Assembly (NCBI GenBank): GCA_018646675.1
Contig: JABGUH010000044.1
Coordinates: forward strand, 1 to 64,000
From: Bdellovibrionales bacterium
GTDB taxonomy: Bacteria > Bdellovibrionota > Bacteriovoracia > Bacteriovoracales > Bacteriovoracaceae
DNA: 64,000 nucleotides
Reading direction: 5' to 3'
Position numbers and translations under genes: made by a program. This document shows, one piece after another, positions 1 to 64,000 of the stretch (position 1 is its first letter; each line of letters starts with the position of its first letter). Below the pieces are notes generated by a model that saw only the letters and a program-made list of their open reading frames with translations, was not told where the DNA came from and did not search any database.

Positions 1-13
1 AAAATGGAAGCGC

Positions 14-880
14 CTACGTGGCTTCAATTACCTGGCAAAAGTGATAACTGGAGTTAAATTTAAAGATGGAAATGAGGTGATCAAGGATAACCAGAATGCT
101 GCTTAATTTAGCTAGGCAAACACCAGATTTGACAATAACTCGCGTAGTACCCACCCCATTGATAAAGGAGTAGAGACCATCCGCCGGCAGCTGGGCGTTA
201 TCTCCACTTGGGGCCGCTGCTGCGTTGGTGGAAAATTGAAGTTGCTTATCCCCAGTATAGTTTGTCTCAACTGCCAGTTGGCTTGGATCAGTGGGATCAG
301 GTGGATACATCGCTTTTATCAGAACTTGAAAAGGAGCACCGACTACAATCGTCTGATTGGGGTTAACCTGTTCTAGTTGCCATTTTGAGATTAAGCCAAT
401 TTCGCTAACTGTTAGGTTGAAGGAGGAGGATGAGGTTATTCCTAGAGTTGGAAGTGATACATTGATAACAATATTGCCTAGCGTAGATCCAGCAGTAACT
501 GTAACGGCTGCATAACCGCTACCACTACTCATGATTACATAACTTGATAGTACTGCCGTTGCCGTTGACTCTGATGATAGTGCGAACTTAACTGGCACAC
601 CACTTATCTGACTTCCCGAAAGTTGAACGACTAGATTTTGGTGAAAGTTATTGTCAGGTATCGTCGCTTGATTGTTACCTGATGTGAGTGTGATCGTGGT
701 GCTACCTACAGTGCTGGCACCAACGCTGGCAGCAGGATCATCTGCTTGTTCTACCTTGGTTGCATCAATACAGGAGACGGCAGAAAAAATAGTAAGCAAA
801 AGGAGAGAGGATAACAGCCGAGAGTACCAGTAGATAGTACTACCTCTGTTTACTTTTGAAAGAGTTTTCCCTTCTCTCAT
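14..880 (-). CDS. Predicted lipoprotein with Ig-like repeats
   Basis: The protein has 288 residues. A hydrophobic signal segment ends in a lipobox-like SAVSC near residue 37, so it is probably a lipoprotein of the outer membrane or periplasm. The mature part is rich in Ser, Thr, Gly and Val in alternating beta patterns (VPVKFALSSES, YAAVTVTAG), as in bacterial Ig-like (Big-type) adhesin domains. A second such segment starts near residue 165. The ATG is preceded by GAAGGG. The last 35 residues (from CLAKLSS on) are unlike the rest and could be a divergent tail; I looked for a frameshift and found no better continuation. Function is unknown; surface attachment or structure is a guess. Confidence 0.6.
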   Translation of the reverse strand: MREGKTLSKVNRGSTIYWYSRLLSSLLLLTIFSAVSCIDATKVEQADDPAASVGASTVGSTTITLTSGNNQATIPDNNFHQNLVVQLSGSQISGVPVKFALSSESTATAVLSSYVIMSSGSGYAAVTVTAGSTLGNIVINVSLPTLGITSSSSFNLTVSEIGLISKWQLEQVNPNQTIVVGAPFQVLIKAMYPPDPTDPSQLAVETNYTGDKQLQFSTNAAAAPSGDNAQLPADGLYSFINGVGTTRVIVKSGVCLAKLSSILVILDHLISIFKFNSSYHFCQVIEAT

Positions 881-1209
881 CTTTTTCCCTTCTATACCTC
901 AACTAACATATCGGTAATTCATAAATAAAATTTAATGATGCACTTAAATTTATTGTTGCTCTGTTAACATCTTCCTAATATTTTACTACAACTCCGAGGG
1001 TATAGGTCGGGTATGTCTGAAATTTAAACTCATTTCAGCTGGTTAGCTGGGATGTTGAAGTCCGGGCGAAGGTTGGGGTAGTTGAGTATAATCGCCAACT
1101 ATTGGCGATGTCCCCCTATAACGGCAAAATTGTTTAGGGTGAGATAACTGCTCGGAATTATACTATAGTATTAGAATGAGTTACATAATTCTCAGATATT
1201 GGAGATGAG
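881..1209. other. Divergent intergenic region
   Basis: This AT-rich spacer separates the minus-strand lipoprotein from the plus-strand barrel protein, so it should hold promoters for both. The only structure I see is an inverted repeat with 7-base arms, CTGAAAT and ATTTCAG, at 1017-1038. No convincing ORF or RNA gene was seen. Confidence 0.4.
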
Positions 1210-3174
1210 GTGAGATTGGGAGTTAAGGGTGCTTCTCTGCTAAAGCTACTTTCTAATACTACTGTTGTGACAATCATGTGGTGCGTGATGGGCACTCTCT
1301 TTTTTGTCATCCCCGGTAAAGCCTTGGCCAGTAAATTAAGCAATACTTTCTACATAACCGGCAAAGTTTTCCAGGATTTAAACCGTAATGGTGTGTTTGA
1401 TGGCGAAGAGCACGGTATCGGTGGTGTGACAATTGTCAGTCGTACTGGAGAGCGTGCCTCCACCAACGTAGATGGTGAATTCAAAATGAAGATTGCTACT
1501 ACCTCTGAGCTAGTAGAGATTAGTTGTGACCTTGATACCGTTCCTCCCCATGGTTCTTTCTCGACCGCCCAAAGTCATTTTTTAAATGTCAATACAGGAC
1601 TGATTAGTAGGATTAGCTTTGGGCTATTCTATCCTGAAGAGCAGCGCACATTTAAGTTAGAACCAGATCTAACTCAAGCTGTTTTTTTTCATATCCCATC
1701 AACTCTCTCTCACAATTTTAAACTAAGCAGTGATGGTCTACTCTATCAGGGGCGACTGCTACGCCCACTGGATGCTTCTAACTGTACCATCTCTGGCCAG
1801 CAGACCCCTCCAATCAAATTGCTTATCGACGAAAACGTTGCAATTGCACAAAATCCACTTCAACTTATGGAGGTTAATGTTAAGTGTGATTCGGAAGAGT
1901 TTTCGGTGGCACTTCCTAGTATTATAATTGCAGGTGGTAAACCCGGACTTAATAGTATTAAGCCATTTCTAGTTAACGATGATGGCCCCTCTTCACCATA
2001 TATTAAAATTCCATTTTCACTATCACTAAACACTACACTTCAAATGGATGGAGTAGAAGTCACAAGTGCTCAACTACATATTCCCATCATGAAAGGTAAG
2101 ACGAAACATCAACTGAATATTCTTCGCGAAAATGGAACTGCAATTAAATTTGATCTAATACTAGGGGTCCCCAAAATTTTTAAGTCCCTTCGAGATGGCT
2201 CTCAAGGAGAGTTGACCTTGAAGTATGCCAAATTTTTGGATGCGGCAAGAGATACTGAACTTCACTTTCAAGGAGTATTTACTGATTTAAAAAAAGTGGA
2301 GGTTGGAAGCCAAGCAATTCTAAATAAAGGGGAAGCAAGTTCATTTTTAGTTACTGGCAAACGTGGTGTTAACCGATTACCAATTAAGCTAACTCGTTTA
2401 AATGGAAAGGTTGAGCATCGCCATCTTGAGTTTACTATCTATCCATCACCCAAAATATATTTTGAAATTGCTTCAGGTTTGGCAAATAATTATAATGTTC
2501 AAGATATCTCTACTAATAATTATAATTTTCTCTATATGGAGAGCTTAAGTGGGGTGCTTTGGCTTCGCTATCAGCAGTTTTGGGGCCTCTATATGGAGTT
2601 AAATACCGAATTTTCACCTGTTCCTCTGGAGTACACCTCTATTGCAACTGGAGATACGGGTGAGGTCAGCGGCCGCCATCTGGATGGAAGGTTGAGTGCC
2701 ACCAGAACTTTTTATTTAGATAATGATAGTTTTTATAGTACGACCTTAACCGTTTTAGCAGGTTTACAGCAGCTGACATTTTATCAACCGACGGACTCTG
2801 ATAAGGTGATGACACTTTATCTACCAGAAAAAACTCTTCTGGCGACGATTGGGGCAAAGTGGTACTTTCCATATGTTGCAAAATCATCAATCTCCCTTGA
2901 GAGTTCAATTATGTTGGGCAGTGCCATTAGTGATTTTAGTGTCTACTCTTGGGAAGTGGGAGAGAAGATGATTGTTGATTTAAACTTTATTGGCAAATAT
3001 TGGGGTGAGACCCCATCTTTTGGTCACAACTATCGCTATCCGTGGTGGAAGAACCTAAAGGGGACCGTTAAACTCAACATTAAGGGCGATCAACAACCGA
3101 TCCTTTCTCGCAGTGGCGACTATGTCTCCTCCTATACTATCGGTATCAACCTTGGTGTCGCTTTCCAATATTAG
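1210..3174 (+). CDS. Secreted SdrD-like domain protein with predicted outer-membrane barrel
   Basis: The protein has 654 residues from a GTG start with GGAG five bases upstream; an ATG at 1276 is the alternative. A signal peptide ends at GKALA. Residues about 45-110 carry the SdrD B-like signature DLNRNGVFDGEE followed by GIGGVTI, a calcium-binding beta-sandwich that is common in surface proteins. The remainder is mostly beta strand and ends in an aromatic residue (GVAFQY), as outer-membrane barrels do. It probably presents a domain at the cell surface. The family of the barrel was not recognised. Confidence 0.6.
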   Translation: MRLGVKGASLLKLLSNTTVVTIMWCVMGTLFFVIPGKALASKLSNTFYITGKVFQDLNRNGVFDGEEHGIGGVTIVSRTGERASTNVDGEFKMKIATTSELVEISCDLDTVPPHGSFSTAQSHFLNVNTGLISRISFGLFYPEEQRTFKLEPDLTQAVFFHIPSTLSHNFKLSSDGLLYQGRLLRPLDASNCTISGQQTPPIKLLIDENVAIAQNPLQLMEVNVKCDSEEFSVALPSIIIAGGKPGLNSIKPFLVNDDGPSSPYIKIPFSLSLNTTLQMDGVEVTSAQLHIPIMKGKTKHQLNILRENGTAIKFDLILGVPKIFKSLRDGSQGELTLKYAKFLDAARDTELHFQGVFTDLKKVEVGSQAILNKGEASSFLVTGKRGVNRLPIKLTRLNGKVEHRHLEFTIYPSPKIYFEIASGLANNYNVQDISTNNYNFLYMESLSGVLWLRYQQFWGLYMELNTEFSPVPLEYTSIATGDTGEVSGRHLDGRLSATRTFYLDNDSFYSTTLTVLAGLQQLTFYQPTDSDKVMTLYLPEKTLLATIGAKWYFPYVAKSSISLESSIMLGSAISDFSVYSWEVGEKMIVDLNFIGKYWGETPSFGHNYRYPWWKNLKGTVKLNIKGDQQPILSRSGDYVSSYTIGINLGVAFQY

Positions 3175-3329
3175 TTATCACTGATTATCATAAGTAGGAT
3201 CGACAGAGTCTACTCCCGTCCTTGTTTGTTGCCCTCTCTCCTAAAACTTACCCAACCGTTCTTCTTAAGTTATTAACAGAGCATAAAAAGGGCTAAATAA
3301 TATTTTATGTTTTCCGATATGTTGAGTAG

Positions 3330-5417
3330 ATGAGTATATCTCCAAACAGGGGGAATGGTTTGTTATCTAAATATGTACTACTGTCTATAACGATTATCAT
3401 GTTGGTCGGTATTGCTGCTCCAGTCAGTGATTCTCGGGCCAGTAGTGACAGTTTCACTACATATACCATCAGAAGGGGAGATGACTTAATGGCCATCTCC
3501 ATGAAATTCTATGGTACCCACCTTAAATGGCGTGAAATATCGAAGGCCAATCCAAATTTAGATGTTCAGATGTTGATAACTGGTACGGAAATTTATATTC
3601 CACTCAAGAGTGGATCAAAGATAAAAAAGAGAAAGATCAGGATTGCACAAGTAGAAGATAATGGACACATATTGAAACCTGCTCCCGTTGAAGCCCTTAA
3701 GCCGCAAAAAATTACTGCCCCAATCGTAGCGGTGGACAAACCAGCTCTCTCCCCAGTTGCAATTTTGGATAAGCCTCTTCTCCAGGAAGATATTATTAGG
3801 CAGCAAAAAGAGGTGCTTCCCGAAGTAAAATCACAGAATAAAGTTGTGGTCGCACCTTTTGATGATCCTGGTGCATATGATAATTTTGCTGAAAAACAGA
3901 GTGAACTACGTAATCAGGCAATGGATTTTACTACCAAGAGATCCCCGGCGTCCTCCAATGATGAGCTATCACGCTCTAAAACAGCGTCAGGTATTAACTC
4001 AGAACAGGATTTCAACTTCTATCTTAAAACTCGTCAACTAACCAAAGAGCTTAAATTAGAAAAAATAGCTAGAAAAGCAGATAGTGCTCGTCTTGAGCAG
4101 CAGCAGCAGCAGATTGCCAAACTTAATGGTATGCTAGATGCGGCCCAGAAGCTAGCGACTCAAACCAAAGTAGAGAATAAGACACTTACGGATCGAATCG
4201 TTAAGTTGGAGATGCTGACGGATGATCGGCAGCGCTTGCAGGGACAACTTAAAACGGTTAGCTCTAGGCTTGGTAATGTCAATCAAGAGAACCGTCGTCT
4301 ATCTCGTACCCATCATCTTTTTGACCCCATGGCACTAGCATATTCTCAAGATCAGGTGCTACGTGAAAAAAATCGTCTTCTCTCTCAACGTTTTTGGCTG
4401 GAGAAGAATAAGGAGTTAAATAAGTGCTCCATTAATATTGCAGGCAATCCTAAATCTGATCGCAAACTATTTAGTCAGATGGTGCTACTATTAACGGAAC
4501 AATTTGGCTCCAATGCAGTAAATATTGACCCTGGCTTGAACGAGTTGACACTACAACTACCAGGTGAAGTCGTCTATGGTGTCGATACACCTCAGATGCG
4601 TCGCAAGTATCTTCCAACATTAGCTAAAATCAACTACTACTTAAAACAGTTATCAATTTCGCACTTCCACATCACTGGCCATAGTATGACCAAAGCGGTG
4701 CGTGACCGGATGGGGAAGATCATCAGTGCCGAACACTTTATGCTGAAGCAGGCAATGACGCTGCAAAATTATATAATTAATGAGTTATCTTGGTCTTCGG
4801 ATCTGGTTACTGCCGGATCAGTTAGCTTTGTACCTGATAAGCTTAAGTACAGCATTAAACGCTTTAGTCTACGGATAAAGTTTAAATCTCCAGTTATGCC
4901 TAAGAATAGTGGGCGTGCCGTCGCCAGTATATTAGCTAAAGACTCAGTACTCAAAAATATGCGTAATGATATTTTTGTCAAGTTGAACAAGCCTACTGAA
5001 AGCAGAATAGATATTAACCACGGTGGAGTTGATATTCATATGGCCCAGAAGTACTTCTACCGTAAAAATCAACCAGAATTAACCAGTTATGGAGAGGGGT
5101 ACTTGAACTCTATTATGGATATGTTCTCATTGGTCAGTGATGCTAAATTTGAGGTGGTCTGGGCACCAGGAGTTTTAGATCGAGACGAGGATTATAATCG
5201 TGGCCGTGCCTTACAAAATCTAGAAGAGATTAAGCAACATATTCACAACAACTATCAATGGGCCAAAGGCAGAGTTGAGTTTATCTACTCCAACCGCCAA
5301 GCAAAATTATTTGAAGCGTTCTCATCCAAGGGAGACCAAATAAATCGTCGCCTTACTTTTCGAATGAAGCCGATGAGTATCACTGTCAGGCCAATTGGAG
5401 AGATTGAGGACAATTAG
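3330..5417 (+). CDS. LysM, coiled-coil and tandem OmpA-like envelope protein
   Basis: The protein has 695 residues. It has a signal peptide or membrane anchor (residues 15-35), then a LysM peptidoglycan-binding domain at about 44-93 (YTIRRGDDLMAIS, ISKANP). A low-complexity linker leads to a coiled coil near 230-330 that contains a Gln run. Two regions near 380-525 and 555-690 have the beta-alpha pattern of OmpA/MotB C-terminal domains (FHITGHSM; DRDEDYNRGRALQN), the second better preserved. It probably anchors the envelope to peptidoglycan at several points. It follows the barrel gene in the same direction with a 155-base gap. Domain calls are by eye; the LysM call is the firmest. Confidence 0.6.
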   Translation: MSISPNRGNGLLSKYVLLSITIIMLVGIAAPVSDSRASSDSFTTYTIRRGDDLMAISMKFYGTHLKWREISKANPNLDVQMLITGTEIYIPLKSGSKIKKRKIRIAQVEDNGHILKPAPVEALKPQKITAPIVAVDKPALSPVAILDKPLLQEDIIRQQKEVLPEVKSQNKVVVAPFDDPGAYDNFAEKQSELRNQAMDFTTKRSPASSNDELSRSKTASGINSEQDFNFYLKTRQLTKELKLEKIARKADSARLEQQQQQIAKLNGMLDAAQKLATQTKVENKTLTDRIVKLEMLTDDRQRLQGQLKTVSSRLGNVNQENRRLSRTHHLFDPMALAYSQDQVLREKNRLLSQRFWLEKNKELNKCSINIAGNPKSDRKLFSQMVLLLTEQFGSNAVNIDPGLNELTLQLPGEVVYGVDTPQMRRKYLPTLAKINYYLKQLSISHFHITGHSMTKAVRDRMGKIISAEHFMLKQAMTLQNYIINELSWSSDLVTAGSVSFVPDKLKYSIKRFSLRIKFKSPVMPKNSGRAVASILAKDSVLKNMRNDIFVKLNKPTESRIDINHGGVDIHMAQKYFYRKNQPELTSYGEGYLNSIMDMFSLVSDAKFEVVWAPGVLDRDEDYNRGRALQNLEEIKQHIHNNYQWAKGRVEFIYSNRQAKLFEAFSSKGDQINRRLTFRMKPMSITVRPIGEIEDN

Positions 5418-5925
5418 TCTGCCCAAGTGCAGATACGATCTGTAGTCCGCAAATTATCTTCTTTGCCAGATTTCCTGTTCACTGCTTTTGCTACAGCGTT
5501 GAGACTTTGGTCCTGAATTTTCTGGTCTATTGGGTATCAACGGAACACTCTTGTTGGGAAATAGTTGAACTGGAGTAATATTATAAGCATTTGTGGAGAA
5601 GGTAGGTATGAGCGTAGTTGAGCAGCAGGAGAGAGATCAACGGATAGAAGAGTGGCAAGAGTTTGGCGAGAGGGTTGAGGTTAAGATCAATCCCCAAATT
5701 GAGTCAGTTGCAACTCCTTCCTAACTCGATTCAGGTCACGATTAGCAGTTGGCAGTATTAGTTGTGCGACCAATGATGCGCAGCGCTGCACCCATTTTAC
5801 ATAATATATGCCCCTCTGTTGTGTTCAAAATTGTATAACATCTTGTTAATTTTACAATAATTACTGTAGTCACAGACAATCAAGCTATCACTTGCTATCT
5901 GAATTTTATAAATTCGGAGGCATTT
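5418..5925. other. Intergenic region with one possible microgene
   Basis: This is a 508-base gap. It holds one 38-codon ORF with a good ribosome binding site (listed separately) and a perfect 10-base palindrome GCAGCGCTGC at about 5776-5785. AT-rich sequence follows, leading to a strong GGAGG ahead of the subtilase gene. No terminator with a T-tract was seen. Confidence 0.4.
5608..5724 (+). CDS. Possible small charged protein (38 aa)
   Basis: An ATG ORF of 38 codons starts MSVVEQQERDQRIEE and is preceded by GGAGAAGGTAGG. It is acidic and probably helical, with no signal peptide or recognised family. It lies alone between two plus-strand genes. The ribosome binding site is the main reason to list it; chance is a fair alternative. 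Confidence 0.3.
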   Translation: MSVVEQQERDQRIEEWQEFGERVEVKINPQIESVATPS

Positions 5926-7317
5926 ATGATAATTCTACGACTGTTGGCCTTAGGGCTATTGATAATGACCACGTCCACTGGCCACTCTCTAGAGATTGCT
6001 TGCGAGGGCATGGGGATTAATGGTGTATCAATCAAGCGTCTGGATAGTGACTCTAAAACAGTGGATCTTCAAGATCAGATCGCCATCTTTCAGGCGGTGA
6101 TTGCAGATGCTCAGCATGTGGAGTATCTATATGAGTGGACACTTGTCTCTCTCGATGAGCCGACGACTGTTTTCGTCTACAAAAATTCAAAATTTATATT
6201 TAAGCCGAAGTTAACTGGAAAGTACGACATAATTCTAAGGGTTCAAAATCCATCGAATGATTGTGGTTACCATAGGATGAAGTTCGGAGTAACCAGCAAT
6301 GCTCCATTTCTAGGAGTAACCGAGGTTCCTGTTATTGGCCCGGAAGAGTTTAAGCAGTTTGACCACCTAGTTGCCCTTAATGCTCAAAAACTTTGGCAGT
6401 GTGGCGAAGGAGAGGGGGTTGTCATTGCCGTAATCGATTCTGGTGTTCAATATAATCATCCTCACCTAAGACCCAATATCTGGCTTAATACCATGGAGAT
6501 ACCTGGGGATAATATTGATAATGATAATAATGGAAAAATTGATGATATTCATGGGTGGGATTTTGTTCATAGTGACCCATTCCCTCTTGATGACTATGGC
6601 CATGGAACTTATATTGCTGGTCTATCTGCCTCATCAGTTAGTGGGATTGCACGAAAAGCTAAAATTCTCCCATTGAAAATAATGGATACCTTTGGTAGCT
6701 CCTTTGTAACCAGTGCCATTGAGGCGATTAAGTATGCTACTGATCTGTCGGTCTCTAACTCTGTTCCGATGATTATTAATCTCTCATCCTCAATCGCTCA
6801 CGATCTCTTGCCTGTAGAGTATGACAAAATGTTTAAACAGGCGGTAAAGTATGCGCAGGATAGAGGGGTGATGATTATTGCCCCATCTGGAAATGGTGGC
6901 AATGATGGGATGAATGGAATGGATCTTGATATCTATCCGGAATACCCCTCCTGTTACCCAAATGACAATATTATCACCGTAGCGGCCACCAATCTGGCGG
7001 GAGTTATGACTGGCTACTCAAATTATGGACAACAATCTGTTGATGTTGCGGCACCAGGGGGAACGACTGGACACTCCTTGATGACAACTCACTTCCATCC
7101 CGAGGTACATCTCTATCGCGGTGTGGTTGGTACATCTCATGCTGCACCAGTTGTGGCAGGTCTGGCCGCTGTTCTTTGGGGACAAAATAAGAGCTTAACC
7201 CCCTACGAAATTCGCCAGATAATTATTGACACTAGCACCACTACCGCCGGGTTAGAGAAGAGGGTCCTGTCGGGAGGGTGGATCAATCCCTTAAGGGCCT
7301 GTCTCTCCAACCAATAG
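5926..7317 (+). CDS. Secreted subtilisin-like serine protease (S8)
   Basis: The protein has 463 residues with a signal peptide (residues 1-22). Residues about 45-125 look like a PKD-type beta domain (YEWTLVSLDEP; GKYDIILRVQNP). The peptidase domain carries the S8 triad: Asp near 170 (AVIDSGVQ), His near 226 (YGHGTYIAG) and Ser near 404 (GTSHAAPVVAG). An Asp/Asn-rich loop (DNIDNDNNGKIDD) follows the catalytic Asp and probably binds calcium. The start has a strong GGAGG five bases upstream. A second subtilase at 51809-53179 has the same kind of loop. Its substrate is unknown; an extracellular or periplasmic role is likely. Confidence 0.9.
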   Translation: MIILRLLALGLLIMTTSTGHSLEIACEGMGINGVSIKRLDSDSKTVDLQDQIAIFQAVIADAQHVEYLYEWTLVSLDEPTTVFVYKNSKFIFKPKLTGKYDIILRVQNPSNDCGYHRMKFGVTSNAPFLGVTEVPVIGPEEFKQFDHLVALNAQKLWQCGEGEGVVIAVIDSGVQYNHPHLRPNIWLNTMEIPGDNIDNDNNGKIDDIHGWDFVHSDPFPLDDYGHGTYIAGLSASSVSGIARKAKILPLKIMDTFGSSFVTSAIEAIKYATDLSVSNSVPMIINLSSSIAHDLLPVEYDKMFKQAVKYAQDRGVMIIAPSGNGGNDGMNGMDLDIYPEYPSCYPNDNIITVAATNLAGVMTGYSNYGQQSVDVAAPGGTTGHSLMTTHFHPEVHLYRGVVGTSHAAPVVAGLAAVLWGQNKSLTPYEIRQIIIDTSTTTAGLEKRVLSGGWINPLRACLSNQ

Positions 7318-7475
7318 GCTGTGTTGATAAACAGCTAATCTAGAGTGACTATTTCAAAACTGGATTACTCAATCGATGTCACCTTTTGTCTCTCTATTGG
7401 TGGCATGGTGGGATCGCCATTCAGTATTATCTCTGATACGATTTTGCTTAGACCAACATTGACAAGGGAAAGAGT

Positions 7476-9053
7476 GTGACGACGATCGCGAAAAGATCCT
7501 GGGGGGATAGCTTAGAACTATTTCTGGACAAAAGATCAATTATTATGTTGTTTTTAGGGTTTTCTGCTGGTCTGCCCATTCTGCTGATTTTTTCATCACT
7601 GTCACTTTGGTTGCGTGAAGCTGGGGTCGCCCGTTCGGCAGTTACCTATTTTTCCTGGGCCGCTCTTGGCTATTCGTTTAAATTTATCTGGTCACCACTG
7701 GTGGATAAACTGCCGATTCCGATTCTTACCAAATTGTTAGGCCGAAGGCGTAGCTGGCTATTGATCTCCCAATTCTCGATTATTACCGCCATCTCTTGGA
7801 TGGCACTAGTGGACCCCGCCGCAAGTGGCTTGACCTCTATGGCATTGGCCGCAGTTTTGCTGGGTTTCTCTTCTGCTACACAGGATATTGCGATTGACGC
7901 TTTTCGAATTGAGTCGGCAGAGAGTGATTTACAAGCCATATTAGCTTCAACCTATATTGCCGGTTATCGAATTGGGATGATTGTTGCGGGTGCTGGTTCA
8001 CTCTATCTAGCTGATTATTTTGGCTCTAGCATAGAAAATTATTCCCACACCGCTTGGATGTACACCTATTTTATTATGGCCGCCTGTATGTTAATTGGAG
8101 TGGCCACGACTCTGGCCAGTCCAGAGCCTGAAGTTGAGTCTTCAAAAAGAGAGCATCGTACTAAGGATTATTTTAACTTTTTTCTACTCTTCCTAGTTAT
8201 CGCAGGCTGCTTGATTGCAACATTTACTCTAAGTGCTGATCTGACGATGATGACCAAAAAATATTTAGCTGAACTGTTCGGTAATAAACCACTGGCCAGT
8301 TTTCTAGTCGGAACGATTAGACTTGCAGTTGCAATCTCTGTTGCAGGGCTTGCCGCCCTAGCAATTGGTAAGTCTGGAGTGGTAAACACTGCGATGATTA
8401 ACGAGGGCTACATTGATCCAGTCAAAAACTTTTTCGACCGCTATGGTAGATCACTGGCCTGGTCACTTCTCTGTCTAATCGGTCTCTATCGAATATCTGA
8501 TATTGTATTAGGGGTTATCTCAAATGTCTTCTACCAGGATCTAGGATTTACTAAGACTCAGATCGCCTCTGCAGTTAAAACCTTCGGTGTTTTTATGTCC
8601 CTACTGGGTGGTTTTTTAGGTGGAGTATTTACCACTCGGTTTGGGGTGATTAGAATGTTATGGTGGGGAGCTGTTTTGGCGGCCGGTACTAATCTCCTCT
8701 TTATGCTACTGGCCAGTGTGGGACAAAGTAGTTTTATGCTATATGGAGTTATTGCTGCAGATAATTTGGCCGCTGGTCTGGCCAGTGCGGCTTTTGTCGC
8801 ATTTCTCTCAAGTTTAACCGATATCTCCTTTACTGCAGTTCAGTATGCCATCTTTACCTCACTGATGACACTTCTGCCAAAGGTGCTGGGGGGATACTCT
8901 GGCAGCATGGTCGATGCTGTGGGATATCAGTGGTTTTTCATATTTACAACTTTAATCGGAGTTCCAGTTCTATGGATTGTCTATATCTGTGGTAAAAAAT
9001 TTGAGCTACGAGAAAACTCGCCCGAAAGTGCTATTTATGCTGAAGATGATTAG
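7476..9053 (+). CDS. AmpG-like major facilitator permease
   Basis: The protein has 525 residues and 12 or more membrane segments. The N-terminal part (FSAGLPILLIFSSLSLWLREAG) and the loop KFIWSPLVDKLPIP followed by GRRRSW are typical of AmpG, the inner-membrane importer of anhydromuropeptides for peptidoglycan recycling. It is longer than a minimal AmpG because of an extra central segment near 230-310. The start is GTG with AAGGGAAAGA upstream. Recycling fits the window's L,D-transpeptidase and PBP4-like genes, but substrate cannot be read from sequence, and other sugar-peptide or acetyl-CoA transporters share this fold. Confidence 0.75.
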   Translation: MTTIAKRSWGDSLELFLDKRSIIMLFLGFSAGLPILLIFSSLSLWLREAGVARSAVTYFSWAALGYSFKFIWSPLVDKLPIPILTKLLGRRRSWLLISQFSIITAISWMALVDPAASGLTSMALAAVLLGFSSATQDIAIDAFRIESAESDLQAILASTYIAGYRIGMIVAGAGSLYLADYFGSSIENYSHTAWMYTYFIMAACMLIGVATTLASPEPEVESSKREHRTKDYFNFFLLFLVIAGCLIATFTLSADLTMMTKKYLAELFGNKPLASFLVGTIRLAVAISVAGLAALAIGKSGVVNTAMINEGYIDPVKNFFDRYGRSLAWSLLCLIGLYRISDIVLGVISNVFYQDLGFTKTQIASAVKTFGVFMSLLGGFLGGVFTTRFGVIRMLWWGAVLAAGTNLLFMLLASVGQSSFMLYGVIAADNLAAGLASAAFVAFLSSLTDISFTAVQYAIFTSLMTLLPKVLGGYSGSMVDAVGYQWFFIFTTLIGVPVLWIVYICGKKFELRENSPESAIYAEDD

Positions 9054-9231
9054 GAAAGGTGGATGATCACAGGTAGTATACTGCAACTAATCGCTTTATA
9101 ATAGCGGCAGCCAAAGAGGACGTTTTTGAAAAGAGATGGAGAGAGCGGGAGTCATGTTTAGGTGAAATGACAGGAATGAACTGGTTAGTGGTAATGTCGT
9201 GGGGCGCTATGGACCAGATTAATATCTTTAT

Positions 9232-9261
9232 TTGACAGTCTGAGTAAGAGCTACATAATAT
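9232..9261 (+). promoter_or_regulatory. Sigma-70-type promoter for hisC
   Basis: TTGACA at 9232-9237 and TAATAT at 9256-9261 are separated by 18 bases, close to the consensus -35 and -10 elements. Transcription would start near 9268 and leave an untranslated leader of about 80 bases before hisC. Confidence 0.6.
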
Positions 9262-9349
9262 CTAAATTGATTAGCGACAATCTGCAATCAAATATAGTTC
9301 CTTGAATAGTTTATACAAATTGTACTCCAGCAAAGGGCCGAAATAATTT

Positions 9350-10492
9350 ATGGATTCTAAAACTGTAAATAGACGAAATCTAGTTCCTGAATACATTCAA
9401 AAACTCAATGTCTACCAAGCAGGGAAGCCTGCCACTGAATTGGCCCGTGAGCGCGGTCTGACTCATATCTCTAAACTGGGCAGTAATGAAAATCCACTGG
9501 GGCCCTCTCCTTTTGCTATTCGAAAAATGACTCATGATCTATGGGAGGTCAACCACTATCCCGATATGCATGCCTTCAAACTTAAGGAGGCCCTCTCGAA
9601 GTTATATAAGTTAAAAGCAGAGAACATAATTCTTGGAAATGGCAGTGAAGGGATAATGGCCTATATAATGCGAGCCTTTGTTCGCCCCTACGAAGAGATT
9701 GTAACCTCTGAAAATACCTTTATTGGTTTTTACATTCTCGCTCGTAGTGTTGGTGCCACTCTGATGACAGTGCCGTTAACCTCTGACTACCGGTACGATG
9801 TGAAGGCGATGGCATCAAAAATTACCGAGAAAACAAAAGTTGTCTATATTGCTAACCCCAATAATCCCACTGGAACCTATATCACAAGGGATGAATTCGA
9901 TTATCTGATGAACTATGTTCCAGAACATGTATTGGTCATTTTAGATGAGGCATATTTTGAGTTTGCTCGGGAATTTGATGACTATCCAGACTCGATGGAC
10001 TATCGCTATGATAATGTTATAACACTTCGTACCTTCTCTAAAGCTTATGGCTTGGCCGGGATTCGCTGTGGTTATGGCTTTGCACACCAAAATTTAATTG
10101 ATAACTTAAATAAAGTGAAGTTACCTTTTGAGCCAAATATTATTGCTCAAAGGGGGGCGCTCGGTGCCTTGAAGGACTCTCCTCATCTGGAGCGAACCGT
10201 TAAGAATAACAGGGCAATGTATGAGTTAACTTTTAGCTATCTTACTAACAATGGTTTTAAGCCGATCAACTCCATTGCTAACTTCATCTCTTTTAAAAAC
10301 TCTTGTGCAGAGGCATGTCAATGGATGTTTGATAAATTGTTGGATCTCGGAGTGATCATTCGTCCTTTAAGTACCTATGAGATGCCAGAGTATGTTCGAG
10401 TCTCAATTGGGAATGAAGAGGAGATGAATCACTTCTTTAAATCGATGGATACTATTTTACCTGAGTTTACCGAGCGATTTGGGCGAGCATAA
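9350..10492 (+). CDS. hisC: Histidinol-phosphate aminotransferase
   Basis: This 380-residue class II PLP aminotransferase has the usual HisC length. Hallmarks are SNENPLGPSP near the start, NPNNPTGTY, the LDEAYFEF strand and the PLP lysine near residue 230 in TFSKAYGLAG, followed by the RCGYG arginine. It converts imidazole-acetol phosphate to histidinol phosphate with glutamate in histidine synthesis. No other his genes are adjacent, so a lone copy acting on a related substrate (for example phenylalanine or cobalamin precursors) is possible. It ends 24 bases before the convergent hcrB-like gene. Confidence 0.85.
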   Translation: MDSKTVNRRNLVPEYIQKLNVYQAGKPATELARERGLTHISKLGSNENPLGPSPFAIRKMTHDLWEVNHYPDMHAFKLKEALSKLYKLKAENIILGNGSEGIMAYIMRAFVRPYEEIVTSENTFIGFYILARSVGATLMTVPLTSDYRYDVKAMASKITEKTKVVYIANPNNPTGTYITRDEFDYLMNYVPEHVLVILDEAYFEFAREFDDYPDSMDYRYDNVITLRTFSKAYGLAGIRCGYGFAHQNLIDNLNKVKLPFEPNIIAQRGALGALKDSPHLERTVKNNRAMYELTFSYLTNNGFKPINSIANFISFKNSCAEACQWMFDKLLDLGVIIRPLSTYEMPEYVRVSIGNEEEMNHFFKSMDTILPEFTERFGRA

Positions 10493-10516
10493 TCAATCGA
10501 GGAGTCTCTTCGCACT

Positions 10517-11464
10517 CTAATATTCACTGATCATAGATCGAATAAACTGATCAACCATCAGCTTCTTGTAGGCAGGAGGAAAAGCATCTTGCTTTAGAGG
10601 TTTAATCCTCTTTTTACCTTCACTACAGGCATGGGCAACCATCTGCTCAAAATCTGAAAAATCACTAAGTTGGTAAGAGTGAAAAAGTGGCGCGGTATTA
10701 ACCCCCGTAATCGCCACAGAGAGGTCACGACTCTTCTTTATCCCAACCGCAACACCTAGTGCGGGAAAATCGATGGCATTTCGTATTCTAAGTTTTCGAT
10801 ATTTTACAAAGGAGCACTCTTGATCGGGAATCTCAATCGATACAACTATCTCCTCTACCTTAAGAGTATTCCTGGTGATGCCATCATCCTTAAAAAAATC
10901 ACGCACAGAGATTTTGCGTTCCAAATCTGCGCTTCTGACCACTAAAGATGCATTCAAAATAAGCAGAGTGGGAACTAAATCGGAAACGGAGCGTGCTCGA
11001 CAGGTTGGGTGGTCACTACTTTTGGTACTGGGAACCAGTTGGCAGCTACTACCTCCAGCCTTAAAGCACTCCCCATGACTTCCACGGTTAAAAGGGCTTT
11101 GATTATAGAAGTGACAGCGGTTATCAACTAAAATATTACCACCAACGGTTCCTTTGCAGCGAATCTGGGGTGAGGCGATCAATCGGGCGGCATCTGCTAG
11201 AGTTGAGCAGTTCTTATTTATCAAAGGATTATTTGCCAACTGATCTAAGGTGACCATTGATCCGATAGATAGAGAGTCTGCATGAACGGTTATCTCACTG
11301 ATACTTGTAACTCTATTTAAAAAAATAATATTGTTAGGTATATCAGATGAACTCTTTAAATATGGTACCAGGTCAGTTCCGCCGGCATGAAAAAGATAAC
11401 TGCCCTTGATCTTATTGGTAATTAGGAATAGCTCATCTACTGTTTTGGGGGAGTGGGTTAACAT
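10517..11464 (-). CDS. FAD subunit of 4-hydroxybenzoyl-CoA reductase-like enzyme
   Basis: This 315-residue FAD-binding (CO dehydrogenase medium type) subunit of a molybdenum hydroxylase starts within the last codons of the molybdenum subunit gene, so the two are translationally coupled. The middle holds four cysteines in a loop (NRCHFYNQSP, GECFKAGG, SSCQLVP, HPTCRARS). This matches the extra [4Fe-4S]-binding loop that separates the HcrB beta subunit from ordinary xanthine dehydrogenase FAD subunits. In HcrB the cluster passes electrons for reductive dehydroxylation of 4-hydroxybenzoyl-CoA. Family assignment is good; exact substrate is inference. It is the last gene of a three-gene operon. 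Confidence 0.8.
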   Translation of the reverse strand: MLTHSPKTVDELFLITNKIKGSYLFHAGGTDLVPYLKSSSDIPNNIIFLNRVTSISEITVHADSLSIGSMVTLDQLANNPLINKNCSTLADAARLIASPQIRCKGTVGGNILVDNRCHFYNQSPFNRGSHGECFKAGGSSCQLVPSTKSSDHPTCRARSVSDLVPTLLILNASLVVRSADLERKISVRDFFKDDGITRNTLKVEEIVVSIEIPDQECSFVKYRKLRIRNAIDFPALGVAVGIKKSRDLSVAITGVNTAPLFHSYQLSDFSDFEQMVAHACSEGKKRIKPLKQDAFPPAYKKLMVDQFIRSMISEY

Positions 11465-13845
11465 CTCGGACCTCCCTCTTTAATTGCCGTTAAAATTTTA
11501 TCTGGAGTGATTGGCAAATTATTGACTCTAACACCAACTGCATCATAGATCGCATTAGCGATGGAGGGAATAAAGGGGGCCAATGCCCCTTCTCCTACCT
11601 CTTTACCACCAAAAGGGCCTTCTGATTCATCACTATCTGGGTAGATTAGATCAACTTCCGGCATTTCAAAAGGGGAAGGGATTTTATAATCCAAAAAGGA
11701 TGGATTCTGTACTGCCCCTTTGTGATGGATAACTTCCTCCATCAACGCTTGGCCAAGTCCCATATGGATCGAACCTTCGAGCTGCCCCTCTACCGATAGG
11801 GGATTTAGTGCTTTGCCACAGTCATGGGCACAGGTCACTTTATCAACTTTGATAAACCCGGTTTGGGGCTCAATGGTAACTTCAGTGATAAATACTGTTG
11901 TACTGTAAGCTGGGCTTAGACCGGCCCCTGATCCCTTAAAGTTACCGCCCATTTTAGGGGAGATGTAGACACCTTTAGTTTGAAGTGCTCCGGTAAAATC
12001 TAGCGCCTTTCTTACTACATCCATATATGGAACGCTCTTTCCATTGGGAGCAGTGATTAGCTCCCCTCTGAATTTAAAGCCATCACGATAGTCGGGGTTG
12101 GCCCCTAGATATGATGATTCAAAGTCGGGTTTCTGATCACCTTGCCGATAGAAGTCATCACTCTTGGTCGGGGTTTGATAATTTGGTTCGCTAATTTCAA
12201 GTAGTTGGCAAGCTGCATGGACCAAAATTTTCCGCATTCTAATCGCTGCATTCTTAGAGGCGTTCCCGGCCATAAAAGTTACCCGGGAGCTATAGCTTCC
12301 GTAGTCAATCGGACATGTTCGGGTATCCGCAGAGATCACTTTAATCATATCAATCGGTAGTCCTAATACTTCGGCCGCAACTTGGGCCAGCATGGTGTCG
12401 CTCCCCTGGCCAATATCGGATGCGCCAGAGTAGAGAGAGACTCCACCATCGTAATCAATGGTCAGGCGAACAGTTGATTGAGGCATCTGATTCCAATGGA
12501 TGGGTAGGGCACTACCGCTAATAAAAAAACCACAGGCAACACCAATCCCTTTGCCGAAAGGAAGTTTTCGATATTTGTTACTCCAGTCAGATCTCGTCAT
12601 TGCCTGTTTGAGATTTTGCTCTATCCCCATTGAGGTGATGCGAAATTCATTAGTGGTTAGAGAGTTTGGTTGCAAAAAATTATTCAGGCGAAATTCACAA
12701 GGATCAATTTTTAGTCGATCACATGCCATATCAATTAGTACCTCAGAAGCGTAACGGGGATTTACCCCACCATGACCTCGCATTGCTCCACACATGGGTT
12801 TATTGGTATAGACCCGATTGCACTCAAATCGGTAGTTGGGAACCTTGATTGGGCCTTGCAGTAGTACGCCGTTGTAGTAAGTGGTAACGACTCCAAAGCT
12901 TCCATAGGCCCCACCATCAATTAACATGTTACCATCAAGTGCTGTTATGCCCTTCTCTCGACTCACTCCTATTTTCATCGATATTTTGGACGGATGGCGT
13001 CCATGGTGGCAGAAAAATACCTCCTCGCGTGAGAAGACAATTTTAGTATTTCTGCCGGTGATCATCGCTAATTTGGCGGCGATAATTTCGTGAGGGAAGG
13101 GGTCACTTTTACCACCAAAACCACCTCCGAGGTGTGGCTTGACCACTCTTATTTTATGCATCGGGATCTCCAGAACATCAGAGATCGCTCGGTGCAGGTA
13201 GTGAGGTACCTGGGTGGCGGAGTAAACGGTTATCTCTCCTCGAGTATCAATTGCGACTTGGGTGGCATGGGGCTCAGTAAAGGCGTGGTTGATAGATGGA
13301 AAATCAAATTTTTCTTCCACCACCTCATCTGCCTCGCTAAACCCTCGATCAATGTCTCCAAAATTTTGCAATACCTGTTTATGCAGATTTGACCCTTTTT
13401 TCAACTCCGGATGGATCGGGGTATCAGTAGCAAGCAGTGCCTTCTCAGGGGAGAAGCAGGGGGTGGTAATTTCATAGTCAACTTTAATCAGTGAGAGTGC
13501 TTTAGTTGCTATCTCCTCAGACTCACAGGCGATGGCCACCACTCCCTCACCAACATAGCGTACACGATCAATCGCCAACGCGGGCTCATCTTTACTGATT
13601 GGCAATACACCAAACGTATTGGGAATATCTCTTCCCAGCAGGACTGCTCTAACACCGGCCAGCTCTTCTACCTTTTGGATGTCGATGGCTTTAATATTAG
13701 CGCTGGGATGAACCGATCGAAAAATTTTAACGATTAGTGGACTAGACAGTTGTAGATCATCAGTGAATTTTGCACGGCCTGTGACCTTGTCAAGAGAGTG
13801 AATCAGAGGGACCGATTTTCCTATGGTTGTAGAATCATCACTCAC
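11458..13845 (-). CDS. Molybdenum subunit of 4-hydroxybenzoyl-CoA reductase-like enzyme
   Basis: The protein has about 795 residues of the xanthine dehydrogenase/HcrA large-subunit family and binds the molybdopterin cofactor. Visible motifs include GGGFGGKSDPFPHE, AMRGHGGVNPRYASE and, near the C-terminus, GGKEVGEGALAPF, which carries the conserved Glu of the active site. I chose the GTG at 13845: it overlaps the upstream stop as GTGA and has AGGAG upstream, whereas the longer frame would begin 20 codons inside the preceding gene. With its neighbours it forms a CAB-ordered hydroxylase operon, probably acting on an aromatic acyl-CoA. Confidence 0.85.
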   Translation of the reverse strand: MSDDSTTIGKSVPLIHSLDKVTGRAKFTDDLQLSSPLIVKIFRSVHPSANIKAIDIQKVEELAGVRAVLLGRDIPNTFGVLPISKDEPALAIDRVRYVGEGVVAIACESEEIATKALSLIKVDYEITTPCFSPEKALLATDTPIHPELKKGSNLHKQVLQNFGDIDRGFSEADEVVEEKFDFPSINHAFTEPHATQVAIDTRGEITVYSATQVPHYLHRAISDVLEIPMHKIRVVKPHLGGGFGGKSDPFPHEIIAAKLAMITGRNTKIVFSREEVFFCHHGRHPSKISMKIGVSREKGITALDGNMLIDGGAYGSFGVVTTYYNGVLLQGPIKVPNYRFECNRVYTNKPMCGAMRGHGGVNPRYASEVLIDMACDRLKIDPCEFRLNNFLQPNSLTTNEFRITSMGIEQNLKQAMTRSDWSNKYRKLPFGKGIGVACGFFISGSALPIHWNQMPQSTVRLTIDYDGGVSLYSGASDIGQGSDTMLAQVAAEVLGLPIDMIKVISADTRTCPIDYGSYSSRVTFMAGNASKNAAIRMRKILVHAACQLLEISEPNYQTPTKSDDFYRQGDQKPDFESSYLGANPDYRDGFKFRGELITAPNGKSVPYMDVVRKALDFTGALQTKGVYISPKMGGNFKGSGAGLSPAYSTTVFITEVTIEPQTGFIKVDKVTCAHDCGKALNPLSVEGQLEGSIHMGLGQALMEEVIHHKGAVQNPSFLDYKIPSPFEMPEVDLIYPDSDESEGPFGGKEVGEGALAPFIPSIANAIYDAVGVRVNNLPITPDKILTAIKEGGPRC

Positions 13846-14321
13846 TTTAACATCTCCTTGGAAGCTGATGTAATTGCCTTTTCTATTTTGGTATACCCGG
13901 TACATCTACAGATTGTTCCGGAGATACACTCCTTAATCTCCTCTTGGTTGGGCCGACTATTATTTTTCAGTAGCGCCACACCATTCATCACCATTGCAGG
14001 TGTACAGAAGCCACATTGAATTGCACCCTCTTCCACCATTGCACTCTGTAGAGAATGGAGCTGCTCACCATTTGCAACTCCTTCAATCGTAACTACTTTC
14101 GAACCTTGAGCCTCTGCTGCCAAAATAAGACAAGCCAGTACGGGGCGGCCATCGAGGTGAATAGTGCAACAACCACACTCACCGTTATCACACCCCTTTT
14201 TGGTCCCGCTGAGCCCTAGTTCTATGCGTAGAAAATCTAATAAGGTCAAAGTGGGCTCAATTGCCCTTTCATATATGGTGTCATTTACATCTATATTGAT
14301 AATCGCTTTGCTGCTTGTCAT
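13842..14321 (-). CDS. [2Fe-2S] subunit of 4-hydroxybenzoyl-CoA reductase-like enzyme
   Basis: This 159-residue small subunit has both expected clusters. The plant-type [2Fe-2S] site is GCDNGECGCCTIH near residue 45, and the second site is QCGFCTP with CRCTGY near 100-140. It transfers electrons between the molybdenum and FAD subunits. It is the first gene of the operon and its stop overlaps the next start by four bases. The minus-strand promoter should lie in the AT-rich stretch just beyond 14330. Confidence 0.9.
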   Translation of the reverse strand: MTSSKAIINIDVNDTIYERAIEPTLTLLDFLRIELGLSGTKKGCDNGECGCCTIHLDGRPVLACLILAAEAQGSKVVTIEGVANGEQLHSLQSAMVEEGAIQCGFCTPAMVMNGVALLKNNSRPNQEEIKECISGTICRCTGYTKIEKAITSASKEMLK

Positions 14322-14524
14322 GGCGCTAATATTCCATCAGAGTTAAACTGTTATACTATAAAATTATCTTCAAAATAGCCTTTATCAGTTTACATAACAA
14401 GTATTTAGCAATCTACTACGAGAAAATGTCTGGCGGACGACAGGACATTGGGGGCCGAGGAGTTTTTTTTCGACAGTATCCACATAATTTCAGCGTGTTA
14501 TGTTGCCATAGTAAGCTAGGGTTG

Positions 14525-15127
14525 CTATCTACAGCGGATATACTTCACTAATTCCATCTTGGTATTTGAAAAATCTGTATAGATATTGAGGTCATCTTGG
14601 CAGTAGAGCAGGTGGTAGTAGTACTTTGCTTTCATACCTAATCTCACTCGACGGCACAGTTTCCCACTCCATTTTACCAGTTCAATATTTTGTACCTGCC
14701 AATATTTTGAGCAGACATTACTCAGGTGGGGTGCCAGAGCTGGGTTATAACTATTCCAGCGCCTTCCTCGCTGGTAGGCAATACCGGGAAAGAATTTAAA
14801 ATATCGGTCGTTGGAAATATCATGGCCAGGGATAGATTGTGGGTTCACGATCTCACTCTTAGACATTCCAGCTCCACTTAGATAGATGGCACTCTGAACA
14901 CCACTACTGCCTGAGTTCTTCTGGCTTTCAACAAATTTATCTAAACAGTTCTGCTTTGAAAAAGTCTTAACTATTCCTCCGTTGTTACCACCTTGCTCTA
15001 ACTTGCCAAATCGGAGGATATTATCTATTGGCCGCAACCACTTATTAATATCAAAATCCCAGCCAGTCGCCATTAAAGAGTTACTCAAGATCATGATAAG
15101 AAAAGTGGTAGAGAGCTTTAAACACAT
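14525..15127 (-). CDS. Secreted protein of unknown function
   Basis: The protein has about 200 residues from the ATG at 15127, where a signal peptide begins (LSTTFLIMILSNSLMA). A longer frame from GTG at 15163 lacks a ribosome binding site. The mature part has several cysteines (KQNCLDKF, NVCSKYWQ, KLCRRVR, LYCQDD) that could form disulfides in the periplasm, and aromatic-rich segments. I do not recognise the family. It stands alone, between the hydroxylase operon and a divergent small cytochrome-like gene. Confidence 0.55.
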   Translation of the reverse strand: MCLKLSTTFLIMILSNSLMATGWDFDINKWLRPIDNILRFGKLEQGGNNGGIVKTFSKQNCLDKFVESQKNSGSSGVQSAIYLSGAGMSKSEIVNPQSIPGHDISNDRYFKFFPGIAYQRGRRWNSYNPALAPHLSNVCSKYWQVQNIELVKWSGKLCRRVRLGMKAKYYYHLLYCQDDLNIYTDFSNTKMELVKYIRCR

Positions 15128-15364
15128 AAGTTGATCCCATTTTTGGGTGGTATATTGAACCACATGTTATCTTACATAATACCACTACCCTGGTTAAAGT
15201 TGAGTCAATAAATTAGGGGATAATAATTTTCCCATAGGTTGACGAACTACTGACAGCGCTGCGGCCCCCAGCAGGCGCCTGTGGGACTATGTGCGTTACA
15301 AAGATCAGGGGCACTAAATCCCATAGATCTGCCGGCACTTTTTTCAATCTTTTTTCACTCTCTC

Positions 15365-15393
15365 TTGACTATGGTACTGATTGGGACTAATTT
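15365..15393 (+). promoter_or_regulatory. Promoter giving a possible leaderless mRNA
   Basis: TTGACT (15365-15370) and TAATTT (15388-15393) have a 17-base spacer. The start codon at 15400 lies only about seven bases after the -10 element, where transcription would begin, and no Shine-Dalgarno sequence precedes it. Confidence 0.45.
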
Positions 15394-15399
15394 GCCCCC

Positions 15400-15696
15400 A
15401 TGAAAACATACATCTTACTCACATTTACACTAATTCTTGTCTCCTCTAACCTGTTTGCCTATCCCAGCGAATTGCGGTCACTGACCAGATCCTTTCCTGT
15501 GATTGCTGACTCTGTAATTGCTCAGTGTACTCTCTGCCATTTGGATGATGAATACGATCTCAATCAATTTGGCTTGGATTATGATGATAGCGATTCTGAT
15601 GAGGAGCTGGCAGCAATGGACTCTGATGGAGATGGCATCACGAACATTCTTGAGCTTGAAAATTCGACCTACCCTGGGGATAGTACTAGTAAGTAA
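15400..15696 (+). CDS. Small exported CxxCH protein with calcium-binding loop
   Basis: The 98-residue protein has a signal peptide (residues 1-20). Residues near 45-49 are CTLCH, the heme c attachment motif. A conserved-looking segment NQFGLDYDD follows, then the EF-hand or thrombospondin type 3-like loop DSDGDGITNILEL, and it ends with a PGDS segment. Small proteins with one CxxCH and a DxDGDGxTN loop are common in deltaproteobacterial-type genomes. It is probably a periplasmic monoheme, calcium-binding protein; heme attachment is inferred from the motif only. The mRNA may be leaderless. Confidence 0.65.
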   Translation: MKTYILLTFTLILVSSNLFAYPSELRSLTRSFPVIADSVIAQCTLCHLDDEYDLNQFGLDYDDSDSDEELAAMDSDGDGITNILELENSTYPGDSTSK

Positions 15697-15793
15697 TATC
15701 TAGTGTCACCCTCGATGGTTGGTAATTTCCATCTGACGAAGTTCTCTTCCACTAAGTTGTAGATGGCTAAACTCAAATTTCTAATGAGCTACT

Positions 15794-17467
15794 ATGAGTA
15801 AGCAGTTAAAGTATATTTCGACTTTTTTGCTGTTTTTGGCCATTCATCTGCTATTTTTCTATCTTCATCCGGTTGGGTCAACTCACCCTTGGTATAGTAT
15901 CACACCGCCTTTGATGGCAATCTGTTTAGCCTTTTTGACTCATAACCTAACGATTAGTCTGGGAGCTTCGGCATTCACCGGTGTGGTATTAACTGAATTT
16001 ATCTTTCGCAGCTCTCCAGGCCCATTTATTTCAACAATTAGCAATACTTTTCTTATTCCGTGGAGTGCTTTTTCTGATCCGATAAATTTAGAAATATTGG
16101 GATTTGTCTCATCCATCCTAGTTTTGATCTCCATTTTAATCTCTTCAGGAGGGGTGCGGGGAGTGATTATTATTCTTGCAAACTGGGTTAACTCTAGACT
16201 AAAGGCTCAGTTGGTTCCTGCCGTGCTAGGTCTGCTTATTTTTATTGATGATTATGCAAATACCATGATTGTTGGTAGTACCAGTCGGCCGTTAACTGAT
16301 AAGTTCAAAATATCAAGGGAGAAGTTGGCCTTCTTGGTGGATGCCACTAGTGCTCCGGTCGCTGGAATTTCAATCGTTAGTACTTGGATTGGTTTTGAAG
16401 TTGGTCTCTTTTCAAATATCTCCAAGGAGCTGAATTTTGGAAAGGATGGCTATAGCATGTTCTTTGATGCGATCTCATTTCGTTACTACTGCATCTTTAT
16501 GCTATTTTTTGTCTTTGCTACAATCTTACTAAAGGTTGACTTTGGCCCGATGCGGGCCGCAGAGAGGAGGGCCAAGGAGACGGGGCAGCTGCAATCACCT
16601 AGTGCCACGAACTCACCCTCATCTGCTTTTCAACTATCTCAGGAAGCCGAGGGGATTCGCCCAGCGGCCCAGACTGCAATAATCCCATTGCTATTTTTAT
16701 TGCTGTTTGTTTTTACAGGGCTATGGATTGATGGTGGGGGCGCACAGTTAGGTTTACTGGAGCTATTTCAGATTAGCTCTTGGATGAAGGTGCTACAATC
16801 TTCTCAAAATGGCATTACTATATTACTGATGGCAGGAGGAGCGGGAGTAGGATTGGCAGCATTCCTGGCCCTGGTGGTTTCCAAGCTTAAATTTAGCTCC
16901 CTACTTACAACAGTCGTATCTGGTTTAAAGAGCAGTCTGTTGCCGGTATTGATATTAGTACTTGCCTGGTCATTAAAATCAGTGTGTGACAATCTTGAAA
17001 CGGGGAAATTTTTGGCGGAGACGCTCTCTAGTCACTCATCTCCACTCTACTTTCCATTTTTTGTCTTTCTTCTCTCTGCGGTGACTGCATTCGCGACCGG
17101 TACCAGTTGGGGAACCATGAGCATTCTGATTCCCACAATTACGCCAGTGGCATTTGAGTTGGATGGGGGAGTCTACTCCCTTACAACTATTTTAACCTTG
17201 GCCAGTATTTTGGATGGCTCGATTTTAGGGGACCACTGTTCACCCATCTCAGATACGACTATTATGAGTTCGATCTCTAGCTCTTGTGATCATATTGATC
17301 ATGTAAAAACTCAGCTTCCATACTCCCTATTTGTTGGGTTATTTGCTCTGATGGTTGGATATATACCAGCTGCCTTTGGGATCTCCTCTCTCGCTACCTA
17401 TCTTATCGGGATCAGTGGTATTTTGCTGACCTTACTGCTGATTAAAAAATATCAAAAGAGTTTTTAG
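15794..17467 (+). CDS. NhaC-family Na+/H+ antiporter
   Basis: The protein has 557 residues and about 12 membrane segments. Conserved NhaC-type features include FIDDYANTMIVGSTSRP, LAFLVDATSAPVAGIS, ATGTSWGTMSILIP and DGSILGDHCSPISDTT. It exchanges sodium (or another cation or carboxylate) for protons across the inner membrane. Its stop codon directly abuts the start of the next gene, so the two are cotranscribed. The exact ion pair cannot be told from sequence. Confidence 0.8.
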   Translation: MSKQLKYISTFLLFLAIHLLFFYLHPVGSTHPWYSITPPLMAICLAFLTHNLTISLGASAFTGVVLTEFIFRSSPGPFISTISNTFLIPWSAFSDPINLEILGFVSSILVLISILISSGGVRGVIIILANWVNSRLKAQLVPAVLGLLIFIDDYANTMIVGSTSRPLTDKFKISREKLAFLVDATSAPVAGISIVSTWIGFEVGLFSNISKELNFGKDGYSMFFDAISFRYYCIFMLFFVFATILLKVDFGPMRAAERRAKETGQLQSPSATNSPSSAFQLSQEAEGIRPAAQTAIIPLLFLLLFVFTGLWIDGGGAQLGLLELFQISSWMKVLQSSQNGITILLMAGGAGVGLAAFLALVVSKLKFSSLLTTVVSGLKSSLLPVLILVLAWSLKSVCDNLETGKFLAETLSSHSSPLYFPFFVFLLSAVTAFATGTSWGTMSILIPTITPVAFELDGGVYSLTTILTLASILDGSILGDHCSPISDTTIMSSISSSCDHIDHVKTQLPYSLFVGLFALMVGYIPAAFGISSLATYLIGISGILLTLLLIKKYQKSF

Positions 17468-18028
17468 ATGTGTGAAGCGGTTAAAATTTCCACCAAACAA
17501 GCAAGTTGTCATATCTTTACCTATAAAGAGGGATTAATCTCCTATCTTGGCCACGATCTAAAGCTGCGAGTTGACAATTTCACTGTAGATTTTATTGAAG
17601 CCTCAAGGAAAATTACCGCCACTTTTGATTTGCACTCGATCGTTGTTGAAGCGGTGGTTAAAGATGGGGTTGAATTAGATAGTGTCTTAAGTGAGAAGGA
17701 GTGCTTAGAAATATGCCAAAATATCAGCAGCAAAATATTTAGTGATCCCAAAGGGAAAATAACCTTTGAATCTTCTGCAATCACTGCAACTGACGATGGA
17801 TTTGATCTGCAGGGGATATTAGCAGTTAATGGTCATCAGCAGCAGGTAGATCTGGTACTATTTGGGCAGAATGGACAACTACGATTAGAGCATACGATCA
17901 ATCAACCTCAATTTGGCATCAAACCATTTTCTGCCATGTTGGGGGCGATAAAAATCAAGCCTGACGTTAAGGTGGTCTTAACTATTTTTGATCTTGATCC
18001 TCTTCCAAAGTTTGTGCGTCAATATTGA
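17468..18028 (+). CDS. YceI-like lipid-binding-fold protein
   Basis: The protein has 186 residues. The beta-rich pattern ISYLGHDLKLRV, then a strand set and IKPDVKVVLTIFDL at the end, matches the YceI lipocalin-like fold that binds isoprenoid or other lipids. There is no signal peptide, so this copy is probably cytoplasmic, unlike E. coli YceI. It begins at the base after the antiporter stop. Its last 47 bases overlap the end of the convergent bactofilin gene. Confidence 0.6.
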   Translation: MCEAVKISTKQASCHIFTYKEGLISYLGHDLKLRVDNFTVDFIEASRKITATFDLHSIVVEAVVKDGVELDSVLSEKECLEICQNISSKIFSDPKGKITFESSAITATDDGFDLQGILAVNGHQQQVDLVLFGQNGQLRLEHTINQPQFGIKPFSAMLGAIKIKPDVKVVLTIFDLDPLPKFVRQY

Positions 18029-18350
18029 CAACCGCTCCAGGTGCGATCATCAGGTTTGCTGAGGCAATCGTTCCCTCAACACTGGCCGAGGGGTGGACTG
18101 TAACATTTCCACTGGCTTCAATCTTTCCCTTAAAGCACCCTGCGATGTTAAGGTCTTGACACTTTATCTCTCCCTCCATTACTGCCGTACGCTCCAGGGA
18201 GAGTAGGGCATAATCAGTCATTATAATCTCTCCTTTGATTTGAGAGAAGATACGGGTCTCTCCCTTAAAGTGGAAAGTTCCCTCCAGTTGGCTGTTGCCC
18301 CCGACAATTGAGAAGTTCTGTTGAGTGAGATCTTGGGTGTTTGGGATCAT
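17982..18350 (-). CDS. Bactofilin cytoskeletal protein
   Basis: The 122-residue protein has a central right-handed beta-helix of short hydrophobic repeats (IFSQIKGEI, VMEGEIKC, CFKGKIEASG, SVEGTIASANL), the bactofilin core. Bactofilins polymerise without nucleotides and organise cell-wall enzymes at curved membranes. It overlaps the preceding membrane-protein gene by four bases, and an L,D-transpeptidase lies upstream in the same operon, so it may place that wall enzyme. Confidence 0.85.
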   Translation of the reverse strand: MIPNTQDLTQQNFSIVGGNSQLEGTFHFKGETRIFSQIKGEIIMTDYALLSLERTAVMEGEIKCQDLNIAGCFKGKIEASGNVTVHPSASVEGTIASANLMIAPGAVVNIDAQTLEEDQDQK

Positions 18351-19102
18351 TGGGCAGACTCCACATTAGAGGTTTCGGGGCCATATTGGTGAACAAACTC
18401 TTTTTTGCTAATGAGATCTCCTGTTCGAGAGAAAATTAAGATTGTGAACTTTAGATTAGATACAAGTTGCTTGATTGGCATCCTGATCTCAACTGGACGA
18501 AAACGGGTGGCAGCAAATGACTCTCCGGATGTATAGTATATTTGCTGCTGCTCATTTGCCATACTGTTGGGAGGATGAACAGTGATCTTGTTTAACTGTT
18601 GCAGTAAAACAAAAATTCGCCCTGCAATCTTTTGGGCACCTTCAGATGTATTAACAATTCGAAAGTTCAACTTGGCAATACCACTCTTGGTCGTTATCTC
18701 AAAACCTTCAAAGCTTACAACATTTGTTAAGGATAGATCCTTGTGGGCCAAGGGAATTTTAAACAGGGGGAATATCACTTGGTCACTACTTTGGGAGGTT
18801 GAGGAAATCTTTTTTTGGAGCTGGATATTTAATTGTTGTGAATGGTCAAAACTCTCTTGTAACTCTTTTTTCTCATGTTGCAGCCGGCTGACCTGCTCTG
18901 GCACCATCGAGATAATTTCATTTCTTAATGTGTGGAAGTAGCGCACTCCGGCCAGGAGTAAAAATAGAGAGACTAGTCCCACGGTAGGCATGATAACTAG
19001 AAAAAAAATAGGGAGAGTTGGGGCGATATAAAACATCTGGGGGTTTTTACGTTCCCGATAGACGACGATAGACATTTTAGAGGGGAGTAGTTTTTTTAAC
19101 AT
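18347..19102 (-). CDS. Membrane protein with coiled coil, bactofilin partner candidate
   Basis: The protein has 251 residues. A basic N-terminus is followed by one membrane helix (PIFFLVIMPTVGLVSLFLLL) and a coiled coil at about 70-105 (EQVSRLQHEKKELQ). A beta-rich periplasmic domain with FRIVNTSEGAQKIAGRIFVLL follows. It is translationally coupled to the bactofilin and lies 12 bases after the L,D-transpeptidase gene. It may link the cytoplasmic bactofilin to the wall enzyme. I do not recognise a named family. Confidence 0.55.
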   Translation of the reverse strand: MLKKLLPSKMSIVVYRERKNPQMFYIAPTLPIFFLVIMPTVGLVSLFLLLAGVRYFHTLRNEIISMVPEQVSRLQHEKKELQESFDHSQQLNIQLQKKISSTSQSSDQVIFPLFKIPLAHKDLSLTNVVSFEGFEITTKSGIAKLNFRIVNTSEGAQKIAGRIFVLLQQLNKITVHPPNSMANEQQQIYYTSGESFAATRFRPVEIRMPIKQLVSNLKFTILIFSRTGDLISKKEFVHQYGPETSNVESAQ

Positions 19103-19113
19103 TATCTCGTCAT

Positions 19114-20175
19114 CTACTTGGTGTTTTGGGAGAGGGGAGAAGCGGGGGTGTCCTTCTCGGATGAGAAAAATCTCATTGAGGGGTGAAATACCAGCTGCTG
19201 ATCTTCCCTACCTTCGTGATTAAGTTTACTCCAGATTTCGGAGACAATTTTCCACTGATATGATGCATTTTTTTCCAGGTAGAGCGTCTTCTTTCCACTA
19301 TCATTGATGGAGCGTGAGCTGTAGTGCTGACGAAAAGTGATGGTGGCATAGTTTAATGTTTGAAATATTGAGATATTATCGATTCTGATCGTTGGTTGAC
19401 CTGAGCGTTGAAATAGAGTGCGTTTATATTTGGAGAACTGCTGGTAGTTACCTCGAAAGCGGTCGTGAAACTTTTGTGGGTGGTAAAAGTTGATATAGCT
19501 GGAGAACTTCTCCTGTTGCCAACTATCTATCCATTGATTGACCAGATTCAACAGTTGAGCTCGATTGCGATACCAGCTATCTCTACTTAGATAGTGCATA
19601 TCCTGCACTACAATTAGCGGAGTTTTCTTTAGTTCAATATATTTAGAGATATCAATCAGGTCTTGGTTGGCAACCACCAGACAACCCCTAGAGTCTAACC
19701 CCTTCTCAATCCTGGTTTCATCATTAGTCGAGTGGAGCCAGATGCCACTGCCTCCTTTATGTAGACGGTGGTCCACTGGGTTGGGGTAGTTGATAACAAA
19801 AGAGCCGATCCCGTAGATCTCTCCTTTCTTCTTTCCAAACATCTTAATTAGACTTTCATGAGGGATAAAGCTGGTAAATTGGTATATTCCTTCCGGTGTA
19901 CGGTGATCCCCCTGGGCACTTTTATCGCCGGCAATTTTGCCCGAAGCCATTTGGTAGGAGTGTAGAAGTTGAATACTCCCCTGGGGATTGCGCTGGAAAA
20001 GGTGGAGTTTATGAGTCGACTTCTCTGCAATTAGAATATGGTGAGAGAAGAGTGGATCAGTCAGAAGTAGGGAGGCTGGCAGCAGATTTGTTATGGGAGG
20101 GGCCGGTGCGGCCAGCTGAAACATCGGGTATATTAGCGATAATACTGCCAATACTGCTATTAAAATGTTTTTCAC
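19114..20175 (-). CDS. L,D-transpeptidase (YafK/ErfK type)
   Basis: The 353-residue exported protein has the YkuD-type catalytic motif: His in WLHSTND and Cys near residue 160 in LDSRGCLVV. Upstream segments YQFTSFIPHE and GIGSFVINYPNP fit the YafK/ErfK subgroup. The C-terminal 120 residues resemble an NTF2/SnoaL-like fold (WIDSWQQEKFSSYINFYHP; YATITFRQHY). It forms 3-3 crosslinks or attaches proteins to peptidoglycan. It is first in an operon with a membrane protein and a bactofilin. Confidence 0.85.
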   Translation of the reverse strand: MKNILIAVLAVLSLIYPMFQLAAPAPPITNLLPASLLLTDPLFSHHILIAEKSTHKLHLFQRNPQGSIQLLHSYQMASGKIAGDKSAQGDHRTPEGIYQFTSFIPHESLIKMFGKKKGEIYGIGSFVINYPNPVDHRLHKGGSGIWLHSTNDETRIEKGLDSRGCLVVANQDLIDISKYIELKKTPLIVVQDMHYLSRDSWYRNRAQLLNLVNQWIDSWQQEKFSSYINFYHPQKFHDRFRGNYQQFSKYKRTLFQRSGQPTIRIDNISIFQTLNYATITFRQHYSSRSINDSGKKTLYLEKNASYQWKIVSEIWSKLNHEGREDQQLVFHPSMRFFSSEKDTPASPLSQNTK

Positions 20176-20359
20176 TCTATTAAACCCTCGCTAAATAATA
20201 CAAGTTTAGGTAACTGCGATTTGGAGCAGACAGGAATTCTACTATCTTTTTCTAGGATTTGTCCTCTTTTTTGAGTCGGTTATTACTGTGGGATACATTT
20301 TCCACCAATGTTAAGTTTTTTATCTCCGTGATATTCTTAGTAATAGCGAGGTGTGTTGA

Positions 20360-23300
20360 ATGAAAATTATCTTCTGTTCAAAAGATCAATCTGTGGGGGA
20401 ACTCTCCCAAACTCTAACCAATCACTCTGTGGTGTTTACAGCAGAGTTTGACCAAATTCAACGGGAGGTTAATAGCAGTGAAGAGGTGCTGCTATTTGTT
20501 GACTATGATTTGGGTGAGGAGTGGGGAGAGCGAATTAATAGTCTATTTTTAACCAGCAGTAACGTGATGAGAACTCTGATCGTTTCGGACTGGACACCCG
20601 CTAAAATGAAGGAGCATCAGCACACTAAAGCTGCAATGGATGGTTACTACGTTAAGCCGATTAATATGGAGGTTGTAGAGGAGGCAGTGGATGACTACCA
20701 GGATCTGTTTGCCGCCAAAAGTGTCAGTGCTAAAAGTGAGACTCCTAAGTGGGATGGACCACCAGCTAGTGGCCCAGAAGTAAGTAGTAGTGACAAGTTT
20801 GACCAGAGTGATATATTTCGGGTTGACGACTTGATGGATGAGGATACTAACTCCTCGCGTAGTTTCAGTGATACCTTTATCGGTGAGCTTGCTCGTGAGA
20901 GTCGTCCAGATGGTAGTGATGAATTTGCACTAAATCTAGATAGTAATATAAATCAGAAGGCAGAAGATGCGGCCAGCGATGTTGCGCCACTACAGGAGAG
21001 TACTTCAGAAAATTTAGGTGATGATCCATTCGACTCGTCGGACCTCTTTGGAGAGGCTGATCAGTTTAGTGTTAGTGAGGGGTTACCTGATTTAGCACCG
21101 ACCGAAGCCGTAGCTGATAGTGCAAATGCTGCAAATATTGTAAAGAAAGATGTAGAGAGCACTCCGGCCCCAGCTCCTGTTATAGAAGATGATGAATTTG
21201 CATTGGAGTTAGGGCCAGGCAGTAGTGATAATCTAGAGGTGGAGAGCACTCCTCTGGTCACTAGTAAAGTAGAGTTAGATAGTGCTGGAGTAGTTGATTC
21301 AGTTGAAGGTAGCACCGAGGGAGAAGTTGATCTTGCTTTTGACGATGGGGTAGATCTTTCTGTTGATGCTGGTGTTGAACCTGCGACTAATGACAGGGTT
21401 GAGCTTGCTGCCGATGATAGTGTTGATCTAGGCGTTGATCAGGGTGATGATTTTGCAACTGATGATAATTTTATGTCGGAAGCTGTTGATAGTGGGATAG
21501 ATCTTTTTGAAGGTGAGTCGGATCAAGCGGCAGATTTTGAAAATGAGTTTAAAGATAGCGTAGATTCTGCTCCTGATCAAAGTGTCACTCTTGATGTTGG
21601 CACGGATGAAGGTGTCGCACTTGATGCTGTTGTTGATGAAGGTATCTCTCTTGATGCTGGTGCGGATGAAGGTCTCGCTTTTGATAGTGTGGCAGAGGAG
21701 AGCGGAGATGTTGAGAGTAGCTTAGTTGAAGAGGAAGAGTTCAATTTATCTAGTGATAATGAGATGACTGATGATGTACTAGATCGAATGTTTTCTAGCG
21801 CAACTAACCGTCAGTTTGAGGATAGTACAGGTGGACGTCAGAAGTGGATTAGCGAGAGCGTTGATCTACCTGGCCCCAAGCAATCGGAAGACTCAACAGG
21901 TTGGATTAGTGATGCCCCAGTTACTGCTGCCACAAGAAGTGAGCCGGAGAGTATGCTTGGTGGAGAGATTACAAATATTGCGGAACTGCGCGAGCAGCGC
22001 GATGAGCGAGAGAGTCAGGAGCAGCAGCAAGAGCAGTATAATAAGGGCACCTCTTCGCCTCGATCAGTGCCCCTTGTCTCCAGTGAGAATGAGGCACGGG
22101 AGTTATTTGAAGGTCAGTATCGCCAAGCGGAACAGGAGCGGGCCCGAGAGCTGGCCCAGATGGCATGTCGTCAGGCATCTGAGCAGACCCAGGTTTTGGC
22201 CGATGCCAAAGCGCGACTAGATGCTCATGAGCAGGAGGAGCGGTTGGTGGCCGAAGAGGAGTCTCGGCTGTTGGCGCTACAAGAGATAGAGAGAAAGAGC
22301 GCTGAAATTGCCAATAAAAGTGTTTTTGATGCTGAAGTAGAGGGGGAAGAGCGACTATTAAGCGCCTTGGTGGAAGTGCGGGAGTCAATTGATGAGATCG
22401 AGGATCAAGGAGTAGATCTAAAGCTAGTAGCTGAGGAGCCTCCAGTCGGTGTTGTCAGAGAGGACTTTGAAGACATCTCCTATGGGTCACTTGAGGGCTT
22501 TGCCCATGATGAGAGTATTGATGCTACACGAGTTATTCCAGACTTGGATCTGCTAACAGGAGTGAGGGCACTACCTGAGGAGAGTGATGCTGGCCTTGAT
22601 AGTAGTTTAGAGGCCGATAGCGACAGCTCCCTAGCTCAAGCGGAACTATTTGCAGATAGCTTAGCAGAGAATAAAGAGGGAGGGGATTTTGAGTTAGGCG
22701 ATCTCAAACAGAGTGATCTTGGGCTCGATGAGCGTGGTGAACTTCAACAAGAACAGGCATTAAAAGAGCAAGAGAGACTTAAGGGACAGATCGGTGAAGG
22801 TGTTGAGCAGGAACTTGATATTGCAATGTTGGAGGCGATGAGTAGTAATGTCTCTGCCCTGGCCGATGATGCAGAACCTTTGGAGATAAGTGGTGATACA
22901 GATCTAGCAACAAGTACCGATGATCTAATGGCAAAAACTGATGAGGATGAGACACTCCAGATGGATGTGGATCTATCACCAATCGAAGGTCTGGAAGACT
23001 CTGTAGCTAGTGGTGACAGTAGTCAACAAGAGTTTCGTTATGATCGTGATAAGGGAGATGATAAGGAGAGTTCCATCTCCACTGCTGCGGTAAGAGTAGA
23101 CTCCGATGAGCTATTCCGCTCTTCAATTACCATCAATAACTTAAGAGAGGAGCGTGAAGGGCTCTTAGTCGAGTTGGATACGGCAAGAGTTGAGACTCGT
23201 GAGGAAAAACGTAGTGCGCTGGGATATCGTGCCGAGTTGGATGAGGTAAAAATTGAGCTAGCCATTTTGAAAAAACGGTACCATTCTCAATTAGATGACC

Positions 23301-23713
23301 TCCAAGATAAATTGCGTGTGGAGATGGATCGCAAGTTGATCTATGAAGAGAAGATTAAGCGCTTTGATAGTGAAGTTGAACGATTGAACTCTAAGTTGAG
23401 AATCGATGTTTCTCAAGTTAAAAAGCGAGAGCAGGAGCTAGAGAATCAGTTAGAGTTACTCCAGTTTGATACTGCTGCTCAGATTGAAAGCCGAGATAAG
23501 AAGATCATCTCCTTGAAACGTCATATTGATGCCATGGAGTTCAATATGGAGACGATGGAGATTCATAAACAGAAGGCTTTGGCGGAAAAAGAGCAAGTTT
23601 CTCAACGGTTGGATCGTGTGATGAAGACATTGAGAGGGTCAGTGGATATGTTGGAAGATGAGGTGACTCCTTTGGGAGATGATGAAATTATTCGAAGAAT
23701 GAGTGACCGTTAA
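20360..23713 (+). CDS. Receiver-like, acidic-repeat and coiled-coil protein (1117 aa)
   Basis: Residues 1-115 form a receiver-like domain with a possible phospho-Asp in LLFVDYDLG and the conserved Lys in YYVKPIN. A very long Asp/Glu/Ser-rich stretch follows. Near residues 415-440 it has short repeats of the type DEGxxLDAxxDEG. Residues 940-1095 form a coiled coil with many KxEE heptads. The layout (receiver, disordered acidic region, coil) recalls the polarity and motility scaffolds FrzS, AglZ and RomR of myxobacteria. No HTH or catalytic domain is seen. A diguanylate cyclase follows after a hairpin, suggesting a shared signalling role. Confidence 0.65.
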   Translation: MKIIFCSKDQSVGELSQTLTNHSVVFTAEFDQIQREVNSSEEVLLFVDYDLGEEWGERINSLFLTSSNVMRTLIVSDWTPAKMKEHQHTKAAMDGYYVKPINMEVVEEAVDDYQDLFAAKSVSAKSETPKWDGPPASGPEVSSSDKFDQSDIFRVDDLMDEDTNSSRSFSDTFIGELARESRPDGSDEFALNLDSNINQKAEDAASDVAPLQESTSENLGDDPFDSSDLFGEADQFSVSEGLPDLAPTEAVADSANAANIVKKDVESTPAPAPVIEDDEFALELGPGSSDNLEVESTPLVTSKVELDSAGVVDSVEGSTEGEVDLAFDDGVDLSVDAGVEPATNDRVELAADDSVDLGVDQGDDFATDDNFMSEAVDSGIDLFEGESDQAADFENEFKDSVDSAPDQSVTLDVGTDEGVALDAVVDEGISLDAGADEGLAFDSVAEESGDVESSLVEEEEFNLSSDNEMTDDVLDRMFSSATNRQFEDSTGGRQKWISESVDLPGPKQSEDSTGWISDAPVTAATRSEPESMLGGEITNIAELREQRDERESQEQQQEQYNKGTSSPRSVPLVSSENEARELFEGQYRQAEQERARELAQMACRQASEQTQVLADAKARLDAHEQEERLVAEEESRLLALQEIERKSAEIANKSVFDAEVEGEERLLSALVEVRESIDEIEDQGVDLKLVAEEPPVGVVREDFEDISYGSLEGFAHDESIDATRVIPDLDLLTGVRALPEESDAGLDSSLEADSDSSLAQAELFADSLAENKEGGDFELGDLKQSDLGLDERGELQQEQALKEQERLKGQIGEGVEQELDIAMLEAMSSNVSALADDAEPLEISGDTDLATSTDDLMAKTDEDETLQMDVDLSPIEGLEDSVASGDSSQQEFRYDRDKGDDKESSISTAAVRVDSDELFRSSITINNLREEREGLLVELDTARVETREEKRSALGYRAELDEVKIELAILKKRYHSQLDDLQDKLRVEMDRKLIYEEKIKRFDSEVERLNSKLRIDVSQVKKREQELENQLELLQFDTAAQIESRDKKIISLKRHIDAMEFNMETMEIHKQKALAEKEQVSQRLDRVMKTLRGSVDMLEDEVTPLGDDEIIRRMSDR

Positions 23714-23720
23714 TCCCGGT

Positions 23721-23739
23721 ATTGAGCAATAGGCTCAAT
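23721..23739 (+). terminator. Intercistronic hairpin
   Basis: ATTGAGC and GCTCAAT form a 7-base-pair stem with a 5-base loop between the stop of the acidic protein and the diguanylate cyclase start. There is no T-tract, so attenuation or RNA processing is as likely as termination. Confidence 0.3.
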
Positions 23740-23755
23740 CCCAGCAGAGAATATA

Positions 23756-24724
23756 ATGTGGCATAAATCTCTATTTGATTTCTTTTTTCAGGGTACCTCT
23801 TGGGATTCACTGGCAGTGTTATTGGAAGAGCTCAATCAACTAATCCACGATAAAGATGGAAAACTGGTTGAGATAGTTCTAAGTATTACTGAGCAAGAAC
23901 AGAGTGTTTTGTGGAACCGTAGAATCGAGCACGGCGCTCAATCTGTGCCGGTAATGGAGATGTTTCGAGCGGTATACACTGCTTATGATGGTAGTGAGCG
24001 CTGGATGTTTGAAAAGAGACAGGATGGACGTTCATATCTAGTAATCTTTTTAGGCTTAATTAATGGGCAGCAAATATGGGCGGTTATTACTGGAGGCTTA
24101 AAAGAGCGTGCTGGTGATACGCAACAAAGTGATGATGTTGAGCTTGGACGTTACTTGCGTACTTTTTTGTTGGAGGCGATAAAAAATGAACAATTGCTAG
24201 ATTACTCTCAGCTGATCTATGCAGATGAAGTTACAGGGTTATTCAACGTTAGGAAGTTACATGAGGACTTGGATCAAGCAGTTAGTCGTTATTTGAAAAG
24301 TAGTTTTCCTTTTGCAGTGCTTTTTATTGATGTTGACCATTTTAAAAATGTCAATGATGATCATGGACACTTGGTGGGGACACAAATACTAAATGATTTG
24401 GGCAGGCTGCTGAAGAATAATTTACGTCGTCACGATAGTATCTATCGTTATGGTGGGGATGAGTTTGTAGTACTGCTTCAAGGCAAAAATATTCAAGCAG
24501 CGAAAGTCGCAGGAGAGAGGCTGTTGGGAATTATCAAGGGCCATCCATTTAATATTATAGGAGCTAAAAAGATGCATATATCGGTTTCGATTGGAATCGC
24601 TGAGTGCTCTTCTATGTCGTCCTCTAAAGAGGATGTCATCTATTTAGCAGATCGTATGATGTATCAAGCAAAGTATCGAGGGCGGGGACAAGTCTGCCTG
24701 GCAAGTGAGGTTCACTCCGCATAG
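23756..24724 (+). CDS. Diguanylate cyclase (GGDEF)
   Basis: The protein has 322 residues. The C-terminal half is a GGDEF domain: VTGLFNVRKL, LFIDVDHFKNVND and the intact active-site signature RYGGDEFVVLL. The product-inhibition I-site RRHD lies five residues before GGDEF, so it should be an active, feedback-inhibited synthase of cyclic di-GMP. The N-terminal 150 residues form a sensor-like region with no clear family and no membrane helices. Its product could be read by the PilZ-ParA fusion at 36200-37381, the one PilZ protein seen in this window; that link is inference. Confidence 0.9.
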   Translation: MWHKSLFDFFFQGTSWDSLAVLLEELNQLIHDKDGKLVEIVLSITEQEQSVLWNRRIEHGAQSVPVMEMFRAVYTAYDGSERWMFEKRQDGRSYLVIFLGLINGQQIWAVITGGLKERAGDTQQSDDVELGRYLRTFLLEAIKNEQLLDYSQLIYADEVTGLFNVRKLHEDLDQAVSRYLKSSFPFAVLFIDVDHFKNVNDDHGHLVGTQILNDLGRLLKNNLRRHDSIYRYGGDEFVVLLQGKNIQAAKVAGERLLGIIKGHPFNIIGAKKMHISVSIGIAECSSMSSSKEDVIYLADRMMYQAKYRGRGQVCLASEVHSA

Positions 24725-24749
24725 ATGGAAATCTTTTAGAGGTATTTTA

Positions 24750-25835
24750 GTGATTCTATTGGTAATTAGTGATTTACATCTTGGCCGTGGGAAGTATTTT
24801 AAAAATGGTCATCTTAATATATTAGAGGATTTTTTTGAAGATAGTCGCTTCTATGAATTTTTAGATTACTACAGCAGTGAATCCTACTATTGGGAGAGCA
24901 TTCACTTGGTTTTAAATGGTGATATCTTCAATCTGATTCAAGTTGATGTTGAAGGTGTCTTCAACCATGTAATTGATGCTCAGATTGTCTGTGCGACATT
25001 AGACCGGATAGCGGCAGGACACACTCTCTTCTTTAATGCGATCAAGACATTCCTCTCTCGACCCAATAAGAAAATATCCTACGTGATTGGAAACCATGAT
25101 ATTGGTATGTCCTTTCCAGAGGCACAAGAACACTTAAACGACATGCTTGGATATAAGCTGGATTACAGTTTCGTATGGGAGCAGCATGGTGTCTATGTTG
25201 AGCATGGACATCAGTATGAAGCGATCAATATGGTGCCAGCGAATCGTCTTTTTATGGATGGTCCCAATGGTAAGACGATTTTAAACCTACCCTGGGGAAC
25301 TCTATTTTGTATTTTGGCACTTCCTAAATTGAAAAAAGATCGCCCCTATCTGGACAAGGTGCGGCCGATGGCATCATATGTGAAGTGGTGTCTCTTTCAC
25401 GATTTTACCTTCTTTTTAAAAATGGCATTGATCGTGGTGGGACATATTATTCAGACTAGTTTTGCGCAATATACCAAGCAGAATCGAAATTTTAAGACCT
25501 CATTGAAGTTATTAAAACAGGTTACCATCTACCCCAAGTATGGCAAAATTGCCAAACGGATATTTCGCAAGCGCCCCAACTTACATACTGTGATTATTGG
25601 TCATACTCATCTATACGAGTGGAGAAAGTTTCGTGGCAACCGCTACTACTTCAATACTGGTACTTGGAATCCAATTCCGTCGATCGATGCAGGTTTACAT
25701 GAGAGTGTTGCCCGCCTCAACTATACAATTTTAGAGTTACATCCCAAGTCGGGGACTATCCGTTCCGCAGCACTGAACAGTTGGCAGGGAACATGGAAGC
25801 CATTTAAAGAAGAGGTTTGGACTGACTTTACCTGA
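24750..25835 (+). CDS. Calcineurin-like metallophosphoesterase
   Basis: The protein has about 361 residues. It carries the metal-binding motifs of the superfamily in order: ISDLHLGRG, LNGDIFNL, VIGNHDIGM, EHGHQYE and IIGHTHLYEW. LpxH (lipid A precursor hydrolase) is one such family, but this protein is longer and has a hydrophobic stretch near 225-245. I chose the GTG at 24750, with AGAGG upstream; an earlier GTG at 24705 would overlap the cyclase gene. Its end overlaps the convergent M1 peptidase gene by eight bases. Confidence 0.75.
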   Translation: MILLVISDLHLGRGKYFKNGHLNILEDFFEDSRFYEFLDYYSSESYYWESIHLVLNGDIFNLIQVDVEGVFNHVIDAQIVCATLDRIAAGHTLFFNAIKTFLSRPNKKISYVIGNHDIGMSFPEAQEHLNDMLGYKLDYSFVWEQHGVYVEHGHQYEAINMVPANRLFMDGPNGKTILNLPWGTLFCILALPKLKKDRPYLDKVRPMASYVKWCLFHDFTFFLKMALIVVGHIIQTSFAQYTKQNRNFKTSLKLLKQVTIYPKYGKIAKRIFRKRPNLHTVIIGHTHLYEWRKFRGNRYYFNTGTWNPIPSIDAGLHESVARLNYTILELHPKSGTIRSAALNSWQGTWKPFKEEVWTDFT

Positions 25836-27939
25836 CAATGCTCCAGATGCCGCCGGCCTGCTTACGCCCTTCCAGATTAAAAATTAGAAAGCTATATTTT
25901 CCGTAGTGGGGAAGCTTGCCTAAAACTGTCGCTGCTGCTTCCTGGGTTGGAGAGAGCAGAAGTGTTACCTGTTCTCCCTGGTAGTTTAACGCTAGAAGAG
26001 CACTATGTTTATCTAGCTCAAACTCCTGGCCGCTACTTTTAATAATCACCTTCCCATCTCGAACTGTAAATTGTCTGCTTTGGATTAGCAGCTTTTGAAG
26101 TAACGGCGTCGCTAACTGATGTTGATCAACTACCAGCAAGATATTGCGGTCTAATTTGAGTTGAGCTAACTCAGTGGTTGAAGCAAATATGGTTTCACTG
26201 GGATCTGCTCCGCTCTGATGAGCCTCCTGGGCTTTTGTCAGTGCTGCTTGTAGCATTTTACTGGTGGGAAACGTTGTCACGTAACGAAACTGTTGCCCGC
26301 CCCAAAAACGGCTGAGAGTGGATGGATTCTCTCCATCAGTTAGATCGCGCATCAGATTGAAGTATGGATCAATTACTACCTGGGTGACTTTCCCATCAGT
26401 TGGTACTTGGAATAATTGATTTTTTTGAGAGATCTTAACCTTAATGGTGGAGTTCGCGCCACTGCTATAAGTTAGCTGGAGTGGGATTGTCGCAGTAAAT
26501 GGTTTGGCGGTGTGTTGCTTGATTCTAAGTTTAACCTTGCCGGCAGGGGCATTCTCAAGGGAGGCCGTAAGCTTAAGGTTCTCGGTACGCTCAATCCACT
26601 GCTGAAAAAAGTAGTTCAATGAGTCTCCATGATGTCGTTCAAAAATAGCTTGGAGATCTTCCCAGGAGTTATTTAGGTAGCGGCGATTGAGTGCCAGCTC
26701 TTTAAGTGAGTCATCAAATGCTATTGTGCCAATCTCCTGTTTTAACATATGAAAAATCATCATCACCTTCCCATAACCAATTGCTCGTGATGAGGAGTTA
26801 AAACGTGAGACAAATTGCCGGACTGGAAAGACATTACTAATGGTGACTGAATTTTGATATTGCCGTAAACTGTTCAGACGGTACTCCATCGCCTGTTTCG
26901 CACCTTTAATCTCTTCATAAAGGTAGTCTGCTTGAAAAACAGTCAACCCTTCACACCAATTACCTCTCTTCCAGTCCACATAAACGGAGTTGCCCCAGTA
27001 GTTATGGAGTAATTCGTGTCCTAAAGAGGTATCGACGATGAAGTGGTAGGGAATAATATTCTTATCTAATAGTGTGTAACCGGCCATACCGTAGCCAGTA
27101 GAGAAGAAGTTACTCACTACTGCAAATTTTTGATAGGGGTAGACTCCAAAGTATCCCACATAGATGTCCAAATACTCTCGTAGTTTTGTTAGGTAGGAGT
27201 CACTGTGTTCAGCCAATTCGGGGTGGAAGTAGGTTTGTAGCAGAACTCCGCGGTAGAACTCCTCTTTAATTTTAAAGTTATTCGCAATCAGGTGAATCGG
27301 CTCGGTGGGATCAAGGTTCTCCCATACCTCAATCTTATCACCGCGTGTAGGATCTAAAACAGAGTGCTTGAGGTTACCGCTAGTCATTGAGGACCAGGCG
27401 GCAGGAAGTCGTAACTCTATATTGAAGCGAGCGAAATCCTCGCCCACCATGGGGTACCAAGCACTAAGTGGCGCGAGGTAAACTCCAACCGAAGAGATCG
27501 TGGCGCTAATCTCATTGCTGATATTATTGTGGCCCATTCCACCGGAGTTATAATCTTCATCTTTGGGGGCAAATAGGTAGCTGATTTTGACACTACCATT
27601 TTTGAGTTGATCCTTAGAGGGGTAGAGTGGGCGAATGGTCTGGACCGAATTGTTGCTGTTATCAGTGCCACTTTCCCGCTGATAGCTAATCGCCACACCT
27701 TGGATAGATATTTTCAAGGAGCTGATTGAGATGGGGATGGTGACTGTTTCTGGTCGAAAGCCTAGTTCCAACTCATCAATAACGCTAATCGTTTTCGCGC
27801 TTGGGATCAGGTTGAGTTTTAGATTGTGAGTGACAATATCTAGGGTCTGCTCCGCTTGGGTAGTAGCGATAAAGGAGAAGGAGAGGAGAGCAATTAGTGT
27901 CACCATCTGCAATTGGCAAAAAAAATGTCGTTTCTTCAT
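25828..27939 (-). CDS. M1-family metallopeptidase, exported
   Basis: The protein has about 703 residues from the ATG at 27939, where a signal peptide begins (MKKRHFFCQLQMVTLIALLS). The zinc site is HELLH near residue 303 with the third ligand Glu in WCEGLT about 25 residues on, as in aminopeptidase N relatives. YGMAGYTLLD precedes it in place of the GAMEN exopeptidase motif, so specificity may differ. The C-terminal 150 residues are a separate domain of unknown role. It is probably a periplasmic peptidase. Confidence 0.85.
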   Translation of the reverse strand: MKKRHFFCQLQMVTLIALLSFSFIATTQAEQTLDIVTHNLKLNLIPSAKTISVIDELELGFRPETVTIPISISSLKISIQGVAISYQRESGTDNSNNSVQTIRPLYPSKDQLKNGSVKISYLFAPKDEDYNSGGMGHNNISNEISATISSVGVYLAPLSAWYPMVGEDFARFNIELRLPAAWSSMTSGNLKHSVLDPTRGDKIEVWENLDPTEPIHLIANNFKIKEEFYRGVLLQTYFHPELAEHSDSYLTKLREYLDIYVGYFGVYPYQKFAVVSNFFSTGYGMAGYTLLDKNIIPYHFIVDTSLGHELLHNYWGNSVYVDWKRGNWCEGLTVFQADYLYEEIKGAKQAMEYRLNSLRQYQNSVTISNVFPVRQFVSRFNSSSRAIGYGKVMMIFHMLKQEIGTIAFDDSLKELALNRRYLNNSWEDLQAIFERHHGDSLNYFFQQWIERTENLKLTASLENAPAGKVKLRIKQHTAKPFTATIPLQLTYSSGANSTIKVKISQKNQLFQVPTDGKVTQVVIDPYFNLMRDLTDGENPSTLSRFWGGQQFRYVTTFPTSKMLQAALTKAQEAHQSGADPSETIFASTTELAQLKLDRNILLVVDQHQLATPLLQKLLIQSRQFTVRDGKVIIKSSGQEFELDKHSALLALNYQGEQVTLLLSPTQEAAATVLGKLPHYGKYSFLIFNLEGRKQAGGIWSIVR

Positions 27940-28060
27940 AGGCTTATTAACTCCCAAGGCTGGCAATCATTATAATATTTATTTATTAGATTGTTGGACT
28001 TATACCTAAAGGAGATATTTGAGTAAAGCCTCTAGTGGGGGAGTGAGTGAAAAATTACAC

Positions 28061-28087
28061 AAAAAAAGGGCCACTAAACGGTGGCCC
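28061..28087 (-). terminator. Rho-independent terminator after the MamF-like gene
   Basis: On the minus strand GGGCCAC, a 6-base loop and GTGGCCC are followed by a run of seven T. It lies 37 bases past the stop of the MamF/MmsF-like gene and should end the two-gene minus-strand transcript. Confidence 0.8.
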
Positions 28088-28123
28088 TCAAATAATTGAA
28101 ATAGTTAGCTGGTCTTTATCAGC

Positions 28124-28438
28124 TTAAGTGAGCTCTTTGCTAAAACGGGAGAAAAATGGCATTTGCCAGTAGTTACCCATAATTGCGTGGTAGATTCCCA
28201 TAATGCTAAAAACAAAGCATGTGATGGCCGAGATAATGAAAGCAAGATGGCCAGCAAACGGTATAACTAATAGACCGAGGGCAATTACTTCCCAAATCCA
28301 TAGGATCAACCCCTGACGGGCGTGAAAGAGTGTAAATTCATTACGACCACCAATGATAAAAGGGATCAAACAGAGAATCCCCATATAACTGACAGCTGCG
28401 AGAAGTGTACCACCATTACTACTTTTATCTGCATTCAT
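28124..28438 (-). CDS. MamF/MmsF-like membrane protein (DUF4870 family)
   Basis: The protein has 104 residues and three membrane helices. The segment SYMGILCLIPFI, then FTLFHARQGLILWIWE, and the final WQMPFF match magnetosome proteins MamF and MmsF, as I recall them, over nearly the whole length. In Magnetospirillum MmsF controls magnetite crystal size and shape at the magnetosome membrane. The wider DUF4870 family occurs in non-magnetic bacteria too, so the neighbouring Mms6-like gene matters for the call. It follows that gene in the same operon and ends at a clear terminator. Confidence 0.75.
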   Translation of the reverse strand: MNADKSSNGGTLLAAVSYMGILCLIPFIIGGRNEFTLFHARQGLILWIWEVIALGLLVIPFAGHLAFIISAITCFVFSIMGIYHAIMGNYWQMPFFSRFSKELT

Positions 28439-28502
28439 ACCTAAATATCCTCATCGTTAACTAAAATTAACTTCAACCAAGCAACAACTGGTTATCACCT
28501 AA

Positions 28503-28898
28503 CTATGCAGCTCTACCTGTCTTGTGATGATTTTTCCAGTAGTAATATCCTCCAGCGGCCAATAAGCCGACGACGATTACTGGTCCCCAGCTACCCAAAC
28601 CTAAACCTAGCCCTGCAGTTTTTGCTGCAACAACGTGGTGATGGGGAGCTGCTGCAACCGCTGCAGGGGCCGCGACCACTGCTTTGGGAACTGCTACTGC
28701 CGCTTTAGGCACTGCTGCCACTGCTGCTTTGGGAGCTGCTACTGCTGCCTTGGGGGCCGCTGCTGCTGCTTTGGGAGCTGCTACTGCTGCCTTGGGAGCC
28801 GCTGGTGCCGCTGGTGCTGCTGGTGCTAACTGCTCAGCTTCAATAAGTCGTCCGCCTGGGCCCTTAATTAACTCAATCTCTCTTACTCCTGCAACCAT
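28503..28898 (-). CDS. Mms6/MamD-like protein with Ala-Pro-Lys repeats
   Basis: The protein has 131 residues. Residues 96-106 read GLGLGLGSWGP, the LG-repeat plus GxWGP signature of Mms6, MamG and MamD, followed by one membrane helix (VIVVGLLAAGG) and YYYWK. The middle (about 25-85) is a low-complexity run of APKAAVA-type repeats with a short His cluster before the LG motif. In Mms6 the tail after the helix is acidic and binds iron; here it is only KNHHKTGRAA and is basic. It is probably a membrane protein of a magnetosome-like organelle with an altered surface tail. Confidence 0.75.
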   Translation of the reverse strand: MVAGVREIELIKGPGGRLIEAEQLAPAAPAAPAAPKAAVAAPKAAAAAPKAAVAAPKAAVAAVPKAAVAVPKAVVAAPAAVAAAPHHHVVAAKTAGLGLGLGSWGPVIVVGLLAAGGYYYWKNHHKTGRAA

Positions 28899-29328
28899 CG
28901 CTCACGCTCCTTTTATATTATATTATTATAATTAATGCCCCAACTAATAAGCTATATATTTAAAATCAGTACTTCAATAATATTTCACAACAAAACTTCG
29001 TCGGTAAACAAGTTATTCAACTTGAAGACTACCTTGAAGAAATGTTACCTAGGATCAACTGTTCTTCAGCTACTGTTTAGTATATTTATCTATCATCAAA
29101 AGTCATTAAAAATACACTCTTGATCTAAATAATCTAGAGCTATGAGCTTACAATCAGACCACCCATTGCGCAATGCGCAGGAGGGTAGTGGAGTGGCTTT
29201 GTCGGTTATCTGCCTAATTTTATTCATTTTATCCATCTGATTGCTGGACTTCACCTCCTAAATGCATAAGAATATTAGAGTAAAGTTTAATGATTTATTT
29301 TCTACCGTAGTGAGGGCCACTTCACTAC
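28899..29328. other. Divergent AT-rich regulatory gap
   Basis: This gap of about 430 bases separates the minus-strand Mms6/MamF pair from the long plus-strand operon. It is very AT-rich and contains the palindrome ATTGCGCAAT near 29165-29174. One tiny membrane-peptide ORF is listed separately. No TGAGA-N5-TCTCA palindrome was seen here. Confidence 0.4.
29142..29240 (+). CDS. Possible 32-aa membrane peptide
   Basis: An ATG ORF of 32 codons has a polar N-terminus and one hydrophobic helix (GVALSVICLILFILSI). Its ribosome binding site is poor. Tiny one-helix proteins are common in magnetosome clusters, which is the only support besides the frame. Confidence 0.25.
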   Translation: MSLQSDHPLRNAQEGSGVALSVICLILFILSI

Positions 29329-31236
29329 TTGCGAGATAGAAGTTTATTTTGGTTCGTCGTAACTATTGGGGATTTGGTTTCAGTGGATCTAAGTGTTGAT
29401 AATGTAGGGCCTAGATTTACTCAAATTTTTGGGGATGATCGGTTGATCGAGTTAGAGACAACGACAGCGACTAGTGAGGAGTTATCAACATTAATTGTTG
29501 ATGACATCGTATCGCTAAATCAAGGACGTCACTTGATTGAACACCAGCAACTTGAGTTAGTCGCTGCTGATATTGATAAGTTGATTGCTGGCAATGTGGT
29601 GAAAATTTTCACGTTGGTGCTGGTTGACCAGTATGCGGCAGATCATATCTCTTTGCAAAAACACTATACCGTGGGAGATCGCTCCTTGAGGAGTATTCAC
29701 CACGTTCCCCGCATGAGCTCCCACGATCTTCCTGGTAACTATCGTTTGGAGTTAAGAGTTTTAATGACTGCCAGCTTTGCCAACCTTGATTCCAAACATC
29801 AAAAGGGGATCATTGCTAGTTTTAGGTTAGAGTGGTTCGATTTTGAGCGGGATATGGTCGACGCAGGCAGAACTGCTCCTTTGGCAAGAGGGCCTGATCT
29901 TCCTGAAGTTCTTAGGAAGGGTGGTTCAACCGTTGAAGAGATAGGAGAGAGTGGGCGCTCGTTGGCCAACTACTTTTCTGGTGGTAAATCTTTTTTTATC
30001 GCTAGCTATCAAGACTCAAGGGAGCTAATTGCTCAGTTTGTTCTGGTGGCAAAACAGCTAGATAAAAAGTCCGTTCTGTGGACATTTACTGATGGTTTGC
30101 AGGTTTTAGGAGATGATCAACGGGGAGCTCGTTACTATTATGATGACGATGTTCTTACACGGACTAAAATTGCACCACTAGATCTCTTCTCCTATATTAA
30201 AAGTGAGGGGAAGCGTGACACCATCTATCTATTGGAAGACTTTCACTACTATCTGACAAAAGAGAGTATGCACTCATCTGAATTTGTAGAGTTGATCTCC
30301 ATGATAAAGTCTATGAACTCTAGGTTGCAGGAGGATGGTAGTTTTATCGTTGTATTGTCGCCGACGACTAATCTGCCACCTGAAATAGCTCCGATCTTTG
30401 AAGTTATTCGTCACCATCTAGGGAAGAGTGAGCTGCTCTACCTTGAGAAGTATGGGACAGATCTAACTAAATTAGTGAAAGAGGGTAAGTTAAAGCCAGT
30501 CGTAGGACGAAACGAAGAGATTATTCAATGTCTAAAAGTTCTCTCTAAAATGGAGACGAATAATCCTCTACTGGTAGGGGCCGCAGGTGTTGGAAAGACC
30601 GCAGTGGTTGAAGGGCTGGCACAGATGTTGGCCGCCGGTAATGGCCCCAAACGTTTCATTAATAAGAGAGTAATCTCTTTGAACCTCAACTCGCTTGTCT
30701 CTGAGACAAAATATCGAGGTGAGTTCGAACAGCGTTTAGAAGAGATTCTTGATGAGGTACGCAGCAATGCTGATCGCTTGATTATCTTTATTGATGAGAT
30801 TCATACCCTGCTTAATTTAGGAGCAACCGAGGGGGCCGCCGGAGCAGGAAATATTTTAAAGCCAGTATTGGCCCGGGGAGAGTTTCCCTGTATTGGTGCC
30901 ACAACGCCAGAGGAGTTTGATCAGTTTATCGCAACTGACCAGGCACTTTGTCGGCGTTTTCAACTAGTTACAGTAGATGAACCTTCCGCTAAACAGACAC
31001 TGGATATATTAAGGGGTATAAAAGGAGTATTTGAGGAGCACCATCAGGTAGTTATCAGCGATAAATCGCTAATAATATGTGTCGAGTTAGCCGAAAGAAA
31101 TTTGTTAGAACAATCTTTTCCCGGCAAAGCAATCAAGATGCTAGATAGCGCTTGTGCTGCAGCCGCTTTTGAAAGTTTAGATGAGGTTAAACCGAATTTT
31201 ATAAAACATGAATTTGAAAGAATGAGGGGGTATTAG
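29329..31236 (+). CDS. AAA+ protein: Ycf46-like region plus Clp D1-type ATPase
   Basis: The protein has 635 residues. Residues about 200-375 resemble the degenerate N-terminal ATPase half of Ycf46 proteins (YLLEDFHYYL; FIVVLSPTTNLPPEI). Residues 375-630 are a single Clp/HSP100 D1 module: KPVVGRNEEI, Walker A GAAGVGKTAV, pore-loop region KYRGEFEQR, Walker B IIFIDEIHTLL, sensor IGATTPEEF. The second Clp ATPase (D2) and ClpP-binding loop are absent. Start is uncertain: TTG at 29329 or GTG at 29383. It begins a long operon and its stop is one base from the first actin gene, so it may remodel that filament. Confidence 0.75.
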   Translation: MRDRSLFWFVVTIGDLVSVDLSVDNVGPRFTQIFGDDRLIELETTTATSEELSTLIVDDIVSLNQGRHLIEHQQLELVAADIDKLIAGNVVKIFTLVLVDQYAADHISLQKHYTVGDRSLRSIHHVPRMSSHDLPGNYRLELRVLMTASFANLDSKHQKGIIASFRLEWFDFERDMVDAGRTAPLARGPDLPEVLRKGGSTVEEIGESGRSLANYFSGGKSFFIASYQDSRELIAQFVLVAKQLDKKSVLWTFTDGLQVLGDDQRGARYYYDDDVLTRTKIAPLDLFSYIKSEGKRDTIYLLEDFHYYLTKESMHSSEFVELISMIKSMNSRLQEDGSFIVVLSPTTNLPPEIAPIFEVIRHHLGKSELLYLEKYGTDLTKLVKEGKLKPVVGRNEEIIQCLKVLSKMETNNPLLVGAAGVGKTAVVEGLAQMLAAGNGPKRFINKRVISLNLNSLVSETKYRGEFEQRLEEILDEVRSNADRLIIFIDEIHTLLNLGATEGAAGAGNILKPVLARGEFPCIGATTPEEFDQFIATDQALCRRFQLVTVDEPSAKQTLDILRGIKGVFEEHHQVVISDKSLIICVELAERNLLEQSFPGKAIKMLDSACAAAAFESLDEVKPNFIKHEFERMRGY

Positions 31237-31237
31237 A

Positions 31238-32581
31238 ATGGCAGATCTATCTAAGTATACGGCGATTGGTGGTGAACTAGGAACATCAACATCTAAGTAT
31301 TGTTGTGATGACTCAATGGTCATCTTCTCATCAGTTACTGGTGATGCACTTACTAGTGCAATGGAAGAGAGTTGGAGATTAATGAATCGCTCCAATGACA
31401 ATCGTTGGATTAAAAACTTGGCAATCTATGATGATCGTCGCAAGAGTTGGCGCTACGTTGGAGCGATGACTAGATGTTCAGAGAAGACAAACTGGTTTAC
31501 TCGCAAGGGATTGATTCAAAACTATGATGATGCCTATCTATCAATTAAAGCGGGACTCTTTCTGCTTAATAATGATCGGATAGAGCGAAAACTCGCCCCT
31601 CTTGGCAAGGTCGGATTGGGATTTGGTATTACAGTTCGCCACGGTGAGAATGTTATTGATAAATTCTTTGCCTATTTGAAAGAGAACTTACAAAAAGATG
31701 GTGATCGAAAGATTATCAAGGTCAAGGCAAAAAATGTTGCTACTAATGAGACCCAAGAAGTTGACATTGAGCTGGATTTCGCAGTTATGCAGTATCAGGC
31801 TTACGGTGCCTATATGGCGATTCTCTTTAGTAAGTATAAGATGCAGGTTTACAATACCTACGTTATCGATATTGGACACGGTACTTGGATTAAGCTGCCA
31901 ATCGTAGAAAATGAGGCAGATATTAACCTGTCTGACTCGACTGCAGAAGGTATCTTCACGATCACCAAAAATATTTCTAAGGTTATCTTCGAAACATCGG
32001 GACAGAAATTTAAGATTCCTGAGCAACGGATCATGGAGAAGTTGCCATTGAAAAATTATGAATTAGAAGTTCCGGGGGCAGGGGTCTACGACTTTGGTGA
32101 GTTACTCAAACATGAGGCGACTCAGATGGCCCAATATATTGTCGAGCATGTTACTAATGACTTTGCAGCTCTCTCTCAGAAAGGTCACTCGATTGATTAC
32201 TATACGGTAATTGGTGGTGGTGCCCATCTGCTCTTTGATACAATTAAGGAAGAGATTGGAAATTATTTTGAGTGGCCGAAAGAGATTCGTGATGACAAGG
32301 TTATCCATCCATCCTCCTTGGGATTAGACCCACGTTATATCAACTGCGTTGGTTTTATGTTGTTGGCCCGTGATCAGATTGCCATGGAACATGATGCTGA
32401 TGTTGATCCTAACTTTGATCTAAAGCGAATTATTACTGACATTACTGATACCACTGGAACTAGTAAGAAGGGAGACGTTGGCAAGGTTCAGAATTTTGCT
32501 GAGAAAAAAGAGGACAAGAAAGAGGATAAGAAAAAAGAGGGTGGAGGAGATAAAGATAAAAAAGAAGGAGGGGCTGCCTAG
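31238..32581 (+). CDS. Actin-like ATPase 1
   Basis: The protein has 447 residues with the actin/ParM nucleotide-binding pattern: phosphate-1 GGELGTSTSKYCC, phosphate-2 YVIDIGHGTWIKL and adenosine motif VIGGGAHLLFDTI. It is clearly a paralogue of the actin part of 44882-46936 (GVEIGTSSSKFCC, YIIDIGHDTWMKL, IVGGGSHLLFETL). The C-terminal 45 residues are a Lys/Glu-rich disordered tail. It probably forms filaments like MamK or ParM but belongs to neither obviously. It is translationally linked to the AAA+ gene. Confidence 0.8.
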   Translation: MADLSKYTAIGGELGTSTSKYCCDDSMVIFSSVTGDALTSAMEESWRLMNRSNDNRWIKNLAIYDDRRKSWRYVGAMTRCSEKTNWFTRKGLIQNYDDAYLSIKAGLFLLNNDRIERKLAPLGKVGLGFGITVRHGENVIDKFFAYLKENLQKDGDRKIIKVKAKNVATNETQEVDIELDFAVMQYQAYGAYMAILFSKYKMQVYNTYVIDIGHGTWIKLPIVENEADINLSDSTAEGIFTITKNISKVIFETSGQKFKIPEQRIMEKLPLKNYELEVPGAGVYDFGELLKHEATQMAQYIVEHVTNDFAALSQKGHSIDYYTVIGGGAHLLFDTIKEEIGNYFEWPKEIRDDKVIHPSSLGLDPRYINCVGFMLLARDQIAMEHDADVDPNFDLKRIITDITDTTGTSKKGDVGKVQNFAEKKEDKKEDKKKEGGGDKDKKEGGAA

Positions 32582-32640
32582 GTGCCTCGTCTTTAAATAG
32601 AAGATAGCAACTAGGGGTAACATATTTAGGAGATGAGATA

Positions 32641-33168
32641 ATGGATAGATCATACTTAGTTTTAGATCCGGAGTTAAAAGAGTTGGTCAAGGACTTCTCT
32701 TTAAGCTATTCATCTGGTTCCAAAGATGGATTAAAGATGGTGTTGCGAAACTATATGAAGCTGCATGAAAAGTGTCGTAGTAGAGGCGATGACACCATAG
32801 TTGTATTTGAGGATCTGATCGGTAAATTTACTTCGGGAACTCTATATAAGAGTACTAAAGATAAGATCAGCCATCTTGATGCACTGTTAGCTTCCGGTAG
32901 AAAAATTCACGCTAAAAAAGGTGCTGCACTTAGCAGTGGTGATGCTCATGACACTGAGATTCTTGAAGCGATCAATGAGGTCAAGGGCTTAGTTGAGGCG
33001 TTGAAAGCCAGTGGCGTTGCCATGGGTGGAGCCGGAGGTAGATTACGTAACTTTAATCCGACCGGTGCACCAGAACTAGTTAAACTCAATAAGAGTATGA
33101 AACCGAAAGAGCGGAAGAACTATCGGGATCTAAGAACTAAAAAAGCTCAAAAGAAGGTTAAATTTTAA
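32641..33168 (+). CDS. Hypothetical protein with conserved basic C-terminal tail
   Basis: This 175-residue soluble protein lies between two actin genes; its stop overlaps the next ATG (TAATG). Residues about 1-85 are helical and mixed charge, with a helix (ILEAINEVKGLVEAL) near 109-125 followed by a Gly-rich hinge. The last 34 residues contain GAPELVKL, KPKERKNYRDLR and QKKVKF. The same tail ends the MotA-like protein at 41220-42245. No family is recognised. The tail suggests a shared binding partner; it could be a filament adaptor. Confidence 0.65.
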   Translation: MDRSYLVLDPELKELVKDFSLSYSSGSKDGLKMVLRNYMKLHEKCRSRGDDTIVVFEDLIGKFTSGTLYKSTKDKISHLDALLASGRKIHAKKGAALSSGDAHDTEILEAINEVKGLVEALKASGVAMGGAGGRLRNFNPTGAPELVKLNKSMKPKERKNYRDLRTKKAQKKVKF

Positions 33169-34295
33169 TGAGTAGGCCGGATAAAAAGATTTTTGTGGAT
33201 GCGGGGGTCTTCTATACCAAGGTTTCGGCTTTAAAGCTTGAAGAGGGGGTTGGTTACCGTCCAAGCGGACGTAACTTTTTTCCCAGTATGGCCAATTCGG
33301 AATCTGATCCTCTCTCTCCCTTAACCTATCAGGTTGAGGGAGAGATGGTGGCAGTAGGTTATGACTCATCACAACTCACTCTTAGTTATGATGAAGCCAA
33401 AGCACACCCTTGGGGGTGGAGCATTGAAAATGGCAAGGCACTTTTGACCAAAATTCTTTTTGATTTTATGGATAAGGGTGACAAAAGTGCTGAGATTAAC
33501 TTCTTGTTTGAGGATGGGGATAAGCTAGCAGTTTTGAAAGAGGTAGTCGCCCAATTTGGCGCAGGAAAACATCCAGTCAATGCATTACGACAGAATGATA
33601 AATTGATGATTAAACGGGATGTAGATGTCACTTTCAATTTTCTTCCGGCCAGCAATGCTTTAATCGACTACTTGCGAACAATTGAAAAATCATTTCGCAA
33701 GGGAATGGTGGTGGATATCTCTCATCACAAACTGAGAATTTTTGTACTCTCTCCAGAAGAGGGAGTGGAACTTTATCATGAGAGTGAGTTGGGAGTGTGC
33801 TGCTACTATGAACGTATTTTACGCCTGCTTAAAGAGTATGAGTTAGAGAGAGTTAGTTATGGTTGGATGATTAAGCAGATCGAATGCGGAATGGAAGAGA
33901 TCGAGATTGAATCAGATGAGCTGGAAAGTGACCATCTGGATGAGCCTGACGATATTGAGTATATCAAGGCGATGAGCCTTAAATATTTAAAGCGGGATAG
34001 TATTTTAGTAGATAACAAAAAACAGCATTTTGATGTTGGTCCCCTGTTACAGAATATTCGTTGGGATCTCAACAAGGATATTAAGAACCTTGTCACGGAA
34101 AATTTAGTGGAGTATTGCACCAATAATGCAACATCGGTGGATATTTTAGCAATTGTTGGTGGTGGAGCAAACCTAAATGGTGAGATTCTAATGGACTCAC
34201 TAGAACAGGAGGAGATGGTGGTCAGTATTTTAACAATTGACCGTCACCCATTCTATACTTTAGTTGATAGTGCTGCACGAGAGAGTATGAAGTAG
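33168..34295 (+). CDS. Actin-like protein 2 (divergent)
   Basis: The protein has 375 residues. The actin-fold motifs are present but weak: phosphate-1 FVDAGVFYTKVSAL, phosphate-2 VVDISHHKLRIFVL and adenosine motif AIVGGGANLNGEI. The glycine and acidic residues usual in phosphate-2 (DxGxGT) are altered, so ATP hydrolysis may be slow or lost. The region near 240-265 is strongly acidic. It is coupled to the preceding gene and lies between other actins, which supports the fold call. It may be a regulatory or capping subunit. Confidence 0.65.
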   Translation: MSRPDKKIFVDAGVFYTKVSALKLEEGVGYRPSGRNFFPSMANSESDPLSPLTYQVEGEMVAVGYDSSQLTLSYDEAKAHPWGWSIENGKALLTKILFDFMDKGDKSAEINFLFEDGDKLAVLKEVVAQFGAGKHPVNALRQNDKLMIKRDVDVTFNFLPASNALIDYLRTIEKSFRKGMVVDISHHKLRIFVLSPEEGVELYHESELGVCCYYERILRLLKEYELERVSYGWMIKQIECGMEEIEIESDELESDHLDEPDDIEYIKAMSLKYLKRDSILVDNKKQHFDVGPLLQNIRWDLNKDIKNLVTENLVEYCTNNATSVDILAIVGGGANLNGEILMDSLEQEEMVVSILTIDRHPFYTLVDSAARESMK

Positions 34296-34346
34296 GTTGA
34301 ACCGATATAACGATGTGAAAGATATAAGGTTATAGGAGGTAATATT

Positions 34347-34847
34347 ATGACAACAGGGCCAAAGGTAGACTATAAGATGCTGGGGAACTTTTCCGTGGCA
34401 GATTTTGATCTACAGACTTACTACTCTGCTGGACGGGCCGCAGGATTGGTGGTCAAATCAGGGAAGGAATTCATTGACTTTAGTCGGCGAGTTACTGATT
34501 CAGTTATTAACACCTTATCTTTGGGTAGCCTCAAAGGAATCAATATTAAGAAAAGGGGCAAAGGGAAGGTACACGAAAAGTACTTTGTTGGTCGCAAAGC
34601 AGACCTGACTGAGCTGGAGTATCGTAAAGACTACTATACCAACATTGGTAAAGAGATAGTTGATCTTACTTTGAGTGATCATACCGTTGATGATTTAACT
34701 ATTATAGATACATCTAGATTCAACTACTCTTTTGATAAGATTGAAGTTAAAAGCTCTACCCCCAAGCCGGTAGAGAGTGCTCCTAAGAAACCTTCAAAAA
34801 ACGAGGAGACAAAGGAGTCTAAGAGTAGTGAGAGTAAAGAGAAGTAG
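34347..34847 (+). CDS. Hypothetical protein with charged tail
   Basis: This 166-residue protein in the actin operon has AGGAGG upstream. Residues 1-130 are mixed alpha/beta with basic patches (GINIKKRGKGKVHEKYF). The last 35 are a Lys/Ser/Glu/Pro-rich disordered tail like that of actin-like 1. There is no signal peptide or membrane helix, and I recognise no family. Its place between actin-like 2 and 3 suggests a filament-associated factor. Confidence 0.6.
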   Translation: MTTGPKVDYKMLGNFSVADFDLQTYYSAGRAAGLVVKSGKEFIDFSRRVTDSVINTLSLGSLKGINIKKRGKGKVHEKYFVGRKADLTELEYRKDYYTNIGKEIVDLTLSDHTVDDLTIIDTSRFNYSFDKIEVKSSTPKPVESAPKKPSKNEETKESKSSESKEK

Positions 34848-34898
34848 TTAACAATAATTTTATTCGATAACAACAGAAATACAGCTGGAGTGTGTGCA

Positions 34899-36164
34899 AT
34901 GATTGAAGATGATGACAACATTTTGGAAAGATTGATTGGCGGTATCAAAACAGCAACAAATCCCAAGAGTGAGGATCAACTGCTTGAGCGGGTAACTGAG
35001 CTACAAGCTTCCGAGAAGAAGGTCTCTTCACTAGAAAACCTGGATACTTCCTTAGAGCTACCATCTAGCTTAAGAAAGGAGCAACCAGACTCTGGGCCGT
35101 CCGCCAGTGAGGGGGCAGCAGGATCAATCGCCCCTAGCACTAAGACTGGTAAAGGGGAGAAAAAGCAGGCCCCGGTGGGAACGATGGTTGGCTTGGATGT
35201 TGGTACCAGTCGAATTGTTGGTATCTCTATTGACCGTAGTAGTGATCCGAAGTCACGTCGAGAGCTAAATGCCTACTTTACTGTGCCCTATTCTGACTTT
35301 GCCAAGCAGATGCTAGAGAAGAATAGAATGCACTTCTCTCAACTTGGAGATGAGTTGGCCATCTATGGCTTTGATGCCCAGACTTTTGCCAATATGTTTA
35401 ACGGTGAAATTTTGCGCCCAATGCAGACTGGTCTTTTACGTCCAGATGATGAGCGTTCTTTACCAATGGAGAAAAAGATTATCGAGGCGGTAATTGGCCG
35501 TGCAGGAACATTGGGGGAGCACTGCTGTTTTTCAATTCCTTCACCAATTGTTGGACAAGAGAGTAACCTTATTTTTCATGAACAAGTTTTAAAGAAGTAT
35601 CTACTGGGAATGGGATATAAGGCGAAAGGGATCACAGAGGGGACGGCGGTAGTTCTGTCAGAACTTGCTTCCAGTAACTATACCGGTATCGGGATTAGTA
35701 TGGGAGCAGGGATGTGTAATGTCTGTTTCTCCTTCCTATCAGTGCCAATCGTAGTTTTTGGAACTGATCGTGGTGGTGACTATATTGATGCAAGCGTTTC
35801 ACGTGTCGTTAAAGAGCCGATGAACAAGGTTCGGTTGATTAAGGAGCAGGAGCTCAATTTAGGTAAAGCTCCAACTAGCAATCTTGAGAATGCACTTCAT
35901 GTCTACCATGAGGAGTTGATCTCTAATCTGCTTAGTACTCTCTCAACTATTTTGGCCAACGCCAGTAACTTTCCTCAGATTAATGAGGACATTCCAGTGG
36001 TAATTTCAGGGGGAACCTCTGCACCTGCAGGATTTAAGAGCAAGTTTGAGAAGGTGTTAAAGAATTATCGCTTACCAGTGCAGATTGGGGATGTGCGAGT
36101 GGCCAATGATCCACATATGGCAGTTGCTAAAGGGGCATTGATCTACGCAACTAGTATGCGTTAA
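34899..36164 (+). CDS. Actin-like ATPase 3 (MamK/MreB-like)
   Basis: The protein has about 421 residues. The first 90 are a disordered, charged extension. The actin fold then begins with phosphate-1 GLDVGTSRIVGIS, phosphate-2 GIGISMGAGMCNV, connecting motif DRGGDYIDASV and adenosine motif VVISGGTSAPAGF. Of the four actins here it looks closest to MamK/MreB, including the GGDYID segment. MamK-type filaments align magnetosomes. I chose the ATG at 34899, eight bases after GGAG, over GTG at 34890. Mad28, the second actin of some magnetotactic deltaproteobacteria, is an alternative relative. Confidence 0.8.
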   Translation: MIEDDDNILERLIGGIKTATNPKSEDQLLERVTELQASEKKVSSLENLDTSLELPSSLRKEQPDSGPSASEGAAGSIAPSTKTGKGEKKQAPVGTMVGLDVGTSRIVGISIDRSSDPKSRRELNAYFTVPYSDFAKQMLEKNRMHFSQLGDELAIYGFDAQTFANMFNGEILRPMQTGLLRPDDERSLPMEKKIIEAVIGRAGTLGEHCCFSIPSPIVGQESNLIFHEQVLKKYLLGMGYKAKGITEGTAVVLSELASSNYTGIGISMGAGMCNVCFSFLSVPIVVFGTDRGGDYIDASVSRVVKEPMNKVRLIKEQELNLGKAPTSNLENALHVYHEELISNLLSTLSTILANASNFPQINEDIPVVISGGTSAPAGFKSKFEKVLKNYRLPVQIGDVRVANDPHMAVAKGALIYATSMR

Positions 36165-36199
36165 GTAAGTGTGGCGGCCACCGGCCAGGGAGTGAGCGT

Positions 36200-37381
36200 T
36201 TGAGTTCAATTTCTGATTCTGATCGTAGGAGTAATACCCGGCTTGACTTTGTTAAGGTCGAGCTGGAGTACCAAGGTGAACGTTACAAGGTGCTCAACAT
36301 CTCTAGTAACGGAATCTTGATCTACTGTCAGGGGGGGGTACCTGATCACCTGGCCAATATGGGGCGTACCGAGAAATTTGAATTTGTGCTAGTTGACCCT
36401 GAGCGGGGTAGCCGAATGGATTTTGAGGGTACCCTGATTCGTTGTATGGGAGAAGAGGGCCGCCGGCCAGATCGGGCGGCAATTACCTTTATTCCCATTA
36501 CTGTAAAAAAAAAAAGTGTTAGTGAATTAGTGACTGTTGCGGTTGCTGGTGGCAAAGGGGGAGTGGGAAAGAGTATCTTTTCTGTTAATCTCTCCTGTAT
36601 TTTAGCAAAGCTAGGAAAAGAAGTGGCCCTAATTGATGCAGATTTTGGTAGTGCTGACTGTCATACATTGCTGGGGATCACCCGTTTGCCTAAAGATATA
36701 CGTGACTATTTTCGTCAACCAGAATCGAAGCGGGACCTGCGTAGCGAGTTAATTGAGACCAAATTTTCTCACTTGAAGTTAATCAGTGGGGGAAACAATA
36801 AGATTGATCGACCAAGTATCTACTCTAACTCCTTGGTTGATCAGATTGATAAGCTAGGAGCTGATTTTTGCATTGTTGATCTAGGGGCCGGAGTTGAGGA
36901 TCACTCATTAACACTATACCATCACGCTCAGATAAAGGTGATCGTTTTGACTCCTCAGTTTACATCGTTGCAGAATGCTTACTCTTTTGTAAAATCTGCC
37001 GTCTACCGTGCCTTAAGATCAAGTGATAAAATTAAGGATATATTATTAAAGGTCGATGGTAACTTTGCTAAGTTATATCAGGTAGTCAGAGAGCTACCTG
37101 ACAGTGATAGTTTAAAAGTGGAGTTTTATAATATTTTGAAGGGATATAAGTTTAAAATTATTGGTAATATGGTGAATACTCCTAAAGAGTTGGGGTTTAT
37201 CAACATATTAATCAAGCTGGTAAAAGAGTATCTGGATGTAGAGTGCTCTATTTTAGGAGTCCTAGAGAGTGATAAGGATATAGATCAATCAGTGAATAAA
37301 TTAACCCCTTTTACTGAACTATATCCCACCTCTGTCAACAGTCAGAAGATGGGTACAATTGCGCAGAATTTGATCAGCTAA
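36200..37381 (+). CDS. PilZ-ParA/MinD fusion ATPase
   Basis: The 393-residue protein starts at TTG with GGAG seven bases upstream. Residues 1-105 are a PilZ domain with both cyclic di-GMP motifs: RSNTR near the start and NISSNG downstream. Residues 110-393 are a ParA/MinD/FlhG ATPase with deviant Walker A GGKGGVGKSIFS and IDADFGSADC. Such ATPases position cargo or cell structures by membrane or DNA gradients. The fusion implies second-messenger control of positioning. It is in the actin operon, so the cargo may be the organelle. The cyclase at 23756 could supply the signal. Confidence 0.85.
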   Translation: MSSISDSDRRSNTRLDFVKVELEYQGERYKVLNISSNGILIYCQGGVPDHLANMGRTEKFEFVLVDPERGSRMDFEGTLIRCMGEEGRRPDRAAITFIPITVKKKSVSELVTVAVAGGKGGVGKSIFSVNLSCILAKLGKEVALIDADFGSADCHTLLGITRLPKDIRDYFRQPESKRDLRSELIETKFSHLKLISGGNNKIDRPSIYSNSLVDQIDKLGADFCIVDLGAGVEDHSLTLYHHAQIKVIVLTPQFTSLQNAYSFVKSAVYRALRSSDKIKDILLKVDGNFAKLYQVVRELPDSDSLKVEFYNILKGYKFKIIGNMVNTPKELGFINILIKLVKEYLDVECSILGVLESDKDIDQSVNKLTPFTELYPTSVNSQKMGTIAQNLIS

Positions 37382-37450
37382 CTTTAGTTAGTAAGTTAAT
37401 AGTTAATATGAGGCAATAGACTTAAATATTTGAGTTTTGGAGGAGTCAAG

Positions 37451-39922
37451 ATGAGTGTAGAACAGACGAGGGTACTGGTAGTTGATGAGGATCGAGCTTT
37501 TTTAACTGAGCTGGAGTCCTCTCTCGCTCAAGATTGTGAGGTGAAAACGGCTGAAAATACCAAGGATGCCCAGCTGGTATTTCAGACCTTCAAGCCGAAC
37601 ACTGTTATTTTAGATGTCAGTGCTTCAGGTGATGAGTCCTTTGTTGAGTTCTTCTCTAACATCAGGAGAGAGGATCGCAATGTAATCAGAATTGTCACCT
37701 CTAGCGACTATAATAATTTAGAGAACATCATGGATGCGATTAACCGCGCCCATGTTCATAAGTATCTTAAAAAGCCGATCGATATAGATGTTTTGCGGGC
37801 AACTTTACGCCAGACAACAACAGACTATAACGAGACCAAAGCAAGATATGCGGATGAGGAGAAAGGGGAGGCATATAGCAAGCTAAAGACTGTTCTCGAT
37901 ACCGCGAAAGAGGCTAGACAGCATCAGATGGATGCAGATAGCAAGCTGGAGCATGTCGCTGATATTGAAGTTGAAAGAAGACGTTATGCTGCCCACGTAA
38001 AAGAGCTTGAGGCGAGAATTGAGGCCGTTGGAAAAGAGAGCGAGGAGCTTGAGAAGAAGTGGCGGGGAACTGTCAATGAGGTTAAGACCGAGCGAGATGG
38101 ATTTCGGAGTGATCAGGAGAAAGCTGGTTTGGAAGTCCAACGATTAAAGCGTGAGGTTAAGCGTGAACAGGATAGCCGTGCTCATCAAGTTGCTGAAGTG
38201 GAGAGTGAGGCAAAAGGGCAGGTTAGTCAGACTGAAGAGTTGCGTGATCACCTTGAACGTTTGAAAACTGAAGCGGAAGATGCGGCACATATTCGTCAAC
38301 GTGAAATTGAGCAGGAGATGCATGGCCGGGACGAGTTGCGTGAGCAACTAGAGCGTACTAAGGCGGATCTACAGCAGGCGAAAGAGGAACGTAATTTCTT
38401 AGAGATGTCATTACGTGAATTAAAAATTGCTGCTGAGGCCAAAAAAGAGTCGCTGTTAGAAGTGACCGAAGATTTTACTCGTGTCAATCGGGTTAGAAAA
38501 AAAGGAATGGATTCTGTACTCTTTGTAGATAAAGAGGATAGTAATCTTGAAAATTTAAAGCAGATGTTTAGTAAGACCTACAATGTCTATACTGCCAGGA
38601 GTGCAGATGAGGCAATGAAGTCTCTGGGATTAAACAGTGATATCTGTGTTGTTGTTACTGACCAGCTGATTAGTGCTGGCAATGGCTTGGAGTTGGCCGA
38701 GAGAGTAAGTAAGAGTAATTTAGATCTACCTGTTTTCTTACTTTCTGGACGTAATGATGCTGAGTTAATGAAAAAGGCGATTAACTCTGGAGTGGTGACT
38801 CGCTTTATTGAGAAGCCGCTACGGCGAGAAGTTATGATGGAGAACTTGAAAGCTGGTTGTGATATGTTTGACCAGCGTTCAGGAAGATCATTTGTTCTTA
38901 ACAAGAAGAAAGCATTTGTGATTGACTCTATGCAGGCGATGAAAGAGCAAGTGAAGCGGATGGAGTTCCAAGTTTCCGATGAGAGAAAATCCATGTTACT
39001 TAAAATGGATGATGAGCGTTCGGCCTTAGATAGAGAGGTGGCAGAGCGCAGAACTGTTCTTGATGTAGAGCTTAGGGAGCTGGAGTCAGAATTTGGTAAA
39101 AAACGAGAGGTGCAGAATACAAATTTTGAGCAGCAGCGCGACTCACAGAATAGTGAATTTGAAGCGCAAAGAGAAGAGCAGCGGCAACACTTTGCCAAAT
39201 TGGCCGAGGAGAAAGAGCAAGAGAAGCGAGAGATGTTAGAGCAGATCGAGGCTGATCAGTTGAAGGCCAGAGCAGATATGGAAGCTGAACGCGCTCGTTT
39301 TGATCAAGAGCAAAAAGCGCATCAAGAGAAGATGGATAAGGACCTTAAAGAGAAGACTGAAGAGTTTGAGCGTATCGCCAAAAGAAAAGAGGAAGAGCAA
39401 GGCGGTATCATTGATAAGATTGAGAAAGAGCAGCGAGAGATGCGTGATGATCTAGAGAAAGAGAAGAAGGAGCTACGTGAGAAGATTGAGAAAGAGAAGA
39501 AAGATCACTTTGAAAAGATGAAGAGTGAGAAGGATAAGTTTGCTGATGAGAAGAAGCGACTATTAGAGGATATGAAAGAGGACTTAAAGCGTAAGACAGA
39601 TGATGTAGAGGAGAAGTTAAAGGAGCAGAGTGAGCGCTTCCAGGAAGAGCAAGGTGATCTACGTAAGCAGAATGAGGAAGATCGTCAACGTATGTTGGAT
39701 GAGAATGACCAACGCAAGCAAGCTACTGTTACTGAGCTTGAAGCCGTTCAGAAGACCTTCCATCAAGAGGTAACTCGTAAACGAGGCGAGCTTGATAAAG
39801 CGATTGAGATGGAGAAGCAGAAGGCGAAAGCGCAAAGTGGAGCACTGGAAGAGTTACAGGCGAAGTATGATATGTTGTTAGAATCTCGTGAGGCACTTGA
39901 AGCAGAACTGGCCTCTAGGTAG
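37451..39922 (+). CDS. Double-receiver coiled-coil scaffold protein
   Basis: The protein has about 823 residues from the ATG at 37451 (GGAGGAG upstream). Receiver 1 (residues 5-120) has VVDEDRAF, the phospho-Asp in VILDVS and Lys in KYLKKP. A coiled coil follows (130-340). Receiver 2 (350-470) has FVDKEDS, Asp in VVTDQLI and Lys in FIEKP. Then a very long, highly charged coiled coil runs to the end. Both receivers keep the key Asp. No output domain is present, so it is probably a phosphorylation-tuned scaffold. It is the last gene of the operon, before a strong terminator. Confidence 0.8.
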   Translation: MSVEQTRVLVVDEDRAFLTELESSLAQDCEVKTAENTKDAQLVFQTFKPNTVILDVSASGDESFVEFFSNIRREDRNVIRIVTSSDYNNLENIMDAINRAHVHKYLKKPIDIDVLRATLRQTTTDYNETKARYADEEKGEAYSKLKTVLDTAKEARQHQMDADSKLEHVADIEVERRRYAAHVKELEARIEAVGKESEELEKKWRGTVNEVKTERDGFRSDQEKAGLEVQRLKREVKREQDSRAHQVAEVESEAKGQVSQTEELRDHLERLKTEAEDAAHIRQREIEQEMHGRDELREQLERTKADLQQAKEERNFLEMSLRELKIAAEAKKESLLEVTEDFTRVNRVRKKGMDSVLFVDKEDSNLENLKQMFSKTYNVYTARSADEAMKSLGLNSDICVVVTDQLISAGNGLELAERVSKSNLDLPVFLLSGRNDAELMKKAINSGVVTRFIEKPLRREVMMENLKAGCDMFDQRSGRSFVLNKKKAFVIDSMQAMKEQVKRMEFQVSDERKSMLLKMDDERSALDREVAERRTVLDVELRELESEFGKKREVQNTNFEQQRDSQNSEFEAQREEQRQHFAKLAEEKEQEKREMLEQIEADQLKARADMEAERARFDQEQKAHQEKMDKDLKEKTEEFERIAKRKEEEQGGIIDKIEKEQREMRDDLEKEKKELREKIEKEKKDHFEKMKSEKDKFADEKKRLLEDMKEDLKRKTDDVEEKLKEQSERFQEEQGDLRKQNEEDRQRMLDENDQRKQATVTELEAVQKTFHQEVTRKRGELDKAIEMEKQKAKAQSGALEELQAKYDMLLESREALEAELASR

Positions 39923-39967
39923 GAGCTTGGCAGACAGTAATAGATAAGAGTTAGATTATAAATTTGG

Positions 39968-40010
39968 CCCCTTGGTATTCATCGTAATTATCAAGGGGTT
40001 TTTTCTTTTT
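39968..40010 (+). terminator. Rho-independent terminator of the actin operon
   Basis: CCCCTTG (39968-39974) pairs with CAAGGGG (39992-39998) and is followed at once by a T-rich tract. It closes the operon that starts at 29329. Confidence 0.8.
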
Positions 40011-40181
40011 GATTTTGTTAAATTTGTTGACCTCGCCTCCTGCTAAGCTTGTCAGTTTTTCACTTAAACCATGCATTAACTAAGTACAATATTGATTAAT
40101 TTTAAATCAAATTTGGATCAATTTGGATCAAGTTTTACTCATCTTAACCGAATAGATCCATTGAAGGGGGGTCTATTTATA

Positions 40182-41195
40182 ATGGCAAGGGATAAAATAT
40201 TAAATAAAAATGGCAACCATAATCTCTACTTTGTGGTAGTTACGATCTCATTCACCTGTTTTCTACTAGTTCTGGTCAAGTTTGTGATGCTCAATTTGCA
40301 ACAGCGGATAGAGTTGACCATGGCCCAAAAGGGGCAACGAGCGCCAGCCAGCGCTAAGGAGTACTCCGCTTCTCAGCTGTTGGGAGATCAGTTAACTGAA
40401 ATTTTAACTAGAGAAGGTGAGTCAAAGGCGAAAATGTCATATGACTCTAGCCAGAATATGATTGTGGCCACCTTTATCGATGTTGGGGCGATCCGTTTTG
40501 CTAGTAACAGTGCTGAGCTTGGCCCGGCGATGAAGAATAATATTCAAGCTGCAATTCTCCAGATGAGTAAATATCTTTTTAGTAATGAACAAATTCGTAA
40601 CAAGGTTGAGTCACTGGAGATTTCGGGGCACTCTGATCCTCGTTTTAATCAGCAGTATATTGATCCTAAGACCCAGAATCTGGCGGCGCAAAATTATAAT
40701 ATGGAGCTAAGTGCCAAGCGTGCAATCAGTGTCTATCACTTTATCTTCAATTCAGAGGATTTTAAGCTTAAGCATCGCCACTTTATGCACCAGATAACCT
40801 CGATCAGTGGCTTTGGCCATACTCAGCCAGTTGATCTCACTACTGCTCTGGCCAAGGTTGATGGTGATCTCGCTAAAGCAAGGAAGCCGGCGAGTGTAAG
40901 TAAGTGCGGTCGTTATGACTGTGGCTCTTCACGGCGAGTTGAGTTTCGGGTTCGCTTTAGCTCTAAATTGACCAAGAAAGATCTTAAGCTGGTGAATGAA
41001 CTTGTTGCCCAACAGGGCATTAACAGTATTGACCCAATTGTTAGTCTTAATGGGATTGTTGATAGCAAAAAGGAAGAAGTATTGCCAGTGGCAACTAGCA
41101 AAAAGCGTGCTCCTGCCAGCATGGTTAGTAAGCAGAAAGATCAGGTACAGACGCTGCATCCATCTTCGGATCAGCAATTCTCTCCTCTAAAGTAA
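40182..41195 (+). CDS. One-helix membrane protein with OmpA/MotB-like domain
   Basis: The protein has about 337 residues from the ATG at 40182 (GGGGGG ten bases upstream); a TTG at 40092 would add 30 residues. One membrane helix near residues 18-40 (YFVVVTISFTCFLLVLV) leads to a periplasmic OmpA-like domain: IRFASNSAEL, LEISGHSDPRF, LSAKRAISVY and ISGFGHTQPV. This is the layout of MotB and ZorB. The helix has no acidic residue equivalent to the proton-carrying Asp of MotB. It may be a peptidoglycan anchor for its MotA-like partner, encoded next. Confidence 0.7.
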   Translation: MARDKILNKNGNHNLYFVVVTISFTCFLLVLVKFVMLNLQQRIELTMAQKGQRAPASAKEYSASQLLGDQLTEILTREGESKAKMSYDSSQNMIVATFIDVGAIRFASNSAELGPAMKNNIQAAILQMSKYLFSNEQIRNKVESLEISGHSDPRFNQQYIDPKTQNLAAQNYNMELSAKRAISVYHFIFNSEDFKLKHRHFMHQITSISGFGHTQPVDLTTALAKVDGDLAKARKPASVSKCGRYDCGSSRRVEFRVRFSSKLTKKDLKLVNELVAQQGINSIDPIVSLNGIVDSKKEEVLPVATSKKRAPASMVSKQKDQVQTLHPSSDQQFSPLK

Positions 41196-41219
41196 TAGAG
41201 TGATGAAGGAAGGTGTCCA

Positions 41220-42245
41220 ATGCTAAGTGAATTGGCAAATATTATTGAAATCAACCAGGTGGTATTTGCATATATCTTTTTGCCTTTTGTCTTGCTATTG
41301 ACTGCATTGATGGTGGTCGTCAGGTTGGTCATCCTGCATTTTTGTCGCCAGGATCGGAAGTATTTTCAACAGATAAAACAGGGCGCCAGACAGTTTATTA
41401 ATAATGAGCATATGGGTGAGCAGCAGATAGAATTTTCGGTAGTAGTAGCAGATATTGCACGAACCGCCTATGTTCAGTATCAGTTGAAGAGTAATCTGAC
41501 TGGTAAGGTCAATGATATATTGGCCTATAAAAAACATCTTGCTGGCCTGAAGGATGGTATTGTAGAGACAAGTAAGCTTGAGGTAGGAGGTGATTCTGCC
41601 GTTTTGAATATCGCAATGATGGCCAGTAGAGTACTTGCCACTCCGACTACGTTATGGCGCAATTTGAACTGGCCCTCTTTTCATCTATTGGCCAGAGTGT
41701 CCAACATTCTTCCTACTTTCCTTGTTATTATCGGCGCTCTGGGAACACTACTCTCAATCACGCTAATTGTGCCTGAAATTGCTATTTGGGTGCCCTCTGG
41801 TGCGGATAAGGTTAGCTCTTTTGAGTTGATTACTAGTTATTTGGGAGGCACTTTTAACTTTCTCATCCTTTCGGTTATATTTGCACTCCCGATGGCGGTC
41901 TTCAATCATCTTTTAGCAGTTGAAGGAGAGTTGGCCCGAACTAATTATATATTGAAAGAGGGGATTGAGGAGTTGGCAAATCATGTCAGCTTGTTTAATC
42001 GTAATCTTAAAAAAATGGAGAGCGAGCAGATCGAACAGCGGATGTTGAGTGAGATGCACAGTATCAGAGAGCAGATAGGGATTTTGATTGCTCGACCCGT
42101 TGCAACAGGTGGCGGTCCTTCTCGTGGTACCTATACCTCATCAGGTGCGCCAGGATTAAAATTGGTCGGGAATGCGAAGCCCAAAGAGCGTATGAACTAT
42201 CGTGAACTTCGCTCAAAAAGCAAGCAAAAGAAGGTAAGCTTTTAG
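41220..42245 (+). CDS. MotA/TolQ-like membrane protein with conserved basic tail
   Basis: The protein has 341 residues with an N-terminal helix (FLPFVLLLTALMVVVRLV) and a long cytoplasmic loop. The helix pair near 165-240 has ILPTFLVIIGALGTLLSI, the glycine-rich pattern of MotA/TolQ/ExbB channel subunits. The last 33 residues (GAPGLKLV, KPKERMNYRELR, QKKVSF) match the tail of the 175-residue protein at 32641. It follows the OmpA-like gene by 25 bases, so the pair resembles a MotAB/ZorAB-type complex. Energy coupling is uncertain because the partner lacks the acidic residue. Confidence 0.65.
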   Translation: MLSELANIIEINQVVFAYIFLPFVLLLTALMVVVRLVILHFCRQDRKYFQQIKQGARQFINNEHMGEQQIEFSVVVADIARTAYVQYQLKSNLTGKVNDILAYKKHLAGLKDGIVETSKLEVGGDSAVLNIAMMASRVLATPTTLWRNLNWPSFHLLARVSNILPTFLVIIGALGTLLSITLIVPEIAIWVPSGADKVSSFELITSYLGGTFNFLILSVIFALPMAVFNHLLAVEGELARTNYILKEGIEELANHVSLFNRNLKKMESEQIEQRMLSEMHSIREQIGILIARPVATGGGPSRGTYTSSGAPGLKLVGNAKPKERMNYRELRSKSKQKKVSF

Positions 42246-42326
42246 TTCACATTTTGGTTAGAAACGAATAGACTTGATAATCATTAAGTTAATCTTTTTA
42301 TAATGTTGAGTTGAAGGAGTTTTTAG

Positions 42327-42869
42327 ATGGCGGTAACACAAGCTAATGCCGGTGCGGCAGCAAAAGGCGCTGGGGCCAGTAAGGGAATCAGCTTAGGGTT
42401 GGGACTTGGACTTGGAATATATGGACCAATTCTACTGGCTTCAATTTTGGGTGCTGGAGGTTATTTAGGTTATCGTTACTGGAAGAATAGTCAGGAAGCA
42501 TCTGACGGCCAGAAGGAGAAGGGTAAGGAGAAGAGACCGTCAGTTTTGACTCCAACTGTTGCTGCCAGTAAGAAGGTCAATAATGCTCCGGTTAAACCGC
42601 TTGCTCACTCTGAAAAAATGGCAACTCCAGTAGCACCAAGGCCAGCGGCCAGTGATGTTAAAAAGGGGCCAAGAGAGGACTCTACAGATAATAAAATTCA
42701 AAATGCTCTAAAGACCGCTGCCTCAAAAAACTTTACTCTGAAGTTAGACAGTAAGCTAGGTGGAGGCAAGCCAGATGGAAAGAACAAGCCAGCTGCGGCA
42801 CCTCATAGTAAGCCGGCCACTGCTGCACCCAAGAAACCAGTTACTAATACTGGAAATCGAAAAAAGTAA
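42327..42869 (+). CDS. Mms6/MamD-like protein with long basic tail
   Basis: The protein has 180 residues. Residues 23-34 read LGLGLGLGIYGP, the LG-repeat signature of Mms6-type magnetosome proteins with Tyr in place of Trp, followed by a membrane helix (ILLASILGAGGYLGY). The C-terminal 125 residues are rich in Lys, Ala and Pro and are disordered and basic, unlike the acidic iron-binding tail of Mms6. A good GAAGGAG precedes the ATG. It follows the MotA-like gene in the same direction and its stop lies within a 12-base-pair hairpin. Confidence 0.7.
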   Translation: MAVTQANAGAAAKGAGASKGISLGLGLGLGIYGPILLASILGAGGYLGYRYWKNSQEASDGQKEKGKEKRPSVLTPTVAASKKVNNAPVKPLAHSEKMATPVAPRPAASDVKKGPREDSTDNKIQNALKTAASKNFTLKLDSKLGGGKPDGKNKPAAAPHSKPATAAPKKPVTNTGNRKK

Positions 42870-42889
42870 CCAAGTTCACTTGGTTACTT
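42864..42889 (+). terminator. Perfect 12-base inverted repeat after the Mms6-like gene
   Basis: AAGTAACCAAGT and ACTTGGTTACTT are perfect complements separated by two bases, and overlap the stop codon. There is no T-tract. It lies between convergent genes and may act as a terminator or mRNA 3' end stabiliser. Confidence 0.5.
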
Positions 42890-42918
42890 CGAAATTTATA
42901 ACTATTTGATGAAGGTTT

Positions 42919-42938
42919 TAAGGGCGCTTACGAAACGC
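42919..42938 (-). terminator. Hairpin at the end of the coiled-coil gene
   Basis: On the minus strand GGGCG and CGCCC bracket a 9-base loop across the stop codon at 42928, followed by TTAAAA. It is a weak terminator candidate for the minus-strand coiled-coil gene. Confidence 0.35.
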
Positions 42939-43824
42939 CCCTCTCTTGTTGGTGATGCTCATCACCTTGAGCACTACTCATAATATTAAAGTAGCTATTC
43001 TGTAGCAGGATCTTAAGATCTTTCTCGTTAAAGCTCATCTGCTCGTTGGCCAACCCGGTAAAGACCCGTCCGATATTCTCCAACTCATTTTGCAGTTTAT
43101 CATCGATTTGAGTTACAAAATCGGAGCTATCCCGTTTTTGATGCTGCTCTTCACTTAAAGATTTTCTAAGTTCATATCTCTCTTTTTCAATCTGTAGATG
43201 TAGCTCACCCAATAGTTCATCACGACGATCTTTCATCTCCTGCTCAAGTAGGGTCTGGTTCTGCTCACGAGTAGTGTTAAAATCCTCTTTTAACTTCACC
43301 TGCTTAGCTTGAATCTCCTCTTCTAACTTGGCTGACTCAAGTTTCTGATCAGCTAGGAGCTTGGCCATCGTCTGTTCACTGCCATCGATCTGCTCCGTTC
43401 GCTCATTGATCATTTTACTTTTTAGCTCAAGTGCTATCTCCAGCCGATTATACTCTGACTGCATCCACTTGAGTTTGCGATCCATTTCACGGCCCTCAGC
43501 CTCGCTTGCCTTCTGTGAGAGATTTTTACTGGCCCCTGATTCAGGTGCCCATGCACGATCGTAGGTTGACCAAGACTTGATCCAAGCAGATGTCCTATCC
43601 ACCCAGAGAGAGATACGCTCTTCACTACTTGATCTTGCCTCTTCACTACGGGCGAAACTACTAGGTAGACCGTCGACACTTCTCTCTTGGCCAGTTGCTG
43701 CACGAGCTATCTCATGGTTTGAAAGCTCTTCACCATCTATAAACCACTTCTGTACTATCTTTTTAACAAAGACAAAAACGAGAACCATAAATGGTAGAAA
43801 CATTAGCGCAAATAGGACTTCCAT
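42928..43824 (-). CDS. Membrane-anchored coiled-coil protein
   Basis: The protein has about 298 residues from the ATG at 43824 (GAGGTG upstream). One N-terminal membrane helix (VLFALMFLPFMVLVFVFV) is followed by a charged cytoplasmic region and a coiled coil near 115-240 rich in Glu, Lys and Gln (SAKLEEEIQAKQVKLKE). No enzymatic domain is seen. It lies on the opposite strand within the cluster, with its own candidate operator (43856-43870) upstream. It could tether filaments to a membrane; the family is unknown. Confidence 0.65.
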   Translation of the reverse strand: MEVLFALMFLPFMVLVFVFVKKIVQKWFIDGEELSNHEIARAATGQERSVDGLPSSFARSEEARSSSEERISLWVDRTSAWIKSWSTYDRAWAPESGASKNLSQKASEAEGREMDRKLKWMQSEYNRLEIALELKSKMINERTEQIDGSEQTMAKLLADQKLESAKLEEEIQAKQVKLKEDFNTTREQNQTLLEQEMKDRRDELLGELHLQIEKERYELRKSLSEEQHQKRDSSDFVTQIDDKLQNELENIGRVFTGLANEQMSFNEKDLKILLQNSYFNIMSSAQGDEHHQQERGVS

Positions 43825-43855
43825 ATTTTTCACCTCAAACAAAAGTTAGTATTAC

Positions 43856-43870
43856 TGAGACAATATCTCA
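43856..43870. promoter_or_regulatory. Palindromic operator candidate TGAGA-N5-TCTCA (copy 1)
   Basis: TGAGA CAATA TCTCA is a perfect 5-base inverted repeat centred 39 bases before the start of the minus-strand coiled-coil gene. The same palindrome with the same spacing occurs at 47118-47132. Two copies in promoter positions within one cluster suggest a shared regulator. Confidence 0.45.
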
Positions 43871-43993
43871 TTATTTTACCCTAAATATTCAGGAGAGCCT
43901 AAGGGTAAATCTTTTTCTCAGCATAGCAATGGGATATTAATAAGACAATATATTCTAGGCAGTTATTTAACTATCTGCCCCCTTCATGACACA

Positions 43994-44629
43994 CTATTTC
44001 AATTTTTGGTATGCTTGGACTACATCTTGAAATTTCTCTTTGGCACTCTCCTGGGCCTCCTCATTGTGGTTAACATAGCGATCAGGGTGAAACTTGGCGG
44101 CCAGGTTCAGGTAGGCGCGATGGAGCTCCTTGGGACCCACTTCTGGGGTCACCCCCAGGGTATCGTAGAGAGTTTCACGATCAATCACGGTTAAATTGGA
44201 GATTAGGCTGGCGAGTTCTTGTTCCCATTGAGTGCGGCTGAGATACATCGGCATTGCCGCTTGCTCTAAAATCTGCATATCTCGATCATCAATAACCCCA
44301 TCTAGCTGGGTAAAGGTGACCATCAGGCGTAAAAGCTCCCGTTTACTCTCTGGAGTAAGATTTTTACCCAGGGAGAAGAAGAAGCTGCGGATTTTAGGAG
44401 TGGAGTTCTCCCCTTTGGTGGTCGTGGTGAGAATCAGTTGAGTGAACTCCTCCACCATCTGGCGTGGGATAATTTTCTGGCAGCGCTGGCGGATGTTCTG
44501 CTCTACCTGACTGGTCTTACGTCTCTCCAGCCGATGGGCGAGGTACTGGGCATAGTGGATAAATCCCATCAAGATATTGGTCTGTTGGAGTATATTAGGG
44601 ATAACACTTCCGAGCTTTTTTACTGTCAC
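43994..44629 (-). CDS. TerB-like and J-domain protein (DjlA-like)
   Basis: The 211-residue protein starts at GTG with AAGG upstream. Residues about 50-135 are helical and TerB-like (FTQLDGVIDDRDMQILEQAA). The last 65 are a J-domain with the HPD motif (AAKFHPDRYVN) that stimulates Hsp70 (DnaK). DjlA has the same order but a membrane anchor; none is seen here. The open frame continues upstream without an alternative start. It may recruit DnaK to organelle or filament proteins. Confidence 0.75.
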   Translation of the reverse strand: MTVKKLGSVIPNILQQTNILMGFIHYAQYLAHRLERRKTSQVEQNIRQRCQKIIPRQMVEEFTQLILTTTTKGENSTPKIRSFFFSLGKNLTPESKRELLRLMVTFTQLDGVIDDRDMQILEQAAMPMYLSRTQWEQELASLISNLTVIDRETLYDTLGVTPEVGPKELHRAYLNLAAKFHPDRYVNHNEEAQESAKEKFQDVVQAYQKLK

Positions 44630-44881
44630 TAACGCCTTGTGTCCGCGAGCGACGGCCCTCCCCAGTCGGTAGATCGATCTTTGAAAGAGATGGTTAAACT
44701 TAATAACATCACCTACTGCATTTGATAGTTGAGTTGTGCTACTAAGATCAACATATTTTAGATAAAAAATATACTGAATAATTCATCTATCGTTTATAAT
44801 TATTAACATATTAGTATCTAGTTTAAATGGTGATCTGCTAGTTCATTTTGGGTGGCATCACTTAGCGAGATAGGTTGAACT

Positions 44882-46936
44882 ATGGATATAACTAATCTAT
44901 TTATGCCAATTGGAGTTGAGATTGGGACCAGCTCTTCAAAATTCTGCTGTCAAGAGGTGGTGGTGGGAGTGGGTTCCACTGTCGGCGCAGCTATGGATGA
45001 TGAGTTGGAGCAGGAGTGGGTCCAACTAAATGATGGAGTAGATCAGGGCTGGGCCAGTAATCTTTCAGTCTTTGATCCGATCAGGAAAAAATGGTTTTAT
45101 CTTGGAGGAATGGCAAGTAATTCAGCGGAATTGCGTACCTTCACCGAAGATTCCTTGCGGGATCCACATGACATTTTACTAATGCTCCTAGGGGGGCTAT
45201 TTCTCATAGATATTGAGATGAGTAACAATAAACAGATGTTAAATCAGGTTGGACTCTGTTTGGGGGCCCCCTCTAATTTGCTGCTTAATTTAGAAGGAGA
45301 TGTCAAATTAGCCGATTTCTTAACCGAGCATCTGGTAGATGGTGCTCTACCGATTAAGGTAAAAAATGTAGTAACGGGAGAGGTCTGTGAGCGTGTTTTA
45401 AATGTGGTATTTGTTAGTTTAAAACATATCGCCTTTGGTGCCTATACTGCACTTCTCTACAGTCGTTTTGAGCAGGTTCATCATAATGTCTACATTATCG
45501 ATATTGGACATGATACCTGGATGAAGTTACCAATTATAGATAATGAGGCGATGATTGCATTCTCCCAGGTAACGAAGGGAGCTGTTTCGCATATCTTAAG
45601 AGAGGTGATTGAATATATCCATATTGAGAGTGGCAAACGCCTGAATCTTACGCCAGAGAAGTTGATTGAGAAGGTGACCAAGGAGGATTACGTTGTTGAT
45701 ACCGGTAAGGAGAAATTAAGCTTTGTTACCGCTATGGCCGATCACATCCAGATGTTGGCCGATGAAATTCATACTAAGGTTGTGGGTGATATTGAGACTC
45801 TTTTAGAGAAGGGATCTTATATCGATTATTTTTTAATTGTTGGAGGAGGTTCACACCTGCTGTTTGAAACCCTTAAGCGTAAGCTGCAAAACTATCACAG
45901 TTGGGATAACGAGGTGACAAGAGAGCGTGTATTTAACCCGATCGATATGGGACTAGACCCTCGCTATATTACCGCAGTCGGCTTTATGTTTTTGGCCGGT
46001 GAGGAGATTAAAAGTTATGACTCCATGGAGGGGTTTGAGCTGAAAGTAGATCGGCTCACTGATATCACTGGTGGTTTAGAGACAACATTTCATCTAAAGA
46101 AAGGGGGGCTAGATTCTGTACTAGTGATCAATGATGATGAGCTCTTTTTAACGATGGTGGCCGATAAGCTCTCCTATCAATATAACATCTATACCGCTAA
46201 TAGTTTTGAGGCTGGGATAGAGGAGTTTGAGCAGAATTCAGATATTGAGATTGTCCTGGTTCGTAGTTATCTGCCGGGGGGAATGAGTGGGGTTGATTTT
46301 GCCTATCAGTTGAAAGATAAGAGTCGGATCTCCACTGTGGTCTTGATGGCCGATGATGATAGCGGTTACTCGATTGGCAAAGCAATTGAGGATAGCACAA
46401 TCGCTTTCTGCCTGAGTGGCCATCCCAAAGAGGATGATCTACGCCAGGTAATTAAGCATGCATTGGCGATGCACCAGAGCAATATTGCCAAACGAAAAAT
46501 TATTGCTGACCACGAGACAGAGGTGGGAGTTGAGATGCGTGAGATGGGTCGAAAGCTCAAGACTGCTTTTGAGAGTAACCACAACCTGTTAGATGAGATC
46601 AATCGTTTGCAGCGAGATATCCGGGAAGGAGAGTATCAGACTAATAATTTAAAGATGGAGTTGGATGATCGTGCCAGTGAGTTTAAGACCGTTCAAGAGG
46701 AGCATCAGCAGCTTAAGGATCATATTAAAAACCGAGAACAAGAGATGGTGGGGCTACTTAAACAGGTGGACCAGCATATCAAGTCAAAGGATAGCGCGGT
46801 AGCTGAACTTCAAAAAAGTGAGCGTAACTTAAAGCGGAATATTGCCACTTTGGAGGATCGGGTTGGCTATCTCAATGAGGGACGTGAGATGCTATTGGCC
46901 CAGATGGAGCAGTTACAGAAATTTAGTGCTGAATAA
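44882..46936 (+). CDS. Actin-like, pseudo-receiver and coiled-coil fusion protein
   Basis: The protein has 684 residues. Residues 1-395 are an actin-like ATPase: GVEIGTSSSKFCC, YIIDIGHDTWMKL, IVGGGSHLLFETL. Residues about 415-535 are a receiver-like domain (SVLVINDDELFLTMVADKL). The phospho-Asp position reads VLVRSYLP and the usual Lys position reads CLSGHP, so it is probably a pseudo-receiver. Residues 560-684 are a coiled coil. The actin part is paralogous to the one at 31238. I know of no described actin-receiver fusion. It stands alone between intergenic regions, so it may have its own promoter. Confidence 0.8.
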   Translation: MDITNLFMPIGVEIGTSSSKFCCQEVVVGVGSTVGAAMDDELEQEWVQLNDGVDQGWASNLSVFDPIRKKWFYLGGMASNSAELRTFTEDSLRDPHDILLMLLGGLFLIDIEMSNNKQMLNQVGLCLGAPSNLLLNLEGDVKLADFLTEHLVDGALPIKVKNVVTGEVCERVLNVVFVSLKHIAFGAYTALLYSRFEQVHHNVYIIDIGHDTWMKLPIIDNEAMIAFSQVTKGAVSHILREVIEYIHIESGKRLNLTPEKLIEKVTKEDYVVDTGKEKLSFVTAMADHIQMLADEIHTKVVGDIETLLEKGSYIDYFLIVGGGSHLLFETLKRKLQNYHSWDNEVTRERVFNPIDMGLDPRYITAVGFMFLAGEEIKSYDSMEGFELKVDRLTDITGGLETTFHLKKGGLDSVLVINDDELFLTMVADKLSYQYNIYTANSFEAGIEEFEQNSDIEIVLVRSYLPGGMSGVDFAYQLKDKSRISTVVLMADDDSGYSIGKAIEDSTIAFCLSGHPKEDDLRQVIKHALAMHQSNIAKRKIIADHETEVGVEMREMGRKLKTAFESNHNLLDEINRLQRDIREGEYQTNNLKMELDDRASEFKTVQEEHQQLKDHIKNREQEMVGLLKQVDQHIKSKDSAVAELQKSERNLKRNIATLEDRVGYLNEGREMLLAQMEQLQKFSAE

Positions 46937-47117
46937 CTGATAAATAGAGATCTTAAACTTCTGTTACATTACACCTCTTGCCCCCCCTTTTTTGCTTAAA
47001 TGCCTGTTTTTACAAGGTTCACTTGTAAGATAAGTAAGTTAATCACCATATAAATAAAATAATAGCTTATGTTTTTTACCATATTGGTCGATCTACTACT
47101 TGACTCTAATAACAAAT

Positions 47118-47132
47118 TGAGATAAAATCTCA
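47118..47132. promoter_or_regulatory. Palindromic operator candidate TGAGA-N5-TCTCA (copy 2)
   Basis: TGAGA TAAAA TCTCA sits in a longer 21-base palindrome (9-base arms AATTGAGAT and ATCTCAATT, 47115-47135), 36 bases before the 21-codon gene. The core matches the site at 43856-43870. Confidence 0.5.
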
Positions 47133-47167
47133 ATTATAAAAACTGCCAACGAGGCGAGGAGAATATT

Positions 47168-47233
47168 ATGGGACTTGAAATTGCACTATTAGGAATGTTG
47201 GCCGGCTACTACTGGGTAGGCCTTACTGAGTAA
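47168..47233 (+). CDS. 21-aa hydrophobic peptide
   Basis: The 21-codon ORF starts MGLEIALLGMLAGYYWVGL. It is preceded by AGGAG at good spacing and by the operator-like palindrome, which makes translation likely despite the size. It is hydrophobic enough for one membrane helix. It is followed 70 bases later by another small hydrophobic protein. Small membrane proteins such as MamI and MamL act in magnetosome formation, but no homology is claimed. Confidence 0.5.
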   Translation: MGLEIALLGMLAGYYWVGLTE

Positions 47234-47303
47234 AACTAGTTAATAGCTGCTAGTAACTATCTACTAGTTCTTGCGGATCACTTTTTATAAGTATGGAGTG
47301 AAC

Positions 47304-47525
47304 ATGATGATAACGAGACAAAGTCGCAATGTGGCCCAGCCGGCAACAGTATTTGGTCTTAAGGTCACACTGGGGGTCGGTTTAGGTATTCTAGCAGGAG
47401 TTACCACTGCGCTAGTGGCCACCCCGGTGATGGGAGTTGCACTGCCTGTAATTGTTGCAACCAAAACGGGTTGTATTGCAGGTGGGGCGACTGGAATGTT
47501 GAAGGGACTCCAGGACGAAAGCTAA
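47304..47525 (+). CDS. Small Gly/Ala-rich two-helix membrane protein
   Basis: The protein has 73 residues from the ATG at 47304 (GGAG upstream). Two hydrophobic stretches near 17-40 and 43-62 are rich in Gly, Ala and Val (LGVGLGILAGV; VMGVALPVIVA). This recalls the composition of MamC/Mms13 and other small magnetosome proteins, but I see no alignment strong enough to name it. It probably shares a transcript with the 21-aa peptide. Confidence 0.55.
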   Translation: MMITRQSRNVAQPATVFGLKVTLGVGLGILAGVTTALVATPVMGVALPVIVATKTGCIAGGATGMLKGLQDES

Positions 47526-47532
47526 GGGGTGA

Positions 47533-48309
47533 TTAGCGTAGATTTCTCACTATTGCCATCGCTACGTCATGGCGAATCTTTGAGGCATTAGATAGCGTAT
47601 TAAACAGCCGAGACTCCATCTGAACTGCTATTTGAAGTTCAAGAAAAAGATCACTAATACTCTCTTGATAACGATTCATGCTCTGTTCGATATAGAGTGT
47701 GCTATTTTTAACCTCTGAAATTTGATCATTCCATGCAAGTTCCTGTTGTGAGGAGATCTGCACTAGTTGAGCTTCAACCAATTGGTTACTTTTCAGATCC
47801 TGCTGTAGCTCTTGTAGTCTGCTCTTGGCAGCCTGAAATTGGCGTGCTTTGAAGATGATATAGGGGGCAACTCGCTCCACCGTTACTCTAGTAATATATT
47901 GGTTTAGCTGGTTTAGTGATAGCTGGGTAGTCGTATTGCCAAGATCGTTAATCAGCTGGCGGAAAAGTCTGCTGGCCAATCTATTTTTACCGGCCAAAGT
48001 AACTGCAGCGATCCTCTCTAGTTGTCTTAGTATCTTTGGATACTTTTTCAGTTGGGCCGGGGCACCTGGGGGGAGGCTTGCGGCCCGCCCGATATGTTCG
48101 AAAAAGTCTATATGTCCATCTTGGGTGGGAAATTTGTGGATGGTAAGGTTCTTATAGTGATGAAGAACATTAATTGTTGGATTCACTGTTCGTAGCTCCA
48201 AGCTCTGCCTGAAGTTCAGCTCCATTAAAGGTCCTGCCAGCAGAGCATTTGAAGCACTGATCAGTGTAATAATTGTTACAAGTAGTGATATGCGGTAAGT
48301 AGAGAGCAC
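47533..48309 (-). CDS. Exported helical protein of unknown function
   Basis: The 258-residue protein has a signal peptide (SLLVTIITLISASNALLAGP). The mature part is mostly helical with long amphipathic segments (QFQAAKSRLQELQQDLK; MNRYQESISDLFLELQ), suggesting a helical bundle in the periplasm. No cysteines or metal motifs were noticed. A Fur-box-like site lies about 86 bases before its start, so it may be iron regulated. It is convergent with the small membrane-protein genes. Confidence 0.6.
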   Translation of the reverse strand: MLSTYRISLLVTIITLISASNALLAGPLMELNFRQSLELRTVNPTINVLHHYKNLTIHKFPTQDGHIDFFEHIGRAASLPPGAPAQLKKYPKILRQLERIAAVTLAGKNRLASRLFRQLINDLGNTTTQLSLNQLNQYITRVTVERVAPYIIFKARQFQAAKSRLQELQQDLKSNQLVEAQLVQISSQQELAWNDQISEVKNSTLYIEQSMNRYQESISDLFLELQIAVQMESRLFNTLSNASKIRHDVAMAIVRNLR

Positions 48310-48394
48310 CTCTCCTCCTAATTATTGGGATCAAGCCTAGTATTCCTATAATTTACTGGCGGATAAAAACTAGGGCAATCTAGTTAACTGATTT

Positions 48395-48413
48395 GGTAAT
48401 GACAATCATTTAT
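48395..48413. promoter_or_regulatory. Fur-box-like site
   Basis: GGTAATGACAATCATTTAT matches the 19-base Fur consensus at 14 positions by my count, including the TAATGA and AATCATT halves. It lies between the divergent genes at 48309 (minus) and 48582 (plus) and could control either. Confidence 0.45.
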
Positions 48414-48581
48414 TGAAAAAATTATAGAGAGTTAGTGGCGATATGGTCGTTGCTGAATTTTTTTCATCATTTCACCTTACTATTAGAATATTTTTAAAAA
48501 CTCTAGTAGAACACAATTATATATAATAACGCTCCACGCAAGCGTTGATTTGAATAGTGAGCATATATTGGAATAAACATA

Positions 48582-49940
48582 ATGAAATCAGTTAATTACT
48601 TGTTAGCCATGGCTATTTTTTCAACACTTATAACCATCTCCCTTTGGGCAGATCCGGGAGCGGAGGTAGATCGTAGGGTCGGTGATAAGCTGGAGAAGAG
48701 TTGGGCCTCACTGTTACACGACTATCAATTTAATCCCCAACAGCAGAGTTTTTGCGTTGGAGGGGGGAGTGGTGAAGTTATAGGATCGGAAGTTGACCGC
48801 AAGGTGCGGCTGGCATCGGTCTCAAAACTGATCACTAGCTACTGGGCGATTAGTAAACTGGGGAGTGGACACCGTTTTGCCACAAATATCTACTATCATG
48901 ATGGCCAGCTACATTTACAAGGGGGAGATGACCCTCTGTTGGCCAAAAGAAAGATCTTCTTTTTGGTCTCACAACTGAATAACTGGGGGATTACCAACTT
49001 AAAGCGGATCACTTTTGATTCGCGGATTAAGGTCTTTGCTGCGGCGGAGGACTACTTGGGAACGGTTCTAACTGTAACCAAGTCAAGAACCAGAGTTAAT
49101 CTAAAAGATTTTTTTGATCGCTCAAATTGGAATAAGTTAAAGGCATCCTATAACAGCTTTATCGCTTCACTACCGGCATCTCTGATTGATCAGTTACATA
49201 TGGTTCGTGATCTAGAGTTGTTAGAGCTAAAGGTGGGTAAGGTTGAGTTCTCACAGAGTAATCCATTGGCAGATCATCCGAAGACCGAGCGTTATCTGCA
49301 CCTTTCATCTCTGCTCTCTCGCTATCTAAAATTTATGAATATCGTCTCAAATAACTTTGTTGCCGATCAGATCTTTGGACAGTTGGGAGGAGAGCAGGAG
49401 TTCGATAAATTTATTAATAAATTTATGCTGCAACACTTTCCCAACTATCAAGCGCAGCGAGTTGGATTTAAGCAGGATGACCGATCAATTAAACTCTACA
49501 CCGGCTCTGGACTGAATAGTCGACAGCAGGAGAGACGAGTTGATAACTATGCCACTTGTCGCGTAATAGTTAAGATTGTCGAGCAGCTAAGAGAGCTACT
49601 CGATACTCAGGGGCGCGACATTTGGCAGTTAGTCGCAGTGCCCGGAGCTGATGGGGGAACCTTTCGGCAACGACTGCGCTCACCTCGTCTGGCCAAGCTG
49701 ATGGTGGCCAAGACCGGAACACTCTATCACACCTCCGCCTTGGCCGGAATGCTCTCGACTGGAGAGGGGGATCGCTATTTTGGAATCTTCCATCAGAAAG
49801 ATTGGGGGGCCGCATCCGCCAAAATTATTCAAAACAAGATGGTGGTTAAGATGGTAGATACTTTTACTCCGGGGAGTCGTTTCAACTACACCCCTAAGTT
49901 TTTCTTTCCCGCCGATACTCCACTACTGCCGGTTAAGTAG
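48582..49940 (+). CDS. D-Ala-D-Ala carboxypeptidase, PBP4 (DacB) type
   Basis: The 452-residue exported protein is in family S13. The penicillin-binding motifs are present: SVSK near residue 79 (LASVSKLITS), SNN near 258 (VSNNFVADQIF) and KTG near 377 (VAKTGTLYHTS). It trims the peptidoglycan pentapeptide or acts as an endopeptidase in the periplasm. It is followed ten bases later by an ankyrin-repeat gene in the same direction. The ribosome binding site is weak (TTGGAATAAACATA). Confidence 0.85.
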   Translation: MKSVNYLLAMAIFSTLITISLWADPGAEVDRRVGDKLEKSWASLLHDYQFNPQQQSFCVGGGSGEVIGSEVDRKVRLASVSKLITSYWAISKLGSGHRFATNIYYHDGQLHLQGGDDPLLAKRKIFFLVSQLNNWGITNLKRITFDSRIKVFAAAEDYLGTVLTVTKSRTRVNLKDFFDRSNWNKLKASYNSFIASLPASLIDQLHMVRDLELLELKVGKVEFSQSNPLADHPKTERYLHLSSLLSRYLKFMNIVSNNFVADQIFGQLGGEQEFDKFINKFMLQHFPNYQAQRVGFKQDDRSIKLYTGSGLNSRQQERRVDNYATCRVIVKIVEQLRELLDTQGRDIWQLVAVPGADGGTFRQRLRSPRLAKLMVAKTGTLYHTSALAGMLSTGEGDRYFGIFHQKDWGAASAKIIQNKMVVKMVDTFTPGSRFNYTPKFFFPADTPLLPVK

Positions 49941-49949
49941 TTGTAGCAG

Positions 49950-50663
49950 GTGAGAGATAAGCGGATATTTACTCTGTTGTTGCTAATTACCATGACCATA
50001 ATTGTGGTCGGATGGGGTTTGTGGCAGCACTCTTATTATCAAAAAATGGTGCTGGCCGAAGGGCCGGCCAGCTCTTTGACTACCTCAAAGGCCGCGTTGC
50101 CGATATCTAAACTCTCCGTCAATAAGCAGCGGCTAGAGGTGGAGAGTTTTATCAAGCACCACTCGGCCAAAAGAGGAATGGATTGGATCGATCCCCAGGG
50201 GGCGACTCACCTTGTTCGTGCGATTAGTAACCACTGTATTGCCTGCACCTCTCTGTTGCTTAAGGCGGGAGCGGATGCAAATTTTGCTCCTGCTCCCCAC
50301 ATGGCACCGTTACTAATTGCGACTAGTGCTGGGGAGATAGAGCTGGTCTCAATGTTACTAAAACATGGGGCCAATCCTAATTTGAAATTTAATGGCGAAA
50401 ACTACACCTTACTGATGGATGCTGCTTTTGAAGGGAATCAAAAGGTGGTAGAGCAACTACTAAAATATGGTGCGCTAATTGATCAACAGGATAGAGAGGG
50501 GATGAGCGCTCTGCACTACGCAAGTCGTGAGGGGTTTACTAAAGTTGTTGAGCTATTAATAAAAAAAGGTGCTGATCGTCATCTAACCAATCTTAAAGAA
50601 GAGACCCCTTTAGGGTTGGCCAGACGCTACCAGCACCTTGCGGTGATTGATTTACTAGACTAG
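49950..50663 (+). CDS. Membrane-anchored ankyrin-repeat protein
   Basis: The 237-residue protein starts at GTG. One N-terminal membrane helix (FTLLLLITMTIIVVGWG) is followed by about four ankyrin repeats from residue 85: THLVRAISNHC, PLLIATSAGEIELVSMLLKHGA, TLLMDAAFEGNQKVVEQLLKYGA, SALHYASREGFTKVVELLIKKGA. Ankyrin repeats bind other proteins; here the domain should face the periplasm. It probably forms an operon with the PBP4-like gene. It ends three bases before the convergent porin gene. Confidence 0.85.
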   Translation: MRDKRIFTLLLLITMTIIVVGWGLWQHSYYQKMVLAEGPASSLTTSKAALPISKLSVNKQRLEVESFIKHHSAKRGMDWIDPQGATHLVRAISNHCIACTSLLLKAGADANFAPAPHMAPLLIATSAGEIELVSMLLKHGANPNLKFNGENYTLLMDAAFEGNQKVVEQLLKYGALIDQQDREGMSALHYASREGFTKVVELLIKKGADRHLTNLKEETPLGLARRYQHLAVIDLLD

Positions 50664-50666
50664 GTT

Positions 50667-51650
50667 TTAGATCTCGGCTGCCAACTGTATGGTGATCGCA
50701 CTATCCTTTGTCTTATCGTAGTTCTCAGCTTGCATATATTCAAGGCCGATGGCAACACTATCATTATGCTGATAGCCGATAGCAAAAAGGGTGCGATCTT
50801 CGGCCAAGCCAATGTCAGTTGCCTCTTTGGTCTGATCCATTCCAAGGGCGAAGGTTAGATTGCCAACTGTAGCGTAGGCTTCAAGGTGGGTGGCACTAGG
50901 CTTGGCGGCACCACTGGCATAGTCAGTAGCATCAAACTTCTTGCTGGCCCCGACATACTCGCCGATCAAACCAAAATCACCAACTGCCACTTGGAAGTGA
51001 AAGTTGTACCCTGCCTGATACTTAACTACGGTGTTATCAGTGGCCAGTGCTCCAGCCATTCCATCGGTATCGGCAAAGTTATTCAGGTAGGCAGCACCGG
51101 CGACAATCTTTAACTTGCCATCTTCACCATGCTCAAAGTTAACCGACGCTCCATACTGGTCAGCCTTATCTTCTGCACTGGCTTCTGCACTGTCACCATT
51201 AAAGATGAAAAAGGATAGTGAGATTGGGCCCGCTGCATAGTCAACTTCAATCGCTGCTTCATTGGTCTCAGCCATATCCAGTGTTATGGGGTCTGAAACC
51301 ATATTTGTCTCAAAGGTTCCAAAGGGGACAAAAAAGCGGCCCGCTTTTAGTGTGAAAGCACCGTGGGGAGCAGTAATAAAGGCGGACTCTACATCAAGTG
51401 GGGTATCATCATCTTCAAATAGTAGATCAACGGTCATCTCACCGTCGCGTCCAACTGCTCCAACAAAGGAGAGTGCGGCAGTGGCAGCAACAATATCACT
51501 ACTCTTAACACCACCCGTTTTCATACTGCTATACTCTGTCTCCACTACTCCCGATACTGCAAGGCCACTGTCAGCTGCGATGGCAGATGCCAATAGAGTT
51601 GTTAGCAGTAGGGAAAATAGCAATGTTAAGCATTTGATCTTAAAACTCAT
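50667..51650 (-). CDS. LbtU-family outer-membrane porin
   Basis: The protein has 327 residues with a signal peptide ending ASAIAA. The body is a set of beta strands typical of LbtU-family siderophore porins: VSGVVETEYSS, LLFEDDDTPLDVESAFI, AGRFFVPFGTFETNMVSDP and IGYQHNDSVAIGLEYM. LbtU of Legionella takes up the siderophore legiobactin. AAAGGAG precedes the start. It may supply iron chelates to this cell, which fits the FeoB module downstream, though a general porin role is possible. Confidence 0.75.
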   Translation of the reverse strand: MSFKIKCLTLLFSLLLTTLLASAIAADSGLAVSGVVETEYSSMKTGGVKSSDIVAATAALSFVGAVGRDGEMTVDLLFEDDDTPLDVESAFITAPHGAFTLKAGRFFVPFGTFETNMVSDPITLDMAETNEAAIEVDYAAGPISLSFFIFNGDSAEASAEDKADQYGASVNFEHGEDGKLKIVAGAAYLNNFADTDGMAGALATDNTVVKYQAGYNFHFQVAVGDFGLIGEYVGASKKFDATDYASGAAKPSATHLEAYATVGNLTFALGMDQTKEATDIGLAEDRTLFAIGYQHNDSVAIGLEYMQAENYDKTKDSAITIQLAAEI

Positions 51651-51750
51651 AACAAACTCCTTTAATTTTTTCTATAATAATAGCTGGATATATTAATATT
51701 AAACTGCATGTTGTGAGACTTTGTCGCATAAAAACGGGGCTGTCAAGATG

Positions 51751-51782
51751 AAAAAGCCCCGGTATTTGGTCCAGGGCTTTTT
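51751..51782. terminator. Bidirectional-looking terminator
   Basis: AAAAAGCCC (51751-51759) pairs with GGGCTTTTT (51774-51782), giving a GC stem flanked by an A-run and a T-run. It ends the minus-strand subtilase transcript and insulates the porin gene promoter. Confidence 0.75.
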
Positions 51783-51808
51783 CTATTTAGGGTAAAAATT
51801 TGTTTAAA

Positions 51809-53179
51809 TTAACGGAAGTTACTAATCAGAGGAAGTACAAAGTGGTGTGCATTACGATAGGGGGTACCGACCCCTTTTTGAGTTACTAAATCGGCAACCT
51901 GAGTACGAGCAGCACTAATCGCCTGAGTAATCTCCATTGATTTGGTTAAGGCGGCCGCATGGAGTGCTCGCTCTCCATTAAGTGTTCCACCACTCTTGAC
52001 CTTTCCTTGTAAGAACTCCTTTAAGTCCACAGTCCCCATTAGGATCTCTTTAACCTCTTTAGGAGTCAGGTTAGGGTTGGCATCAACGATTGAGGTCGCC
52101 ACATTTGAGACCATCGGGGCCGCTTGGCTGGTTCCGCTGAGGATAATATGTCCCTCTCCGGGCATGGCAGAGCTGATAACCACTCCTGGCGCTGCAATAT
52201 GGACAGTGTTGGCACCGTAGTTGGAAAATGACCCTAGCTTCTCTCCATGATAGCTGGCCGCGACGGAGATCAGATTATCGGCGACAATGTTGGCCGGAGA
52301 TCCAGGATTTAGGTCATTATCATTTGCTTCGTTGCCGGCGGCAAAGACAAAGAGGGTATTAGGGGCCGCTGCCATCATCTTCTTTCCCTCAGCGAGTAGG
52401 GTAGAGATAAAGTGTAAGGCGTAGTCACGCACTAACTCTGCAGGAGGATCTTTTCGCATAATTTTTTTGTAGATAGTTTTTACCATCCCTTCAGCAACAG
52501 TATAGCCAGTGCCAAAAGAGCCATTGGCAACTCTGGCCCCATGATCACCAACATAGGTAGCAACCTCTACCATCATCTGCATCTGTGCTTTGGCCAAGGC
52601 ACCAAGTGCCTTTTTTACCAAGGTACGAATCACTCCCTTATCTTCTTGGGCGGTAATTAGACTTTGGCCGGGTAGTTTAACCTCTGTGGGCATCAATTTG
52701 ACTGAGAGAACTTTGGCCGCGGGATTATTGTCAACGGTAATTCCAGCGACATGAGTTCCATGGATAAAGTTACCAAAAACTTGTAGCTGCTTAATAAAGG
52801 CTTGATCTTTAATCTTTTCACGCATCCAGTTAAGCTCATCTTCGGTATGGGTCCCTTCCAAGATTTTTGCCTGTAGTATGAAGAAGCGGGTGACGTCTTG
52901 GTCAAATGTTCCTAGATAGGAGTAGTCGATAATTTGATTGTTACTCTCAGCAAAGTTCCATCCATTGACATCATCTTGATATCCATTTCGATCTTCATCG
53001 CGGTTGTTGTCAGCTATTTCATCCTGGTTAAACCAAACATTATTTGCGATGTCCTGGTGTTGAATGTCAGTACCAGAGTCGATAACCGCCACGGTGGTCT
53101 CGGCTTTGATTGTGGTTGTTAATACCAAGGTCAACATGGTGATTGAGATGAGTAAATTAGATATTGCTAGTTTGCGCAT
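51809..53179 (-). CDS. Secreted subtilisin-like protease (S8), second copy
   Basis: The 456-residue protein has a signal peptide (residues 1-26). The triad is Asp 34 (AVIDSGTD), His near 143 (HGTHVAGI) and Ser near 351 (SGTSQAAPMV). Asp/Asn-rich loop DNNRDEDRNGYQDD follows the Asp and probably binds calcium. The mature chain starts almost directly with the catalytic domain, so there is no propeptide of usual length. The helical insert near 85-130 is unusual. A strong AAGGAGG precedes the ATG. Substrate is unknown. Confidence 0.9.
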   Translation of the reverse strand: MRKLAISNLLISITMLTLVLTTTIKAETTVAVIDSGTDIQHQDIANNVWFNQDEIADNNRDEDRNGYQDDVNGWNFAESNNQIIDYSYLGTFDQDVTRFFILQAKILEGTHTEDELNWMREKIKDQAFIKQLQVFGNFIHGTHVAGITVDNNPAAKVLSVKLMPTEVKLPGQSLITAQEDKGVIRTLVKKALGALAKAQMQMMVEVATYVGDHGARVANGSFGTGYTVAEGMVKTIYKKIMRKDPPAELVRDYALHFISTLLAEGKKMMAAAPNTLFVFAAGNEANDNDLNPGSPANIVADNLISVAASYHGEKLGSFSNYGANTVHIAAPGVVISSAMPGEGHIILSGTSQAAPMVSNVATSIVDANPNLTPKEVKEILMGTVDLKEFLQGKVKSGGTLNGERALHAAALTKSMEITQAISAARTQVADLVTQKGVGTPYRNAHHFVLPLISNFR

Positions 53180-53363
53180 TAAGATTCCTCCTTAATTAAA
53201 GCGATTGCTAGAGGCCAAACCATCATGGGGCTCATTAATCTTTAAATACAATTAAATAAGAGGTAATTTTTTCTAAGGCGGAGCATGGTTGTCAAGTAAT
53301 ATATTAACAAGTAAGGCTTAGTAATATATTTACCGCTTCAAATTTAATGGGGAGATTAAAAGT

Positions 53364-53495
53364 ATGGGAGCCGTTCTATTGGCCACTATGCTCTCTCTAT
53401 TACTAACTAATTCTGCTGTAAGTTGTGAATATTCCGTACCCCCCCCAAAAGGTAACCGGTACTATTTTGCGAAACGCTGCGCAAATTTGCCCTAA
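53364..53495 (+). CDS. Possible 43-aa lipoprotein
   Basis: The ATG ORF has GGGGAG nine bases upstream. A hydrophobic stretch (LLATMLSLLLTNSAVSC) ends in a lipobox-like AVSC, and the rest is short and basic. The frame crosses a run of eight C that encodes VPPPK and could slip. Size and lack of a positive N-terminus keep confidence low. Confidence 0.3.
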   Translation: MGAVLLATMLSLLLTNSAVSCEYSVPPPKGNRYYFAKRCANLP

Positions 53496-53774
53496 ATTTA
53501 CAGGCCCCAAAGGTAACCGTCACTAGGGCAATTGCACTAAAGGCTTAAAGTTCAGATAAATAGGGTTGGGAAAATCTTTTACAAAAAACAGTGCTGTTCA
53601 CCAACGCTCAAATTGACCAGTTTAAAAATTAAGTCTGCCAGCCGACTGATGGGGGGAGCACTTTTTCATAGGACTGCTAAAGTATGGCGAGAGGTTGGTC
53701 ATCAAGCTTTTTCGGCGTATGTTATCGATGATACAAATTTATGTTTGTTGATCTTGCATCCTGCTAAATCAATC

Positions 53775-53893
53775 TGCTCCTGTTCCTGTTCCAGTTCCTG
53801 TTCCAGTTCCTGTTCCAGTTTCAGTTCCCGCTCCCGTACCAGTTCCAGTTTCAGTTTCAGTTCCCGCTCCCGTACCAGTACCAGTTCCAGTTT
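53775..53893. repeat. Tandem repeat of GTTCCA/GTTCCT-type hexamers
   Basis: About 120 bases are built of six-base units (GTTCCA, GTTCCT, GTTTCA, GTTCCC, GTACCA) with a larger unit of roughly 30 bases occurring twice. On the minus strand the frame 53769-53903 would encode a Thr-Gly/Ala/Glu repeat after ATG, but no ribosome binding site precedes it. It is a likely variable-number repeat. Confidence 0.7.
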
Positions 53894-54201
53894 TGTTTAA
53901 CATTCAAAGATAATGGGAGGGGGTTTAATGCAATTGCCCTGAGGCTGGCCACTGGTTGCTATGGGATTTTATCTCAAAAATCATTGACTAAAATGGTATT
54001 TCCCCTTAAAATACTGGCTTGGGGTACACTTTGTCTCAATAATGTCACGTTGAGTGCTAATGGATTGAGTTTAAGTAGATCATTTCTAGGCTACTTATTA
54101 TGGCTAAATTAGGGGGTGATCTTTGCTTGGCTTGACTGGTTTGGGGTCAGAGTATCAAATAATGGGGTCTTCAGTTGTCATGTACGTAAGGGGTGGTAGT
54201 T

Positions 54202-56199
54202 ATGTCTATCTTTAAGTCAAATGAAAGTAGTGATGTGGTTAAAAAAACTATTTGGGATCGTGATGGTGGATCAAGTGATGCCATCGCCCTCATCGGTGGT
54301 GGTAACGTAGGTAAAGAGACGCTATTGGAGGGATTGACCAAAAATATCCCTTACGAAAAGAGCTACCCCGAAACCTCAGTATTGATGCAGTATGGGCGAA
54401 TTGCTGGTAGTAAGCAGCCTATTTTTAATGTTCCTGGCGATCTGCTTTTTAGTTCGGCCAGTGATGGTGAGTTTATTGCCAAGCGGATCTTCTTTGAAGA
54501 GCGGGCAAATAAAATTATCTTTGTCGCCGATGCCAAAAATCTCAAGGCTTCTCTGGCCCACTTCCTTTATTGTAGTGAGTTCGGATTACCGATGATCTTC
54601 AACGTAAATATGATTGATCAGGCACAACTGCAGGGGATTGAGATTGATCTTCCCAAGTTGGAGCAGCTACTAGGTACAAAGGTTCATACCACTATTGGTA
54701 TCGAGCGCATGGGGGTAAACCAGTTACGTGATCTATTAGATGGCCAGCTTCCGGAAGCACACTCTGTTCTCTACCCTGAAGTATTAGATAACTACCTTAG
54801 TATGTTCTCCAAGTTGTTACCAGATGCTGGAGTAGGAGTGAAGCAGTTGGCCCTCTCCCTTTTAGTCGGCGACAAATTTGCTACTAAGTATTTTGAGCAG
54901 AAATTTTCCAGTGAGCAACGCCAAACAGTGAATAGTTTGATCTCCAGTGTGAAGAGTCAATTTAGTCGGGAGATCAGTAACTACCTATTTGATATCTATC
55001 ATAATCGGGCAGAAGAGATCTATGGCCAAGTCGTTACGACTAAGGAGAGATCATACTCCCTTTCGCTGGAGGGGAAATTTGGCATTTGGTCGCGTAACTT
55101 AACAACCGGAATTCCCATTGCGGTTGTTATTATTGCAGCAATGTTTTTTATTGTTGGGCGCTTCGGTGCTGAGTGGTTAGTCGGATGGACCGAAGGGGTA
55201 TTTTTTGGAGAGATTCTAAATCCCATGGTGGAGGGTTGGTTGGCCACAATCAATACCCCATTTTTAACTGATATGATTGTGGGAGAGTTTGGCTTGCTTA
55301 GTGTGGGGATTACCCTGCCGATAGGCTTGGTTGGACCGGTACTGCTAACCTTTTACTTCTGCTTTAACCTGCTGGAGTCATCGGGCTATCTTCCCCGTTT
55401 GGCAATTCTATTTGATCGTCTATTTAAGAAGATGGGAATGAGTGGCAAAGGGGTAATTCCGCTAATTATGGGCTTCTCCTGTATCACCATGGCGATTATT
55501 ACCACTCGTCTGTTAGATACCAATCGTGAGCGTAATATGGCGACCCTACTACTTTTGGGTATTCCCTGTGCACCGCTATTTGGTATGATCATGGTGTTGT
55601 TGGCCGCCATGCCAGCTTCAGCTTACCTCGCCGTCTTTGGAATTATCTTTCTGCGAATGCTTCTGGTGGGATTTGTTAGTAATAAACTCTTTCGTCATCA
55701 GGAGTCTAACTTTTTAATGTCAGTTCCCCCCTTGGTTTTTCCTAGCGTCTTGTTATCGGTAAAGGCAGCTTTTCGTCAGAGTTACGCTTTCCTTAAAGAG
55801 GCACTTCCAGTCTTTCTCTATGCCACTTTTGCGGTATTTCTTCTGGATCAAGTGGGTGGTATTACCTTTATTGAGAATATCTGCAAGCCGATTTTAAATG
55901 ATTGGATTGGTCTGCCAGTTCAGAGTACTAGCGTATTCATCATGTCTTTTATTCGTCGTGAAGCAGGGGTCGCTCTGCTTAAGCAGTTTGTCGATGCTGG
56001 GATTTTTAATAACGTTCAGATTATTATAAATCTACTACTAATCTCCTTTTTGGTTCCATGCATCAATGCGGTTATCGTAATTGTTAAAGAGCGAGGCTGG
56101 AAAATAGCCGTCTCTTTTAGTGCGTTTACTATTGTCTTTGCCATCGTGATGGGATCGGTATTAAACTTTAGTTTTCAATATTTCAATGTAACATTTTAA
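54202..56199 (+). CDS. FeoB-like ferrous iron transporter with divergent GTPase domain
   Basis: The protein has about 665 residues (ATG at 54202, GGGG upstream). The N-terminal domain follows the FeoB G-protein plan but key motifs are altered: G1 is GGGNVGKET (Glu after the P-loop Lys), G3 is NVPGD in place of DxPG, while G4 NMID is intact. The membrane part is FeoB-like: LLESSGYLPRLAILFDRLFKKMGMSGKGVIP, in pieces, then GFSCITMAI and IPCAPLFGM at the two gate cysteines. FeoB moves Fe(II) through the inner membrane. Magnetotactic bacteria often carry an extra FeoB near magnetosome genes. GTP use by this copy is doubtful. Confidence 0.8.
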   Translation: MSIFKSNESSDVVKKTIWDRDGGSSDAIALIGGGNVGKETLLEGLTKNIPYEKSYPETSVLMQYGRIAGSKQPIFNVPGDLLFSSASDGEFIAKRIFFEERANKIIFVADAKNLKASLAHFLYCSEFGLPMIFNVNMIDQAQLQGIEIDLPKLEQLLGTKVHTTIGIERMGVNQLRDLLDGQLPEAHSVLYPEVLDNYLSMFSKLLPDAGVGVKQLALSLLVGDKFATKYFEQKFSSEQRQTVNSLISSVKSQFSREISNYLFDIYHNRAEEIYGQVVTTKERSYSLSLEGKFGIWSRNLTTGIPIAVVIIAAMFFIVGRFGAEWLVGWTEGVFFGEILNPMVEGWLATINTPFLTDMIVGEFGLLSVGITLPIGLVGPVLLTFYFCFNLLESSGYLPRLAILFDRLFKKMGMSGKGVIPLIMGFSCITMAIITTRLLDTNRERNMATLLLLGIPCAPLFGMIMVLLAAMPASAYLAVFGIIFLRMLLVGFVSNKLFRHQESNFLMSVPPLVFPSVLLSVKAAFRQSYAFLKEALPVFLYATFAVFLLDQVGGITFIENICKPILNDWIGLPVQSTSVFIMSFIRREAGVALLKQFVDAGIFNNVQIIINLLLISFLVPCINAVIVIVKERGWKIAVSFSAFTIVFAIVMGSVLNFSFQYFNVTF

Positions 56200-56235
56200 T
56201 GGCTTTATAATAGATAGACTTGTGAGGAGAGTGAT

Positions 56236-56886
56236 ATGAATAGAAAATATGAAGAGGTACTAGAGGCGATCTACACTTCCGGCGAGAAGGATTACCACTC
56301 GTTGGCAAAAATAAAAGAGCAGTGTCATATCGAGGTGGATGATGACCTGTTGGTCAGTATGGAGAAAGAGGATCTAATTATCATTAATGGCAGTGATGTT
56401 CTTTTTACTCAGAATGGAACACGTGAGGCCACTCGCCTAATTAGACGGCATCGTCTGGCCGAAAGTTTACTGGCTTCAGCCATGCAGACGGATCATAAGA
56501 GGATGGAGGAGATCGCCTGTGAGTTTGAGCATGCGATCTATCCAGAGATTGAAGAGAGTATCTGTACTCTCTTGGGACATCCAACTCACTGTCCTCACGA
56601 CCGGGAGATTCCTCAAGGAGAGTGTTGTAAAAACCAGGTGACGACAATTGAGCAGAAGGTGAAGACCCTATCTGATTTGGCCGTTGGTCAATCGGGTCGA
56701 GTTACCTACTTTAAGACTGATGACACTTCAAAACTGGTTAAGTTACAGCAGTTGGGTATTCGTAAGGGAGTAGTCTTGGGCGTGCAGCAGAAGTATCCGA
56801 CATTGGTGGTTAGCTATGAGGATCAAGAGGTAGCGATGGACCAAACAGTAGGAGAAGACATCTATTTAGTCCAGACCAAATCCTAA
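56236..56886 (+). CDS. DtxR-family metalloregulator with FeoA-like domain
   Basis: The protein has 216 residues. An N-terminal winged helix (residues 1-65) is followed by the DtxR dimer and metal-binding domain: RRHRLAESLL, EIACEFEHAI and HPTHCPHDREIPQGECC. The C-terminal 75 residues form a FeoA/SH3-like domain (LAVGQSGRVTYF; LGIRKGVVLGV). DtxR proteins bind Fe(II) or Mn(II) and repress iron genes; FeoA assists FeoB. It follows feoB by 36 bases, so it probably controls and assists that transporter. Confidence 0.85.
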   Translation: MNRKYEEVLEAIYTSGEKDYHSLAKIKEQCHIEVDDDLLVSMEKEDLIIINGSDVLFTQNGTREATRLIRRHRLAESLLASAMQTDHKRMEEIACEFEHAIYPEIEESICTLLGHPTHCPHDREIPQGECCKNQVTTIEQKVKTLSDLAVGQSGRVTYFKTDDTSKLVKLQQLGIRKGVVLGVQQKYPTLVVSYEDQEVAMDQTVGEDIYLVQTKS

Positions 56887-56889
56887 GCG

Positions 56890-57438
56890 ATGAAGAGTGC
56901 TTATCTGGCAATTACGCTGGCCCTGTTGGCAGTTGCTGCTTTTGCTCAATCCATTAATTTGGCAATGCTTGCGATTATTACCATCTCGCTGCATCTTGCC
57001 AAGGCCAGATGGTATCAAATAATTGGATTAGTCTGCTTGCTTACCAGTTTCGTCTACCTCTCACTAGAGAGAGCTCCCAAGCTGCCATATCCCCCCTTGA
57101 TGACATTAATTGTAGTTGTTGCGCTGCTGATCTTTTTGGAGCAGCGAAATGCTAGTGGGGAGAAAAATCCTCTAGCTCTCTTTAGTGGTGAGAGCTGGTT
57201 TGGACGGTTTGTTGCGATTTCGCTCATCGGTGCCCTTCTTGGCGTACTACGACCTGAGTTATGGTGGAGTGACTCGATCGCCGCCTTGGCAGTCTCATTT
57301 GCTCTTATTCGTTATGGGGCCCGACTGAAGAAACAGGAGCTAAAACGAATGAAAGAGGCGTTGGGAGTGATGGATGATTGCTCATCCGATGGTGGATGCA
57401 AAGGGTGTGACTCGGGCAAGGGAAAACTTTTTGAGTAG
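56890..57438 (+). CDS. Six-helix membrane protein with Cys-rich tail
   Basis: This 182-residue gene starts three bases after the DtxR/FeoA gene, so it is part of the feoB operon. It has about six membrane helices. The last two (LIGALLGVLRP and WWSDSIAALAVSFALIRYGARL) resemble the end of the membrane domain of cation diffusion facilitators, the family of MamB and MamM. The metal-site Asp/His residues of true CDF proteins were not found. The tail is CSSDGGCKGC, like FeoB-associated Cys-rich proteins, and may hand iron to or from FeoB. Both comparisons are by eye. Confidence 0.55.
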   Translation: MKSAYLAITLALLAVAAFAQSINLAMLAIITISLHLAKARWYQIIGLVCLLTSFVYLSLERAPKLPYPPLMTLIVVVALLIFLEQRNASGEKNPLALFSGESWFGRFVAISLIGALLGVLRPELWWSDSIAALAVSFALIRYGARLKKQELKRMKEALGVMDDCSSDGGCKGCDSGKGKLFE

Positions 57439-57447
57439 CGTTTGCTA

Positions 57448-58200
57448 TCAACAGGCTTTAACTATTGCCAAAAAATCACTCGTTTTAAGACTGGCCCCAC
57501 CCACTAGCGCACCATCTACATTGGGCAGACCAAGAATCTCCGCAGCATTGTCTGGTTTTACGCTGCCGCCGTACTGAATTCTAACCTTAGCAGCAATATC
57601 ACTGTTAAATCTCCTCTCAATGACTTTTCTGATAAAAAGGTGCATCTCATCTATCTGTTCGGAGGTGGCAACTTTGCCAGTACCAATCGCCCATACTGGC
57701 TCATAGGCGATGACGATCTTCTCCATTTCCGTAGACTCTATCTGGGCCACTCCATTGATTACCTGTTCTCCGACAATGTCATAGTGTTGGTTCTGTTCAC
57801 GATGCTCTAATCGCTCGCCGACACATAAGATCGGTTTAAGGTTTTTTGCCAATAGTGTTTTTACCTTTTGGTTAATAAAATCATCACTCTCTAAAAAATA
57901 TTCACGACGTTCAGAGTGGCCAACAATTACATATTCACACCCTAGCTCTACTAAAAAAACAGGGGAGATCTCACCGGTGAATGCCCCCTGATCTTTTGGG
58001 TGAACATTTTGGGCGGCCAAAGAGATGGGAGTATCTTGTAAGACCTCTGCCGCTGTTCCAAGAGATGTGAAGGGGGGAGCGATAACAACTTCCACCTGGC
58101 CTGGCCACTTATGTCCCACCTTTAGCTCGCCGGCCAGTTGGGCGGTCTGGCAGCGGTTCAGATGCATTTTCCAGTTACCAGCAATGATTGGTGTTCGCAT
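57448..58200 (-). CDS. tpiA: Triosephosphate isomerase
   Basis: The 250-residue protein has all TIM signatures: NWKMHL (Lys), GHSERREYF (His), AYEPVWAIGTGKVA (Glu and loop 6) and QYGGSVKPDNA (phosphate loop). It interconverts dihydroxyacetone phosphate and glyceraldehyde 3-phosphate. It is the last gene of the microcompartment operon, where it can drain the triose phosphate made by the adjacent class II aldolase. No encapsulation peptide was seen. Confidence 0.95.
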   Translation of the reverse strand: MRTPIIAGNWKMHLNRCQTAQLAGELKVGHKWPGQVEVVIAPPFTSLGTAAEVLQDTPISLAAQNVHPKDQGAFTGEISPVFLVELGCEYVIVGHSERREYFLESDDFINQKVKTLLAKNLKPILCVGERLEHREQNQHYDIVGEQVINGVAQIESTEMEKIVIAYEPVWAIGTGKVATSEQIDEMHLFIRKVIERRFNSDIAAKVRIQYGGSVKPDNAAEILGLPNVDGALVGGASLKTSDFLAIVKAC

Positions 58201-58204
58201 ATCG

Positions 58205-58951
58205 TTAATCCGTTAGTGCTCGTTTAATCTCTTCTCTAATAATATCTTTGATCACTTGCTTGTTCTCTTGATCTGGGGCCGGTGGTAGAGAGGAGCTGTA
58301 ATTTTGGGGGCCAAGACCTGCCTTGGCCCTCTTCTCTAGTAGCTGATTAATATCTGATTGTTTAAGGGAGTATGAGATTCCCATTTTTTGGGCGACAAAG
58401 TCCATTTTGATTAAGTGCTCAACTAACTCTAGTCGCAGGTATGCCTCTTCTAAAGTTTTACCAACAGCAATAACTCCATTCCCCTTCATCATAAAAGCAT
58501 CTACTTTCGATAGTGTTTGATGGATGATCAGTTCATTTTGTGCATCTCCAGGCATGGCAAATGGTGTGACTGGGATGCGATCTCCTAAAGAGACGATCGC
58601 CTCCGGCAGGGAGGGAGTAAAATCTTTGCCCACCAATCCGCGAGCGGAGGCATAGGTCGGGTGGGCGTGAATTACCGCATTAATTTCATCTCTAGCGTTA
58701 TAGCAAGCGACATGTAGGGCGATCTCTGAAAATGGTTTGCCTGCGCCCTTAAGTTTTTTACCTGACGGGGAGAGAGTCAGAATCATATCGCCAGTGATAT
58801 TAAACTTAGCTTCAGCAGTTGGAGTAGAGAGTAGCTGCTGATCAAATTTAACCGAGATGTTGCCGTCATGGTTGGCAACAAAGCCCATCTGATCCATTCG
58901 GGAGCAGTACTTGATGATTTGATCTTTTAAAAACGTCTCTCTTCTATCCAA
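58205..58951 (-). CDS. Class II aldolase with C-terminal encapsulation peptide
   Basis: The 248-residue protein is of the fuculose/rhamnulose-phosphate aldolase (AraD-like) family. Zinc ligands are in IHAHPTYAS and LVEHLIKMD, and the N-terminal region has NHDGNISVKF. After a Pro/Ser linker the last 17 residues (KQVIKDIIREEIKRAL) form an amphipathic helix typical of peptides that target enzymes into microcompartments. It would cleave a sugar phosphate to dihydroxyacetone phosphate and an aldehyde. Its start overlaps the shell gene end by eight bases. Confidence 0.85.
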   Translation of the reverse strand: MDRRETFLKDQIIKYCSRMDQMGFVANHDGNISVKFDQQLLSTPTAEAKFNITGDMILTLSPSGKKLKGAGKPFSEIALHVACYNARDEINAVIHAHPTYASARGLVGKDFTPSLPEAIVSLGDRIPVTPFAMPGDAQNELIIHQTLSKVDAFMMKGNGVIAVGKTLEEAYLRLELVEHLIKMDFVAQKMGISYSLKQSDINQLLEKRAKAGLGPQNYSSSLPPAPDQENKQVIKDIIREEIKRALTD

Positions 58952-59597
58952 GCTGGGTGCCTACCTTACTCTTTTGCATCTCATTTAACTTGTCCAAGCT
59001 ATTAATTGCCGCTTCGGCAGCGGAATCAATCTCACTCTCTGGGCCCGTCATAATCAAGCGACCTGTTGCACCGAAAGGTTTAATATCCACTAGTTTAATG
59101 TTGGCAGCCTTTAGTGCTTCATTACAGGCGATGGTCAAGTAGGCGGCGGGAGTTGCCTCCATAATAAAGACACTCTCTCCGGCCACCACCATATTACCTT
59201 TAGTCGTTCCGGTGAACATAATGGCGTGATCCTGCTCGACCCCACGAATAATCTTATTAGTTAAAATTTTAACCTCTGCTCGATCATTCTCATTTAATCC
59301 AGTCTCTCTTAAAACCGCATTTCCCGCTTCCATCACCTCTCCTTGATCCGGGTGATGAACCTGCATCAAACCGAAGTGGCGTTCGGTGACCACACTACTT
59401 AAGCGGGCATTGGTTGCCTTTAGTGCCATATCGATCATCGAGTGGATCTCCATTGCTGGAGCGATCTCGATAAAGAGGGAGGAGTCATATTCCGATGGAT
59501 CATATACCCGATTATCTTTGGCGATAAATTGGGCCAGCTGTGGTTGCAAGCTGTCGATAAAGGTCAGGGTTCTTAGTTCAAAATTACTTGTTGTCAT
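58944..59597 (-). CDS. Microcompartment shell protein, BMC-T (EutL/PduB-like)
   Basis: The protein has 217 residues with two divergent BMC folds: the N-terminal half around EIHSMIDMALKATNAR and the C-terminal half with AYLTIACNEALKAANIKLVDIKPFG and GRLIMTGPESEIDSAAE. This tandem form makes pseudohexameric trimers with gated central pores. It sits between DeoC and the aldolase. Subtype cannot be fixed by eye. Confidence 0.75.
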   Translation of the reverse strand: MTTSNFELRTLTFIDSLQPQLAQFIAKDNRVYDPSEYDSSLFIEIAPAMEIHSMIDMALKATNARLSSVVTERHFGLMQVHHPDQGEVMEAGNAVLRETGLNENDRAEVKILTNKIIRGVEQDHAIMFTGTTKGNMVVAGESVFIMEATPAAYLTIACNEALKAANIKLVDIKPFGATGRLIMTGPESEIDSAAEAAINSLDKLNEMQKSKVGTQLG

Positions 59598-59609
59598 TAT
59601 CTTACTCCC

Positions 59610-60521
59610 TTAATAGGTACCAGTTCTTGTTTTTTTCCCAGTGACGATTGCGATACTGGCCGAAGCTCCAATCCGGTTGGCCCCCGCTTTAACCATGGCA
59701 TCAGCATCCTCTTTGGTTCTAATTCCGCCGGAAGCTTTAACCTCCATATCATCACCAACAATTTTTCTCATTAGTTCAATATCATCGATGGTCGCACCAC
59801 CTTTGCCAAAGCCGGTGGAGGTCTTAACGAATGCCGCACCGGCCGTTTTGGAAAGTGTGCAGGCGACGATTTTTTCCTCATTGTTTAGATTGGAGGTCTC
59901 AAGAATCACCTTTACTTTATGAGGTTTGCTGGCCTCAACCACGGCACAGATGTCGTTATAGGCGCCTCGATAGTCTTTGCTTTTGATCGCTCCAATGTTG
60001 ATTACCATGTCAATCTCTTCCGCACCGTTACGGACTGCCTCTCGTGCCTCAAACGCTTTTGCTTGAGGGGTACCGGCCCCTAAAGGGAAACCGACTACAG
60101 CAATTGGTTTAACTCCTGACCCCCTCAACTGCCTTGCGGCAAAAGGGATGTTCGCCGAATTTACGCAAACAGTGGCAAAACTATACTCTCGTGCTTCATC
60201 ACATATTTTTTGTAACTCCTCTCGGCTAGCGTCAGGTTTTAGTAGGGTGTGGTCGATCATGGAGGCCATCTTGTGATTAACTCGTGAACTTACTCCACTG
60301 GATGATCCAATCCGGCTGGCCCCTAGATTGATAATGTTATTTACCGTTTCGCTCTTTCTAACCACACACTGGCCGCAGGAGTGACAAGACTCTTGTCCAT
60401 GGGTACAGTGGTTGTTACTGGTTGGTGGTGAGGAGCTATTTCCTAGATTCATATCACCGAGTCTGGCGGCAACACGTTCGGTGATCATCTCTACCAGTCT
60501 GTCCATATCGCTATTTTGCAT
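59610..60521 (-). CDS. deoC: Deoxyribose-phosphate aldolase with encapsulation peptide and Cys cluster
   Basis: The protein has 303 residues, longer than ordinary DeoC because of an 80-residue N-terminal extension. Residues 6-21 (MDRLVEMITERVAARL) form an amphipathic helix like an encapsulation peptide. A linker then holds four cysteines (39, 46, 49, 52; spacing C-x6-C-x2-C-x2-C). The DeoC domain follows with DHTLLKPDA, VKTSTGFGKGG and the Schiff-base region VKASGGIRT. It cleaves deoxyribose 5-phosphate to acetaldehyde and glyceraldehyde 3-phosphate inside the microcompartment. Confidence 0.9.
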   Translation of the reverse strand: MQNSDMDRLVEMITERVAARLGDMNLGNSSSPPTSNNHCTHGQESCHSCGQCVVRKSETVNNIINLGASRIGSSSGVSSRVNHKMASMIDHTLLKPDASREELQKICDEAREYSFATVCVNSANIPFAARQLRGSGVKPIAVVGFPLGAGTPQAKAFEAREAVRNGAEEIDMVINIGAIKSKDYRGAYNDICAVVEASKPHKVKVILETSNLNNEEKIVACTLSKTAGAAFVKTSTGFGKGGATIDDIELMRKIVGDDMEVKASGGIRTKEDADAMVKAGANRIGASASIAIVTGKKTRTGTY

Positions 60522-60530
60522 AGAATTCCC

Positions 60531-60803
60531 CTATTCTTTAATCGACACGCAGTCGACCACTCCAACAATTACTGAGTGAAATGGATCTTCCTTGGTCCCT
60601 AAAAGTTGTCTCGCGCAGTTTCCTTCCTGCTCTACTAAGACCACATCTCCGGCCCCGGATTTTACCGTGTCACAAGAGAGAAATGGTGAGCCTTGATCAT
60701 CACCATTTTCATCCACCGGTTGTACAATCATTATCTTATGCCCTCGAAAACAAGGGAGCTTGTGGTCTGAAACAATATTTCCTTTTACTCGCGCCAAAAT
60801 CAT
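60531..60803 (-). CDS. Microcompartment vertex protein (EutN/CcmL, BMC-P)
   Basis: The 90-residue protein begins MILARVKGNIVSDHK and contains KIMIVQP and GAGDVVLVEQEGNCARQ, with VGVVD near the end. This is the EutN/CcmL fold, whose pentamers cap the shell vertices. It is one of two adjacent copies. Confidence 0.9.
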   Translation of the reverse strand: MILARVKGNIVSDHKLPCFRGHKIMIVQPVDENGDDQGSPFLSCDTVKSGAGDVVLVEQEGNCARQLLGTKEDPFHSVIVGVVDCVSIKE

Positions 60804-60809
60804 CTTTAG

Positions 60810-61118
60810 CTATTCCTTTACAAATATTCTCTTCTTATTTCTGATCGGTGTCTTTTCACTATTAATCTGATCGACAATCCCTACAATGGCGGCATCGATA
60901 GGGGAGTAGTTATGGGGCAGTGCCAGCGCTGCTTCTCGCGATAACACCCAATAAACTAGATCAGCTGGCCCCGCCTGAATGGTATCCATTGCTGCGATCG
61001 CTCCACCCTGTTTGGTCAGGTCATCATTTAAGGGTTGGATCATTAAAATCTTCTCCGATTTTAATGTCTCGTATTTAGCGGTGGCGACAACCGTCCCAAT
61101 TACTTTTGCCAGTTTCAT
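60810..61118 (-). CDS. Second microcompartment vertex protein (EutN/CcmL, BMC-P)
   Basis: The 102-residue protein begins MKLAKVIGTVVATAKYE and contains KILMIQPLND, AGPADLVYWVLSREAAL and VGIVDQI. It has a longer basic C-terminus than its neighbour (KTPIRNKKRIF). It is a probable vertex pentamer subunit, differing in surface charge from the other copy. Confidence 0.9.
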   Translation of the reverse strand: MKLAKVIGTVVATAKYETLKSEKILMIQPLNDDLTKQGGAIAAMDTIQAGPADLVYWVLSREAALALPHNYSPIDAAIVGIVDQINSEKTPIRNKKRIFVKE

Positions 61119-61121
61119 ATC

Positions 61122-61679
61122 CTACCAATAAAGTCCTTTCTCAATCAATTCAGGATGAGGATTCTCAATTATCTCACAGCCTGCCAGCATCCCCTCTTCT
61201 CTAATATGTGCTGCGGCCACCGACAGTGCCTCTTCAATCGCATACTGCTCACCAGTCATGACAAAGTACCCCTTGCCTCCCAAGCCATTGGCGAGGCGAA
61301 TTTCGATCATTTTTACGTCACACGCTTTGGCCGCCATGTCGGCCGCAATGACACAGCTAGAAATCGAGAAAGATTCGATCACTCCCACTGACTTAAATTC
61401 TGCCACTTTAGTCGTACCGCTGATCGCGGGAACAATATCGGGGTGTAGTTGAGACAGGATAATTTGATTTATCACCAAATCGCGCCCGATCGCTGCCGCT
61501 TCCTGGAAAGCCTCTTCCACGTCAGCAACTTCTCCGCTAAAGAGGATCATATATTTGCCTGGGCAGACAGCAGATGTCTGAATGATATCGACGGACGCTT
61601 TTTTGCAAATCCCATCAGTTACCTTGATTCCTCTGGCAACCGATTTTAACTCAATCATCCCTAGTGCAGGACCTTTCAT
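61122..61679 (-). CDS. Microcompartment shell protein, BMC-T (PduT-like)
   Basis: The 185-residue tandem BMC protein has a first domain with GMIELKSVARGIKVTD and CPGKYMILFSGEV, and a second with SVGVIESFSISSCVIAADMAAKA and GKGYFVMTGEQYAIEEAL. Some PduT-type trimers carry a [4Fe-4S] cluster at the pore, but I could not assign a ligand here. It precedes the vertex genes and follows the PduS-like gene, the usual PduS/PduT pairing. Confidence 0.85.
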   Translation of the reverse strand: MKGPALGMIELKSVARGIKVTDGICKKASVDIIQTSAVCPGKYMILFSGEVADVEEAFQEAAAIGRDLVINQIILSQLHPDIVPAISGTTKVAEFKSVGVIESFSISSCVIAADMAAKACDVKMIEIRLANGLGGKGYFVMTGEQYAIEEALSVAAAHIREEGMLAGCEIIENPHPELIEKGLYW

Positions 61680-61689
61680 CTAACTCCCT

Positions 61690-63018
61690 CTATGCGGTAA
61701 TCTCAATAAAACTTTGATCACAATCTGTTATCTCGCCGATAATCGAGGCGTGATATACACTGCCTAAACCACCATCTGCTGATAGAGCAATCATATCCCC
61801 AATTTTTACCTGATCACCGATCGTAACGGTTGCTTTTGCAGGTTTTCCAATATGACGGTTGGTGGGGATGGAGACTCGATCACTATAAAAATCTTTAACT
61901 ACTAACTCTGGTAGTGTGTACTTTGCTAGCCCCATTTTTTTCATTATGGTAGGAATAGATATTTTACGATCTTCAAAGGCATCACGTACTGAAAAGTTAT
62001 TTTTTCGATGAGGTGACTTTACCCCTTGGGCCACAAGGGTCTTTCGATATTCAGCATAGATCTTTTTGGGTGAGAGCAGCATCGAGTCACAGGCGACCAT
62101 TTCACAAACTCCGCACTGGCTACATAGAAAGGCGGAGGTGATGTGCTCAGTCGGATCGGCCAGGTTATAATCGATAGTTCGCATGGTGCGATGGGGATAG
62201 ATATCATGTCCCAAAAGATTGCGCGGGCAGAGATCGGTACATCTAAAACATTGGCAACATGCTGCCTTGGAAAGTTTTACCATTTGGGTGATTGATTTAG
62301 TCTTCATATTGACCACAAAATGGTCGTTGGGCAGGACTAAAATACCACTGGTGGTTTTAGCAATACCGCGGTCAATATCTTCGACAATCGACCCCATCAT
62401 CGGGCCACCATCAAGGACGGTATAGTTGTCAATCGTTGTGCCACCGCAAGCACTAATTAACTGGCGGTAGCTGGCACCGATCGGAGCCTTTAATACTTGT
62501 GGTTTTTCTATTTCACCATTGATAGTTACAACTCGATTGGTAACTACCTTCCCTGCAATCGCATCGGAAATTTGTGATAGGGTAAGGGCATTACAAACGA
62601 CCACCCCAACGTCCAGCGGTAGCCCACCTTCCGGAATAAGTTTTTTTGTTACATCATAGACTGTTAGGAATTCATCGCCGGCCGGATAGTAGTTTTCTAG
62701 TTGGTGGATATGAATATCATAGATGCCAGCAAGTGCTGCCTCTACCTTTTTAATAACATTCTGATAATGGCCCTTAATGGCGATGATTCCCTCTTTTGCG
62801 CCCGTGGCCTTCATCGCAACTTTGATACCATCAATTACTCTATCGGCGTTTTGATAGAGGATCGCTTTGTCGGTCGCCAGTAGTGGTTCACACTCACTCC
62901 CATTACAGATAATGGTCTCGACTTGGGACTGCATCTTTATAAATGTGGGGAAGCCACCTCCGCCCGCACCAACAATGCCGGCAGTTTTAATTGCTTCAAT
63001 CGCCCTCTTTCGCTCCAC
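61690..63018 (-). CDS. PduS/RnfC-like electron-transfer flavoprotein
   Basis: The 442-residue protein starts at GTG, overlapping the previous stop by one base. An RnfC-like Rossmann/FMN region (GAGGGGFPTFIKM; YPAGDEFLTVYD) is followed by an SLBB-like segment and two [4Fe-4S] motifs, CCQCFRCTDLCP and CSQCGVCEMVACD. PduS recycles NAD or reduces cobalamin in microcompartments, moving electrons through the shell, perhaps via PduT. Here NADH reoxidation for the aldehyde dehydrogenase is the likely role. Confidence 0.85.
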   Translation of the reverse strand: MERKRAIEAIKTAGIVGAGGGGFPTFIKMQSQVETIICNGSECEPLLATDKAILYQNADRVIDGIKVAMKATGAKEGIIAIKGHYQNVIKKVEAALAGIYDIHIHQLENYYPAGDEFLTVYDVTKKLIPEGGLPLDVGVVVCNALTLSQISDAIAGKVVTNRVVTINGEIEKPQVLKAPIGASYRQLISACGGTTIDNYTVLDGGPMMGSIVEDIDRGIAKTTSGILVLPNDHFVVNMKTKSITQMVKLSKAACCQCFRCTDLCPRNLLGHDIYPHRTMRTIDYNLADPTEHITSAFLCSQCGVCEMVACDSMLLSPKKIYAEYRKTLVAQGVKSPHRKNNFSVRDAFEDRKISIPTIMKKMGLAKYTLPELVVKDFYSDRVSIPTNRHIGKPAKATVTIGDQVKIGDMIALSADGGLGSVYHASIIGEITDCDQSFIEITA

Positions 63019-64000
63019 TAATTTATCCTAAAGTGTCCACTGATGACACAACGTCTGGTGCGGGTGAAGTGTCTGGCACTGGTCACTCCCTCACCGGTAG
63101 GGGAGGCGATGGTAAAGGATGCAGGTGCATCTCCATTCAGCCCCAGCCCCTCTAATGCCATGCCATTTTTAACAAAAATTGAGGTGTTCATTCTTTTTGC
63201 CATCTGATGCATATGATCGATATTTTTGGAGTGAATAACCGCAGTATGGAAGCAGCCACCCTCCAGTTGGTAGGCGACTTCAATCGCCTGATCAATATCT
63301 TTTACCCGAATAAATGGGAGCACCGGTAATAGCATCTCCACTGTGGCAAAGGGGTGATCTGGGCCAGTCTCAGTGATGGCAATTCTTTTACTTTGATCGA
63401 TATCCAATCCGATCTCTTTCAGTATTAGTTGAATATCCTTTCCCACCCATTTTTTATTGGGGTGATCTCCATCCAAGATAATACTTTCCAACCGTTTGGC
63501 TTGGTATGAACTAAGCTCATACGCCCCATGCTTGACTAGTGCTTTTTTCAGGGCACTGGCCGCTTTTTCGGTAACGATAATCTCTTTTTCAATTACGCAG
63601 ATGATGTTGTTATCTGTTCCGGCGCTGGTAACAATATCTTTCGCCGCCTTTTCAATATCAGCAGTCTCATCTACCACTACTGGCGGGTTACCAGGGCCTG
63701 CACCGATCACTCTTTTTCCTGTTTTCATCGCCGCTGCGACTACTGCTGGCCCACCGGTCACCACTAGTAACTTGATATCGGGATGGTTCATCAAAATTCC
63801 GGCAGAGGCGATAGTTGGTTGATCCACCGTGGCCAGTAGGTTGGCCGGCCCTCCCTCGGACATTATCGCCTGGTTCAACAGGTCAATGGTATAAACGGAG
63901 GTCCTCTTCGCCGATGGGTGAGGATTGAAGACCACACTATTGCCGGCCGCCAACATTCCAATGCTATTGCTGATAATGGTTTCACTTGGGTTGGTACAGG
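63018..64000 (-). CDS. CoA-acylating aldehyde dehydrogenase (PduP/EutE-like), partial
   Basis: The gene runs off the right edge of the window; the frame is open to base 64000 (TNPSETIISNSIGM), so the internal Met at 63956 is not the start. Visible motifs are GNSVVFNPHPSAKR, VTGGPAVVAAAMKTGKR, GAGPGNPPVVVDETADIEKAA and the catalytic Cys segment NNIICVIEKE. It converts the aldehyde made by the aldolases to acyl-CoA with NAD, the core reaction of this type of microcompartment. The N-terminus, where an encapsulation peptide may be, is missing. Confidence 0.9.
   Translation of the reverse strand, partial: CTNPSETIISNSIGMLAAGNSVVFNPHPSAKRTSVYTIDLLNQAIMSEGGPANLLATVDQPTIASAGILMNHPDIKLLVVTGGPAVVAAAMKTGKRVIGAGPGNPPVVVDETADIEKAAKDIVTSAGTDNNIICVIEKEIIVTEKAASALKKALVKHGAYELSSYQAKRLESIILDGDHPNKKWVGKDIQLILKEIGLDIDQSKRIAITETGPDHPFATVEMLLPVLPFIRVKDIDQAIEVAYQLEGGCFHTAVIHSKNIDHMHQMAKRMNTSIFVKNGMALEGLGLNGDAPASFTIASPTGEGVTSARHFTRTRRCVISGHFRIN

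Follow-up and report, generated by a model that had tools for sequence, protein, structure and literature searches.

An actin-like protein fused to a receiver-like domain and a coiled coil is encoded in the magnetosome (mad) region of a Bdellovibrionota genome, and sequence comparison indicates that both members of a gene pair conserved in related genomes are represented in this one protein. We analyzed a 64,000-nucleotide stretch of this genome (assembly GCA_018646675.1, contig JABGUH010000044.1), hereafter the window. Within it, a single ATG-started open frame of 684 codons (44882-46936, plus strand) runs without interruption through the three domains, in the order proposed by an earlier reading made from the sequence alone. 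The features discussed below are collected in Table 1.

Table 1. Features of the fusion gene and of the surrounding magnetosome region (positions within the window).
Feature	Position	Strand	Basis
AAA ATPase preceding actin A, with synteny in relatives; candidate Mad27	29329..31236	+	
Actin A, paralogue without fused domains; identity to orthologues in related loci 49-76%	31238..32581	+	sequence comparison
Mad28-type actin with SxGxG phosphate-2 site	34890..36164	+	Volactin Pfam match, 1.5e-72
REC-CC-REC-CC protein; receiver 2 and coiled coil are the closest relative of the fusion C-terminal half	37430..39922	+	BLASTP, alignment scores
MamD/MamG-type Gly-Leu-repeat membrane protein	42327..42869	+	NCBIfam MamD 4.9e-8, MamG 2e-7, below cut-off
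Fusion gene: actin-like domain, linker, predicted pseudo-receiver, coiled coil	44882..46936	+	single open frame
Actin-like domain, diverged paralogue of 31238-32581	44882..46012 (residues ~1-377)	+	31-38% identity to 14 relatives; AlphaFold2; Foldseek
D211 codon; phosphate-2 loop DIGHDT vs DxGHGT in 14/14 relatives	45512..45514	+	alignment, invariant count
Predicted pseudo-receiver and start of alpha5	46112..46486 (residues ~411-535)	+	Pfam Response_reg 1.3e-5; AlphaFold2; Foldseek
R461 codon at the phospho-acceptor Asp position	46262..46264	+	alignment
Predicted coiled coil continuing receiver alpha5	46487..46930 (residues ~536-683)	+	continuous helix in model; weak C-terminal block resemblance
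FeoB (DtxR-like gene at 56236-56886)	54193..56199	+	

The fusion gene is preceded by an oppositely oriented DnaJ/TerB-like gene (43994-44629, minus strand); on its other side, the first long gene (47533-48309, minus strand) runs toward it. A promoter and terminator scan of 44600-47600 gave a site count not above that of shuffled sequences. Just downstream of the fusion, at ~47350-47540, a frame encodes a small glycine-rich membrane protein (FGLKVTLGVGLGILAGV), possibly another magnetosome membrane protein.

The N-terminal half had been read as a full actin-like ATPase. The actin part of this claim stands. Scanned alone, residues 1-401 matched Pfam MreB-like_C (4.1e-5) and Actin (0.0087), both under the curated cut-offs. 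AlphaFold2, given 14 actin relatives as the alignment, modeled most of residues 5-377 at pLDDT 70-95, the loop at 77-90 being poor, and a Foldseek search of the PDB with this model returned Ta0583 first (E 1e-14, TMt 0.76), followed by ParM, Alp7A and CorM. Judged by the match of the model to Ta0583, residues 5-377 have the fold of the actin-like ATPase superfamily; searching PDB sequences with a profile built from the actins gave no match. The words “full ATPase” proved too strong, because the phosphate-2 loop has Asp in place of its second Gly, which does not vary among the 14 relatives (G211D, giving DIGHDT). The nucleotide motifs EIGTS and VGGG and the connect-2 Gly are retained.

With the fusion as query, the sole other actin-type match in the genome was the protein encoded at 31238-32581 (actin A), which is 37% identical to the actin half; identity to the 14 relatives ranges from 31 to 38%. 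The tree places the actin half on a very long branch of 5.9 changes per site. By these comparisons, the actin half is a clear but very diverged paralogue of actin A. Among 107 residues invariant in the relatives, 58 are kept in the fusion and 49 are changed, and because of these changes, the long branch and G211D, ordinary polymerisation may have been lost. Retention was uneven, with 28 of 37 invariant residues kept in the nucleotide motifs and 30 of 70 elsewhere (Fisher p 0.002), which argues for selection on the nucleotide pocket.

Actin A itself apparently has no name in the literature searched. Its identity to orthologues is 64-76% across Bdellovibrionota and several related loci, and ~49-56% in three loci of Planctomycetota and Myxococcota-type genomes (L034-L036). 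We rejected an assignment of either actin A or the fusion to MamK, as the NCBIfam MamK model (NF040964) matched neither. The phosphate-2 motif of Mad28 is SxGxG (PMC10653835); the Mad28-type actin of the window carries it (SMGAG), whereas the fusion reads DIGHD at residues 207-211. On the basis of this motif, and because a separate Mad28-type actin is present in 8/8 genomes with actin A, we likewise rejected Mad28 as the identity of actin A and of the fusion. In L034-L036, almost none of the tested mad genes lie near the actin A relatives; L035 has FeoB nearby and L036 a weak match to actin-like B, a protein described below. This scarcity suggests that actin A proteins may predate magnetosomes or be more widespread than these.

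We next consider the C-terminal half. Residues 402-539, scanned alone, matched Pfam Response_reg at 1.3e-5, with 25.8 bits and thus below the gathering score of 30.2, and phmmer gave matches to receivers such as HupR and RegX3 (0.003-0.005). An AlphaFold2 model of the C-terminal 294 residues, with seven neighbor-family receiver rows in the alignment, reached a mean pLDDT of 85 and showed the alternating β/α fold of a receiver at residues ~411-516; the best Foldseek matches in the PDB were all receivers, most with TMt 0.7-0.88. Structure prediction of residues 415-535, which the sequence-only reading had proposed as a check, thus returned a receiver fold. In a full-length model whose alignment held no receiver rows, this region was unfolded (pLDDT <50); the structural case for a receiver therefore depends on the receiver-2 alignment together with the independent Pfam match. 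The evidence pointing to a receiver consists of Pfam, phmmer, homology to receiver 2 and the model. As had been proposed, a coiled coil appears to follow: in the model, the last helix of the receiver runs on unbroken for ~167 residues (model 127-293, protein 517-683).

The nearest non-actin match to the fusion in the whole genome, which has 51 receiver matches in all, is the REC-CC-REC-CC protein encoded at 37430-39922 (BLASTP with the receiver and coiled coil, E 1e-7). The second receiver of this protein (its frame given as 37451-39922) had been noted before as similar in placement; the resemblance extends to the sequence itself and favors the suggested link between the two proteins. Orthologues in related loci gave 2e-7 (L027) and 3e-6 (L032). 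In local alignments, the fusion receiver scored 63-114 against domains of the receiver-2 type and 50-67 against receiver 1, receiver 2 being ahead in every protein where both were scored, and the segment KKG-DSVL preceding the receiver is common to the fusion and receiver 2 of the family. A receiver tree also grouped the fusion with receiver 2, at a weak support of 84/72 that falls short of proving descent. The last 30 residues of the fusion resemble the end of the REC-CC family, with the top position correct and a shuffle p of 0.015; 8 of 7243 null windows scored equally high, which makes this a modest support. A mixed MAFFT alignment of actins and receivers was dropped, as receiver rows were forced into the actin region, and L026:7236-9191 was rejected as an orthologue, being a different protein with two receivers. 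The orthologue in genome G061, of the same family as the window genome, has 1471 residues and three receivers (L032:16057-20469), with Glu at the phospho-site of receiver 2 and Asn at that of receiver 3, which means that phosphorylation was lost more than once in this protein family.

The relationship between the two halves becomes apparent in the relatives. In five related loci (L025, L027, L028, L030 and L033), the receiver/coiled-coil orthologue is the immediate upstream neighbor of actin A, as at L025:7998-11206, where its stop codon overlaps the start codon of actin A by one base, and at L027:3171-6625; in L032 and G059 it occurs elsewhere in the same cluster. Because of this adjacency in five loci, we read the fusion as joining two halves of a conserved gene pair. 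Neither the adjacency nor the paralogy of the actin half had been recognized in the sequence-only reading. Fusion of proteins that are operon neighbors elsewhere is a classical hint of binding, the “Rosetta stone” case, and would here hint that actin A and the receiver/coiled-coil protein bind each other. The conserved pair may be a more general discovery than the fusion.

The same fusion was found in no genome besides that of the window, neither among 129 genomes of the order and class nor among 369 genomes of the phylum, and it was absent from the 13 actin A loci of GTDB, which were scanned with exact peptide patterns that could miss strongly diverged fusions. Two candidates were rejected: a 664-aa frame in L036, whose additional N-terminal part comes from spurious read-through ahead of the probable true start, and a match over residues 8-478 in L027, which covers two adjacent genes. 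The search for the same domain order proposed earlier thus found none, and the earlier statement that no actin-receiver fusion has been described agrees with the open-access literature, in which we also found none.

Occurrence in a single genome raises the possibility of a decaying duplicate, in which a copy of actin A was fused by chance to a receiver/coiled-coil copy and has since drifted without function. Such decay would fit the extreme branch length and the fact that 49 of the 107 conserved residues, G211 among them, have been lost. However, the 684 codons have acquired no stop or frameshift despite the divergence, the nucleotide-motif residues were preferentially kept (p 0.002), the receiver core is still recognized as a receiver by its score, and the model predicts one long unbroken helix. 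We therefore regard decay as unlikely.

The genomic context, whose magnetosome nature the sequence-only reading had overlooked, bears on the role of the fusion. Contig C2 of the genome carries the mamAB operon and encodes MamA, MamQ, two MamB/MamM-type transporters, and MamE-type and magnetochrome proteins, with a Mad23 relative adjoining these genes. The NCBIfam matches on this contig were significant yet under the equivalog cut-offs, as expected for a deep branch. In the window, the order AAA ATPase, actin A, a 175-aa protein, actin-like B, a 166-aa protein, Mad28-type actin, PilZ/MinD and REC-CC-REC-CC is syntenic with the magnetosome regions of relatives, and a second Gly-Leu protein of the MamD/MamG/Mms6 type is encoded at 28503-28898. 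FeoB and/or DtxR also adjoin the mad cluster in four related loci (L024, L025, L030 and L031). Magnetotactic Bdellovibrionota have been reported to possess Mad28, with no canonical MamK found (PMC13200544). The host is probably a magnetic bacterium related to Bdellovibrio.

Several further observations were made in these regions. Actin-like B (33168-34295, starting MSRPDKKIFVDAGVFYTK), whose gene comes after that of actin A in the syntenic loci, is a third, very diverged actin-like candidate with no significant Pfam or NCBIfam match. The 175-aa protein (32641-33168) and a TolQ/MotA-like membrane protein (41220-42245) have a common C-terminal motif, KPKER-NYR-LR-K--QKKV-F, a possible common docking peptide. 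One cluster, L027, contains two Mad28-type actins (10628-11686 and 13021-14262) with receiver and histidine kinase genes between them. Beside the magnetosome region of the window, 57448-63998 was recognized by eye as a bacterial microcompartment-type locus with shell proteins, deoxyribose-phosphate aldolase, class II aldolase, an RnfC/PduS-like protein and aldehyde dehydrogenase.

The fusion could also be a functional actin acting outside magnetosomes, for example in cell shape or DNA segregation, that merely lies near the cluster. It is a single gene 5 kb beyond the mad block, between oppositely oriented neighbors and followed by unrelated genes, and the actin A relatives in L034-L036 lack tested mad matches except weak ones. 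Nevertheless, the fusion is flanked by MamD-type, FeoB and mad genes, and actin A was detected in 8 of the 369 Bdellovibrionota genomes, exactly the 8 that also encode a Mad28-type actin. A role away from magnetosomes accordingly seems rather improbable to us.

The nature of the source, a draft of the metagenome-built kind in 47 contigs from which alone the fusion is known, raises the question of an assembly chimera, in which an actin A paralogue was spliced to a fragment of another receiver/coiled-coil gene. The junction argues against this: it is in frame, follows a tail matching that of actin A, and coincides with the stretch found just before receiver 2 in the partner family. The three parts have G+C contents of 0.425, 0.44 and 0.45, compared with 0.435 in the window as a whole, and neither half was found separately elsewhere in the genome. 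We consider an artifact of this kind very unlikely.

The receiver itself appears to have lost its phosphorylation chemistry. The sequence-only reading had noted VLVRSYLP at the phospho-Asp position, and alignment with the second receivers of related proteins indeed puts R461 in the phospho-acceptor column. The β4 Thr/Ser is replaced by A490 and the β5 Lys by G513, and the switch aromatic is lost. Because all four are replaced, we class the domain as a pseudo-receiver, whose sequence excludes phosphorylation at the normal site; that a true phospho-regulated receiver controls the actin is scarcely credible, even with a receiver fold and retained acidic residues (NDD) at the end of β1.

Taken together, we see an even chance that the fusion is a lineage-specific magnetoskeleton adaptor working by protein binding. 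It would have arisen through duplication of actin A and fusion of the copy with that half of the operon partner which contains receiver 2 and the coiled coil. The actin domain would bind nucleotide and join or cap filaments of actin A (or Mad28), while the coiled coil may dimerise or bundle with coiled-coil proteins of the magnetosome chain, comparable to Mad25-Mad28 in RS-1. The pseudo-receiver could offer a phosphorylation-independent docking surface for another component, as in FrzS. Through these contacts, the fusion would tether the filament to its coiled-coil partner at a fixed 1:1 ratio. The earlier proposal that filament dynamics are coupled to signaling through protein binding remains plausible. 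A bolder version, which we think improbable, is that this is the first actin with a built-in pseudo-receiver hub, derived from a conserved operon pair of actin and receiver/coiled-coil genes: as a hetero-filament subunit, it would let a signaling partner bind the magnetosome filament directly and, independently of phosphorylation, connect the positioning of the magnetic chain with a pathway of chemosensing or cell polarity.

Magnetosome chain assembly is known mainly from MamK of Alphaproteobacteria, and knowledge of Mad28 and the Mad coiled-coil proteins is recent and comes from RS-1. The present locus suggests that actin A is an additional actin-like protein of this kind, with a receiver/coiled-coil protein as its partner, encoded directly upstream of it in five related loci. 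As a natural “Rosetta stone” case, the fusion predicts that the halves bind and provides a single construct for testing this. If our reading is true, a receiver fold would here act as a fixed docking module of the cytoskeleton, which would be unusual.

Among known systems, ParM, Ta0583, CorM and Alp7A are the closest solved folds to the actin half, but they are only 12-17% identical and have no fused receiver or coiled coil. The REC-CC-REC-CC protein shares with the fusion receiver 2, the beginning of the coiled coil and perhaps also the C-terminus; its orthologues differ in being separate genes without an actin domain, most with two receivers and most with an intact receiver-2 Asp. FrzS and AglZ of Myxococcus xanthus, compared by architecture alone, likewise have a pseudo-receiver followed by a long coiled coil, and FrzS works through these without Asp phosphorylation (PMC1974792); unlike the fusion, they are motility proteins with an N-terminal receiver and no actin domain. 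FrzS was absent from the 20 PDB sequence matches listed. MamK is similarly an actin-like protein of magnetosome clusters, but it lacks both receiver and coiled coil, and its NCBIfam model does not match the fusion. A further parallel is Mad28 of deep-branching magnetotactic bacteria, an actin-fold protein encoded in the magnetosome region that acts beside coiled-coil Mad proteins (PMC12748827, PMC12713370, PMC10653835) and in RS-1 interacts with the coiled-coil Mad25 (PMC12748827). The fusion has the same fold and the same type of genomic setting, whereas its phosphate-2 site reads DxGxD in place of SxGxG and it belongs to another actin family.
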